Source of the DNA: Lonicera japonica | Taxonomy: Eukaryota; Streptophyta; Magnoliopsida; Dipsacales; Caprifoliaceae | Length of the DNA stretch: 64,000 nucleotides | Assembly: GCA_021464415.1 (NCBI GenBank) | Contig: JAKCWG010000035.1 | Span: forward strand, 62,001-126,000 | Direction of reading: 5' to 3' | Part shown: in pieces, positions 1-64,000 of the stretch | How positions within the stretch are numbered: the first letter of the stretch is position 1 | Layout: each line of letters starts with the position of its first letter | Made by a program: the position numbers and the translations under genes | The notes under the pieces: model-generated | Databases searched by the model: none | Told to the model about the DNA's origin: nothing | What the model saw: only the letters and a program-made list of their open reading frames with translations

Positions 1-903
1 GAGAGAGAGTATTGAATAAGAAAAATTTAAAACATATATGAATAGTAGCCCAAAACTATATTAGAATAAAAATTGATGGACAATATTAATTTAAGAAGAA
101 TAAAACTCATATACATACATGAAAAAAAAATATATGGAATAACATACATACATACATTCTTCAAAAAATGAAATAAAAGAGTATATTCTTCAAAAGAGTA
201 AACAATAAAAAAAAGTAGAAGATGAGAAGTCTTAATAAAAGAGAGTATTTTTTTGTGAGGGAGAGAGAGAGTATTTATAAAAAAAAATTGTGAGGGGGGG
301 AAAGTTAGAAATTTTGAAATTTGAGATTCAAATTGTATTTGTTTATCATTAAATTAAGGTGAAGAAAAATAAAGTAAAAAAATATGATTTGATTGGGTGA
401 TTTGATATCCTAAAAACACATCTAACGGTTCATATTTCTTTTTGTGATTTATAAATAAATTTAGACCATTGATTAAATAAAAAAAAAGTTTGTCTTATAA
501 TATAAATATGCTCCGATTTTTTCATCGTTCTCACTAATTAATTGAGGCAGTTACAGCTCTAAATTGCCCCCTGCTTTAGCCAGGGCTTTTCTTCTTTCCC
601 TTATTTCAGGCCTCTAATTGTGGCTTTTCTTTCCTCCCCTATTTCAGGCATCAATTAATGTCTAAAATTCTTTAGTTTCCTTCTCTCTTTCGTCTTTACT
701 CATGTTCTTTCGTTCTTCCTCCCAATTAAAATGCACGTTTGGAACTCCTCCGCTCCCTATCATCTCCCCCTGCATTTCAAATTCTTTCCCTCCCCATTAT
801 GCGATGATCACCGCAATAATTATTAATGATGGAGAAGCCTTGATTAATGGCTTCCTTTGCTATAAATCAAACAGAAGGAATATTTACACTTCTTTGGCAG
901 ATT
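1..903. other. Unassigned AT-rich flank
   Basis: No gene is supported here. The first 540 bases are AT-rich with GA-rich runs near 1-10 and 262-275. From about 540 the composition shifts to pyrimidine-rich, with an imperfect direct repeat around CTATTTCAGGC near 587-660. An 88-codon open frame at 702-968 runs into the satellite that starts near 904 and shows no recognisable domain, so I do not call it. The change at 904, where the satellite phrase AGCTCGTGTTTTACCT begins, marks the edge of the tandem array. Confidence 0.4.
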
Positions 904-3612
904 TTACAAGAAGCTCGTGTTTTACCTTTAATAGACGTTCAGAATTTGAATTCAAAATCCTAGAGTGAATGTGCATCAAAATGAAGCCTTTTGCGGTAGA
1001 ATGCCAAAAAAAATACATTTTGGTCGCAAGGATTAACAACGGAAGTTTAGATTGTTAAATGGGCAACAACGACAAAGTGGACAAGATGCGCTTGTTTAAC
1101 CCATCATAGAAGTTCATAATTCGAATTCAAAATCTTGGGCTGAATGTCTTTGAAAATGAAGCCATTTACGGTAGAACGCCATAAAAAATACATTTCAGTC
1201 GTAAGGATCAACAAGGGATGTTTAGACCGTCAAATGGTCAACAACCACAACGTGGACAAGAAGCTCGTCTTTAACCCATCTAAGACGTTCAGAATTTGAA
1301 TTCAAAATCTTAGACAGAATGTCATTCGAAATGAAGCCTTTCGCCGTAGAACGCCTAAAAAATACATTTCGGTCGCAAGGATCAACAACGACAAAGTGGA
1401 CAAGATGCGCTTGTTTAACCCATCATAGTCGTTCAGATTTCGAATTCAAAATCTTGGAGTGAATGGAACTCAAAATGAAGCCATTTACGGTAGAACGCCA
1501 TAAAAAATACATTTCGATCGTAAGGATCAACAAGGGATGTTTAGACCGTCAAATGGTCAACAACCACAACGTGGACAAGAAGCTCGTGTTTTACCTATCA
1601 AAGACGTTCAGAATTTGAATTCAAAATCCTAGAGTGAATGTGCATCAAAATGAAGCCTTTTGCGGTAGAATGCCTAAAAAAATACATTTTGGTCGCAAGG
1701 ATTAACAACGGAAGTTTAGATTGTTAAATGGGCAACAACGACAAAGTGGACAAGATGCGCTTGTTTAACCCATCATAGAAGTTCAGAATTCGAATTCAAA
1801 ATCTTGGGCTGAATGTCTTTGAAAATGAAGCCATTTACGGTAGAACGCCATAAAAAATACATTTCAGTCGTAAGGATCAACAAGGGATGTTTAGACCGTC
1901 AAATGGTCAACAACCACAACGTGGACAAGAAGCTCGTCTTTAACCCATCTAAGACGTTCAGAATTTGAATTCAAAATCTTAGACAGAATGTCATTCGAAA
2001 TGAAGCCTTTCGCCGTAGAACGCCTAAAAAATACATTTCGGTCGCAAGGATCAACAACGACAAAGTGGACAAGATGCGCTTGTTTAACCCATCATAGACG
2101 TTCAGATTTCGAATTCAAAATCTTGGAGTGAATGGAACTCAAAATGAAGCCATTTACGGTAGAACGCCATAAAAAATACATTTCGGTCGAAAGGATCAAC
2201 AACGGATGTTTAGAACGTCAAATGGTCAACAAGAACAACGTGGACAAGAAGCTCGTGTTTTACCTATAAAAGACGTTCAGAATTTGAATTCAAAATCCTC
2301 GAGTGAATGTGCATCAAAATGAAGCCTTTTGCGGTAGAATGCCAAAAAAAATACATTTTGGTCGCAAGGATTAACAACGGAAGCTTATATTGTTAAATGG
2401 GCAACAACGACAAAGTGGACAAGATGCGCTTGTTTAACCCATCATAGAAGTTCATAATTCGAATTCAAAATCTTGGGCTGAATGTCTTTGAAAATGAAGC
2501 CATTTACGGTAGAACGCCATAAAAAATACATTTCAGTCGTAAGGATCAACAAGGGATGTTTAGACCGTCAAATGGTCAACAACCACAACGTGGACAAGAA
2601 GCTCGTCTTTAACCCATCTAAGACGTTCAGAATTTGAATTCAAAATCTTAGACAGAATGTCATTCAAAATGAAGCCTTTCGCCGTAGAACGCCTAAAAAA
2701 TACATTTCGGTCGCAAGGATCAACAACGACAAAGTGGACAAGATGCGCTTGTTTAACCCATCATAGACGTTCAGATTTCGAATTCAAAATCTTGGAGTGA
2801 ATGGAACTCAAAATGAAGCCATTTACGGTAGAACGCCATAAAAAATACATTTCAGTCGTAAGGATCAACAAGGGATGTTTAGACCGTCAAATGGTCAACA
2901 ACCACAACGTGGACAAGAAGCTCGTCTTTAACCCATCTAAGACGTTCAGAATTTGAATTCAAAATCTTAGACAGAATGTCATTCAAAATGAAGCCTTTCG
3001 CCGTAGAACGCCTAAAAAATACATTTCGGTCGCAAGGATCAACAACGACAAAGTGGACAAGATGCGATTGTTTAACCCATCATAGTCGTTCAGATTTCGA
3101 ATTCAAAATCTTGGAGTGAATGGAACTCAAAATGAAGCCATTTACGGTAGAACGCCTATTTTCGGTCGCAAAAAATACATTTCGATCGTAAGGATCAACA
3201 AGGGATGTTTAGACCGTCAAATGGTCAACAACCAAAACGTGGACAAGAAGCTCGTGTTTTACCTATCAAAGACGTTCAGAATTTGAATTCAAAATCCTAG
3301 AGTGAATGTGCATCAAAATGAAGCCTTTTGCGGTAGAATGCAAAAAAAAATACATTTTGGTCGCAAGGATTAACAACGGAAGTTTAGATTGTTAAATGGG
3401 CAACAACGACAAAGTGGACAAGATGCGCTTGTTTAACCCATCATAGAAGTTCATAATTCGAATTCAAAATCTTGGGCTGAATGTCTTTGAAAATGAAGCC
3501 ATTTACGGTAGAACGCCATAAAAAATACATTTCAGTCGTAAGGATCAACAAGGGATGTTTAGACCGTCAAATGGTCAACAACCACAACGTGGACAAGAAG
3601 CTCGTCTTTAAC
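904..3612 (+). repeat. Tandem satellite array, block 1 (669-bp tetrameric higher-order repeat)
   Basis: Head-to-tail monomers start at the phrase CGTTCAGAATTTGAATTC or variants. Starts at 936, 1111, 1286, 1430 and 1605 give monomer lengths of 175, 175, 144 and 175 bases, a 669-base four-monomer unit. The same monomer type recurs at about 1605, 2274 and 3273. The last interval is 999 bases because two extra monomers are present. Each monomer carries AAAATGAAGCC, AATACATTT, CAAGGATCAACAA and GTGGACAAGA. Block 1 stops in mid-monomer at 3612 against retroelement sequence. Monomer size suits nucleosome-length plant satellites, but a centromeric role is inference. Confidence 0.95.
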
Positions 3613-4211
3613 TGACGCGAACCCGGATCGTCTTTCCTAGCCAGGCTAATGGATCCTCAACCCTTGAACTACAAACGTAGCAAGAACCTTGGAATACGTC
3701 GAAAAGATGGAAGATGGAACCTCAACCCAACGCTTAAAGAAGCGCGAACCTCGGTATAGTCGAATGACGCCACAATCTAGTGTGATTGCTAGATTGATAA
3801 GTCAAGAACAATTGAATTTACTCAATTCAACATGTTCAACATGCTCTTAAAGAACACAAAGAGAAAGCTCTCAATTTAATTAATCATCAAAACTTATTTT
3901 TTTAAAACAATAATGTGCCTCCTTTAAATAGGAGTAAACAAAGCCTTAATCCTAATTCAAAAAGGAAACTAATTCCTACATAGAAAAGGAAAATAATAAC
4001 TCCTAGAATATTCCTAATGCAATAAGGAAATTAATAAACACCCTAAAATAAGCCCAAAATAATTCTAAAATAATAATAACTCTAGAAAATAATTATCTAT
4101 AATCCTTGGGCTTTAAGAAATATAAAATAAATAATTAAATTCTTCAGCCAGCCGGTCATGAGAACATGCAAGAACATAGAGCTAATATCTTGGCTAGGCT
4201 GGATCACATCA
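3613..4211 (-). repeat. 3' LTR of element A
   Basis: 599 bases, nearly identical to 6306-6902. The differences cluster in the outer 50 bases at the U5 end. There, this copy matches element B (CCTAGCCAGGCTAATGG) rather than its own partner LTR (TCTACCAGTTTGCTAATGG). That pattern suggests gene conversion or a crossover with the B-type LTR. Confidence 0.9.
3919..3934 (-). promoter_or_regulatory. LTR core promoter dyad (A, 3' LTR)
   Basis: CTCCTTTAAATAGGAG on the plus strand; on the element strand it reads CTCCTATTTAAAGGAG, a TATTTAAA TATA-like box inside a CTCCT/AGGAG dyad. The same 16 bases recur in the LTRs of A, B, C, the palindrome and D, which supports a conserved core promoter. Confidence 0.6.
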
Positions 4212-5279
4212 TTCCCTCTTCTTCAAGAAGATTCGTCCTCGAATCTGGCCTACCCATTCCTCGATTCAACCAGTCTTGAACAACTTCGGCATTCGGACAC
4301 GGCTTTGGAACTTGAAATCTCCCATGCCAATTGAATAAGTATTTTGAATACTTCCCATTCTTCCGTTGAAACTTAACATGAGATAATTCTGTTCTTCCTT
4401 CCCATGAAAACAAATATTTCGAATATCTTCGACGCTTGATTCTCCTTACAAAGCAAAACTTCTCGAATTTCAAACAATATTGCAATGCGATCCTCCGCAA
4501 CTTGTTGAAGAAATCTAATAACATAAAGTTTGGATGGACATCAAAGCGATCCACTCCAATGAAGTCTACATGCTCCACTTCATCAACTTTCAACATACTT
4601 TCCTTGTGTAACTTCATTTGATCTTCAAGAGCTTGCTTAGGTGGCAATGGAACTAGAGTAATAGTAGTTGAAGTCTCTTGCTTGTCAACTCGTCCCTCAA
4701 TGGGAATCGATTGGCTTTGCTCAATGTAATTATCTTCAACTTGCACTATAACTTCTTCATCTTCTTCTTGCAAACTTGGAACTACACCTTCAACCACAAC
4801 TCGCCTTCTTCAGCCGTCACTTCAATTTCCTCGATCTCATCAATTTTCGGTTTATTCTCCGATAGTGGTGTAGATATGGTTAGCTTTTCCTCCTCTTTAC
4901 AATGATTTGATTCGCAAGAGGATGAATTCGGATTTGGCTCTTCGCTGCGCCTCATATGGAATTCAATATAAGCCTCCATCATCTTCCCCAATTTGTGCCA
5001 TTCTTTAGGATCATTCAAAGGAGTCTTCTTCTTGCTGCTACCCATATTGTTGTCTTCAACCCGACTTTTTCTAACCTCGCCACAATGTCTTCTATTAGTA
5101 ACACCTGGATCCCATTCATCTTCAAATTTAACTTTACAAGGTTTACTTTTCAAGTTCTCTTCAGGAGCTTTATTCAACCGCTTACGCCGTTCAATCTCTA
5201 ATTGCGTTAATCGCGCACTATCGCGTTTAATCTCCTCTTGAAGCCACCTTTCTCCATGTTCAAAATTTAGACAAGACAT
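4204..5279 (-). pseudogene. Element A protein (YSKYLF-WHGR family), one frameshift
   Basis: Two minus-strand reading frames, 5279-4782 (165 codons) and 4797-4204 (197 codons), overlap by 16 bases in different frames. Both match parts of the single intact frame at 40643-41536, so one base-level frameshift near 4785-4797 split one gene. The N-terminal part is charged, begins MSCLNFEHGERW and contains EDEWDPG and a CESNHCKEEE stretch. The C-terminal part contains DFIGVDRFDVHPNF, FFNKLRRIAL, two YSKYLF motifs, NWHGR and the tail DSRTNLLEEEG ending at the polypurine tract. I see no protease, polymerase or integrase motif. Function unknown. The N-terminus could be gag-derived, and the tail resembles gypsy polyprotein C-termini. 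Confidence 0.75.
4212..4224 (-). other. Polypurine tract of element A
   Basis: On the minus strand GAAGAAGAGGGAA lies directly against the LTR start TGATGTG. This is the expected plus-strand primer position in an LTR element. It also encodes the EEEG tail of the element protein. Confidence 0.85.
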
Positions 5280-6112
5280 ACTTGCTGCAAAACAAAGATT
5301 AGTGCAATAAAGATAATCCTCACTACACTCCCTTTCGTGTTTCGCTCAAAGATGTCACTCTGATTTTAACCGCTCGTGTTTGTAGCTCAAGAAAGATATA
5401 CTCACAATTTTCTCTTTGGAACTTTTAAACAAGTTGAATAATATGAATATCACAAGTCCTCAACAACCAATTGCACACCCACAATTAAATTGGACGCATT
5501 CAACAATGTAATACCAAGGACGCAAGAAACCAAAATTCTAGCAATATTAATGAGCCAAAACGAATTTCTAGAATTGCTAGAATAAATGCAAGTAGATTTC
5601 CAAAGGATAAGCACCAATCAAATCCCTAATTAACGCAAATCAAATATCCTATGACTTTCTAGATTTTTCCCACCAAACGGAATTTATTTGACCAAAATCA
5701 CAAGATTAAAACCCAACAAGAAGTATATCAATGAATAATCTAGGTTTTTTTTGAAATATTTAAACCTCCACAATTGAAACTTCAATGCAACAATATTCGT
5801 AAACCAACCCTAACAATAATCAAAATTCAATTCTAGGGTTCTTCCAACAAAGAAAATTTCAATAAATAAATTTTTTTACTATTCACGCAGCACTATTCAC
5901 AAACACTTTTTTTTTAATGCAGGTGCTATCGTAAAAACAGCAATAACTTTTGATCTAACCGTTGGATCGGGCTGATTTTCGGATATGTTGTTCGGAAACG
6001 CAATTTTACAATATTGGGGGCGGAAAATCAGGACGATCCGAGGTTGTTTCGATAGCAAAAACCACTAATTTCGACAGTTCAACGGGATTTTGGAAAAAAA
6101 AATCTGATTTGC

Positions 6113-6163
<51 letters not shown>

Positions 6164-6292
6164 CAGAATCTATAAACCCTAACACAATTTTTTTGGAATA
6201 AGTTTAACAAGAATGAAGGCCTAGGGTTTTAAGAATCTACTACGAATGAAATAACAATAAACTAAAGATAGAAAACCTGGATAGAAAAGTTT
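5280..6292 (-). other. Element A untranslated leader
   Basis: About 1 kb between the primer site and the first ATG of the element protein, with no supported coding frame. Near 5880-5910 it has the minus-strand phrase GTGAATAGTGC twice. This is a diverged version of the GAACAGT minisatellite in element B's leader. Near 5720-5750 and 7810-7900 both leaders share the same run of sequence around CTAGAATTTGG, so the leaders of A and B are homologous. Confidence 0.6.
6116..6163. repeat. 48-base T homopolymer
   Basis: An uninterrupted T run on the plus strand (A run on the element strand) in the leader of element A. Element B has A runs in the corresponding place (7149-7178 and 7322-7348). Confidence 0.9.
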
Positions 6293-6304
6293 GCTCTGAT
6301 ACCA
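6293..6304 (-). other. Primer-binding site of element A
   Basis: GCTCTGATACCA on the plus strand is the complement of TGGTATCAGAGC. It sits one base from the LTR end at 6306 and matches the 3' end of initiator-Met tRNA, the usual primer of plant LTR elements. Confidence 0.9.
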
Positions 6305-6305
6305 A

Positions 6306-6902
6306 TGACGCGAACTCGGATCGTCTTTTCTACCAGTTTGCTAATGGATCCTCAACCTTGAACTACAAACGTAGCAAGAACCTTGGAATACGTCGAAAAG
6401 ATGGAAGATGGAACCTCAACCCAACGCTTAAAGAAGCGCGAACCTCGGTATAATGAATGACGCCACAATCTAGTGTGATTGCTAGATTGATAAGTCAAGA
6501 ACAATTGAATTTACTCAATTCAACATGTTCAACATGCTCTTAAAGAACACAAAGAGAAAGCTCTCAATTTAATTAATCATCAAAACTTATTTTTTAAAAC
6601 AATAATGTGCCTCCTTTAAATAGGAGTAAACAAAGCCTTAATCCTAATTCAAAAGGAAACTAATTCCTACATAGAAAAGGAAAATAATAACTCCTAGAAT
6701 ATTCCTAATGCAATAAGGAAATTAATAAACACCCTAAAATAAGCCCAAAATAATTCTAAAATAATAATAACTCTAGAAAATAATTATCTATAATCCTTGG
6801 GCTTTAAGAAATATAAAATAAATAATTAAATTCTTCAGCCAGCCGGTCATGAGAACATGCAAGAACATAGAGCTAATATCTTGGCTAGGCTGGATCACAT
6901 CA
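6306..6902 (-). repeat. 5' LTR of element A
   Basis: 597 bases, bounded by TGATGTGATCC and TTCGCGTCA on the minus strand. The core promoter dyad is at about 6611-6626. The right edge meets a 104-base LTR end of element B at 6903. Confidence 0.9.
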
Positions 6903-7006
6903 CATCTTCCATCTTTTCGACGTATTCCAAGGTTCTTGCTACGTTTGTAGTTCAAGGGTTGAGGATCCATTAGCCTGGCTAGGAAAGACGATCCGGGTTC
7001 GCGTCA
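6903..7006 (+). repeat. Truncated 5' LTR of element B
   Basis: Matches the last 104 bases of B's 3' LTR (ending at 10522). It also appears to be an exact inverted copy of 3613-3716 at the far end of element A. Confidence 0.88.
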
Positions 7007-7007
7007 T

Positions 7008-7019
7008 TGGTATCAGAGC
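7008..7019 (+). other. Primer-binding site of element B
   Basis: TGGTATCAGAGC, one base after the LTR end CA at 7005-7006; initiator-Met tRNA type. Confidence 0.92.
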
Positions 7020-7179
7020 AGACTTTTCTATCCAGGTTCTCTATCTTAGTTTCTTGTTCTTTCAATTTCGTAGTAGATCTTGAAACCCTAGGCTTTCATT
7101 CTTGTTAATCTTATTCCAAAAAAATTGTGTTAGGGTTTATAGATTCTGAAAAAAAAAATAAAAAAAAAAAAAAAAAATA

Positions 7180-7321
7180 TTCGGGTGAACAGTGCCGTGA
7201 ACAGTGCGCATGAACAGTAATCGTAACAGTGATGAACAGTAATCGCGATGAACAGTGATGAACAGTAACCGCGATGAACAGTGCGCGATGAACAGTGATT
7301 TGGCGTGAACAGTGTTTTCTG
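7180..7321 (+). repeat. GAACAGT minisatellite in B leader
   Basis: About ten irregular copies of GAACAGT or AACAGT, separated by short spacers such as AATCGCGAT and GCGCGAT, flanked on both sides by A runs. It lies in the untranslated leader downstream of the primer site. Confidence 0.75.
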
Positions 7322-8184
7322 AAAAAAAAAAAAAAAAAAAAAAAAAAACAGAATTCTGAATTGCTTGTAAACCCTAGAAAAAAAAAAATTGATTATTGTG
7401 TATATAGGTTTTCGTTGTTTTGAATTGGATTACAACAAAGTTGGAATGTTGAAGCGAAAACCCTAGGTTGTTTATTCTTCGTCGAATAGCGATTCAATAG
7501 CTGCGAATTTGGGCGCTATTATTGAAATTGAGGATTTAAGTTGAACCCTAGAAATTCCGAATAATATTCAATCGTTTGAGTTTGTTGATCCTTGTTGCAT
7601 CTTCATTCTAATTGGGATTCTTATTTTGTGTTCCATATAAATCTATTTTGCTTGGAAAATCTAGAAAGCCATAGGATATTTGAGTTGCATTTAATTAAGG
7701 ATTTGATTGTTGCCTAGCGTTTGGAAATCTGCTTGCATTATTCTAGCAATTCTAGCAATTCGTTTGGCTCATTAATATTGCTAGAATTTGGTTTCTTGAG
7801 TCCTTATATATCATTGTGAAGGCGTTCAATCTAGGTGTGTGCGATTGGTTGTTGGGGACTTGCGATATATTCATATTGTTCAACTTGTTTTAAAAGTTCC
7901 AAGGAGAAAAATTGTGAGGTTTTTTATTACTTGAGTGACAAACACGAGAGAAAAAAAAATGTGTGATACTTGAGTGATACACGTAAGGGAGTGCGTGAGG
8001 AAATTTTATTTCTTTATTTGTACTAATCCTTATTTTGGCAGCGCAAGAATGTCTTATTTTAATTTTGAGCAAGTTGGCGTGATGAGGATTTAAAAGGGAT
8101 AGTGCGCGAGTAAAAAAATCTAGAATTAGACGGCGCATGCGGTTAAGTAAGTGAAACTCTAATGGGGAAAGGAGAAAACAAAAT

Positions 8185-9850
8185 TTGGTAGCAGCACAAA
8201 AAGACTTTCCTTGTTTGATGATGAGGATTGTTTCTAAGTTTAACGAATTGTTTACCAAAACTTATGAGCAATTTAAGAGGAGGGAAAGTTTTGTGCCAAA
8301 CCAAATTGAAGAGCAGCGCGTAGAAGGTGAATTGCTAGCTGAATGTGTGGACCCAAGCGTGCGAGCGAATATATTCGACTAGATGCTCGTGCAAGAGAAG
8401 GTGTTGTAGTTTGATAATTGATGGGGAGTTTACTCAAACTTTGCTAGCACAACAATGATTGAGAAGTTGAATCTGCCTACGTTCAAGCACCCGTGTCCTA
8501 TAAGTTGCAATGGCTGAATGAAATGGAGTGATAAGGGTTAATGAGCAAGTGCTTATTTCTCTTGGCATTGGGAAGTACAAGGATGAAGTCTTATGCGATG
8601 TGGTTCCAATGCAAGCCGGCCACATGATTTTGGGTCGAATGGCAACTTGATAGGCAAGTCAATTACAATGGCGTTTCCAATAAGTACTCTTCAAGATGAA
8701 TGAGAGAACCATTTCTCTTATTCCATTGCCACCAAAGCAAGCTTATGAAGATCAAATGAAGTTACAAAAGGAGAGTGATCAAAAAAGAAGAGTGAGCGAA
8801 AACAAGAAAAATGGTGAAGGAGTGGAAAGGAAGAGAGCGAAGATGAAAAGAAAGAAGGAGAGAGAAAAATAAAAGAGTAATGAAAAAGAGAGGCTGAGGT
8901 AAAAGAAAAGAAAAAGAAAATCAGTGATCTCTAGTGAGAATGAGTATAAAAAAGACTTGAGTGAAGTGACGGGGAGATTAGAAAAAAAGAGTGAATCGGA
9001 GGAAGAATTTTCAAATACTAACAATTTTAATCCCGTTTTGCCTATATCTATTGTGTCTTATTTGCAGGGCTTTGAGATCAACACCAAGGAAAGTTGAGTT
9101 AGAACATAGACAGCAAGCTTTAAAGCAAGGTGTTGATGAACTTGAATTGGAAAGTTGTTGCCCAAAGAAGCTTATGGGATTCAAACTGAGCGTGATTGTT
9201 TGAATGGGTAAACTAACTCTGTGAATTTGAATAATGCTTTTGTGATTTAAATAATCAAAATTTGAGCCATTCTTGGAAAAATTGTTTTGAAAGGCTTTGA
9301 TCATTGGAATATCACATTGTCATGTAACAATAGTAGTTTGAATTGTTACATATCGATTAGTCAATTGCTTATGATGAATTTTGATGCGCTAATCGCTAAC
9401 CTCAAGAAGTGCACTCTTGGCACGAATGAGACTATGTTTCTTTGCTTTTATGAGAGTGTTGTAGGTAAGCCGGATTTAGCGGGGGAGTTGAATAGCATGG
9501 CAGCCATAGAGAGTGAAAGAAATATGGAGATTAGTTACGGAGGAGATCAAGAATTTCCAAGGCAGCCATGGGAAGCGAGGAGGATCTTTGCAAAGGAAGA
9601 GAGAGTTTCTAGCCAAAAAACCGGAGTTGGAAGTTGATGAAGTGGAGCATGTAGACTTCATTGTGTGGACAAGTATGATTTCCATCCGAATTATCAGCCG
9701 GGAAGTTTCTTCAATGAACTAAAGATGATCGAGTTGAAGCATAGCCTCAAGTTTGATGAATCCGTTTGTCAAAGAAGGCCAAGCTGCAAATTGGAAGATG
9801 TGGGTTGAATCAAACAAAGCTTAGCAAAGATTCGAGGACGAATCTTTCTT
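8185..9850 (+). pseudogene. Degraded coding region of element B
   Basis: Broken frames correspond piecewise to element C (16008-18393). 8330-8650 matches the protease-like region (LLAECVDPSVRANIF, then VNEQVLISLGIGKYKDE in shifted frames). 8700-8770 matches the LPPKQAYEDQMKLQKES linker. 9110-9180 matches ELELESCCPKKLMGFK. 9380-9440 matches the reverse-transcriptase-like ANLKKCT strand. 9629-9850 matches the VDEVEHVDFI domain and EEEGYD tail. Multiple frameshifts and stops show it is dead. The catalytic Asp-Gly pair of the protease is no longer in a readable context. Confidence 0.7.
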
Positions 9851-9864
9851 GAAGAAGAGGGGTA
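9851..9864 (+). other. Polypurine tract of element B
   Basis: GAAGAAGAGGGGTA directly before the LTR start TGATATGATCC. Confidence 0.85.
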
Positions 9865-10522
9865 TGATATGATCCGGTCTAGCTTCAATTTCTATTCAAC
9901 CATGGTGGTTTGTGGCATCCTAAATGATGATCCATAACTGATGAATTACAAGGATAGAGCATGGAAATTCAAAAGGAATTCCATAGAAATTCAAGACTTC
10001 TATATTATTTCCTTAATTATTTAGGAGTTTATTTTAGTCGTCTTATTTTATTATTCAATTGGAATTAGATTAGTAGTTTCCTTTTTGAATAAGTTTCCTT
10101 ATTATTTATTATTATTTTCCTTATTGTGTTAGGATTATTCTAGAAGTTTTTTCTTTTCTAGGTAGGAATTAGTTTCCTTTTTGAATTTGATTCTAGCTTT
10201 GTTTCTCCTATTTAAAGGAGGCACATTATTGTTTTAAAAATAAGTTTTGATGATTAATTAAATTGAGAGTTTTCTCTTTGTGTTCTCTAAGAACATGTTG
10301 AACATGTTGAATTGATTAATTCAATTGTTCTTGACTTATCAATCTAGCAATCACACTAGATTGTGGCGTCATTCATTATACCGAGGTTCGCGCTTCTTTA
10401 AGCGTTGGGTTGAGGTTCCATCTTCCATCTTTTCGACGTATTCCAAGGTTCTTGCTACGTTTGTAGTTCAAGGGTTGAGGATCCATTAGCCTGGCTAGGA
10501 AAGACGATCCGGGTTCGCGTCA
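9865..10522 (+). repeat. 3' LTR of element B
   Basis: 658 bases. The core promoter dyad CTCCTATTTAAAGGAG is at 10205-10220. It ends GGGTTCGCGTCA. Its first third (CTATTCAACCATGGTGG and on) resembles the palindrome and C LTRs, not A's LTR. Its last two thirds are shared with A. This is a mosaic LTR pattern within the group. Confidence 0.9.
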
Positions 10523-13500
10523 GTGAATGTCTTTGAAAATGAAGCCATTTACGGTAGAACGCCATAAAAAATACATTCCAGTCGTAAATGTGCATCAAAA
10601 GGGATGTTTAGACCGTCTAATGGTCAACAACCACAACGTGGACAAGAAGCCCGTCTTTAACCCATCTAAGACGTTCAGAATTTGAATTCAAAATCTGACA
10701 GAATGTCATTCGAAATGAAGCCTTTCGCCGTAGAACGCCTAAAAAAATACATTTCGGTCGCAAGGATCAACAACGACAAAGTGTACAAGATGCGCTGTGT
10801 TAACCATCATAGACGTTCAGATTTCGAATTCAAAATCTTGGAGTGAATGGAACTCAAAATGAAGCCATTTACGGTAGAACGCCATAAAAAATACATTTCG
10901 ATCGTAAGGATCAACAAGGGATGTTTAGACCGTCAAATGGTCAACAACCACAACGTGGACAAGAAGCTCGTCTTTAACCCATCTAAGACGTTCAGAATTT
11001 GAATTCAAAATCCTAGAGTGAATGTGCATCAAAATGAAGCCTTTTGCGGTAGAATGCCAAAGAAAATACATTTTGGTCGCAAGGATTAACAACGGAAGTT
11101 TGGATTGTTAAATGGGCAACAACGACAAAGTGGACAAGATGCGCTTGTTTAACCCATCATAGAAGTTCACAATTCGAATTCAAAATCTTGGGGTGAATGT
11201 CTTTGAAAATGAAGCCATTTACGGTAGAACGCCATAAAAAATACATTCCAGTCGTAAATGTGCATCAAAAGGGATGTTTAGACCGTCTAATGGTCAACAA
11301 CCACAACGTGGACAAGAAGCCCGTCTTTAACCCATCTAAAGACGTTCAGAATTTGAATTCAAAATCTGAGACAGAATGTCATTCGAAATGAAGCTTTCGC
11401 CGTAGAACGCCTAAAAATACATTCGGTCGGTCGCAAGGATCAACAACGACAAAGTGTACAAGATGCGCTTGTTTAACCCATCATAGACGTTCAGATTTCG
11501 AATTCAAAATCTTGGAGTGAATGGAACTCAAAATGAAGCCATTTACGGTAGAACGCCATAAAAAATACATTTCGGTCGAAAGGATCAACAACGGATGTTT
11601 AGAACGTCAAATGGTCAACAAGAACAACGTGGACAAGAAGCTCGTGTTTTACCTATCAAAGACGTTCAGAATTTGAATTCCAAATCCTAGAGTGAATGTG
11701 CATCAAAATGAAGCCTTTTGCGGTAGAATGCCAAAGAAAATACATTTTGGTCGCAAGGATTAACAACGGAAGTTTGGATTGTTAAATGGGCAACAACGAC
11801 AAAGTGGACAAGATTCGCTTGTTTAACCCATCATAGAAGTTCACAATTCGAATTCAAAATCTTGGGGTGAATGTCTTTGAAAATGAAGCCATTTACGGTA
11901 GAACGCCATAAAAAATACATTCCAGTCGTAAATGTGCATCAAAAGGGATGTTTAGACCGTCTAATGGTCAACAACCACAACGTGGACAAGAAGCCCGTCT
12001 TTAACCCATCTAAGACGTTCAGAATTTGAATTCAAAATCTGAGACAGAATGTCATTCGAAATGAAGCCTTTCGCCGTAGAACGCCTAAAAAATACATTTC
12101 GGTCGCAAGGATCAACAACGACAAAGTGTACAAGATGCGCTTGTTTAACCCATCAAAGACGTTCAGAATTTGAATTCAAAATCTTAGACTGAATGTCATT
12201 CAAAATGAAGCCTTTTACGGTAGGACGCCATAAAAAATACATTTCGGTCGTAAGGATCAACAACGGATTTCAAATGGTCAACAACGATAACGTGGACAAG
12301 AAGCTCATCTTTAACCCATCAAAGACGTTCAGAATTTGAATTCAAAATCTTAGAGTGAATGTGCATCAAAATGAAGCCTTTTGCGGTAGAATGCCAAAAA
12401 AAATACATTTTGGTCGCAAGGATTAACAACGGAAGTTTAGATTGTTAAATGGGCAACAACGACAGAGTGGACAAGATGCGCTTGTTTAACCCATCATAGA
12501 AGTTCAGAATTCGAATTCAAAATCTTGGGGTGAATGTCTTTGAAAATGAAGCCATTTACGGTAGAACGCCATAAAAAATACATTCCAGTCGTAGGATCAA
12601 CAAGGGATGTTTAGACCGTCTAATGGTCAACAACCACAACGTGGACAAGAAGCCCGTCTTTAACCCATCTAAGACGTTCAGAATTTGAATTCAAAATCTG
12701 AGACAGAATGTCATTCGAAATGAAGCCTTTCGCCGTAGAACGCCTAAAAAATACATTTCGGTCGCAAGGATCAACAACGACAAAGTGGACAAGATGCGCT
12801 TGTTTAACCCATCATAGACGTTCAGATTTCGAATTCAAAATCTTGGAGTGAATGGAACTCAAAATGAAGCCATTTACGGTAGAACGCCATAAAAAATACA
12901 TTTCGGTCGAAAGGATCAACAACGGATGTTTAGAACGTCAAATGGTCAACAAGAACAACGTGGACAAGAAGCTCGTGTTTTACCTATCAAAGACGTTCAG
13001 AATTTGAATTCAAAATCCTAGAGTGAATGTGCATCAAAATGAAGCCTTTTGCGGTAGAATGCCAAAAAAATACATTTTGGTCGCAAGGATTAACAACGGA
13101 AGTTTAGATTGTTAAATGGGCAACAACGACAAAGTGGACAAGATGCGCTTGTTTAACCCATCATAGAAGTTCAGAATTCGAATTCAAAACACCAAAAAAA
13201 AATCTTGGGGTGAATGTCTTGGACAAGCAGCTGAAAATGAAGCCATTTACGGTAGAACAAAAAAAAAATTACATATTGCCATAAAAAATATTGTTTAAAT
13301 GGGAAACATTCCAGTCGAAGTAAGAATCAAAATCTTGATCAACAAGGATAAAAAATACATTTCAGTTTAGATGTTTAGACCGTCAAATGGTCAACAACCA
13401 CAACGTGGACAAGAAGCTCGTCTTTAACCCATCTAAGACGTTCAGAATTTGAATACAAAATCTTAGACAGAATGTCATTCAAAATGAAGCCTTTCGCCGT

Positions 13501-16007
13501 AGAACGCCTAAAAAATACATTTCGGTCGCAAGGATCAACAACGACAAAGTGGACAAGATGCGCTTGTTTAACCCATCATAGACGTTCATATTTCGAATTC
13601 AAAATCTTGGAGTGAATGGAACTCAAAATGAAGCCATTTACGGTAGAACGCCAAAAAAAATACATTTCGGTCGAAAGGATCAACAACGGATGTTTAGAAC
13701 GTCAAATGGTCAACAAGAACAACGTGGACAAGAGGCTCGTGTTTTTACCTATCAAAGACGTTCAGAATTTGAATTCAAAATCCTAGAGTGAATGTGCATC
13801 AAAATGAAGCCTTTTGCGGTAGAATGCCAAAAAAATACATTTTGGTCGCAAGGATTAACAACGGAAGTTTAGATTGTTAAATGGGCAACAACGACAAAGT
13901 GGACAAGATGCGCTTGTTTAACCCATCATAGAAGTTCAGAATTCGAATTCAAAATCTTGGGGTGAATGTCTTTGAAAATGAAGCCATTTACGGTAGAACG
14001 CCATAAAAAATACATTCCAGTCGTAAATGTGCATCAAAAGGGATGTTTAGACCGTCTAATGGTCAACAACCACAACGTGGACAAGAAGCCCGTCTTTAAC
14101 CCATCTAAGACGTTCAGAATTTGAATTCAAAATCTGAGACAGAATGTCATTCGAAATGAAGCCTTTCGCCGTAGAACGCCTAAAAAATACATTTCGGTCG
14201 CAAGGATCAACAACGACAAAGTGTACAAGATGCGCTTGTTTAACCCATCATAGACGTTCAGATTTCGAATTCAAAATCTTGGAGTGAATGGAACTCAAAA
14301 TGAAGCCATTTACGGTAGAACGCCATAAAAAATACATTTCGGTCGAAAGGATCAACAACGGATGTTTAGAAGAATTTGAATTAAAAATCGTCAAATGGTC
14401 AACAAAAAATACATTTCGAACAACGTGGACAAGATGCGCTTGTTTAGCTCGTGTTTTACCTATCAAAAAATTACATTTCGACGTTCAGAACAGGAACAAC
14501 GTGGACAAGAAGCTTGAATTCAGAATTTGAATTCAAATCCTAGAGTGAATGTGCATCAAAATGAAGCCTTTTGCGGTAGAATGCCAAAAAAAATACATTT
14601 TGGTCACCAAAAAAATACATTTCAGCAAGGATTAACAACAATTACCACAACGGAAGTTTAGATTGTTAAATGGGCAACAACCAAAAAAAAATACATTTTG
14701 ACAGAGTGGACAAGATGGACGCTTGTTTAACCCATCATAGAAGTTCAGAATTCGAATTCAAAATCTTGGGGTGAATGTCTTTGAAAATGAAGCCATTTAC
14801 GGTAGAACGCCATAAAAAATACATTCCAGTCGTAGGGATCAACAAGGGATGTTTAGACCGTCTAATGGTCAACAACCACAACGTGGACAAGAAGCCCGTC
14901 TTTAACCCATCTAAGACGTTCAGAATTTGAATTCAAAATCTGAGACAGAATGTCATTCGAAATGAAGCCTTTCGCCGTAGAACGCCTAAAAAATACATTT
15001 CGGTCGCAAGGATCAACAACGACAAAGTGTACAAGATGCGCTTGTTTAACCCATCATAGACGTTCAGATTTCGAATTCAAAATCTTGGAGTGAATGGAAC
15101 TCAAAATGAAGCCATTTACGGTAGAACGCCATAAAAAATACATTTCGGTCGAAAGGATCAACAACGGATGTTTAGAACGTCAAATGGTCAACAAGAACAA
15201 CGTGGACAAGAAGCTCGTGTTTTACCTATCAAAGACGTTCAGAATTTGAATTCAAAATCCTAGAGTGAATGTGCATCAAAATGAAGCCTTTTGCGGTAGA
15301 ATGCCAAAAAAAATACATTTTGGTCGCAAGGATTAACAACGGAAGTTTAGATTGTTAAATGGGCAACAACGACAAAGTGGACAAGATGCGCTTGTTTAAC
15401 CCATCATAGAAGTTCACAATTCGAATTCAAAATCTTGGGTGAATGTCTTTGAAAATGAAGCCATTTACGGTAGAACGCCATAAAAAATACATTTCAGTCG
15501 TAAGGATCAACAAGGGATGTTTAGACCGTCTAATGGTCAACAACCACAACGTGGACAAGAAGCTCGTCTTTAACCCATCTAAGACGTTCAGAATTTGAAT
15601 TCAAAATCTGAGACAGAATGTCATTCGAAATGAAGCCTTTCGCCGTAGAACGCCTAAAAAATACATTTCGGTCGCAAGGATCAACAACGACAAAGTGGAC
15701 AAGATGCGCTTGTTTAACCCATCATAGACGTTCAGATTTCGAATTCAAAATCTTGGAGTGAATGGAACTCAAAATGAAGCCATTTACGGTAGAACGCCAT
15801 AAAAAATACATTTCGGTAGAAAGGATCAACAACGGATGTTTAGAACGGCAAATGGTCAACAAGAACAACGTGGACAAGAAGCTCGTGTTTTACCTATCAA
15901 AGACGTTCAGAATTTGAATTCAAAATCCTAGAGTGAATGTGCATCAAAATGAAGCCTTTTGCGGTAGAATGCCAAAAAAAATACATTTTGGTCGCAAGGA
16001 TTAACAA
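10523..16007 (+). repeat. Tandem satellite array, block 2
   Basis: Same monomers and orientation as block 1. The monomer type followed by CCTAGAGTGAATGTGCATC recurs at about 10988, 11662, 12325, 12993, 13758, 15235 and 15903, i.e. intervals near 663-674 where regular. Two stretches (13190-13375 and 14371-14722) are disrupted by many short insertions of satellite-like sequence. The block begins inside a monomer of the type at which block 1 stopped, so about 130 bases of monomer are present on both sides of the A/B insert. It ends at TTAACAA where element C begins. Confidence 0.94.
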
Positions 16008-16662
16008 ATTGCTAGCTGAATGCGGTGACCCAAGCGTGCGAGCGAATGTGTTTCGAACTAGATGTCTTGTGCAAGACAGGGCATGTAGTTTGATAATTTA
16101 TGGGGGAGTTTGCTCGAACTTTGCTAGCACTACAATGATTGAGAAGTTGAATATGCCTACGTTCAAGCACCTGTGTCCTTATAAGTTGCAATGGCTGGAT
16201 GATAATGGAGTGATAAGGGTGAATGAGCAAGTGCTTATTTGTCTTAGCATTGGGAAGTACAAGGATGAAGTTTTATGCGATGTGGTTCCAATGCAAGCCA
16301 GCCACATGATTTTGGGTCGACAATGGCAGCTTGATAGGCAAGTCAATTACAACGGCATTTCTAATAAATATTCTTTCAAGATGAATGGGAAAACCATTAC
16401 TCTTGTTCCATTGCCACCAAAGCAAGCTCATGGAGATCAAATGAAGTTACAAAAGGAGAGTGATCAAAAGAGAGAAAGTGAGCAAAAGAAAGAGTGTAGT
16501 GAGCAAAAGAAAAAGAGTGGCAAGGAAAAGAAAGAGAGTGGCAAGGAAAAGAAAGAGAGTATAGAGAGAAAAAGAATAGAGAATGAGATCTCAGGCGAGT
16601 GCAAAGAAAATGATTGCGAGAAAAAAGAAACTCAAGTAGTAGTCATTGAGGGGGCAGCTTGA
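16008..16662 (+). pseudogene. Protease-like domain with lysine/glutamate-rich linker, catalytic site lost
   Basis: The frame enters from satellite and reads LLAECGDPSVRANVFRT onward to a stop at 16662. It aligns by eye with the protease region of element D (54227-55216). Shared phrases include STTM-EKL, PYKLQWL, VRVNEQVL, IGKYKDEVL-DVVPMQA-HM-LGR and the YSF-MN-LPP-QA--DQ-KLQ linker. In D the active-site region reads VIDGGSCTN; here it reads IIYGGVCSN, so the catalytic Asp is replaced by Tyr. A very charged tail follows (many EKKES/GKEK repeats). No catalysis is expected. Confidence 0.7.
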
Positions 16663-16787
16663 GAGAAAAATAAAAGAGAGTGATGAAAAGAGAAAGGCTA
16701 AGGTAAAAGAGAGAGAAAATAAAATTTTAGTGGTCTCTAGTGAGAATGAGTCTGAGGGGAGACAAAAGAATTGTTGTGCAAAAATGA

Positions 16788-17672
16788 GTGGGGGGGGGGG
16801 TATTTTTAAATACTAACAAATTTAACCCGTATTTGCATATTTCTATTTTGTCTTCATTGCAGGAAATCAAAGCTCAACACCATGGAAGAGCTGAGTTGGA
16901 ACATGGACAACAAGCTTTAGAGCAAGTTGTTGATGAACTTGAATTGGAAAGTTGTTGCCCAAAGAAGCTTATGGGATTCAAAACTGAGTGTGGATTGTTT
17001 GGATGGGTAACTAATTCCTTGATTTTGAATAATGCTTTAATGAATTTAAAGAATCAAGTTTTGAATCCATTGTTGGGAAAAATTGTTTTGAAGGGTTTTG
17101 ATCATTGGAATTTCACACTGCCATGTTGTAATAATAATTTGAATTGTTGCTTATCGATTGGTTTGAATGATCAATTGCTTATGGTGAGTTTTGAAGCGCT
17201 AACCGCTAACCTCAGAAAGTGTACTTTTGGCACGGATGAGAATGTGTTTGCATGTTCTGTTTTGAGGGTTGTAGGTAAGCAGGTTGTAGCGGAGGAATTG
17301 AATAACATGGCAGCCGTAGAGAGTAAAAGGAATATGGAGATTATTTGTGGAGAAGAGCAAGGGTTTCCAAAGACAGCCATAGAAGCAAGGGAGATAATTG
17401 AAAAGGGAATGAAGGCACTTCAATGCCTCGACCGAATCAATTTGGTAAATGGAATGCAGTCCTTAAGGCATGAGTTTTGTGAGTTTTCTAAATTTGATTC
17501 AAAAGACTGTCTTCTAAAGGAATGGTTGTTTCAAAAGCATGAGTTTGCCAAAATTGATTTTAAAAGATGTTCTCCAAAAGAGTTGTTGGGTTTCAAAAAA
17601 AAAGTGATACTTGTGTGTATTCCAAAAAAGCTCTTGGGTTTCAAAACAAAATATGGATTATTTGTGGGTTAG
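16788..17672 (+). pseudogene. Reverse-transcriptase-derived open frame without catalytic motif
   Basis: An 885-base frame without stops. Two stretches look like decayed gypsy reverse transcriptase. MGFKTECGLFGWVTN...NNALMNLKNQVLNPLLGKIVL parallels the [23 protein letters not shown] segment onwards in D. EALTANLRKCTFGTDENVF parallels [16 protein letters not shown] in D. The YFDD box expected between them is absent. Near the C-terminus PKKLLGFKTKYGLF starts a second copy of the same segment, which continues out of frame at 17673. The start codon sits in a G run (near 16790), so the true start is uncertain. Element B carries a more broken version of the same arrangement, so it predates these two copies. 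Confidence 0.6.
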
Positions 17673-17960
17673 TTGCATCGTTTGGTTTGACTAATACATC
17701 CATGAGATTGTTAAATTATGTTTTGAGGCCAACCATAGGATTTGTTATTATCTATTTTGAGGATGCACTATTTTACTACAAGCGGTTGAATGAACATGCA
17801 TTACATTTGAGGCTGTTTTAGGTGTATTACATGTAAAGAGATTATTTGATAACTTAACAAGGTGTACTATTTGCACGAAAAAGTTTGTGTTTGTTTGCTT
17901 TGTTGTGAGTGCAATAGGTATACAGGTTGGAAAGCATTGGAATGAAGAATAACATTCGTG
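17673..17960 (+). pseudogene. Second reverse transcriptase remnant
   Basis: In shifted frames one can read ASFGLTNTSMRLLNYVLRPTIG, then VIIYFEDALFYYK, NEHALHL and CTICTKKFVFVCFVVSAIGIQV. These match [37 protein letters not shown] and [22 protein letters not shown] in element D. The catalytic YFDD has become YFED, and stops and frameshifts are present. It is clearly a dead copy of gypsy reverse transcriptase. Confidence 0.75.
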
Positions 17961-18393
17961 AGCCTCGAGAAGAAGCTATTGATGAGAATAAGTTCTTTGC
18001 AGAGCCAAGAGATAATGTTCGAGCTGAGTTGAAGATTGACCTCATTGGACTGGATCGCTTTTATGTCCATCCAAACTTTCTACTGATAGAATTCTTCAAC
18101 GAGTTGCGGAGGATCGCATTGTAGCATGATTTGAACTTCGAGGAGTTTTGCTTTGCAAGGAGAATCAAGCGTCAAAGATATTCAAAGTATTTATTTTCAT
18201 GGCAAGATAGATTCGAGCTGTTTCAATTTGACTTAAGAATGAAGCGTGAAAAGTATTCGAAGTACTTGTTCTATTGGCATGGGAGATTCCAAGTTCCAAA
18301 GCTGCATCAGAATATCGAACTTGTTAAAGACTGGCTAAATCGAGGGATGGATAGGCCAGATTCGAGGACGAATCTTCTTGAAGAGGAGGGGTA
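17927..18393 (+). pseudogene. YSKYLF-WHGR domain of element C, one nonsense codon
   Basis: Reads LIGLDRFYVHPNFLLIEFFNELRRIAL, then TAG at 18122-18124, then in the same frame FEEFCFARRIKRQRYSKYLFSW, EKYSKYLFYWHGRFQVPK, VKDWLNRGMDRPDSRTNLLEEEGYD. Element A has Gln at the stop position, so the stop looks like CAG to TAG. The tail runs through the polypurine tract into the LTR, as in A. This is the same unrecognised domain as at 4204-4797 and 40643-41536. Confidence 0.75.
18381..18393 (+). other. Polypurine tract of element C
   Basis: AAGAGGAGGGGTA directly before LTR start TGATGTGATTTGG at 18394. Confidence 0.85.
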
Positions 18394-18508
18394 TGATGTG
18401 ATTTGGCCTAGCTCCATTTTCTATTCAATCATGGTGGTTCGTGGCATTCCAAATGATGATCTACACATGATGGAAAGCAAGGATAGAGCATGGAAATTCA
18501 AAAGGAAT

Positions 18509-18846
18509 TGATGTGGACAAGGCTAACACATGCTCAAGCACGTGGATTGAAGCGTACACATGCCTAATTCAAGTTCTCATGGGTCCGATTAAAAGAGCTC
18601 TTGCAAGAAAATTCAAAAAGAGATTGTATTTTAATTATAGGACTTGTTTATTATTTTATGTTAGGTTGTTTTAAAATTAGTATCTTGTAGAAACGAGGTG
18701 TCCATCAATCCATCTACCCTTATATACCAAGGTTCTTGCTTCCATATAAGCAATGGGTCGCGGTGCCATCCGAATCTGATTGTAGAAACGATCTTTCGTC
18801 CGTCTTTGCTACGGGTTTCGTCACGTTGTTGGCGTGGTTCGTATCA
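18509..18846 (+). mobile_element. 338-bp solo LTR with target duplication GGAAT
   Basis: TGATGTGGACAAGG...GTGGTTCGTATCA, flanked by GGAAT at 18504-18508 and GGAAT at 18847-18851. Removing it and one GGAAT restores LTR continuity as seen in the palindrome LTR (38860-38890). Its termini (TGATGTG and TTCGTATCA) resemble those of the host LTR family. It has a TATATA near 18720. It could be a solo LTR of a small related element. Confidence 0.85.
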
Positions 18847-19034
18847 GGAATTCCATATAATTTCATATGCTTGATGCAATAAGCTTGAATGATAATTATG
18901 CATTCCAAGGAGTTCCAAAAGATTGGGCCAATGAGTTTAAGAGGAAGAAAGCTCGAAGTTAAAAGGTGAAGAAATCAGAAGAAGTGTTTGCCTAAAGTGT
19001 GGGCATACCAAAGCTGGGAATTGCGACCAAAAGG

Positions 19035-19138
19035 CAGAAGTACTATTTTGATAAGGCGCGGGCACGCCTTAAAGTCCAAAATTCAACAGAAGTACTATTT
19101 TGATAAGACGCGGGCACGCCTTAAAGTCTGAAATTCAG
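19035..19138 (+). repeat. 52-bp tandem duplication in C LTR
   Basis: Two copies, 19035-19086 and 19087-19138, each starting CAGAAGTACTATTTTGATAA and containing GCGGGCACGCCTTAAAGT. They differ at only a few positions. The corresponding place in D's LTR has a single copy. Confidence 0.85.
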
Positions 19139-19363
19139 CCTTATTTTTCTAGCGTGTTCTCACGACTGGCTAGCAAAGAATGTAATTAGTTTTATTATTA
19201 TTTTGGCAGCTTCTTTATTTCTTTAATAGGCCTTTTATTTTAATTAGGAGATAATATTTAGTTTGTTTCCTTTTATTAGGATTCCTATTTTTAATAGGAA
19301 ATAGTTTCCTTATTGTTTTAGGATTCTATTGTTTTGTTTACTCCTATTTAAAGGAGGCACAAT

Positions 19364-19486
19364 TGACGCGAACCCGGATCGTCTTTCCTAGCCAGGCTAA
19401 TGGATCCTTGACCCATAGTCTATAAACAGACTAGAACCTTGGAATCACGCGAAAGATGGAAGGCGAAAACCTCAACCAAACACTTC
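19364..19486 (-). repeat. Inverted LTR-end fragment
   Basis: Starts TGACGCGAACCCGGATCG, the reverse complement of the A/B-type LTR end, and runs about 120 bases through the CCTTGGAATCACGCG region before satellite resumes. It abuts a plus-strand LTR cut at 19363, so two LTR pieces meet in opposite orientation. Confidence 0.85.
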
Positions 19487-22400
19487 TTCATTTTAAATTA
19501 CAATAACTCTAGAAATTCGAAATTCAAGATCTAAAAGTCTACGATGGGTTAACCAAGCTGTTCTTTTCGACTTTGTCGGTTTTGACCATTTATCGGTCGG
19601 CACATCCATTGTAGAACCTTAAGGCTGCAAAGTATTTTTTTTCCCGACTTTTTTCAATCAAAAGGCTTCAATTTAAATTTCAATAACTCTAGAAATTCAA
19701 AATTCGAAAACTGAACGTCTACGATAGGTTAACCAGGCTCTTCTTGTCAACTTTGTCGGTTTTGACCATTTATCGGTCTACAATTCCGTGGTAGACCTTA
19801 AGGCTGCAACTTATTTTTTTCGCGACTTTTTTCTTCAAAAGGATTCATTTTAAATTACAATAAGTCTAGAAATTCGAAATATGAACGTCTACTATGGGTT
19901 AACCAAGCTATTCTTGTCGACTATGTCGGTTTTAACCATTTATCGGTCTACAATTCCGGTGTGGAACCTCAAGGACGCAAAGTATTTTTTTCGCGACTTT
20001 TTTCAATCAAAAGGCTTCATTTTAAAATATAATAACTCTTGAAATTCAAAATTCAAGATCTGAAAGTCTACGATGGGTTAACCAAGCTCTTCTTGTCGAC
20101 TTTATCAGTTTTGACCATTTATCAATCTACACATCCGTTGTAGAAACTTGAGGCTGCAAAGTAATTTTTTTGCGACTTTTTTCAATCAAAAGGTTGTAAT
20201 TTAAATTACAATAACTCTAAAAATTCAAAATTCGAAATCGGAATGTCTACGATCGGTTAACCAAGCTCTTCTTGTCGACTTTGTCGGTTTTTACCTTTTA
20301 TCGGTCTACAATTCCGTGGTAGTTCCTTAAGGCTGTAACTTATTTTTTTTGCTACTTTTTTCTTCAAAAGGCTTCATTTTAATTTACAATAGCTCTAGAA
20401 AATCGAAATTCGAAATCTGATCCTCTACGCTAACTAAGCTCTTCTTGTCGACTATGTCAGTTTTCTCGGTCTACAATTCTGTTGTAGATCCTTATGGACG
20501 CAAAGTATTTTTTTTGCGACTTTTTTCAATCAAAAGGCTTCATTTTAAATTATAATAACTCTAGAAATTCAAAATTCGAAATCTGAATATCTAGGATGGG
20601 TTAACCAAGCTCTTCTTGTCGACTTTGTCGGTTTTGACCATTTATTGGTCTACAATTTCGTGGTAGATCCTTAAGGCTGCAACTTAATTTTTTCGCGACT
20701 TTTTTCTTCAAAAGGCTTCATTTTAAATTACAATAACCTCTACTATAGGTTAACCAAGCTTTTCTTGTCGACTATGTCGGTTTTGTAGGTCTACAATTCC
20801 GTTGTAGATCTTTTAAGAACGCAAAGTATTTTTTTCGCGACTTTTTTCGATCAAAAGGCTTCATTTTAAATTACAATAACTCTAGAAATTCAAAATTCAA
20901 GATCTGAAAGTCTACGATGGGTTAACCAAGCTGTTCTTGTCGACTTTGTCGGTTTTGACCATTTATCGGTCTACACATCCGTTGTAGAACCTTAAGGCTG
21001 CAAAGTATTTTTTTTCCCGACTTATTTCAATCAAAAGGTTTCAATTTAAATTTCAATAACTCTAGAAATTCAAAATTCGAAAATTGAACGTATACGATGG
21101 GTTAACCAAGCTCTTCTTGTCAACTTTGTCGGTTTTGACCATTTATCGGTCTACAATTCCGTGGTAGATCCTTAAGGCTGCAACTTAATTTTTTCGCGAC
21201 TTTTTTCTTCAAAAGGCTTCATTTTAAATTACCATAAATCTAGAAATTCGAAATTCGAAATATCAACCTCTACTATAGGTTAACCAAGCTTTTCTTGTCG
21301 ACTATGTCGGTTTTGTCGGTCTACAATTCCGTTGTAGATCCTTAAGAACGCAAAGTATTTTTTTCGCGACTTTTTTCAATCAAAAGGATTCATTTTAAAT
21401 TATAGTAACTCTAGAAATTCAAAATCTGAAAGTCTACGATGGGTTAACCAAGCTCTTCTTGTCGACGTTGTCATTTTTGACAATTTATCGGTCTACACAT
21501 CCGTTGTAGAACCTTGAGGCTTGAAAGTAAATTTTTTGTGACTTTTTTCAATCAAAAGGCTGTAATTTAAATTACAACAACTCTAGATATTCAAATCGAA
21601 ATCGGAATGTCTACGATCGGTTAACCAAGCACTTCTTGTCAACTTTGTCGGTTTTGACCATTTATCGGTCTACAATTCCGTTGTAGATCCTTAAGGCTGT
21701 AAGTTATTTTTTTCGCGACTTTTTTCTTCAAAAGGATTCATTTTAAATTACAATAACTCTAGAAATTCGAAATATGAACGTCTACTATGGGTTAACCAAG
21801 CTATTCTTGTCGACTATGTCGGTTTTAACCATTTATCGGTCTACAATTCCGTTGTGGATCCTCAAGGACGCAAAGTATTTTTTTCGCGACTTTTTTCAAT
21901 CAAAAGGCTTCATTTTAAAATATAATAACTCTTGAAATTCAAAATTCAAGATCTGAAAGTCTACGATGGGTCAACCAAGCTCTTCTTGTCGACTTTGTCA
22001 GTTTTGACCATTTATCAATCTACACATCCGTTGTAGCACCTTGAGGCTGCAAAGTAATTTTTTTGCGACTTTTTTCAATCAAAAGGCTTCATTTTAAATT
22101 ACAATAACTCTAGAAATTCAAAATTCGAAATCTGAATGTCTAGGATGGGTTGACCAAGCTCTTCTTGTCGACTTTGTCGATTTTGACCATTTATCGGTCT
22201 TCAATTCCGTGGTAGATCCTTAAGGCTGTAAATTAATTTTTTCGCGACTTCTTTCTTCAAAAGATTTCATTTTAAATTACAATAAATCTAGAAATTCGAA
22301 ATTCGAAATATGAACCTCTACTAAAGGTTAACCAAGCTCTTCTTGACGACTATGTCGGTTTTGTCGGTTTACAATTCCGTTGTAGAACCTTAAGAACGCA

Positions 22401-25400
22401 AAATATTTTTTTCGCGACTTTTTTCGATCAATAGGCTTCATTTTAAATTACAATAACTCAAGAAATTCGAAATTCAAGATCTGAAAGTCTACGATGGATT
22501 AACCAAGCTGTTCTTGTCGACTTTGTCGGTTTTGACCATTTATCGGTCTACACATCCGTTGTAGAACCTTAAGGCTGCAAAGTTTTTTTTTTCCCGACTT
22601 ATTTCAATCAAAAGGCTTCAATTTAAATTTCAATAACTCTAGAAATTCAAAATTCAAAAACTGAACGTCTACGATGGGTTAACAAAGCTCTTCTTGTCAA
22701 CTTTGTCGGTTTTGACCATTTATCGGTCTACAATTCCGTGGTAAATCCTTAAGGCTGCAACTTAATTTTTTCGCGACTTTTTTCTTCAAAAGGCTTCATT
22801 TTAAATTACCATAAATCTAGAAATTCGAAATTCGAAATATGAACCTCTACTATAGGTTAACCAAGCTCTTCTTGTCGACTATGTCGGTTTTGTCGGTCTA
22901 CAATTCCGTTGTAGATCCTTAAGAACGCAAAGTATTTCTTTCGCGACTTTTTTAAATCAAAAGGATTCATTTTAAATTATAGTAACTCTAGAAATTCAAA
23001 ATTCAAGATCTGAAAGTCTACGATGGGTTAACCATGCTCTTCTTGTCGACTTTGTCTGTTTTGACCATTTATCGGTCTACACATCCGTTGTAGAACCTTG
23101 AGGCTGCAAAGTAATTTTTTTGCGACTTTTTTCAATCAAAAGGCTGTAATTTAAATTACAATAACTCTAGAAATTCAAAAATCGAAATCGGAATGTCTAC
23201 GATCAGTTAACCAAGCTCTTCTTGTCAACTTTGTCGGTTTTGACCATTTATCGGTCTACAATTCCGTGGTAGATCCTTAAGGCTGCAACTTATTTTTTTC
23301 GCGACTGTTTTCTTCAAAAGGCTTCATTTTAATTTACAATAGCTCTAGAAAATCGAAATTCGAAATCTGATCCTCTACTGTAGGTTAACTAAGCTCTGCT
23401 TGTTGACTATGTCGGTTTTGACCATTTATCGGTCTACAATTCCGTTGTAGATCCTTAAGAAAGCAATGTATTTTTTTCGAGACATTTTTCGAGCAAAAGG
23501 CTTCATTTTAAATTACAATAACTCTAGAAATTCAAAATTCAAGATCTGAAAGTCTACGATGGGTTAACCAAGCTCTTCTTGTCGACTTTGTCAGTTTTGA
23601 CCATTTATCGGTCTAGTCATCCGTTGTAGAACCTTAAGGCTGCAAAGTATTTTTTTTCCTAACTTTTTTCAATCAAAAGGCTTCATTTTAAATTACAATA
23701 ACTCTAGAAATTCAAAATTCGAAATCTGAATGTCTAGGATGTGTTAACCAAGCTCTTCTTGTCGACTTTGTCGGTTTTCACCATTTATAGGTCTACAATT
23801 CCGTGGTAGATCCTTAAGGCTGTAAATTATTTTTTTCGCGACTTTTTTCTTCAAAAGGTTTCATTTTAAATTACAATAAATCTAGAAATTGGAAATATGA
23901 ACCTCTACTAAAGGTTAACCAAGCTCTTCTTGACGACTATGTCGGTTTTGTCGGTCTACAATTCCGTTATACATCCTTAAGAACGCAAAATATTTTTTTC
24001 GCGACTTTTTTCGATCAATAGGCTTCATTTTAAATTACAATAACTCTAGAAATTCGAAATTCAAGATCTGAAAGTCTACGATGGGTTAACCATGCTGTTC
24101 TTTTCGACTTTGTCGGTTTTGACCATTTATCGGTCGACACATCCGTGGTAGATCCTTAAGGCTGCAACTTATTTTTTTTACGACTTTTTTCTTGAAAAGG
24201 CTTCATTTTAAATTACAATAACTCTAGAAATTCGAAATCTGAACGTCTACTATGGGTTAACCAAGCTATTCTTGTCGACTATGTCGGTTTTAAGCATTTA
24301 TCGGTCTACAATTCCGTTGTGGATCCTCAAGGACGCAAAGTATTTTTTTCAATCAAAAGGCTTCATTTTAAAATATAATAACTCTTGAAATTCAAAATTG
24401 AAGATCTGAAAGTCTACGATGGGTTAAACAAGCTCTTGTTGTCGACTTTGTCAGTTTTGACCATTTATCAATTTACACATCCGTTGTATAACCTTGAGGC
24501 TGCAAAGTAATTTTTTTGCGACTTATTTCAATCAAAAGGCTGTAATTTAAATTACTATAACTCTAGAAATTCAAAATTCGAAATCGGATGTCTACGATCG
24601 GTTAACCAAGCTCTTCTTGTCGACTTTGTCGGTTTTTACCATTTATCGGTCTACAATTCCGTGGTAGATCCTTAAGGCTGCAAATTATTTTTTTCGCGAC
24701 TTTTTTCTTCAAAAGTCTTCATTTTAATTTACAATAGCTCTAGAAAATCGAAATTCGAAATCTGATCCTCTACTGTAGGTTAACTAAATTCTTCTTGTCG
24801 ACTATGTCGGTTTTGACCATTTATCGGTCTACAATTCCGTTGTAGATCCTTAAGGACGCAAAGTATTATTTGGGCAACTTTTTTCAATCAAAAGGCTTCA
24901 TTTTAAATTACAATAACTCTAGAAATTCAAAATTCGAAATCTGAATGTCTAGGATGGGTTAACCAAGCTCTTCTTGTCGACTTTGTCGGTTTTGACCATT
25001 TATCGGTCTACAATTTCGTGGTAGATCCATAAGGCTGCAACTTAATTTTTTCGCGACATTTTTCTTCAAAAGGCTTCATTTTAATTTACAATAAATCTAG
25101 AAATTCAAAATTCAAAATTCGAAATATGAACCTCTACTATAGGTTAGCCAAGCTCTTCTTGTCGACTATGTCGGTTTTGTCGGTCTGAAATTCCGTTGTA
25201 GATCCTTAAGAACGCAAAGTATTTATTTGGCGACTTTTTTCGATCAAAAGGCTTTATTTTAAATTACAATTACTCTAGAAATTCAAAATTCAAGATCTGA
25301 AAGTCTACGATGGGTTAACCAAGCTGTTCTTGTCGACTTTGTCGGTTTTGACCATTTATCGGTCTACACATCCGTTGTAGAACCTTAAGGCTGCAAAGTA

Positions 25401-28400
25401 TTTTTTTTCCCGACTTATTTCAATCAAAAGGCTTCAATTTAAATTTCAATAACTCTAGAAATTCAAAAATTGAAAACTGAACATCTACGATGGGTTAACC
25501 AAGCTCTTCTTGTCAACTTTGTCGGTTTTGACCATTTATCGGTCTACAATTCCGTGGTAGATCCTTAAAGGCTGCAACTTAATTTTTTCGCGACTTTTTT
25601 CTTCAAAAGGCTTCATTTTAAATTACCACAAATCTAGAAATTCGAAATTCGAAATATCAACCTCTACTATAGGTTAACCAAGCTCTTCTTGTCGACTATG
25701 TCGGTTTTGTCGGTCAACAATTCCGTCGTAGATCCTTAAGAACGCAAAGTATTTTTTTCGCGACTTTTTTCAATCAAAAGGATTCATTTTAAATTATAGT
25801 AACTCTAGAAATTAAAAATTCAAGATCTGAAAGTCTACGATTGGTTAACCAAGCTCTTCTTGTCGACTTTGTCAGTTTTGATCATTTATCGGTCTACACA
25901 TCCGTTGTAGAACCTTGAGGCTGCAATGTAATTTTTTTGCGACTTTTTTCAATCAAAAGGCTGTAATTTAAATTACAATAACTCTAGAAATTCAAAAATC
26001 GAAATCGCAATGTCTACGATCGGTTAACCAAGCTCTTCTTGTCAACTTTGTCGGTTTTGACCATTTATCGGTCTACAATTCCGTCGTAGATCCTTAAGGC
26101 TGCAACTTATTTTTTTCGCGACTGTTTTCTTCAAAAGGCATAATTTTGACCATTTCGCGACTTTTTTCGATCGAAAGGCTTCATTTTAAATTTCCATAAC
26201 TCTAGAAATTCGAAATTCGAAAACTGAACGTCTACGATGGGTTAACCAAGCTCTTTTTGTCAACTTTGTCGGTTTTGACCATTTATCGGTCTACAATTCT
26301 GTGGTAGATCCTTATGGCTGCAAGTTATTTTTTTCGCAACTTTTTTATTCAAAAGTCTTCATTTTAAATTACAATAACTCTAGAAATTCGAAATTCGAAA
26401 TCTGATCCTCTACTGTAGGTTAACTAAGCCCTGCTTGTTGGCTATGTCGATTTTGACCATTTATCGGTCTACAATTCCGTTGTAGATCCTTAAGAAAGCA
26501 AAAGTATTTTTTTTGCGACATTTTTCAATCAAAAGGCTTCATTTTAAATTACAATAACTCTAGAAATTCAAAATTCAAGATCTGAAAGTCTACGATGGGT
26601 TAACCAAGCTGTTCTTGTCGACTTTGTCGGTTTTGACCATTTATCGGTCTAGTCATCCGTTGTAGAACCTTAAGGCTGCAAAGTATTTTTTTTCCCAACT
26701 TTTTTCAATCAAAAGGCTTCATTTTAAATTACAATAACTCTAGAAATTCAAAATACGAAATCTGAATGTCTAGGATGGGCTAACCAAGCACTTCTTGTCG
26801 AGTTTGTCGGTTTTGACCATTTATCGGTTTACAATTCCGTGGTAGATCCTTATGGCTGCAACTTAATTTTTTCGCGACTTTTTTCTTCAAAAGGCTTCAT
26901 TTTAAATTACAATAAATCTAGAAGTTCGAAATTCGAAATATGAACCTCTACTATAGGTTAACCAAGCTCTTCTTGTCGACTATGTCGGTTTTGTCGATCT
27001 ACAATTCCGTTGTAGATCCTTAAGAACGCAAAGTATTTTTTTCGATCAAAAGGCTTCATTTTAAATTACAATAACTCTAGAAATTCAAAATTCAAGATCT
27101 GAAAGTTTACGATGGGTTAACCAAGCTGTTCTTGTCGACTTTGTCGGTTTGGACCATTTATCGGTCTACACATCCGTTGTAGAACCTTAAGGCTGCAAAG
27201 TATTTTTTCCCCCGACTTATTTCAATCAAAAGGCTTCAATTTAAATTTCAATAACTCTAGAAATTCAAAATTCGAAAACTGAACGTCTACGATGGGTTAA
27301 CCAAGCTCTTCTTGTCAACTTTGTCGGTTTTGACCATTTATCGGTCTACAATTCCGTGGTAGACCTTAAGGCTGCAACTTATTTTTTTCGCGACTTTTTT
27401 CTTCAAAAGTCTTCATTTTAAATTACAATAACACTAGAAATTTGAAATTCGAAATCTGAACGTCTACAATGGGTTAACCAAGCTCTTCTTGTCGACTATG
27501 TCGGTTTTAAACATTTATCGATCTATAATTCCGTTGTGGATCCTTAAGGACGCAAAGTATTTTTTTCGTGACTTTTTTCAATCAAAAGGCTTCATTTTAA
27601 ATTACAATAACTCTAGAAATTCAAAATTCAAGATCTGAAAGTCTACGATGGGTTAATCAAGCTCTTCTTGTCGACTTTGTCGGTTTTGACCATTTATCGG
27701 TGTAGTCATCCGTTGTAGAACCTTAAGGCTGCAAAGTATTTTTTTTCCCAACTTTTTTCAATCAAAAGGCTTCATTTTAAATTACAGTAACTCTAGAAAT
27801 TCAAAATTCGAAATCTGAATGTCTAGGATGGGTTAACCAAGCTCTTCTTGTTGACTTTGTCGGTTTTTACCATTTATCGGTCTACAATTCCGTGGTAGAT
27901 CCTTAAGGCTGTAAATTAATTTTTTCGCGACATTTTTCTTCAAAAGGCTTCATTTTAAATTACAATAAATCTAGAAATTCAAAATTCGAAATATGAACCT
28001 CTATTGTAGGTTAACCAAGCTCTTCTGGACAACTATGTCGGTTTTGTCGGTCTACAATTCCGTTGTAGATCCTTAAGAACGCAAAATATTTTTTTCGCGA
28101 CTTTTTTCGATCAAAAGGCTTCATTTTAAATTACAATAACTCTAGAAATTCAAAATTCAAGATCTGAAAGTCTACGATGGGTTAACCAAGCTGTTCTTGT
28201 CGACTTTGTCGGTTTTGACCATTTATCGGTCGACACATCCGTTGTAAAACCTTAAGGTTGCAAAATATTTTTTTCGCGACTTTTTTCGATCAAAAGGCTT
28301 CACTTTAAATTTCAATAACTCTAGAAATTCGAAATTCGAAAAATGAACGTCTACGAGGGGTTAACCAAGCTCTTCTTGTCAACTTTGTCGGTTTTGACCA

Positions 28401-29736
28401 TTAATCGGTCTACAATTCCGTGGTAGATCCTTAAGGATGCAACTTATTTTTTCCGTGACTTTTTTCTTCAAAAGTCTTCATTTTAAATTACAATAACACT
28501 AGAAATTCGAAATCTGAACGTCTACTATGGGTTAACCAAGCTCTTCTTGTCGACTATGTAGGTTTTAAACATTTATCGGTCTACAATTCCGTTGTGGATC
28601 CTTAAGGACGCAAAGTATTTTTTTCGCGACTTTTTTCAATCAAAAGGCTTCATTTTAAATTACAATAACTCTAGAAATTCAAAATTCAAGATCTGAAAGT
28701 CTACGGTGGGTTAATCAAGCTCTTCTTGTCGACTTTGTCGGTTTTGACCATTTATCGGTGTAGTCATCCGTTGTAGAACCTTAAGGCTGCAAAGTATTTT
28801 TTTTCCCAACTTTTTTCAATCAAAAGGCTTCATTTTAAATTACAATAACTCTAGAAAAAGTTCAAAATTCGAAATCTGAATGTCTAGGATGGGTTAACCA
28901 AGCTCTTCTTGTCGACTTTGTCGGTTTTTACCATTTATCGGTCAACAATTCCGTGGTAGATCCTTAGGGCTGTAAATTAATTTTTTCGCGACATTTTTCT
29001 TCAAAAGGCTTCATTTTAAATTACAATAAATCTAGAAATTCGAAATTCGAAATATGAACCTCTATTGTAGGTTAACCATGCTCTTCTGGACAACTATGTC
29101 GGTTTTGTCGGTCTACAATTCCGTTGTAGATCCTTAAGAACGCAAAATATTTTTTCGCGACTTTTTTCAATCAAAAGGCTTCATTTTAAATTACAATAAC
29201 TCTAGAAATTCAAAATTCAAGATCTGAAAGTCTACGATGGGTTAACCAAGTTGTTCTTGTTGACTTTGTCGGTTTTGACCATTTATCGGTCGACACATCC
29301 GTTGTAGAACCTTAAGGCTGCAAAATATTTTTTTCGCGACTTTTTTCGATCGAAAGGCTTCATTTTAAATTTCCATAACTCTAGAAATTCGAAATTCGAA
29401 AACTGAACGTCTACGATGGGTTAACCAAGCTCTTTTTGTCAACTTTGTCGGTTTTGACCATTTATCGGTCTACAATTCTGTGGTAGATCCTTATGGCTGC
29501 AAGTTATTTTTTTCGCAACATTTTTATTCAAAAGTCTTCATTTTAACTTACAATAACTCTAGAAATTCGAAATTCGAAATCTGAACATCTACTATGGGTT
29601 AACCAAGCTCTTCTTGTTGACTATGTCGGTTTTAACCATTTATCGGTCTACAATTCCGTTGTGGATCCTTAAGGACGCAAAATATTTTTTTCGCGACTTT
29701 TTTCAATCAAAAGGCTTCATTTTAAATTATAATAAC
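19487..29736 (-). repeat. Satellite array, inverse orientation, heterogeneous part
   Basis: Monomers of about 160-180 bases start at TCTAGAAATT; 20881, 21061, 21239 and 21410 give 180, 178 and 171. Each carries CTACGATGGGTTAACCAAGC, GTCGACTTTGTCGGTTTTGA, CCATTTATCGGTCTAC, CGCGACTTTTTTC and AAAAGGCTTCATTTTAAATT. Its reverse complement aligns along its length with the block 1 monomer: GACGTTCAGATTTCGAATT, AAAATGAAGCC, AAGGATC, AAATGGTCAA, ACAAAGTCGACAAGAAG and TTAACCCATC. So it is the same family turned around. Segments are reused at larger scale, for example a six-monomer, 1058-base step between about 27700 and 28760. No genes seen. Confidence 0.95.
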
Positions 29737-32700
29737 TCTAGAAATTCAAAATTCAAGATCTGAAAGTCTACGACGGGTTAACCAAGCTCTTCTTGTCGAC
29801 TTTGTCAATTTTGACCATTTATCGGTCTACACATCCGTTGTAGAACCTTGAGGCTGCAAAGTAATTTTTTTGCGACTTTTTTCAATCAAAAGGCTGTAAT
29901 TTAAATTACAATAACTCTAGAAATTCAAAATTCGAAATCGGAATGTCTACGATCGGTTAACCAAGCTCTTCTTGTCGACTTTGTCGGTTTTTACCATTTA
30001 TCGGTCTACAATTCCGTGGTAGATCCTTAAGGCTGCAACTTATTTTTTTCGCGACTTTTTTCTTCAAAAGGCTTCATTTTAATTTACAATAGCTCTAGAA
30101 AATCGAAATTCGAAATCTGATCCTCTACTGTAGGTTAACTAAGCACTTCTTGTCGACTATGTCGGTTTTGACCGTTTGTCGGTCTTCAATTCCGTTGTTG
30201 ATCCTTAAGGACGCAAATTATTTTTTGCGCGACTTTTTTCAATCAAAAGGCTTCATTTTAAATTACAATAACTCTAGAAATTCAAAGTTCAAGATCTGAA
30301 AGTCTACGATGGGTTAACCACACTCTTCTTGTCGACTTTGTCGGTTTGGATCATTTATCGGTCTACTCATCCGTTGTAGAACCTTAAGGCTGCAAAGTAT
30401 TTTTTTCCCAACTTTTTTCAATCAAAAGGCTTCATTTTAAATTACAATAACTCTAGAAATTCGAAATATGAACCTCTACTATAGGTGAACCAAGCTCTTC
30501 TTGTCGACTATGTCGGTTTTGTCGGTCTACAATTCCGTTGTAGATCCTTAAGAACGCAAAGTATTTTTTTCGCGACTTTTTTCGATCAAAAGGCTTCATT
30601 TTAAATTGCAATAACTCTAGAAATTCAAAATTCAAGATCTGAAAGTCTACGATGGATTAACCAAGCTGTTCTTGTTGACTTTGTTGGTTTTGACCATTTA
30701 TTGGTCTACACATCCGTTGTAGAACCTTAAGGCTGCAAACTATTTTTTTTCCCAACTTTTTTCAATCAAAATGCTTTAATTTAAATTTCAATAACTCTAG
30801 AAATTCAAAATTCGAAAACTGAACGTCTACGATGGGTTAACAAAGCTCTTCTTGTCAACTTTGTCGGTTTTGACCATTTATCGGTCTACAATTCCGTGGT
30901 AGATCCTTAAGGCTGCAACTTATTTTTTTCGCGACTTTTTTCTTCAAAAGGCTTCATTTTAAATTACCATAAATCTAGAAATTCGAAATTCGAAATATGA
31001 ACCTCTACTGTAGGTTGACCAAGCTCTTCTTGACGACTATGTCGGTTTTGTCGGTCTACAATTCCGTTGCAGATCTTTAAGAACACAAAATATTTTTTTC
31101 GCGACTTTTTTCGATCAAAAGGCTTCATTTGAAATTACAATAACTCTAGAAATTCAAAATTCAAGATCTGAAAGTCTACGATGGGTTAACCAAGCTTTTC
31201 TTGTCGACTTTGTCAATTTTGACCATTTATCGGTCTACACATCCGTTGTAGAACCTTGAGGCTGCAAAGTAATTTTTTTTGCGACTTTTTTCAATCAAAA
31301 GGCTGTAATTTAAATTACAACAACTCTAGAAATTCAAAATTCGAAATCGGAATGTCTACGATCGGTTAACCAAGCTCTTCTTGTCGACTTTGTCGGTTTT
31401 TACCATTTATCGGTCTACAATTCCGTGGTAGATCCTTAAGGCTGCAACTTATTTTTTTCGCGACTTTTTTCTTCAAAAGGCTTCATTTTAATTTACAATA
31501 GCTCTAGAAAATCGAAATTCGAAATCTGATCCTCTACTGTAGGTTAACTAAGCACTTCTTGTCGACTATGTCGGTTTTGACCGTTTGTCGGTCTTCAATT
31601 CCGTTGTTGATCCTTAAGGACGCAAATTATTTTTTGCGCGACTTTTTTCAATCAAAAGGCTTCATTTTAAATTACAATAACTCTAGAAATTCAAAGTTCA
31701 AGATCTGAAAGTCTACGATGGGTTAACCACACTCTTCTTGTCGACTTTGTCGGTTTGGATCATTTATCGGTCTACTCATCCGTTGTAGAACCTTAAGGCT
31801 GCAAAGTATTTTTTTCCCAACTTTTTTCAATCAAAAGGCTTCATTTTAAATTACAATAACTCTAGAAATTCGAAATATGAACCTCTACTATAGGTGAACC
31901 AAGCTCTTCTTGTCGACTATGTCGGTTTTGTCGGTCTACAATTCCGTTGTAGATCCTTAAGAACGCAAAGAATTTTTTTCGCGACTTTTTTCGATCAAAA
32001 GGATTCATTTTAAATTGCAATAACTCTAGAAATTCAAAATTCAAGATCTGAAAGTCTACGATGGATTAACCAAGCTGTTCTTGTTGACTTTGTTGGTTTT
32101 GACCATTTATTGGTCTACACATCCGTTGTAGAACCTTAAGGCTGCAAACTATTTTTTTTCCCAACTTTTTTCAATCAAAATGCTTTAATTTAAATTTCAA
32201 TAACTCTAGAAATTCAAAATTCGAAAACTGAACGTCTACGATGGGTTAACAAAGCTCTTCTTGTCAACTTTGTCGGTTTTGACCATTTATCGGTCTACAA
32301 TTCCGTGGTAGATCCTTAAGGCTGCAACTTATTTTTTTCGCGACTTTTTTCTTCAAAAGGCTTCATTTTAAATTACCATAAATCTAGAAATTCGAAATTC
32401 GAAATATGAACCTCTACTGTAGGTTGACCAAGCTCTTCTTGACGACTATGTCGGTTTTGTCGGTCTACAATTCCGTTGCAGATCTTTAAGAACACAAAAT
32501 ATTTTTTTCGCGACTTTTTTCGATCAAAAGGCTTCATTTGAAATTACAATAACTCTAGAAATTCAAAATTCAAGATCTGAAAGTCTACGATGGGTTAACC
32601 AAGCTTTTCTTGTCGACTTTGTCAATTTTGACCATTTATCGGTCTACACATCCGTTGTAGAACCTTGAGGCTGCAAAGTAATTTTTTTGCGACTTTTTTC

Positions 32701-35700
32701 AATCAAAAGGCTGTAATTTAAATTACAACAACTCTAGAAATTCAAAATTCGAAATCGGAATGTCTACGATCGGTTAACCAAGCTCTTCTTGTCGACTTTG
32801 TCGGTTTTTACCATTTATCGGTCTACAATTCCGTGGTAGATCCTTAAGGCTGCAACTTATTTTTTTCGCGACTTTTTTCTTCAAAAGGCTTCATTTTAAT
32901 TTACAATAGCTCTAGAAAATCGAAATTCGAAATCTGATCCTCTACTGTAGGTTAACTAAGCACTTCTTGTCGACTATGTCGGTTTTGACCGTTTGTCGGT
33001 CTTCAATTCCGTTGTTGATCCTTAAGGACGCAAATTATTTTTTGCGCGACTTTTTTCAATCAAAAGGCTTCATTTTAAATTACAATAACTCTAGAAATTC
33101 AAAGTTCAAGATCTGAAAGTCTACGATGGGTTAACCACACTCTTCTTGTCGACTTTGTCGGTTTGGATCATTTATCGGTCTACTCATCCGTTGTAGAACC
33201 TTAAGGCTGCAAAGTATTTTTTTCCCAACTTTTTTCAATCAAAAGGCTTCATTTTAAATTACAATAACTCTAGAAATTCGAAATATGAACCTCTACTATA
33301 GGTGAACCAAGCTCTTCTTGTCGACTATGTCGGTTTTGTCGGTCTACAATTCCGTTGTAGATCCTTAAGAACGCAAAGTATTTTTTTCGCGACTTTTTTC
33401 GATCAAAAGGATTCATTTTAAATTGCAATAACTCTAGAAATTCAAAATTCAAGATCTGAAAGTCTACGATGGATTAACCAAGCTGTTCTTGTTGACTTTG
33501 TTGGTTTTGACCATTTATTGGTCTACACATCCGTTGTAGAACCTTAAGGCTGCAAACTATTTTTTTTCCCAACTTTTTTCAATCAAAATGCTTTAATTTA
33601 AATTTCAATAACTCTAGAAATTCAAAATTCGAAAACTGAACGTCTACGATGGGTTAACAAAGCTCTTCTTGTCAACTTTGTCGGTTTTGACCATTTATCG
33701 GTCTACAATTCCGTGGTAGATCCTTAAGGCTGCAACTTATTTTTTTCGCGACTTTTTTCTTCAAAAGGCTTCATTTTAAATTACCATAAATCTAGAAATT
33801 CGAAATTCGAAATATGAACCTCTACTGTAGGTTGACCAAGCTCTTCTTGACGACTATGTCGGTTTTGTCGGTCTACAATTCCGTTGCAGATCTTTAAGGA
33901 CACAAAATATTTTTTTCGCGACTTTTTTCGATCAAAAGGCTTCATTTGAAATTACAATAACTCTAGAAATTCAAAATTCAAGATCTGAAAGTCTACGATG
34001 GGTTAACCAAGCTTTTCTTGTCGACTTTGTCAATTTTGACCATTTATCGGTCTACACATCCGTTGTAGAACCTTGAGGCTGCAAAGTAATTTTTTTGCGA
34101 CTTTTTTCAATCAAAAGGCTGTAATTTAAATTACAACAACTCTAGAAATTCAAAATTCGAAATCGGAATGTCTACGATCGGTTAACCAAGCTCTTCTTGT
34201 CGACTTTGTCGGTTTTTACCATTTATCGGTCTACAATTCCGTGGTAGATCCTTAAGGCTGCAACTTATTTTTTTCGCGACTTTTTTCTTCAAAAGGCTTC
34301 ATTTTAATTTACAATAGCTCTAGAAAATCGAAATTCGAAATCTGATCCTCTACTGTAGGTTAACTAAGCACTTCTTGTCGACTATGTCGGTTTTGACCGT
34401 TTGTCGGTCTTCAATTCCGTTGTTGATCCTTAAGGACGCAAATTATTTTTTGCGCGACTTTTTTCAATCAAAAGGCTTCATTTTAAATTACAATAACTCT
34501 AGAAATTCAAAGTTCAAGATCTGAAAGTCTACGATGGGTTAACCACACTCTTCTTGTCGACTTTGTCGGTTTGGATCATTTATCGGTCTACTCATCCGTT
34601 GTAGAACCTTAAGGCTGCAAAGTATTTTTTTCCCAACTTTTTTCAATCAAAAGGCTTCATTTTAAATTACAATAACTCTAGAAATTCGAAATATGAACCT
34701 CTACTATAGGTGAACCAAGCTCTTCTTGTCGACTATGTCGGTTTTGTCGGTCTACAATTCCGTTGTAGATCCTTAAGAACGCAAAGAATTTTTTTCGCGA
34801 CTTTTTTCGATCAAAAGGATTCATTTTAAATTGCAATAACTCTAGAAATTCAAAATTCAAGATCTGAAAGTCTACGATGGATTAACCAAGCTGTTCTTGT
34901 TGACTTTGTTGGTTTTGACCATTTATTGGTCTACACATCCGTTGTAGAACCTTAAGGCTGCAAACTATTTTTTTTCCCAACTTTTTTCAATCAAAATGCT
35001 TTAATTTAAATTTCAATAACTCTAGAAATTCAAAATTCGAAAACTGAACGTCTACGATGGGTTAACAAAGCTCTTCTTGTCAACTTTGTCGGTTTTGACC
35101 ATTTATCGGTCTACAATTCCGTGGTAGATCCTTAAGGCTGCAACTTATTTTTTTCGCGACTTTTTTCTTCAAAAGGCTTCATTTTAAATTACCATAAATC
35201 TAGAAATTCGAAATTCGAAATATGAACCTCTACTGTAGGTTGACCAAGCTCTTCTTGACGACTATGTCGGTTTTGTCGGTCTACAATTCCGTTGCAGATC
35301 TTTAAGAACACAAAATATTTTTTTCGCGACTTTTTTCGATCAAAAGGCTTCATTTGAAATTACAATAACTCTAGAAATTCAAAATTCAAGATCTGAAAGT
35401 CTACGATGGGTTAACCAAGCTTTTCTTGTCGACTTTGTCAATTTTGACCATTTATCGGTCTACACATCCGTTGTAGAACCTTGAGGCTGCAAAGTAATTT
35501 TTTTGCGACTTTTTTCAATCAAAAGGCTGTAATTTAAATTACAACAACTCTAGAAATTCAAAATTCGAAATCGGAATGTCTACGATCGGTTAACCAAGCT
35601 CTTCTTGTCGACTTTGTCGGTTTTTACCATTTATCGGTCTACAATTCCGTGGTAGATCCTTAAGGCTGCAACTATTTTTTTTCGCGACTTTTTTCTTCAA

Positions 35701-38533
35701 AAGGCTTCATTTTAATTTACAATAGCTCTAGAAAATCGAAATTCGAAATCTGATCCTCTACTGTAGGTTAACTAAGCACTTCTTGTCGACTATGTCGGTT
35801 TTGACCGTTTGTCGGTCTTCAATTCCGTTGTTGATCCTTAAGGACGCAAATTATTTTTTGCGCGACTTTTTTCAATCAAAAGGCTTCATTTTAAATTACA
35901 ATAACTCTAGAAATTCAAAGTTCAAGATCTGAAAGTCTACGATGGGTTAACCACACTCTTCTTGTCGACTTTGTCGGTTTGGATCATTTATCGGTCTACT
36001 CATCCGTTGTAGAACCTTAAGGCTGCAAAGTATTTTTTTCCCAACTTTTTTCAATCAAAAGGCTTCATTTTAAATTACAATAACTCTAGAAATTCGAAAT
36101 ATGAACCTCTACTATAGGTGAACCAAGCTCTTCTTGTCGACTATGTCGGTTTTGTCGGTCTACAATTCCGTTGTAGATCCTTAAGAACGCAAAGTATTTT
36201 TTTCGCGACTTTTTTCGATCAAAAGGATTCATTTTAAATTGCAATAACTCTAGAAATTCAAAATTCAAGATCTGAAAGTCTACGATGGATTAACCAAGCT
36301 GTTCTTGTTGACTTTGTTGGTTTTGACCATTTATTGGTCTACACATCCGTTGTAGAACCTTAAGGCTGCAAACTATTTTTTTTCCCAACTTTTTTCAATC
36401 AAAATGCTTTAATTTAAATTTCAATAACTCTAGAAATTCAAAATTCGAAAACTGAACGTCTACGATGGGTTAACAAAGCTCTTCTTGTCAACTTTGTCGG
36501 TTTTGACCATTTATCGGTCTACAATTCCGTGGTAGATCCTTAAGGCTGCAACTTATTTTTTTCGCGACTTTTTTCTTCAAAAGGCTTCATTTTAAATTAC
36601 CATAAATCTAGAAATTCGAAATTCGAAATATGAACCTCTACTGTAGGTTGACCAAGCTCTTCTTGACGACTATGTCGGTTTTGTCGGTCTACAATTCCGT
36701 TGCAGATCTTTAAGGACACAAAATATTTTTTTCGCGACTTTTTTCGATCAAAAGGCTTCATTTGAAATTACAATAACTCTAGAAATTCAAAATTCAAGAT
36801 CTGAAAGTCTACGATGGGTTAACCAAGCTTTTCTTGTCGACTTTGTCAATTTTGACCATTTATCGGTCTACACATCCGTTGTAGAACCTTGAGGCTGCAA
36901 AGTAATTTTTTTGCGACTTTTTTCAATCAAAAGGCTGTAATTTAAATTACAACAACTCTAGAAATTCAAAATTCGAAATCGGAATGTCTACGATCGGTTA
37001 ACCAAGCTCTTCTTGTCGACTTTGTCGGTTTTTACCATTTATCGGTCTACAATTCCGTGGTAGATCCTTAAGGCTGCAACTTATTTTTTTCGCGACTTTT
37101 TTCTTCAAAAGGCTTCATTTTAATTTACAATAGCTCTAGAAAATCGAAATTCGAAATCTGATCCTCTACTGTAGGTTAACTAAGCACTTCTTGTCGACTA
37201 TGTCGGTTTTGACCGTTTGTCGGTCTTCAATTCCGTTGTTGATCCTTAAGGACGCAAATTATTTTTTGCGCGACTTTTTTCAATCAAAAGGCTTCATTTT
37301 AAATTACAATAACTCTAGAAATTCAAAGTTCAAGATCTGAAAGTCTACGATGGGTTAACCACACTCTTCTTGTCGACTTTGTCGGTTTGGATCATTTATC
37401 GGTCTACTCATCCGTTGTAGAACCTTAAGGCTGCAAAGTATTTTTTTCCCAACTTTTTTCAATCAAAAGGCTTCATTTTAAATTACAATAACTCTAGAAA
37501 TTCGAAATATGAACCTCTACTATAGGTGAACCAAGCTCTTCTTGTCGACTATGTCGGTTTTGTCGGTCTACAATTCCGTTGTAGATCCTTAAGAACGCAA
37601 AGTATTTTTTTCGCGACTTTTTTCGATCAAAAGCCTTCATTTTAAATTGCAATAACTCTAGAAATTCAAAATTCAAGATCTGAAAGTCTACGATGGATTA
37701 ACCAAGCTGTTCTTGTTGACTTTGTTGGTTTTGACCATTTATTGGTCTACACATCCGTTGTAGAACCTTAAGGCTGCAAACTATTTTTTTTCCCAACTTT
37801 TTTCAATCAAAATGCTTTAATTTAAATTTCAATAACTCTAGAAATTCAAAATTCGAAAACTGAACGTCTACGATGGGTTAACAAAGCTCTTCTTGTCAAC
37901 TTTGTCGGTTTTGACCATTTATCGGTCTACAATTCCGTGGTAGATCCTTAAGGCTGCAACTTATTTTTTTCGCGACTTTTTTCTTCAAAAGGCTTCATTT
38001 TAAATTACCATAAATCTAGAAATTCGAAATTCGAAATATGAACCTCTACTGTAGGTTGACCAAGCTCTTCTTGACGACTATGTCGGTTTTGTCGGTCTAC
38101 AATTCCGTTGCAGATCTTTAAGGACACAAAATATTTTTTTCGCGACTTTTTTCGATCAAAAGGCTTCATTTGAAATTACAATAACTCTAGAAATTCAAAA
38201 TTCAAGATCTGAAAGTCTACGATGGGTTAACCAAGCTTTTCTTGTCGACTTTGTCAATTTTGACCATTTATCGGTCTACACATCCGTTGTAGAACCTTGA
38301 GGCTGCAAAGTAATTTTTTTGCGACTTTTTTCAATCAAAAGGCTGTAATTTAAATTACAATAACTCTAGAAATTCAAAATTCGAAATCGGAATGTCTACG
38401 ATCGGTTAACCAAGCTCTTCTTGTCGACTTTGTCGGTTTTTACCATTTATCGGTCTACAATTCCGTGGTAGATCCTTAAGGCTGCAACTTATTTTTTTTC
38501 GCGACTTTTTTCTTCAAAAGGCTTCATTTTAAA
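29737..38533 (-). repeat. Homogeneous 1408-bp (8-monomer) higher-order repeat array
   Basis: From 29737 the sequence repeats with a period of 1408-1409 bases. Monomer starts in the copy at 30452 are 30452, 30616, 30796, 30974, 31145, 31325, 31503 and 31682, then 31861 (lengths 164, 180, 178, 171, 180, 178, 179, 179). Equivalent landmarks (GAAATATGAACCTCTACTATAGG) fall at about 30460, 31870, 33278, 34686, 36094 and 37502. There are just over six copies, differing at only scattered bases. The order breaks near 38533, where a sixth-type monomer is followed by a fourth-type monomer. No coding content is supported. Confidence 0.95.
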
Positions 38534-38752
38534 TTACCATAAATTTAGAAATTCAAAATTCGAAATAAGAACCTCTACTGTAGGTTGACCAAGCTCTTCT
38601 TGACGACTATGTCGGTTTTGTCGGTCTACAATTCCGTTGTAGATCTTTAAAGACGCAAAATATTTTTTTCGCGACTTTTGTCGATCAAAAGGCTTCATTT
38701 GAAATTACAATAACTCTAGAAATTCAAAATTCAAGATCTGAAAGTCTACGAT
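38534..38752 (-). repeat. Satellite edge left of palindromic element
   Basis: One fourth-type and part of a fifth-type monomer, more diverged than the homogeneous array. It is interrupted at ACGAT (38748-38752) by the palindromic element. The same monomer continues at 42284. Confidence 0.85.
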
Positions 38753-39497
38753 TGATATGATCCGGTCTAGCTCCAGTTTCTATTCAACCATGGTGGTTCA
38801 TGGCATTCTAAATGATGATCCATACCTGATGAATTACAAGGATAGAGCATGGAAATTCAAATGGAATTTTATAGAATTTCACATGCTTGAAGCAAGGAGC
38901 TTAAATGATAATCATACATTTAATGGAGTTCCTAAGGACTGGGCGTGGAAGTTCAAGAGGTTAAAACGGCAAGGAGTCCCATTGGAATAATCTAGAAGAT
39001 ATTAATTTAAATTGTTTTTAAATTAATAGGGCTTCTTGAGTCTCATTATTCAATTAGGAATTAGAATTAGTAGTTTCCTTTTTGAATATTTTCCTTATTA
39101 TTTATTATTAATTTCCTTATTGCATTAGGAATATTCTAGGAGTTATTATTTTCCTTTTCTAAGTAGGAATTAGTTTCCTTTTTTGAATTAGGATTCTAAG
39201 GCTTTGTTTACTCCTATTTAAAGGAGGCACATTATTGTTTTATTAATTAAGCTTTGATGATTAATAATATTGAGAGTTTTCTCTTTGTGTTCTCTAAGAA
39301 CATGTTGAACATGTTGAATTGATTAATTCAATTGTTCTTGACTTATCAATCAATTCTCCACCAATTGATTGTGGCGTCTTCGACTATACCGAGGTTCGCG
39401 CTTCTTTAAGCGTTGGGTTGAGGTTTCCGCCTTCCATCTTTCGACGTATTCCAAGGTTCTTGCTACGTTTGTATCAAGGGTTGAGGATCCATTAGCC
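38753..39497 (+). repeat. LTR1 of palindromic element, left copy, U5 end missing
   Basis: Begins TGATATGATCCGGTCTAGC. Core promoter dyad at 39211-39226. It follows the right copy (41509-42283, inverse) to ATTAGCC and lacks the last roughly 30 bases, where LTR2 begins. Confidence 0.88.
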
Positions 39498-40170
39498 TGG
39501 CAAACACAACGAATTGGTTGTGCGAACCTCGACACAGACACACACGAAAACCGTAGCAAATTAAGAACCTGGATCGTTTCTACAATCAGATTAGGATGGA
39601 AATCGAAGACGCCACAACCGGGTGCGGAATACCGATTGATAAGTCGGGTGAACGCCACGGACAAACCGATAAGTTCAAGTAGTTCGTGAAGAACCAAAGA
39701 GGATTAAATCACTCAATCTTATTATGAATAAAGTCTTAGATTATAAAATAAAACAACGAAGCCCCCTTTAAATAGGGAGAAGAAAACTTAGGCCACAAGA
39801 AACCAATCCAATAAGGAATCCTCAAACAAATCCTAATCAAACAAGAACTAGTTTTTAAGACGAAATAACAATAATAAATAAATAATAAATAAAACGAGTG
39901 GGCTGGCTTGACTCCACTTCTTGGGCCGCATAGACATAGTCTTCTCACTCCAATTGGGCTTGAATAAGTGTAACCCAGCCTCCATTTTGTGCTCCACGTT
40001 TTTCCCCTCCAATGGGCTTGATTGTGCCTTCTTCTTGAGCCCAAATAGCTTGAATTAATCCATTAAGCGCAGCCTTTAACTTCTTAGCCCGCGATCTTGT
40101 AATTGGGCCTGTTGGAACTTGGATGGCCTTTGAATTGTCTTCATTTTGCACAACAGTCTTGCCTCCATCA
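39498..40170 (-). repeat. LTR2, a different LTR subfamily, containing polyprotein tail coding
   Basis: On the minus strand it starts TGATGGAGGC directly after polypurine CAAGAGGAGGGGAA and ends TTGTGTTTGCCA. It carries the promoter core CCCTATTTAAAGGG (plus-strand 39764-39777 region). The open frame of the internal region continues into it and encodes QVPTGPITRSRAKKLKAAL, a motif typical of gypsy polyprotein C-termini. Element D has the same arrangement. Confidence 0.78.
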
Positions 40171-40630
40171 TTCCCCTCCTCTTGAAAAGGATTTGCCCTC
40201 AAATCATCACTGGCATCAAACTTCTTGCCATGCAACAATTCAATTTTTCTCAATTTGTTGAAGAAGTTAACTAGCCGGTAATTCGGATCAATATCAAACT
40301 TATCAACGCCAATGAAATCAATATGCTCAATTTCAACAATCTTTAAATCTAATCCTTCAACTTGAATATCCTCTTTTTTCTTAGTGACAATGACGTTCAT
40401 GTCAATAGCTATCTTTGGAGCTTTATGCATAATATTTTGTACTTGAATGATATCTTCTCGCTGTACTTCTTCATCTTCTTTTACTTGCACACTTGGAACT
40501 ATGCTTGCATCCAACAATTTGCATTGTAGATCACTCTCTTCATCCTCCATTGATGGCTTAAAATTAGATTCTAGTTCATTCTTTGATAGTGGCTTGGATA
40601 TGGCTCCCTTCTCCTCTTTACATTGATTTG
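40171..40630 (-). pseudogene. Inverted partial copy of the element protein
   Basis: Minus-strand frame reading MEDEESDLQCKLLDAS, VDKFDIDPNYRLVNFFNKLRK, LLHGKKFD, then CCAGTGAT-type filler and DLRANPFQEEGND. It is the inverted duplicate of 40917-41508. It lacks the roughly 130 bases that encode the KYSKYLFYWHGR part in the right arm, and it lacks the N-terminus because the copy ends at 40630. Confidence 0.85.
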
Positions 40631-40642
40631 CAATTTAAAGTT

Positions 40643-41536
40643 ATGGATGATTCAAAATTCATTACCGAGGCTTTCGTAGCTGAGGTGAGAAAGGTCTTTA
40701 GAGAGGAATTTGATCCACTTCATAAGCGGTTGGCAACAGTTTGTAAAAATCTAGATCAAGTTGAGAAGAGACAAGTCAAGCTATCATATAATGATCCTAA
40801 TGGGAGAAGGAGAATTCATCCTAGAAAGAATAGGGTTGAAGATGATTGGGATCCGGGAATTGAATTCAACATGATGGGCAGCGTAGAGTCATGTCCGAAT
40901 GCAACCTTTTACAAATCAAATCAATGTAAAGAGGAGAAGGGAGCCATATCCAAGCCACTATCAAAGAATGAACTAGAATCTAATTTTAAGCCATCAATGG
41001 AGGATGAAGAGAGTGATCTACAATGCAAATTGTTGGATGCAAGCATAGTTCCAAGTGTGCAAGTAAAAGAAGATGAAGAAGTACAGCGAGAAGATATCAT
41101 TCAAGTACAAAATATTATGCATAAAGCTCCAAAGATAGCTATTGACATGAACGTCATTGTCACTAAGAAAAAAGAGGATATTCAAGTTGAAGGATTAGAT
41201 TTAAAGATTGTTGAAATTGAGCATATTGATTTCATTGGCGTTGATAAGTTTGATATTGATCCGAATTACCGGCTAGTTAACTTCTTCAACAAATTGAGAA
41301 AAATTGAATTGTTGCATGGCAAGAAGTTTGATGAGTTTCGAAAGGCAAGGAATTTCAAGCATCGTAAATATTCGAAGTACTTGTTCTATTGGCATGGAAG
41401 ATATCAAGCTTCGAAGAGGCATTCAAGGATTAATTTTGTCGAAAAGTGGGTGATTTGTGTACAACCTAACACGGATTTGAGGGCAAATCCTTTTCAAGAG
41501 GAGGGGAATGACGCGATCCCGGATCGTCTTTTCTAG
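40643..41536 (+). CDS. Intact element protein of the YSKYLF-WHGR family
   Basis: An uninterrupted frame of about 297 codons. I place the start at ATG 40643 (MDDSKFITEAF) because upstream codons belong to the inverted arm. Residues 1-55 are charged and probably coiled coil (VRKVFREEFDPLHKRLATVC). Next come EDDWDPG and a Ser/Lys/Glu-rich middle. Then DFIGVDKFDIDPNYRLVNFF, NKLRKIELLHGKKF, HRKYSKYLFYWHGR and the tail DLRANPFQEEGND, encoded through the polypurine tract. The reading frame then runs into inverted LTR1. It matches the protein split by a frameshift in element A and the C-terminal domain in C and B. No enzymatic motif is visible. It could be a gag-like structural protein, but I do not recognise the family. 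Confidence 0.72.
   Translation: MDDSKFITEAFVAEVRKVFREEFDPLHKRLATVCKNLDQVEKRQVKLSYNDPNGRRRIHPRKNRVEDDWDPGIEFNMMGSVESCPNATFYKSNQCKEEKGAISKPLSKNELESNFKPSMEDEESDLQCKLLDASIVPSVQVKEDEEVQREDIIQVQNIMHKAPKIAIDMNVIVTKKKEDIQVEGLDLKIVEIEHIDFIGVDKFDIDPNYRLVNFFNKLRKIELLHGKKFDEFRKARNFKHRKYSKYLFYWHGRYQASKRHSRINFVEKWVICVQPNTDLRANPFQEEGNDAIPDRLF
41495..41508 (+). other. Polypurine tract joined to an inverted LTR
   Basis: CAAGAGGAGGGGAA, followed not by an LTR start but by TGACGCGATCCCGG, the reverse complement of an LTR end. The normal junction of the same tract is seen inverted at 40170/40171. Confidence 0.85.
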
Positions 41537-42283
41537 CCAGGCTAATGGATCCTCAACCCTTGATACAAACGTAGCAAGAACCTTGGAATACGTCGAAAGA
41601 TGGAAGGCGGAAACCTCAACCCAACGCTTAAAGAAGCGCGAACCTCGGTATAGTCGAAGACGCCACAATCAATTGGTGGAGAATTGATTGATAAGTCAAG
41701 AACAATTGAATTAATCAATTCAACATGTTCAACATGTTCTTAGAGAACACAAAGAGAAAACTCTCAATATTATTAATCATCAAAGCTTAATTAATAAAAC
41801 AATAATGTGCCTCCTTTAAATAGGAGTAAACAAAGCCTTAGAATCCTAATTCAAAAAAGGAAACTAATTCCTACTTAGAAAAGGAAAATAATAACTCCTA
41901 GAATATTCCTAATGCAATAAGGAAATTAATAATAAATAATAAGGAAAATATTCAAAAAGGAAACTACTAATTCTAATTCCTAATTGAATAATGAGACTCA
42001 AGAAGCCCTATTAATTTAAAAACAATTTAAATTAATATCTTCTAGATTATTCCAATGGACTCCTTGTCGTTTTAACCTCTTGAACTTCCACGCCCAGTCC
42101 TTAGGAACTCCATTAAATGTATGATTATCATTTAAGCTCCTTGCTTCAAGCATGTGAAATTCTATAAAATTCCATTTGAATTTCCATGCTCTATCCTTGT
42201 AATTCATCAGGTATGGATCATCATTTAGAATGCCATGAACCACCATGGTTGAATAGAAACTGGAGCTAGACCGGATCATATCA
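41509..42283 (-). repeat. LTR1 of palindromic element, right copy, complete
   Basis: 775 bases from TGATATGATCC (at 42283 on the minus strand) to GGGATCGCGTCA. Core promoter dyad at 41811-41826. It differs from the left copy by, for example, one C in GGAGTCCCATTGG. Confidence 0.88.
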
Positions 42284-43903
42284 ACGATGGTTTAACCAAG
42301 CTGTTCTTGTCGACTTTGTCAATTTTGACCATTTATCGGTCTACAAATCCATTGTAGAACCTTGAGGCTGCAAAGTAATTTTTTGTGACTTTTTTCAATC
42401 AAAAGGCTGTAATTCAAATTACAATAACTCTAGAAATTCAAAATTCAAAATCGGAATGTCTACGAACGGTTTACCAAGCTCTTCTTGTCGACTTTGTCGG
42501 TTTTGACCATTTATCGGTCTACACATTCGTTGTAGAACCTTAAGGCTGCAAAGTATTTTTTTTCTCTACTTTTTTCAATCAAAAGGCTTCAATTTAAATT
42601 TCAATAACTCTAGAAATTCAAAATTCGAAAATTGAACGTCTACGATGGGTTAACAGAGCTCTTCTTGTCAACTTTGTCGGTTTTGACCATTAATCGGTCT
42701 ACAATTCTGTGGTAGATCCTTAAGGCTGCAACTTAATTTTTTCGCGACTTTTTTCTTCAAAAGGCTTCATTTTAAATTACAATAACTCTAGAAATTCGAA
42801 ATATGAACCTCTACTATAGGTTAACCAAGCTCTTCTTGTCGACTATGTCGGTTTTGTCGGTCTACAATTCCGTTGTAGATCAAAAGGCTACATTTGAAAT
42901 TACAATAACTCTAGAAATTCAAAATTCAAGGTTTGAAAGTCTACGATGGGTTAACCAAGCTGTTCTTGTCGACTTTGTCGGTTTTGACCATTTATCAGTC
43001 TACACATCTATTGTAGAACCTTAAGGCTGCAAAGTATTTTTTTTCTCGACTTTTTTCAATCAAAAGGCTTCAATTTAAATTTCAATAACTCTAGAAATTC
43101 AGAATTCGAAAACTGAACGTCTACGATGGGTTAACCAAGCTCTTCTTGTCAACTTTGTCGGTTTTGACCATTAATCGGTCTACAATTCCGTGGTAGATCC
43201 TTAAGGCTGCAACTTATTTTTTTCGCGACGTTTTTCTTCAAAAGGCTTCATTTTAAATTACAATAACTCTAGAAATTTGAAATTCGAAATCTGAACGTCT
43301 ACTATGGGTTAACCAAGCTCTTCTTGTCGACTATGTCGGTTTTAACCATTTATCGGTCTACAATTCCGTTGTGGATCCTTAAGGACGCAAAGTATTTTTT
43401 TCGCGACTTTTTTCAATCAAAAGGCTTCATTTTAAATTACAATAACTTTAGAAATTCAAAATTCAAGATCTGAAAGTCTACGATGGGTTAATCAAGCTCT
43501 TTTTGTCGACTTTATCGGTTTTGACCATTTATCGGTCTAGTCATCCGTTGTAAACCTTAAGGCTGCAAAGTATTTTTTTTCCCAACTTTTTTCAATCAAA
43601 AGGCTTCATTTTAAATTACAATAACTCTAGCATTTCAAAATTCGAAATCTGAATGTCTAGGATGGGTTAACCAAGCTCTTCTTGTCGACTTTGTTGGTTT
43701 TGACCATTTATCGGTCTACAATTCCGTGGTAGATCCTTAAGGCTGTAAATTAATTTTTTCGCGACTTTTTTCTTCAAAAGGCTTCATTTTAAATTACAAT
43801 AAATCTAGAAATTCGAAATTCGAAATATGAACCTTTACTGTAGGTTAACCAAGCTCTTCTTGACGACTATGTCGGTTTTGTCGGTCTACAATTTCGTTGT
43901 AGA
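42284..43903 (-). repeat. Satellite array, inverse orientation, right remnant
   Basis: Continues the monomer interrupted at 38752, in the same orientation as 19487-38752. About nine monomers, one shortened around 42882. It ends at TTTCGTTGTAGAT against copia coding sequence. It is not part of the 1408-bp homogeneous array. Confidence 0.93.
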
Positions 43904-44452
43904 TCATTGGTTTACCAGGCAAGCAGTCTAGTACCTGTTGGATACACAAACAAGGATTTTTAGTCAGGAGTTAGCATTCCAGAAAGTCAACTTCAGGTTA
44001 TGTGTTTACTCTAAGAGGTGGAGTCATTGGTTGGAGGAGTATCAAACAGTCATGCATTGCTGACTCCACCATGAAAGCTGAATATGTGGCTGCTTTAGAA
44101 GCAGCTATGGCAGCGATTTGGTTCAAGAACTTTCATATGAATCTAGATATGGCACCTTCAGTGTTCTAAACTATTTCACTTTATTTTGATAATAGTGAGA
44201 CGGTTGCGAACTCGAAAGGGCCGAGAATTCATAAGAAGGGAAAAACACATAGAGTATTCACGTTGAGGGAATGGGAGTAAGATGCATAGCTGCATGGCTT
44301 TGAGTCTAAGTGGGAGATTGTTAGAGTGATATACTAAAAACCATAATTTTCATGTTGGTTTGAATATGTTATGAACTTGGTTTTTCCTTTTTAATGTGAA
44401 TCTTTATGGGCAATGGTTGCATTATATTATTTATTTAAATATTGTGAATGTG
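43904..44452 (+). mobile_element. 3' fragment of a Ty1/copia element (RNase H end and LTR start)
   Basis: Interrupted plus-strand frames read [43 protein letters not shown] and later KTHRVF. These are typical of the copia RNase H C-terminus (compare TVADSTTEAAYVAASEATKEAIW in element E). Then polypurine AAGTGGGAGAT (44308-44318) and an LTR start TGTTAGAGTGATATAC at 44319. The LTR is cut at 44453 by the gypsy LTR. The left edge meets satellite at 43904 without a visible target duplication. Confidence 0.85.
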
Positions 44453-46104
44453 TGTAACACCCATAAGGTAATGCATCGTATTATCTTTGGTTTCACAATT
44501 TTTATGTTCTAGACGTGAGAGCGTGCTCAGATAGAATCTGAATGTAGGTAATATTTCCACACTCTTTTTATAGGTGTCATTACATTCATCTTTTAGGTTA
44601 GAAAGATCCATCTTAAGTGTTCCTATTGAAATTCGGGAAAATTATACACATTTGAAACTTACCCGACGAACCGACCTTTAGTCATTCGAAACAACATAAC
44701 TTTTTCATTTTATTTTGGAATGAAACCCCTGTTTATGCCATTGGAAAGTTATTTCAATTTCCAAGAACTTTCGTGTTTGGCCCGGAACCTAATTCCCACC
44801 TCTCGTTGATCAAAATAGGTGTACAAGATCAATTTGAGGCACAAACAAGCAATTCTAAGGATGAACCAACCTCCAGAACCATGTAGTCGACTACATGAAT
44901 AGTAATCTAGTCGACTACTTTTCCCTGTAGTGGTCAAAATCGTATTTTGCAAGCTTAGACTCGATTCTTATATAATCCACACACCTTCTTCTCCTCCATT
45001 TCGATCAGGGCACGGGGGAAGAGCTAGAGAGGAGTGAGAAACCATGGAAGAGAGTTCTAAATGATAATTTTACTTCCATTTCACACCAACACAAGAATCA
45101 AACACCTTATCATCTTCATCTTCTTTCTTCTTCCATTTCCTCCAAGTTAGGGCTCAAAGCTTAAGGGGGAATCTTGCGCTTTAGTTGGTTAGAGCTTGAT
45201 CTGCGGCTCAAGTTACGAAGGTCTAACGCTATCGAGGTAGGAACACTAGTATTAAAACCTATTTTAAGAGTTTAAGCACTCAATCACCCTTTTTAAACAA
45301 ATTTGGGGATTTTCTATATATATCTATTGCTGCGTATATATGAACTTTGGGTCTATAAATTATGATGGAAATGGTTGATTATAGTATAAATCGTAGTATA
45401 TCATATTTCCCCATGTATTTCTTTCATTTAATTGATTTACGAAAAACACTTGTTCTTGGCCTCTAGCGCGCAGGTACTTATTAGTCCGTTTAGTAAAAAA
45501 AATCTTTGATACGCACTTTATCTTACATGATATTGATGAAATGAACTATAATATGTTTTACATGATGTATATGCCCTCATATTTACTATTCGGACATTAT
45601 CAGTTTTTCTTATACTGAGTAGCCAACACCGTTCGTACCAGATGAATATTTGAGATGTTGATTACTGCCTTGGGGGCAGATTCCATCTAGGTGGACCCGA
45701 CAGGGGGTCCCTGCCTTTGGGGCAGAAGAACCCGAGTTAGATCGCGATCCGTGTGCACACGATATGAAAATCCTAGATGCAACGTATACATATACTTGAT
45801 AGATGTGATAGTAGATCTGGCCACGGTGTCTTCACATCGCATATATAAACTCTGATTTCATTTACTAGTATATTCATGACTTAAGAACACGGATTTCTCA
45901 CAAACTCTTTTTGTAATGGATTACTTTATATACTTGTTTTTCTTACAAAAACCTATAGTTCCTACTGGGCCCGTTTGGCTCACAGTTTTTCCTACACAGG
46001 TACTTCTAAGGATGGGACAGGAAGAGCTGATAAGGGAAAGGTCGAAAAATCTTCGTCTCCTCTGATACCATATAGTATGAGAGCTTTTCACCCCGAAAAG
46101 GCTA

Positions 46105-48205
46105 TGTAACACCCCCGCCTTAGTCTACAAGATAACACCCTAAGGCCTGAAGCGTTACTCACCCATCCTAGTAAAACTAGGATAGGCATAGGAGAAAAAA
46201 ACAAATACACAATAACACATATGCATCAAGTATTCTAGACGTAGAGCACGTCAAAAACGTAGTATCATGTTCAAGCATACATCACACCTATACGAGTATA
46301 TGAATTTAAAATCGCATGCGTTCCAATAATATATACAATTCTCAGGCCGGCCATGGCTTCCCAAAGAATATATGCACATATATATATATATTAAAAATGA
46401 ACCGTATCAGAGCTCCTATTTCGTCCCTGATCCCACTGTTTCTTTGTCCTCCTGGGACTCGTGAGTACCTGTGACAGTTTTAGAAAACGAGGTGAGCTAT
46501 ACGCTCAGTAGGGGTAAATAATCACATAGAAAACACAATTTAGTGGAAAACATTTATTCATTTCACAATGCAATGCATATGCCAATGCATGTTACCTCCC
46601 ATGTGTCAACCATAGAATCACGTAGCTTAAATGTGCCAATGCTAATACTGAATGCAAGGTGGCCCAACCGCCATCCGATAATAGCCATAAGTTGACCCAA
46701 CGGTCTTATAGAATAGCATGGCCCATCGGCCCCAAAATACATCAATAGATCAGAATTTGGAGCTCAAGTCCACCACCGAGAATCATAACCACATAACCAT
46801 CAGTGCCTTGCCAATTTGCCTATGTTCCCGGGCTCCACACCGGTGGCTGATAGGCGGCCATACATTGCTCCCCCAGGGGTTTAGGGCTTTTTAACCCAAG
46901 GGCACCGAGCCCTGCCTATTTTTCCCATCCCGGCAAGCACCGTATCGATACAACCATCTGTTCTCGAGAGACACCAGCTCTCCATTTCATTCACGAACCA
47001 TAGAATCCTTTTAAGAGGCCAGTAATACAATCACGAACCAAGAAATTGATCCAGAGCTTGCCATGATCTTTCTGAGCCTTTGGTTGACACAGTAATGATA
47101 TTTATAGTATGCAAACATGCTCATTTATACAACATCAAGCAAGCTATACCCTACCCACTCAAATACAACCAATTATATATCTCTTGGTGTGTATAAATCA
47201 ATCAATAATTTCATTTTTCCCACAAACAATATCCACACCGCTAAGAGATACCGTATATGATTCCAATAACATAGTACAACCTGTGGGTAAGGCATATCAT
47301 GCTTTAAATCATGCAAACATAGCTTTATAAATCATACAAACAATATGAACCATTTTTATCTTCAAGTTTTTCACACAAATAATGATCAAAAACCATGATT
47401 CTCAAGTAATAAAAGCAAAATATCAAGTTTTGAAAGCCATAGAACCCCTACCTCGACTTATCAACGAGAAAGAAGAAGAAAATTTGAAGGTTCAAGCCTT
47501 ATCCGAAGAAATCCCAGCGAGAAAGATAATGAATATCGACCAGGAGGATGATTCGGAGGATTTGGAGCTTTTATATCGGATTGATATTGAAAAATGAGTA
47601 ATAATCCTTTGATAGGAGTGTGTTTGGGTTGAGTTTTGTGAGTTTAGGTGATAAATGGTGAGAAAATGGGGTTAAAACTCTAGAAAATTCGTCACACAGG
47701 GGTTTGGGACTGATCATAGGATTTCTGGGACCGATCCCAGCCTGGGACCGATCCTAGAAACATTCTGTCCAAGCTTAATTTGGCCTGCACTGACCACTGT
47801 TGGTAATTCGGTCATAACTCCCCGCTCGAAACTTGGATTGAGGTGATCTTTATTTCCACGGAAAGGTAATTCAAAGATCTACAACTTCCTAATTGTAACT
47901 TTTCCCAAATTATGGATATGTTATCTCCAGAAATTCGCTTAAAGCATTACCGAACGACCCGAATTTAGTGATGGGCCTACTTTGTGCCTTATTTTTGACC
48001 CACAAGGAGTGCAAATTAACTTCCGATCAAAAAACGAAAGTTGTAGAATGGTATAAAAACTAGACACATACGCGAAGGATCAGACAAGAAACGAAGAAAT
48101 TATGATAGCCCAAAGTTAGTCAAAATTCACAAATCGCAAAGAAACAAAACTTCCTATTTACCAACCGAAATCGATTCGAACCACACGAATCACCAAATGA
48201 TCATT

Positions 48206-48237
<32 letters not shown>

Positions 48238-48276
48238 ATGGGATTAATACAACATAATTAAATACAGGATGTTACA
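46105..48276 (-). mobile_element. 2.17-kb solo LTR with target duplication GGCTA
   Basis: Plus-strand TGTAACACCCCCGCC...CAGGATGTTACA with GGCTA at 46100-46104 and again at 48277-48281. Read on the minus strand it starts TGTAACATCCTG, like the LTR start at 50662, so it is most likely inserted in minus orientation. It contains no primer site or protein domain. A 71-codon frame at 47382-47597 is not recognisable as a protein. Confidence 0.85.
48205..48237. repeat. (CA)n(TA)n microsatellite
   Basis: A short run of CA repeats passing into TA repeats near the end of the solo LTR. Confidence 0.85.
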
Positions 48277-48776
48277 GGCTACGTTACCAAATTTTGTTGT
48301 TCTGTGTATTAACTTAGGCATGTCTGTGTAATCTATGTATCAATAGTTATGTAGCTTACTTGAAATCGTGGAGACTTTGCTACTTATGACTATTTTGTTA
48401 CCTTTGTGTATTACCTATGTATGTATTTTGAGGACCGTTATTGTTCTTTGATCTTTTTTTCTTCTTGTTAATGTATAGCAGAGTTGGAGTAACATGTTTA
48501 TTGTTTAGTGCTATCCTATTGTGGAAAAGTGACTTACATTTTAGTTAACTAGTGCGCAACGATACAAACTGATTTGTAAGGCACGAGTTAACAGGAGTGA
48601 AAACTACAGTTCTAGCATGTTCCCATTTTATGGTGTTATTTGTGCTTGATCACCGCATATTTTCTTAGCTCATTAGAATTTCTTGATTTAAACTCACTTC
48701 CGCCGTCGCGTACGGCTCCGTGACCAACCGTGTTCCAGAGGTTTTTCCTCTCAACGGAACTCGGGGCGTCACAAGT

Positions 48777-48788
48777 TGGTATCAGAGG
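48777..48788 (+). other. Primer-binding site of element F
   Basis: TGGTATCAGAGG, three bases after the LTR end GCGTCACA at 48773; initiator-Met tRNA type with one mismatch at the last base. Confidence 0.88.
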
Positions 48789-48908
48789 TATTAGGTTCTC
48801 TTTCTTCCTTCGCCGGAGTGTGGGTAGACTAGGATATCTTCCTTTTCATTTCATTGTATCCTATCTTTATAATTGGAATTTTGTGTGTTAACCTCTATAT
48901 TTTATAGA

Positions 48909-50177
48909 ATGCCGCCCAAGCATAAAGGCAATAACCCTTCTCAACATACTTCCCTCCCGGAAGGTGAACCGGAAGCTGAGGGGGAAGATAGCTCTAGACT
49001 CCTATTGGCAATGAACAAGATGATGAAAGACTTTATTGGGGAATTGTCCGGAGTCCTAAATAATAGTCATAGGTCTACTAGTGGAGCAGGTGCAAACAAG
49101 GACCGAGCCCCAAGAGGACCTGCCATTGTGGAAAATCCAGAGGAGGATCAAGAACCTCAAGGAGGGAAGACGGATGAGATTACTTACCTACGAGAATTCA
49201 CTCGTCTTCAGCCTCCAGTGTTTGATGGAACTAAGGGACTCGAAGATGCAGAGGGTTGGCTCTTTATAATTAAAGAACGATTGGAGGTTATTAGAACTCC
49301 CAAAAAGATGTGGGTTAAGTTTGCGGCTACTAGACTCACCGGTAATGCTCATCGATGGTGGAGACTTATCAAGCAGTCTGAGGGAATCCGTAAATGGCAA
49401 GAGTTTGAGATTGCCTTCCGACTACAATTTGTTTTAGATGCCTATCGTCGAGCTAAGAGAGATGAACTTCGTAGCTTGGTTTAAGGGGAAATGTCGGTAG
49501 AGGAGTATCGACTGAAATTCGAAGAGCTTAGTGTGTACATGGATACTTTCACCCTAAGTGAGCAAGAAAAGATGGAGATGTTCTTCCTAGGGCTCAAGGA
49601 TGAATATAGATGTGCCATGGGATTTTATGAGTTCACCTCATTCAAGCAGTTGTTCGAAGCGGCTCTAAACCTTGATAGTCAATACGCCCAAGCTCGTCGT
49701 TCTTCATTCTCTTCTAATATGGGCCGAAAGAGAGACAATGTAGGGTATTGTAGAGGCAAGTGGGGTAAAGATAAGAAAGCCCGTTCCAGCTCAGAGTCTT
49801 CGGGAGGAAACTACACCAGCAGTGGGAGTAGTAGTGGACGCACAAATGGTTGCTATTTATGCGGGGACATGGGACATTTTATCAAAACTTGCCCCCGAAA
49901 CAAACAAGCCCCAGGCAGGTCAAGTTTTCGAGGGAATCGGGGCGGTCGAGGAAAAGATTATATAGGAGGTCGTGGTAGAGACAATCGTGGAGGTCAGAAT
50001 CAATATGGGAGCTGTGGTGATTATGCAGGCCAAGGCTCTTCGCAAGGCCAGAGTCAGTCAGCTAGTGGAGGCTACCAGCAGTCTAATTACCCGATTCTTC
50101 TCACTCAACCCAGTTGGAGACCAGGAGGACCACACCATCATGGAAGGTACCCTCATTCTTTTCTCGACAGGAATTAG
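48909..50177 (+). pseudogene. Gypsy gag, one nonsense codon
   Basis: Starts MPPKHKGNNPSQ; the upstream codons of the frame lie in the leader, so 48909 is preferred. A retrotransposon gag domain spans roughly residues 110-230 (FDGTKGLEDAEGWLF, FAATRLTGNAHRWW, then SVEEYRLKFEELS, FFLGLKDEYR). It is interrupted by TAA at 49482-49484, where the family usually has Gln (a possible CAA to TAA change). The frame continues from 49491 in phase. A zinc knuckle CYLCGDMGHFIKTC (CX2CX4HX4C) lies near 49849-49890, followed by a Gly/Arg/Gln-rich tail (GRGRDNRGGQNQYG). The protease lies in another frame from about 50130, so a frameshift separates them. Confidence 0.88.
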
Positions 50178-50550
50178 AGCTTTATTTGACACTGGTGCCT
50201 CACACTCATTCATTTCGTCCAACTATGTATCAAGTTTAAAGTTGAAAACTAAGAAGCCCGTTCTCCCTGCTAGCATTAGTTCCCCTATGGGTAGTACGAC
50301 AAACCTAAGTCGACATTGCACTGCAATTATTACCTCACACCGAAGTTGTCACATGGAAGATGATTTCATAGTCATGGATATGGAGCAGTATTATCTTATT
50401 TTGGGGATGGATTGGTTGGCCAAATATTATGCGGTGATCGATTGTCATGCCAAGAGAGTCACTATTACCCACCATTGGGGAGAAACCATTGTTTCCTTTG
50501 GCGAGAGATATAATTTATACCCTATATCGTACATTACTAAGAATGAATAG
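50131..50550 (+). pseudogene. Gypsy aspartic protease (element F), detached
   Basis: Reads LFSTGIRALFDTGASHSFIS, with the catalytic DTGA triad intact, and ends with YYLILGMDWLAKYYAVIDCHAKRVTI, the usual gypsy protease C-terminal region. It has no start of its own and is out of frame with gag by one base step. A stop at 50548-50550 precedes a short remnant leading to reverse transcriptase. Confidence 0.85.
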
Positions 50551-50661
50551 AGGGATTACATGGGCTGGCTTTGTAATATCGTAAGTGACGCAGTTCCACT
50601 TCATACACCACAAGACGTGCTTGTCGTTAAGAAATTTTTAGATGTTTTCCCTAAAGAATTA

Positions 50662-50800
50662 TGTAACATCCCATGTTTTAATTACATTTGATTTAGTTCA
50701 TTTTTTTTAGTTAAACACTCAAATCCTTATTATTTTAAGCTCGAACACTTTCTTAATTTTTTTGGGAGATCTAAAATTTACTTCGTCACTTCTATCACTA
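50662..50800 (+). repeat. LTR-start fragment
   Basis: TGTAACATCCCATGTTTTAATTAC resembles the minus-strand start of the solo LTR at 46105-48276 (TGTAACATCCTGTATTTAATTA). About 139 bases remain before element D begins at 50801. It is a nested insertion scrap that truncated element F. Confidence 0.6.
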
Positions 50801-51663
50801 TGTGATATCGGATCGTTTTTCCTAGCCAGGTTAATGAATCCTCAACCCTTGAACTACGAAAGTGCAAGAACCTTGGAATTACGTCGAAAAGATGGAAGGC
50901 GGAACCTAAACTCAACCCTTGAATGCAAGAATTGAACCTCGGTATAAGTCGAAGACGCCACAATCAATTAGTGGAGAATTGATTGATAAGTCAAGAATTA
51001 GTTTGAATGATTAATTCAAACAATTCAACAAGTTCTAGCAAGAACTCAAGGTGTAGAACACTCAATTTTAATTAATAATAGCTTGATTAAAAAACATTAA
51101 TGTGCCTCCTTTAAATAGGAGCAAACAAAACAATAGAATCCTAAAAAGATAAGGAAACTAATTCCTATTTAAAATAGGAGTCCTAAATAAATAAAGGAAA
51201 CTAATTAAATATTATCTCCTATCAAATAAAGAAAGAAACTGCCAAAATAATAATAAAACTAATTCAATCCTTCTTCGCTAGCCGGTCGTGAGAACACGCT
51301 AGAAAAATAAAATTGAATTTTGGACTTTAAGCCATGCCCACACCTTATCAGAATAGCACTTCTGCCTTTTGGACACAATTTCCCAGCTTTGACGTGCCCA
51401 CGCTTTAAGCAAACACCTCTTCTGTTTTCTTCACATTTGGTTCCACATCTTTTTGGCTAAGAATTGTCCTCCATTCTTGTTTATCATCTCCTTGAACGAT
51501 TCTCCAAGCTTCAGCTTTATTCATCAACTCTTGGACCATGATCATGAGTACATCATTCGTCTTCCTTACTCTAGCTCGGGTGATTGGACCACTCGGAACC
51601 CGAATGGGGTCCGCATAGTCTTCACTCAATGATCTAGCTCTAGTGTTATCCTTGGACTCATCA
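50801..51663 (-). repeat. 3' LTR of element D
   Basis: 863 bases on the minus strand, TGATGAGTCCAAGG to CGATCCGATATCACA. Core promoter dyad at 51106-51121. The end region (TACGTCGAAAAGATGGAAGG and GCCAGG-TAATG, plus strand) matches A and B LTR ends. The region near 51270-51430 matches the C LTR. The reading frame from integrase continues into it, encoding VPSGPITRARVRK. Confidence 0.85.
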
Positions 51664-52728
51664 TTCCCCTCCTCCTGAAAAGGAATTGTCCTCAATTCAT
51701 CACCTGCACTAAACGGACTTAGATCAGCAACATTAAATGTAGCACTCACATTATACTCACCTAGTAAATCAAGTTTGTATGCATTGTCATTGATTCTTTG
51801 TACAACTTGAAATGGTTCATCGCCTCTCGGTAACAGCTTAGAACTGGAAAGCGTTCCTTCCTCATGTGCAACCAAACCCAATCTTCGGGTTCGAAAACCA
51901 TCTTCTTTCTTCCTTTGTTGGCTTGCTGCACGTACTGCTTAGTTCTTCTCTCAATCTTTTGCCTCGCCTTCTCGTGAATCTTCCTAACAAATTCATCTTT
52001 CTTCTTGCCATCTAGGTTAGCATGCTCAACAGGTAATGGTAATAAATCCAAAGGAGCTAGCGGATTAAAACCATATAAAATTTCAAAAGTAGAGAACTTA
52101 GATGTAGAATGAACAGTTTGATTATATGCATACCCAACATGAGGCAAACATTCTTCCCATTCTTTCAAGTTCTTTTTTATTATGGCACGCAACAAAGTGG
52201 ATAGAGTTCTATTTACTACTTCCATTTGACCATCAGTTTGGGGATGACATGTAGTAGAAAACAACAATTTAGTACCCAACTTTCCCCACAAAGTCTTCCA
52301 AAAGTAGCTCAAAAACTTTACATCCCTATTAGACACAATGGTTCTAGGCATGCCATGCAAACGCACAATTTCTTTAAAGAACAAATCCGCAATTCGTGGT
52401 GCATCATCAGTTTTATGACAAGCAATGAAATGAGCCATTTTAGAAAATCTATTAACCACCACGAAAATAGAATCATTCTCATGTTTAGTCCTAGGCAAAC
52501 CCAACACAAAATCCATAGAAATATCAACCCAAGGGTCACTAGGAATGGGCAATGGGGTATATAAACCATGGGGGTTTAACTTAGACTTTGCTTTCTTACA
52601 AGTAACGCATCTCTCACAAATTCTTTCAACATCTCTTTTCATGTGAGGCCAAAAGAAGTGTTCTTACAATACTCCTAAAGTCTTAGCTATACCAAAGTGT
52701 CCCATCAGACTCCCACCATGAGCCTCTT
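51405..52728 (-). pseudogene. Gypsy integrase (element D), inactive
   Basis: N-terminal HHCC zinc region: HGGSLMGH...[11 protein letters not shown], interrupted by TAA at 52664-52666. Catalytic core: [13 protein letters not shown] (first Asp present), [10 protein letters not shown], where the family has SDRD so the second catalytic Asp is Asn, and [11 protein letters not shown] with the Glu present. A frameshift near 51860-51880 leads into the C-terminal domain ([32 protein letters not shown]), then DELRTIPFQEEGNDE over the polypurine tract and GPITRARVRK within the LTR, stopping at 51405. I see no clear chromodomain. Confidence 0.87.
51664..51677 (-). other. Polypurine tract of element D
   Basis: Minus-strand CAGGAGGAGGGGAA directly before TGATGAG; it also encodes the QEEGN of the polyprotein tail. 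Confidence 0.85.
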
Positions 52729-53154
52729 TCACAAGTAACTCACGCAATGAACATGTAGGCACACAAGTTTGTTTTCACGCATTAGAAATCCATCATGCCT
52801 AAAGTACTTATCAAATCCATCAACATCGTCATAATACAAATCCTTAATGTACTCAAATCCAAGCAACTTAGCATCTAAAGTAGCAATTAAAGCATACATG
52901 CGCGACAAAGCATCTGTTACAACATTCTCTTTACCTTGCTTGTACTTGATCACATATGAAAAAGTTTCTATAAACTCCACCCATTTGGCATGGCGCTTAT
53001 TCAACTTTTGTTGTCCCTTCAAGTGCTTCAACGATTCATGATCCGTGTGAATCACGAATTCCTTCGGCCAAAGATAGTGCTGCCATGTATGCAATACTCT
53101 CACCAAAGCATAGAGCTCCTTGTCGTAGGTAGGGTAATTTAAGGTCTCCCCCAC
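52729..53154 (-). pseudogene. RNase H domain (element D)
   Basis: Reads [41 protein letters not shown] and [10 protein letters not shown], typical of gypsy RNase H. TDHESL holds a catalytic Asp and DALSR the last one. It is out of frame with the upstream reverse transcriptase, with a frameshift near 53150 inside what should be a continuous [15 protein letters not shown] stretch. The next domain, integrase, follows after an in-frame spacer ([17 protein letters not shown]). Confidence 0.88.
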
Positions 53155-54226
53155 CTAGCTTCTCACTAAAGTATGCTATTGGCTTCCCTTCCTGCATAAG
53201 AACAACACCAATTCCATTTCCTGAAGCATCGCATTCAATTTCAAAAGTCTTTGAAAAGTTGGGTAAAGATAACAAGGGGACATTACTTAGCTTGCTTTTC
53301 AGTAATTGAAATGCTTTCTCTTGTTCCTCTCCCCACTTGAACCCAACATTCTTCTTGATCACCTCAGTTAATCGTGCCGCAATCGTGCTAAAATCCTTCA
53401 AGAACCGCCAATAGAAACTTGCAAGTTCATGGAAACTCCACACTTGTCCAACAATTGTAGGACTTTGCCATTCTTGAATAGCCTTCACCTTTTCTTTATC
53501 AACCTGAATCCCTTGTGCACTCACAACAAAACCAAGAAATACAAGCTTATCCATGCAAAATGTGCACTTTTTCAGGTTAGCATATAACTTCTCCCTACTC
53601 AAGACATCTAAAACATATTTCAAATGCATAACATGATCATCTAGACTCTTGCTATAAATCAGGATATCATCAAAATATACCACAACAAATTTGCCAATGA
53701 ATGACCTTAATACATGGTTCATTAAGCGCATAAAGGTACTAGGAGCATTAGTCAAACCAAAAGGCATAATTAACCATTCATATAACCCATATTTAGTTTT
53801 AAATGCTGTTTTCCATTCATCTCCCTCTTTCATTCTAATTTGATGGTATCCACTCTTCAAATCAATCTTAGAGAATATACTTGACCCATGCAACTCATCA
53901 AGCATATCATCTAAACGTGGAATGGGGTGGCGATACTTTACCGTGATATTATTTATGGCTCAGCAGTCCACACACATTCTCCACGTTCCATCCTTCTTTG
54001 GCACTAGCAAAACTGGCACTGCACATGGACTCATACTCTCTCTCACATACCCTTTCTCCAACAGCTCCGTCACTTGCCTTTGAAGTTCCTTCGTTTCCTC
54101 CGGGTTACTCCTATAGGCCGGTCGATTTGGAATAGATGCTCCGAGTACGAAATCAATTTTGTGATCTATTCCTCGGATGGGTGGTAAACTGCTTGGCGTA
54201 TCCTTCAGAAAGACATCACCAAAATC
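53036..54226 (-). pseudogene. Gypsy reverse transcriptase (element D), one nonsense codon
   Basis: The N-terminal part, readable on the minus strand from 54226, includes SMSPCAVPVLLVPKKDGTWR and CVDC, then TGA (53960-53962), then [20 protein letters not shown]. The usual residue at the stop is Arg, so CGA to TGA is likely. Then [14 protein letters not shown] (first catalytic Asp), [17 protein letters not shown] and [14 protein letters not shown] (the YFDD box, intact), followed by the thumb and connection ([23 protein letters not shown], the start of RNase H). It sits between protease and RNase H in the normal gypsy order. Confidence 0.9.
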
Positions 54227-55216
54227 CTACAACAAAGAGATAATAACACTAGGCAAAGAAGAATTTTGTTCGTTAGTGTTCAAAAGCGCTTCTTTGTACA
54301 GAAGTACAAGAAGTTGATTACAAAGCATCGCTCTTTTCACTTCACTAGCTCTCGCATAGAAATTCTTTTGCCTCCTCTCAAATTTGCTCTCAATAGTCAC
54401 TGGTTTTTTCCACTCTACTTTCTTTTTTCTCAATTTATTTTCTTTTTCCCTCACTCTTTTTCTTTTCCTCACCACTTCCTCTTTTTTCTTTCCAGCTCTC
54501 CGTTGCTCCTCCTCATTTTGCAACTTCAATTGATCGGCATAGGCTTGCTGTGGCGGTAAAGGTGCAAGAATGATTGTTCTCTTGTTCATCTCAAATGAAT
54601 ATTTATTGGTGAAGCCGTCGTGTTTAACTCTTCTATCATATTGCCATGGTCTCCCCAACAGCATATGGTCGGCTTGCATGGGAACCACATCATAAAGTAC
54701 TTGGTCCTTGTACTTACCAATGCTAAAGAACACCAAAACCTGCTTGTTCACCCTCACTTCACCGCTATCATTCAACCACTGCAGTTTGTAAGGCCCTGGG
54801 TGCGTAGTCGTGTTCAATGCTAGCTTTTTCACCATTGTTGTGCTAGCCAGATTAGTGCAACTACCTCCGTCTATTACCAAGCTACATACCTTGCCAAGCA
54901 CTAGGCACCTAGTATGAAAAATATTCTCGCACTGCTCCTCATCCTCTTTTGCTTGCACGCTAAGGGCTTTCCTTGCAACTAATAACTCACCCTGGATGGC
55001 GCTCTCCTCTTCTTCGATATCCTCTAGTTGTGGCATAGCTTCAGCACCTTCTTCTTCCGTCTTATATTCCCCATTAGCCAGAAGCATCATTACTCGCTTG
55101 TTCGGGCATTGAGTGGCAATGTGGCCTCTCCCTTGACACTTCCAACAAGTAATGTCCCGGTTTCGAGTCGTAGGAGTATTAGTGGTGTTAGGGGGCTGCC
55201 TTAGCTTGACTTCCAC
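54227..55216 (-). pseudogene. Partial gag zinc knuckle and protease (element D)
   Basis: 329 codons beginning MEVKLRQPPN; the true gag start is lost upstream. Residues 25-42 form a CX2CX4HX4C zinc knuckle (CWKCQGRGHIATQC). An acidic linker follows (EEEGAEAMPQLEDIEEEES). The protease active-site region is VIDGGSCTNLAS, followed by STTMVKKL, PYKLQWLNDSGEVRVN and VVPMQADHMLLGRPW. Then comes the LPPQQAYADQLKLQNEEEQ linker and a Lys/Arg-rich stretch. The frame ends at TAG 54227-54229, just before DFGDVFLKD, where relatives usually have Gln, consistent with CAG to TAG. C and B keep decayed versions of this region. Confidence 0.85.
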
Positions 55217-55248
55217 TAGGAGTTTCCGATTTTGAATCAGCCTTCAGT

Positions 55249-57687
55249 TGTTGGGAATTAGGGCAGCAAACATGCATCATATACACAAATTTCTGCACTA
55301 ATCATTAAACCCTAGGATTTATACTGTTCAATAAAATTGACAGAAGACATACCTTATATGAGATTTCGAGTTAATGAAACGAACACGATGGATCAGATCC
55401 TTCTGTTGTTGTCGTCCTAGTGTAGAAAATACGACGCCTCTATGGTATGCACACACGAACGAGATCAGATATTTGCTTGGTTTACTAGCACCTTTTAGGG
55501 TTCTCTCACCTATTTCGAATTTCTTGCCTCTACTACTCCCACCAGCGGCCAAGAAGAATAATGTTCCCTTTTAAAGGGGAACCCTAGTGAGAAACCCTAA
55601 GCAACAAAACAAATTAGGCCCAAGTTCAACTTGGTCCGTTTTCAATTCGTTTTTGATCCAACTCGTTTTGGTGTGCGACCCTATAGGTTTATATTCTTTG
55701 GCAGTATAATTAAAAGTTCGTTTTATTATACAAATAGTAAGCGGTCTCTAGTAAAACATTACTACTACCCAAAGGGTATAAAGGTCAAAACGATACAACC
55801 TTAAATTGATATACCACATATTAACTACTTTTGTCAACCGATATCTAGATTGAACACAAGACTACGAAAGTGTCATTCTTGTATAGTTCAATCTTTATTT
55901 CTTGATCTCTAAGTATAATTAATCTTATACAAATGACACCTCACTTGTGCATGGCCATGCAAATATTAATTATACTTATCAAGGGGCCCAAAGATATCTC
56001 TCTCATTATATGAGAGTAACAAATCCCATCTTGATCAACCACATACCTCTACATAGTTTATAGTATGCTTGATCATCATCTTTATAATTACTCGGTCAAG
56101 AGCAATGTTTGATGATGCCTGACATGCTAATCCTTATGTTGGTAATGTGAACACCCCAATCCACGACTCTCGTGCGAATACTGTTTTTTCATAACAAACA
56201 TCTTGCATCAAGTGTTGAATCATCATGCATATAGAAGACCGTTAGGAAAGGCTGTAATTCCGGACGCGTGGGGAGTCTGATATAACCGTTAGGAAATACT
56301 CCAATTCCGCACGCCCCAACCGCACACCCTAGCCGCACGCCCCAATCGCACGCCCTAGCCGCACCCCCTACGGCTACCCCCTGCGGTTAGCCTCCTTTGG
56401 AGTGTTTTTGGCGGAATTTTTGCTATAAATAGGACCCTTGGGATCCCATTTGGGGGCATCAACACTCAATAGTGTTTTTAGTAAGTAGAAACTCTGTCAA
56501 AATCTTTAGAGAGTCATTTTAGAGAAATTCTGAGAGAGCAAGTTTTAGAGAGAGAAAGTCTAGAGAGAGAAAGTTCTAGAGAGAGAAGGAGGCAATCAAG
56601 GTAAGGTTCTCATTTCTTCTTCAAGCGCATCAGGTACGTCTTTCTACAACCTTTCTTAGATTCAATATCGCATTTAAGTATTCATTTTTAATACAGAAAG
56701 TTAGATAACTTGCAAAGAAGTTCACTGCTTTCAAAAAAATAAATCATTTCTAAATTTTACAAGAAAACTAAAACCTGTTTTGACACGTTTTCAAAACAAA
56801 CTAAAATACAAAAATAGTTTCCAAAAGAAAGGAACTACGAGACTCTGATTTCATTCTACGAATGAATACGTAGGCGCTCGCAAAGCTCGAGTCTGATTCC
56901 AAAATATTATTTTAAACTAAATTTATTCGGAGAGGACTGTTCTTAAAACCATTTGAACTACTTGTAAGATATCTAAAATAGGAATTAGATACATGATCCA
57001 TTAAGAGACCGAAAGGGCAAATTGGGTGCCTAACACCTTCCCAATTCGTAACGTAGTTCCCGAACCCTAGCAACGTATATTTTAAACTCTAGTTTCAAAC
57101 GTATGAAAGATAGTTTGTTTTCAAATTATCCTTCGTATGATCTTTTGTTTGTTTTCTCGTAAAACAAACTGGCGACTCTATAAAACACGTTTTTCAAAGA
57201 AAACCGAGAACGAGGACTCTCTCGGGTCGCAGGTCCGGATTCTCACAGGTAACCATGACGATCTCAGGTCTGAGGATAATACGATATCACTAATGGGGAA
57301 CATCACTGATGACATTATATAACACTCCTCGCAGTGTCCCCAAAGCGGTTCGGTCCAATACTTTGTTCCCTAACAAATATCAGTGTGTTCAGCTTGATAT
57401 CTCCAATCCATGACTTGTGGAACATAGTCATCAGCTGACCCATACTCTAATCATTATATTAATGTGATCCTAGATTATTGACACATGATTAAGGACATCT
57501 AAATAATTATATTATAACATTACTAGCATCCCACGTACAAGTCACGTACTTGATTAACTAGTATTAATATATATTATTTATTAGAGAATATAAAGTAAAA
57601 TGAAATAAACTTTATTAATGACAATAAGCATAAGATATCCAAGTACAAATCCGAATCTATGAATAGTCCTAGGACATATCTCTTTCA
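55249..57687 (-). repeat. 3' LTR of element E, carrying a solo LTR
   Basis: Minus strand TGAAAGAGATATGTCC to CCTAATTCCCAACA. 2439 bases as found; about 1332 without the insert and one target copy. The first 430 bases (55249 on) show roughly two dozen differences from the 5' LTR at 63022 on, counted by eye, so the insertion is not recent. Confidence 0.9.
56146..57247 (+). mobile_element. 1.1-kb solo LTR with target duplication GGTAA
   Basis: TGTGAACACCCC...GGATTCTCACA, flanked by GGTAA at 56141-56145 and 57248-57252. The 5' LTR of the same copia element (near 63876) has the uninterrupted sequence GTTGGTAACCATGACG, an empty-site control. A TATAAATA at 56424-56431 on the plus strand supports orientation. 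The phrase GGGTGCCTAACACCTTCCC and TGGCGACTCT near its end are reminiscent of Tat/Ogre-type gypsy LTRs (from memory of that family). Confidence 0.92.
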
Positions 57688-57700
57688 GTCTCCCACTTGT
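57688..57700 (-). other. Polypurine tract of element E
   Basis: Minus-strand ACAAGTGGGAGAC directly before LTR start TGAAAGAG, the usual copia arrangement. Confidence 0.88.
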
Positions 57701-57701
57701 A

Positions 57702-59834
57702 CTAGGACCATTCATTCATAAAACGAATGCCTAGTGCACTAAAATGATGATCATGTTTAGATTGTGAAAGTGGCTTAGTCAAAAGATCAGCTACATTCTC
57801 GTATGTGGGAATTTTGCATATCTTTACATCACCATTACTGATAAACTCACGAATGAGGTGATAACGTCTCTGAATATGTTTGAACTTTTGGTGCGACCTT
57901 GGCTCTTTAGCCTGAGCAATAGCTCCATTGTTGTCACAATACAAATCCACTGGATTGGTGCTACTAGGAATGACACCAAGTTCAGTGATAAACTTCTTTA
58001 TCCATATTGCTTCCTTTGTTGCTTCTGAAGCAGCAACATATGCAGCCTCTGTTGTAGAATCAGCAACTGTGGCTTGCTTAGAACTCTTCCAACTCACAGC
58101 TCCACCGTTGAGACAAAACATAAAATCGGATTGTGATCTGAAATCATCCTTATCTGACTGAAACCCAGAATCAGTGTAGCCATTTACAACCAACTCTTCT
58201 TCCCCACCATAAATCAAGAATATATCCCTAGTTCTTCTTAAGTACTTGAGGATATTCTTGATAGCAGTCCAGTGACTCTCACCTGGATCTGACTGGTAAC
58301 TGCTAGTCACGCTTAATGCACATGCCACATCGGGACAAGTACACAATATAGCATACATGATAGAACCTATAGCCGAAGTATACGGGATTCTACTCATGCG
58401 ATCTCGCTCATCTTGTGTCTGAGGACACTGAGTCTTGCTGAATGTTGTGCCATGTGTCATTGGCAAGAACCCTCTCTTAGAGTCTTTCATGCTAAACCTA
58501 TGTAAAACTTTGTCAATGTAGTTACTTTGACTCAGTCTTATTAGTTTTCTTGATCTATCTCTATAGATCTTGATCCCTAATATGTAGGTTGCCTTGCCCA
58601 AATCTTTCATTGAGAAACACTTTGCCAGCCAGGTCTTAACAGACTCAAGCATAGGAATATCATTCCCAATGAGTAGTATGTCATCTACATACAATACCAG
58701 AAAGACTATCGCACTCCCACTAGTTTTCTTGTACACACAAGGTTCCTTTTCGTTCTTTATGAAATCAAAATCTTTGATAGTTTCATCGAAACGAAGATTC
58801 CAGCTTCGAGATGCTTGCTTAAGACCATATATGGCTCTCTTAAGCTTGCATACCTTGTTAGCATTTCTTGGATCAACAAAACCTTCAGGTTGTGTCATGT
58901 ACACATCCTCTTCAAGGTATCCATTGAGGAAAGCAGTTTTGACATCCATTTGCCATATTTCATAGTCATAATATGCGGCAATGCTTAAAAGGATCCGGAT
59001 TGATTTAAACATGGCAACTGGTGAAAAGGATTCATCATAGTCAATACCATGGATTTGTCGATATCCTTTTGCAACCAATCGAGCTTTATAGACATCGATC
59101 TTGCCATCTTTATCAATCTTAATTTTGAAAACCCATTTGCAACCTATGGCTCTATAGCCATCTAGCATGTCAACCAAGTCCCATACTTGATTGTCATGCA
59201 TGGATTTCATTTCGGATTTCATAGCTTCTAGCCATTTCTCAGAACTAGAGCTCTCCATTGCTTCTTTGAAAGTCAAGGGTTCATTGTTGTCTAACAACAC
59301 TATGTCTTGCTCATCTGAGACGAAAAGTGATAATCTCTCAGGTTCGCGACGTGGCCTATTTGACCTTCGTAAGACTGTTACTTGTTCAGAAGTTTCTGCA
59401 ACTATTTGCATACTTTGCTGAGGCTCTTCATTAAGATCATCACTATCATCTCGAACTTCTTCAAGATGTATCGTGCTCCCACTGTTCTCTCTGGAAAGAA
59501 ATTCTCTTTCTAAGAAAACTCCATTTCGAGCTACAAACACTTTGTTCTCGGTTGGATTATAGAAATAATATCCTTTAGTTTCCTTAGGATATCCTACGAA
59601 GAAGCATTTATCAGATTTGGGTTCCAATTTACTTGTGATTAGTCGTCTAACAAAAACTTCACAACCCCAAATCTTTAGAAAAGATAGACTTGGAACCTTT
59701 CCAGTCCATAACTCGTAAGGTGTCTTTTCTACAGCCTTAGATGGAGATCTGTTTAGTGTGACCGTTGCAGTTTCAAGAGCATATCCCCAAAAGGATATTG
59801 GAAGAGATGTCTGACTCATTATTGATCGAACCAT
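57702..59834 (-). CDS. Copia pol: integrase C-terminus, reverse transcriptase, RNase H (open frame)
   Basis: 710 codons without a stop. Residues 1-100 are the integrase end (MVRSIMSQTSLPISFWGYA, TPYELWTGKVPSLSFLKIWGC, GYPKETKGYYFYNP). A variable linker follows, then reverse transcriptase from about 195 (AMKSEMKSMHDNQVWDLV, CKWVFKIKIDKDG, WQMDVKTAFLNGYLEE, IYGLKQASRSW, and LVLYVDDILLIGND with the YVDD box). RNase H ends it (GYTDSGFQSDKDD, TVADSTTEAAYVAASEATKEAIW, DNNGAIAQAKEP, VADLLTKPLS). The initiator Met is internal to integrase; in the native element this was one polyprotein with upstream domains now out of frame. It stops two bases before the polypurine tract. Confidence 0.92.
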   Translation of the reverse strand: MVRSIMSQTSLPISFWGYALETATVTLNRSPSKAVEKTPYELWTGKVPSLSFLKIWGCEVFVRRLITSKLEPKSDKCFFVGYPKETKGYYFYNPTENKVFVARNGVFLEREFLSRENSGSTIHLEEVRDDSDDLNEEPQQSMQIVAETSEQVTVLRRSNRPRREPERLSLFVSDEQDIVLLDNNEPLTFKEAMESSSSEKWLEAMKSEMKSMHDNQVWDLVDMLDGYRAIGCKWVFKIKIDKDGKIDVYKARLVAKGYRQIHGIDYDESFSPVAMFKSIRILLSIAAYYDYEIWQMDVKTAFLNGYLEEDVYMTQPEGFVDPRNANKVCKLKRAIYGLKQASRSWNLRFDETIKDFDFIKNEKEPCVYKKTSGSAIVFLVLYVDDILLIGNDIPMLESVKTWLAKCFSMKDLGKATYILGIKIYRDRSRKLIRLSQSNYIDKVLHRFSMKDSKRGFLPMTHGTTFSKTQCPQTQDERDRMSRIPYTSAIGSIMYAILCTCPDVACALSVTSSYQSDPGESHWTAIKNILKYLRRTRDIFLIYGGEEELVVNGYTDSGFQSDKDDFRSQSDFMFCLNGGAVSWKSSKQATVADSTTEAAYVAASEATKEAIWIKKFITELGVIPSSTNPVDLYCDNNGAIAQAKEPRSHQKFKHIQRRYHLIREFISNGDVKICKIPTYENVADLLTKPLSQSKHDHHFSALGIRFMNEWS

Positions 59835-60655
59835 GTCTAACAGTGTTCGATTTCTCCTCTCAGATACACCATTCCATTGTGGTGTTCCCGGTGGACTAAG
59901 TTGTGAAACAATGCCACAATTCTTAAGATGATCATCAAATTCTTGGCTTAAGTATTCTCCTCCTCGATCTGATCGAAGAGCTTTAATAGTCTTGCCAAGT
60001 TGATTTTGTACTTCATTTTGAAATTCCTTGAACTTTTCAAAAGATTCCGATTTATGTCTATCAAGTAAACATAACCATATCTACTAAAATCATCAGTAAA
60101 TGTGATGAAGTACTGATATCCTCCTCAGGCAGTTGTGTTTAGTGGTCCACATACATCAGTATGAATGAGGGCCAAAAGATCACTTGCCCTATCATTGTTA
60201 CCATTGAAAGGGCTCTTAGTCATCTTTCCTAATAAACAAGATTCACATCGTTCAAAAGACTGGAAATCAAATGAATTTAGAAGACCATCTTTATGGAGCT
60301 TCATCATGCGTTTCTCATTTATATGGCCTAAATAAGTAGAATTCGAATCATCAGACTTGATTCTCTTGTTACTTACGTTATAAACAGGTATTTCAAGATT
60401 TAGAATATAAAGACCATCCAATAATTGTCCAAAATCATAGTGCATATTATTCAAAGAAAATGAACAACGTTTGTCCTTAAAATTGAATTCAAAACCTTCT
60501 TCGTCTAACAAAGAAATAGAAATAATGTTTCTGCTAAAAGCAGGCACATAGTAACAATTATTTAATTCTAAAATCAATCCTAAAGGCAAAGGAATCTCAA
60601 ATGTTCCTACAGCTAGAGCGGCAACTTTTGCTCGATTTCCAACACGTAGGTCCAC
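59835..60655 (-). pseudogene. Copia protease-to-integrase segment, frameshifted
   Basis: 60655-60125 reads as the GAG-pre-integrase and zinc region (LELNNCYYVPAFSRNIISISLL, LDGLYILNLE, LGHINEKRMMKL, CESCLLGKMTKSPF, LLALIHTDVCGPL), ending at TGA 60125-60127, where relatives have Arg (RGGYQYF; CGA to TGA possible). 60124-59835 continues the integrase core in shifting frames: YFITFTDDFSRYGYVYL, SDRGGEYLS and PGTPQWNGVSERRNR. The catalytic Asp and Glu contexts are recognisable but not in one frame. The protease proper (about 60700-60800) is weakly readable around SWVLDTRSASHICAN. Confidence 0.85.
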
Positions 60656-60801
60656 TTCTCCTTTAGCTAGCTTCCTACTCCTTTTGAGTCCCTGTACATT
60701 TGCACAAATGTGAGATGCACTTCTAGTATCTAATACCCAAGAAGTAGAAGAAGCTGAAGTAACATTTACTTCTATAACGTAAGTACCTGAAGACGAAGGG
60801 G

Positions 60802-61657
60802 CTAGTCCCTTCTTTTTGTCGTCAATATACTTCTTGCAGTTTCTCTTCCAATGACCCTTCTAATTGCAATGAAAGCATACCATTTCAGCTTGTGGATTAG
60901 GCTTTGGCTCAGATCTTGGCTTCTTGTTCTTCCGGTTCTTAACTGGAGCTTTACTCTTGCCTTGAGCTTTGGACTTTCCTTTGCCATTTCCGCATTTCTT
61001 GAAACCATTTCCTTTTTGAACCATCAAAACATTCCTTTTTTACTTTTTTAGGAATGTTCTGCTCAACTGTTTTTAGCATTCCATGCAGCTCAGTCAATGT
61101 CCTTTTCAGGCTGTGCATATTGAAGTTCATAATGAAACCATCATATGACTCAGGCAGCGACTAGAGAATGACATAAGTAGCCAACTCTTGGCTAATAGCT
61201 GTCCCCAACCTTTCTAAGTTACAATGTACCCAATCATTTTGAGTACATGAGGACTGACTGAGCCTCCCTCGGGAAGCTTGCATGAAAACAAAGACTTAGT
61301 AGTCTCGAAGCGTTCGACTCGAGCTTGTTCCTGAAACAAACTCTTCAGTTCCTTAACCATGTCGAAAGCATTCATCTTTTCAAATTGCTTTTGCAGATCA
61401 GCATTCATGCTAGCAAGCATGAGACTTGAAACATCTAAATCATCATTTAGATGCTTCTGATATGCATCTCTTTGTGCACGACGGGCATTAGCTGCCGGTT
61501 CTTCCTCAGGAATAGCATTTTCGAGGACATAATCTTTGCTCTCCTGCTTGAGAACAATTCTCAGGTTCCTAAACCAGTCTAGGAAGTTGGTTGTATTTAG
61601 TTTTTCCTTCTCAAGGACAGATCTCAAAGAAAAAGTGGTTGTGTTATTGTTCGTCAT
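60802..61657 (-). pseudogene. Copia gag, broken
   Basis: 61657-61214 (147 codons) opens with MTNNNTTTFSLRSVLEKEKL and includes NFLDWFRNLRIVLKQE, LASMNADLQKQFE and ARVERFETTKSLFSCKLPEGG, the copia gag core. It stops where relatives continue (a shift near 61210-61230). Downstream, a zinc knuckle CFHCN-KGHWKRNC can be read on the minus strand near 60830-60885, but with TAG in its second variable position (60860-60862). A basic region (KPKLKARVKLQLRTGRTRS in another frame) lies between. Gag is therefore non-functional as it stands. Confidence 0.82.
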
Positions 61658-63008
61658 CTATCTACAGCAAAATAACATATGCAAACGTTTAATATGCTTA
61701 TTTTAAAAAAACTCCTACTCTGTCTCACATGCAATTGTCCCAATAGGACATAGTAGGTCCAAGATCCATATTTAACAAGGTATTAAGAAAGCTTTGGCTT
61801 TTCACTTAAACTTTGTTAATTAGGTAAGCAACATTTACTAATTACATCCTATGTAACTCTTAGTTTGTTGAGTTTTACATCTTATGTTTTGGCTTCTCAA
61901 CACTTTGCCTCAAAGTCCAAAACCGTTTTGATGACCTTGTGAAATCAAACCAGCACTTTTACGAATTATGGATGTTCGACATCCATGCTATTAAATTATG
62001 ATGATTTAAGATAACCCTGCTTTGGCAGGCGTCTTCTATAATAATCATAACTTTAATAGTTATCAGTGTTGGAATGGCGCAAATAATTCATTTTTATTAT
62101 TCTAGGGACATAATCATGCAGTCTCATAATAATGCAATAGAATACTTAAACAAGCATAAAGCAATAAATATGTGATATAGCATGGCCAAAGATTTGAAGC
62201 TACTAATTAACTTTGCTCTTCATCCTCTGTCGCTTTGGACACTCCAAAAGTCTTGATCGTCTTCTCTTGTAATATGAAATCCTCCATCTTCTATGCGAGG
62301 TTACATACAAATAATGTACAGCCTTACACAAGAGACTAGTAATATAAAATTATAATACAAAAACAAGATGACACGCAGGGCGTATTTATGTTACAACAAA
62401 AACAAGACGACACGCAGGCCGTATTTAGTTTGGCCATACTATATCACTTTTAATTATAATCCTGCAAGTTAGTATTATCCCATAACACAACATATTGCAT
62501 ACACACATAAAATCGAAAATTGGATTTAATCAATCATTAAATAAACATTAGGGGTTGAGGGGCAACGCCCCCACGGGGTTTGGGGCAGCGCCCTAACGGG
62601 GATTGCGTAAACCCTAACAGAACGATTCTGACATGCTTGTATGAGATTGCGGAATTAAAATCATGACATCATAAAATCTTAATCGAATAACATGCCAAAA
62701 CATGAACCCTAATCGAAACTGTATTAACACAATCATAAACATGTTGATAACAGTCACCGAGTAAACACGTTTTTTGACATATCAGATCTCTATTAATCAG
62801 ATTATAAATTGACATATAATATATGTAAACTGATTAACGAAAATAAAAACATGCTACAGAAAACAATTAACCCATTAATCGATATTAATAAAACCTAGCA
62901 TGATACTATAATCTGAATATGATATTAATCGAAATTTAAACAGGAACATATCTTCATGTTATAAAACGACAATAATCATGATCGAAAATTAAAGAACAGT
63001 AAAACCTC
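61658..63008 (-). other. Copia E untranslated leader
   Basis: About 1.35 kb between primer site and gag, with no supported frame. It contains a GC-rich direct-repeat patch at about 62550-62605 (GGGTTGAGGGGCAACGCC, GGGTTTGGGGCAGCGCC) and a short direct repeat of ACAAAAACAAGATGACACGC / ACAAAAACAAGACGACACGC near 62357-62418. Confidence 0.6.
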
Positions 63009-63020
63009 GCTCTGATACCA
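63009..63020 (-). other. Primer-binding site of element E
   Basis: Plus-strand GCTCTGATACCA, complement of TGGTATCAGAGC, one base from LTR start TGTTGGG at 63022. Confidence 0.92.
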
Positions 63021-63021
63021 C

Positions 63022-64000
63022 TGTTGGGAATTAGGGCAGCAAACATGCATCACATACACAAATTTCTGCACTAATCATTAAACCCTAGGATCTATATTGT
63101 TCAATAAAATCGACAGAAGATATACCTTGTATGAGATTTCGAGTTAATGAAATGAACACGATGGATCAGATCCTTCTGTTGTTGTCGTCCTAGCGTAGAA
63201 AATATGACGCCTCTATGGTATGCACACACGAACGAGATCAGATCTTTGCATGGTGTACTAGCACCTCTTAGGGTTCTCTCACCTATTTCGAATTTCTTAC
63301 CTCTACTACTCCCACCAGCGGCCAAGAAGAATAATGGTTCCCTTTTAAAGGGGAACCCTAGTGAGAAAGCCTAAGCAACAAAACGAATTAGCCCATGTCC
63401 AACTTGGTCCGTTTTTAATTCGTTTTTGATCCAACTCATTTTGGTGTGCGACCCTGTAGGTTTATACTCTTTGGCAGTATAATTAAAAGCCCGTTTTATT
63501 ATACAAATAGTAAGCGGTCTTTAGTAAAACATTACTACTACCCAAAGGGTATAAAGGTTAAAACGACACAACCTTAAATTGATATACCACGTATTAACTC
63601 CTTTTGTCAACCGATATCTAGATTGAACACAAGACTAGGCAAGTGTCATTAATCTTATACAAATGACACCTCACTTGTGCATGGCCATGCAAATATTAAT
63701 TATACTTATCAAGGGGCCCAAAGATATCTCTCTCATTATATGAGAGTGACAAAATCCCATCTTGATCAACCACATACCTCTACATAGTTTATAGTATGCT
63801 TGATCATCATCTTTATAATTACTCGGTCAAGAGCAACGTTTGATAATGTTTGACATGCTAATCCCTATGTTGGTAACCATGACGATCTAAGGTCTGAGGA
63901 TAATACGATATCAATAATGGGAAACATCACTGATGACATTATATAACACTCCTTGCAGTGTCCCCAAAGCGGGTCGGTCCAATACTTTGTTCCCTAACAA
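63022..64000 (-). repeat. 5' LTR of element E (incomplete at window edge)
   Basis: Homologous to 55249-57374. It lacks the 1.1-kb solo LTR and about 43 bases present in the 3' copy near 55878-55920; that deletion is bounded by ATT microhomology. About 313 bases of the LTR should lie beyond the window, judged from the 3' copy. Confidence 0.9.

What the first reader, a model, noticed from the sequence alone, without database searches (positions are those of the whole stretch)
38753..42283. Palindromic retroelement with two U3 termini integrated with a 5-bp target duplication
Both ends of this 3.5-kb unit are the LTR start (TGATATGATCC inwards), and ACGAT flanks both sides inside one satellite monomer. 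The target duplication implies that an integrase inserted a DNA whose two ends were both U3 ends, i.e. an inverted-dimer or fold-back cDNA rather than a normal linear cDNA. The inner arms (40171-40630 and 40917-41508) look identical where they pair, around a 286-base unique spacer, as expected if one strand was copied back on itself. The alternative is a normal insertion later remodelled by inversion, but that would not readily give U3 at both ends next to a matching duplication. I do not know a described family with this architecture.
Basis: partly seen in the sequence, partly recalled or inferred. Interest (0 to 1): 0.85.

Follow-up and report, generated by a model that had tools for sequence, protein, structure and literature searches.

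The report
Back-to-back retrotransposon inserted by two left ends
In a plant satellite array sits a 3.5-kb piece of retrotransposon DNA whose two ends are both the left end of the element and which still carries the 5-base scar of normal integration; the best reading is a garbled, inverted copy made by reverse transcriptase that the integrase nevertheless accepted.

Summary
38753-42283 is bounded by inverted copies of one LTR (749-bp alignment, 1 substitution, 1 indel), U3 ends outward, between two copies of ACGAT. Polarity is settled by a relative in the window (U5-CGCGTCA, then a primer site; polypurine tract (PPT), then TGATATGATCC). The joined flanks fit the satellite in phase and higher-order register: one insertion with a 5-bp duplication. 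Inside, the right LTR is turned round exactly at both its ends, so its U5 end abuts the PPT. The left LTR lacks 27 bp of U5 and is fused to an antisense second LTR type. The inner arms pair perfectly over 417 and 38 bp but differ by a 140/8-bp block; there is no primer site. Simple fold-back of one strand does not give this; several template switches, probably between different RNAs, can. Most likely a mosaic inverted cDNA with U3 on both sides was integrated by integrase. Exact later inversion of the 3' LTR is the main rival. It is a new variant of known template-switch complexes. One copy was seen; no plant genome could be searched.

The parts
38748..38752 (.). Left copy of the 5-bp target duplication ACGAT
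   Evidence: register test
38753..39501 (+). LTR1, sense, U3 outward; lacks the last 27 bp of U5
   Evidence: 747 of its 749 bases identical to the right copy; the right copy aligns with the 3' LTR of relative A2 at 9865-10522
39502..40170 (-). LTR2, a second LTR type, antisense; starts TGATGGAGG right after the PPT, has a TATA-like TATTTAAA; U5 end apparently cut off (inferred)
   Evidence: Sequence; its U3 protein part is identical in 64 of 74 residues to Lonicera P0013
40171..40186 (-). PPT (antisense) of the left half: TTCAAGAGGAGGGGAA
40187..40213 (-). pol-type 3' end (ASDDLRANPFQEEGND, which runs into the PPT) joined to the gag-like frame at AAGTTTGAT
   Evidence: homologues P0014, P0015, P0017
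40214..40639 (-). Inner arm, left: gag-like sequence, antisense
   Evidence: 40214-40630 identical, 417 of 417, to 40917-41333
40631..40916 (+). 286-base unpaired centre holding the start of the gag-like frame (ATG at 40643)
40908..41333 (+). Inner arm, right: gag-like sequence, sense
41334..41473 (+). 140 bases present only in the right half
40643..41536 (+). Gag-like open frame that runs through the PPT into the inverted LTR
   Evidence: query 40652-41533 has 9 homologues, 8 of them Lonicera macranthoides at 41-54% identity; no Pfam family at E <= 0.01
41493..41508 (+). PPT (TTCAAGAGGAGGGGAA) of the right half, abutting the U5 end of LTR1
41509..42283 (-). LTR1, complete, inverted exactly: U5 end on the PPT, U3 end on the target duplication
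42284..42288 (.). Right copy of ACGAT
19486..38752 (+). 179-bp satellite array that received the insertion (continues 42284-43880)
   Evidence: 1408-bp higher-order period

Best explanation
An aberrant reverse-transcription product of a non-autonomous, probably Ty3-type family. Shown: two near-identical LTR1 copies with U3 outward, U5 end directly on the PPT on the right, LTR2 and a different recombination joint on the left, no primer-binding site, a 5-bp duplication in correct satellite register. Inferred: in one particle, growing sense strands that ended in the PPT (right) or in LTR2 U5 (left) landed on the U5 end of LTR1 plus-strand strong-stop DNA instead of following the normal primer-site transfer, and copied it to its 5' end. 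That would explain why both outer ends are exact U3 termini (run-off) and why the right switch lies exactly at the U5/primer-site boundary. The two halves were joined head to head through the 5' part of the gag-like region, by cross-priming of two minus strands or by end joining. The integrase of an autonomous relative then inserted the two U3 ends together with a 5-bp stagger; in this LTR1 the U3 start TGATATGATCC and the inverted U5 end TGACGCGATCC agree in 8 of 11 bases, so a second U3 end would look much like the normal U5 end.
For: Polarity: U5-CGCGTCA-T-TGGTATCAGAGC and PPT-TGATATGATCC in relative A2. One insertion: flanks share phase and register with a 5-base overlap. Common origin of the outer LTRs: 1 substitution and 1 indel in 749 bp, while the matches over 400 bp to other LTR1-like copies in the window are 90-92% identical. 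Exact LTR boundary at the PPT, with TCATT/AATGA shared between the U5/primer-site joint of A1 and A2 and the PPT/U3 joint of the left half, A1 and D. Mosaic parents: gag-like part, pol end plus LTR2, LTR1. A second element in the window (19364) also has an exact inverted U5 end, there placed after the U3 TATA region. Template-switch complexes with a target duplication are described in grasses (PMC1950507, whole text read).
Against: One copy only. Several switches in one round are required. PPT/U3 joints of A2, whose LTR is closest at the U3 end, and of B read TATGA, not AATGA, and the inverted U5 ends of A1, A2 and B read GAACC, not GATCC, so neither microhomology is general in the family. No element with the native 5' leader of this gag-like frame was seen, so overlap at the central joint could not be checked; nor could the LTR1/LTR2 joint on the left. 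Short matches to other LTR1-like copies can be closer (95.1% over 103 bp at 6906-7008). The paper listings showed no two-U3 insertion for comparison.
Confidence: 0.66

Rival explanations
1. Normal insertion of an element with direct LTRs, whose 3' LTR was later inverted in place between its TGA...TCA ends, with a separate inverted insertion or duplication replacing the primer-site region on the left.
For: The target duplication would be that of an ordinary insertion; the ends of this LTR1 form an imperfect inverted repeat (8 of 11 bases).
Against: Needs two breaks exactly at the LTR boundaries plus an independent second rearrangement on the left; the arms are young (1 substitution in 1204 paired bases), though gene conversion could make them look so.
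Confidence: 0.14
2. Two partial cDNAs from one particle were each joined to the target by their U3 end in one concerted reaction, and the two free inner ends were then joined by the host.
For: Explains two U3 ends, the duplication and the unequal halves. Concerted use of two like ends by integrase in vitro is recalled; I did not see it in the listings.
Against: Each half already has LTR1 U5 fused to antisense body sequence, so aberrant reverse transcription is still needed; this differs from the best explanation only in how the centre was joined.
Confidence: 0.12
3. Two independent opposite insertions at the same satellite position, followed by deletion between them.
For: 60 of 111 monomer sites carry ACGAT at this position, so equal pentamers at two sites are not rare.
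Against: Both flanks fall in the same register with a 5-base overlap; the outer LTRs match in 747 of 749 bases while the longer matches to other copies are 90-92%; the LTRs are followed by PPT or LTR2, not by primer sites.
Confidence: 0.03
4. Assembly artefact (fold-back read).
For: Palindromes are typical of fold-back chimeras (general knowledge); no reads were available.
Against: The satellite runs in the same direction on both sides, the halves are unequal (LTR2, 140/8-bp block) and the outer arms differ at two positions.
Confidence: 0.04

Closest known systems
Template-switch complexes of LTR retrotransposons in Poaceae (Sabot and Schulman 2007, PMC1950507, whole text read; figures not held)
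   Same: More than one LTR and body in one insertion, flanking 5-bp duplication, highly similar outer LTRs, explained by template switching between co-packaged RNAs
   Different: As the text describes them, two bodies share a third, internal LTR and the outer LTRs are those of a normal element; here the halves are inverted and both outer ends are U3
Autointegration products of LTR elements (passages of PMC9694575)
   Same: An LTR joined to internal sequence
   Different: Those are circles; here both ends of a linear DNA lie in the genome with a duplication
DIRS elements with inverted terminal repeats (PMC5633606, search listings only; detail recalled)
   Same: Inverted terminal repeats on a retroelement
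   Different: Recalled to use a tyrosine recombinase and to make no duplication; here TG...CA ends and a 5-bp duplication point to a DDE integrase
Elements of Lonicera macranthoides with the same gag-like frame or LTR part (P0004-P0011, P0013)
   Same: Gag-like frame (P0004-P0011) and LTR2 U3 protein part (P0013)
   Different: In P0011 the frame passes from the PPT region into U3-like sequence in the normal direction; only proteins, not DNA, were seen

Membership tests
LTR retrotransposon insertion | 5-bp target duplication next to TG...CA ends | tested here: met
LTR retrotransposon insertion | LTRs in direct orientation | tested here: not met
   LTR1 copies are inverted
LTR retrotransposon insertion | Primer-binding site after the 5' LTR | tested here: not met
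   For the tRNA-Met type used by A1 and A2: none of the 5 window matches lies in the unit; best match in the unit 8 of 12. Other tRNA types were not tested.
LTR retrotransposon insertion | PPT next to U3 of the 3' LTR | tested here: not met
   Right: PPT next to the U5 end of LTR1. Left: PPT next to U3 of LTR2, which is not an outer LTR
Template-switch complex (Sabot and Schulman) | Flanking duplication and near-identical outer LTRs | tested here: met
Template-switch complex (Sabot and Schulman) | Third, internal LTR and two complete bodies | tested here: not met
   Partial antisense LTR2 inside; bodies inverted and incomplete
DIRS-like element | No target duplication; tyrosine recombinase | tested here: not met
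   Duplication present. The two frames of the unit that were scanned gave no Pfam family

The most novel reading that the evidence does not exclude
The inverted likeness of the two LTR ends (TGANNNGATCC in this LTR1) regularly misroutes the second strand transfer in this subfamily, so it keeps producing palindromic cDNA with U3 at both ends that integrase accepts: a retroelement line drifting into an integrase-moved element with long terminal inverted repeats made of LTRs.
Probability: 0.12. Interest if true: 0.8.

Novelty: new variant of a known kind. Interest (0 to 1): 0.5.

Why it matters
If right, it is a natural record that the integrase of a plant LTR element can insert two U3 ends in vivo, and that strand-transfer errors onto the U5/primer-site boundary can yield integrable palindromes. 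Palindromes of this kind can seed hairpin RNA and local instability (general knowledge, not tested here). LTR finders that require direct LTRs would miss such insertions (inference), so their frequency is open and can be counted.

Tried and rejected
Initial reading of the PPT-TGACGCG joint as a normal 3' LTR start, which would have reversed the polarity (note): rejected once the primer-binding site after CGCGTCA and the PPT before TGATATGATCC were seen in relatives. Simple self-fold-back of one strand: rejected because of LTR2 on one side only and the unequal inner arms. DNA transposon: rejected because the 749-bp arms are LTRs with PPT- and primer-site-bearing relatives.

Searches that gave nothing: Rfam at gathering scores (0 matches), tRNA genes (0), exact LTR1 end in viral contigs (0; a collection where a plant element is hardly expected). 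The third protein search (copia frame P0002, best 120 of 4783 listed) did not name the species. Nine paper searches for inverted or two-U3 LTR insertions and near topics: 20 of 48 listed; 1 of 1; 20 of 76; 15 of 99; 7 of 7; 0; 8 of 8; 15 of 53; 15 of 84. By title and start of abstract none of those listed describes such an insertion. Only PMC1950507 was read whole; PMC9694575 was seen in seven passages and PMC10462705 in one, a line of its reference list. The library holds open-licence papers only.

Not achieved: the plant's own genome could not be searched, and no plant DNA collection was searched; plant sequences were seen only as proteins.

Full report
What is there. The unit 38753-42283 (3531 bp) lies in a 179-bp satellite array (19486-38752 and 42284-43880). 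From the left: ACGAT; LTR1 sense 38753-39501; LTR2 antisense 39502-40170; antisense PPT, pol-type end and gag-like sequence 40171-40639; the start of the gag-like frame in sense (ATG 40643); gag-like sequence in sense to 41473; 3' end and PPT to 41508; LTR1 antisense 41509-42283; ACGAT.

Polarity. In the relative A2 (6903-10522) the 5' LTR remnant ends CGCGTCA, then T, then TGGTATCAGAGC at 7008-7019, the common plant primer site for initiator tRNA-Met (recalled). Its PPT GAAGAAGAGGGGTA stands before TGATATGATCC at 9865. The right LTR1 aligns from its first to its last base with the 3' LTR of A2, with a poorly matching, partly absent U3 stretch between (605 identical of 787 columns, the last two beyond the LTR). 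So TGATATGATCC is the U3 start and CGCGTCA the U5 end, and both ends of the unit are U3 ends.

One insertion. The two flanks with one ACGAT, 800 bases, align end to end with satellite copies of one register at up to 92.9% (1149-1160 bits, five copies); the best match outside that register has 1050 bits. Left-flank matches end at 33999 or 35407 and right-flank matches start at 33995 or 35403, an overlap of five. Over 111 equivalent sites, the top six for the left flank share one register of the 1408-bp higher-order repeat and take ranks 1, 2, 3, 5, 6 and 7 for the right flank; ranks 4-7 are tied, and the fourth (29774) is of the same register. By position the insertion lies 529 bp, three monomers, after such a site (38223), and spacings of 529 bp occur elsewhere in the array (site lists; my arithmetic). 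So register alone may be as weak a test as 1 in 3; equal phase with a 5-base overlap adds roughly 1 in 178 (estimate). 60 of 111 sites carry ACGAT, so the pentamer itself proves little.

Unequal halves. The outer LTRs differ by 1 substitution and 1 indel, and the left one stops 27 bp before the U5 end. The inner arms are identical over 417 and 38 bases but have 8 bases on the left against 140 on the right. In the left half the gag-like frame passes at AAGTTTGAT into ASDDLRANPFQEEGND, which resembles the same stretch in P0014, P0015 and P0017, and runs on into LTR2; in the right half the same 38-base end is reached 132 bases later. LTR2 occurs on the left only. Hence the halves are not simply one strand copied on itself; I infer at least two template RNAs. 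LTR2 is linked to Lonicera by P0013 (64 of 74 residues). The gag-like frame (query 40652-41533) has nine homologues, eight of them from Lonicera macranthoides (41-54% identity over 27-75% of the query) and one unnamed (39% over 43%). The window is thus plant DNA, perhaps of a honeysuckle relative; the species was not identified.

Joints. Right LTR1 joint: GGGGAA|TGACGCG. In A1 and A2 the U5/primer-site boundary reads CGCGTCATTGG, and the PPT/U3 boundaries of the left half, A1 and D read GGAATGA; TCATT/AATGA is common to both. In A2 and B the PPT/U3 boundary reads GGTATGA, so there only TCA is shared. In this LTR1 the U3 start and the inverted U5 end share TGANNNGATCC; in A1, A2 and B the inverted U5 end has GAACC. 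Both likenesses give a place where a strand leaving the PPT could land on the U5 end of plus-strand LTR DNA; copying from there to its 5' end would give the exact U3 terminus. This is inference. A similar exact inverted U5 end occurs in element B at 19364, after the TATA region of its U3. Of the six U5 ends found in the window at up to 4 mismatches, two are followed by primer sites, two stand at satellite borders, and two are these inverted ones.

Age. One substitution in 1204 paired bases gives about 32,000 years at 1.3e-8 per site and year (rate recalled), upper bound about 180,000 years; gene conversion between arms would make this too young.

Alternatives. Concerted insertion of two separate U3 ends with later joining differs only in the time of the central joint. 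Two independent insertions and an artefact are unlikely for the reasons given in the rivals.

Known work. Sabot and Schulman (PMC1950507, whole text; figures not held) describe four complexes with flanking duplications (two Angela complexes in Triticeae, one in rice, one in maize), explained by template switching; nothing in the text describes inverted halves or two U3 outer ends. My nine paper searches (listed under tried and rejected, several with capped lists) showed no such case among the papers listed; open-licence papers only. I therefore rate it as a new variant of a known kind. That integrases can pair two like ends in vitro is recalled and was not seen in the listings.

Limits. The Ty3-type assignment of this non-autonomous unit is inferred from the pol-type end and from LTR and PPT likeness to D (reverse transcriptase and RNase H matches).

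Noticed in passing
3613-10522: Two related elements (A1 antisense 3613-6902, LTRs 98.2% alike over 602 bp; A2 sense 6903-10522) stand head to head with primer sites facing; the 5' LTR of A2 is cut to 104 bp exactly at the U3 end of A1. Outer ends are exact U5 ends in satellite, without matching duplication.
   Followed up: partly
18394-19485: Element B: LTR with U3 up to the TATA region, then an exact inverted U5 end (TGACGCG at 19364) running 122 bases to the satellite; again an LTR end turned round.
   Followed up: partly
18509-18846: A short solo LTR (338 bp, TGATGTGG...GTATCA) inside the LTR of B, flanked by GGAAT on both sides; 57 bp of it are 82% like LTR2 of the finding.
   Followed up: partly
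50801-55216: Antisense Ty3-type element D with reverse transcriptase, RNase H and zinc-knuckle matches and a sub-threshold integrase match; its 3' LTR is 83% like LTR1 over 382 bp, a possible autonomous partner family.
   Followed up: partly
30784-38223: The 179-bp satellite has a regular 1408-bp eight-monomer higher-order repeat here; spacings of three monomers (529 bp) occur elsewhere.
   Followed up: partly
906-3612 and 10523-16007: A second satellite (about 175- and 144-bp units) in the same window, interrupted by elements A1/A2 and meeting the first satellite across element B.
   Followed up: no
55249-64000: Apparent antisense copia-type element: repeats 55249-55877 and 63022-63650 (94.8%), a primer site at 63009-63020, open frame 57702-59834 with RVT_2.
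   Followed up: no
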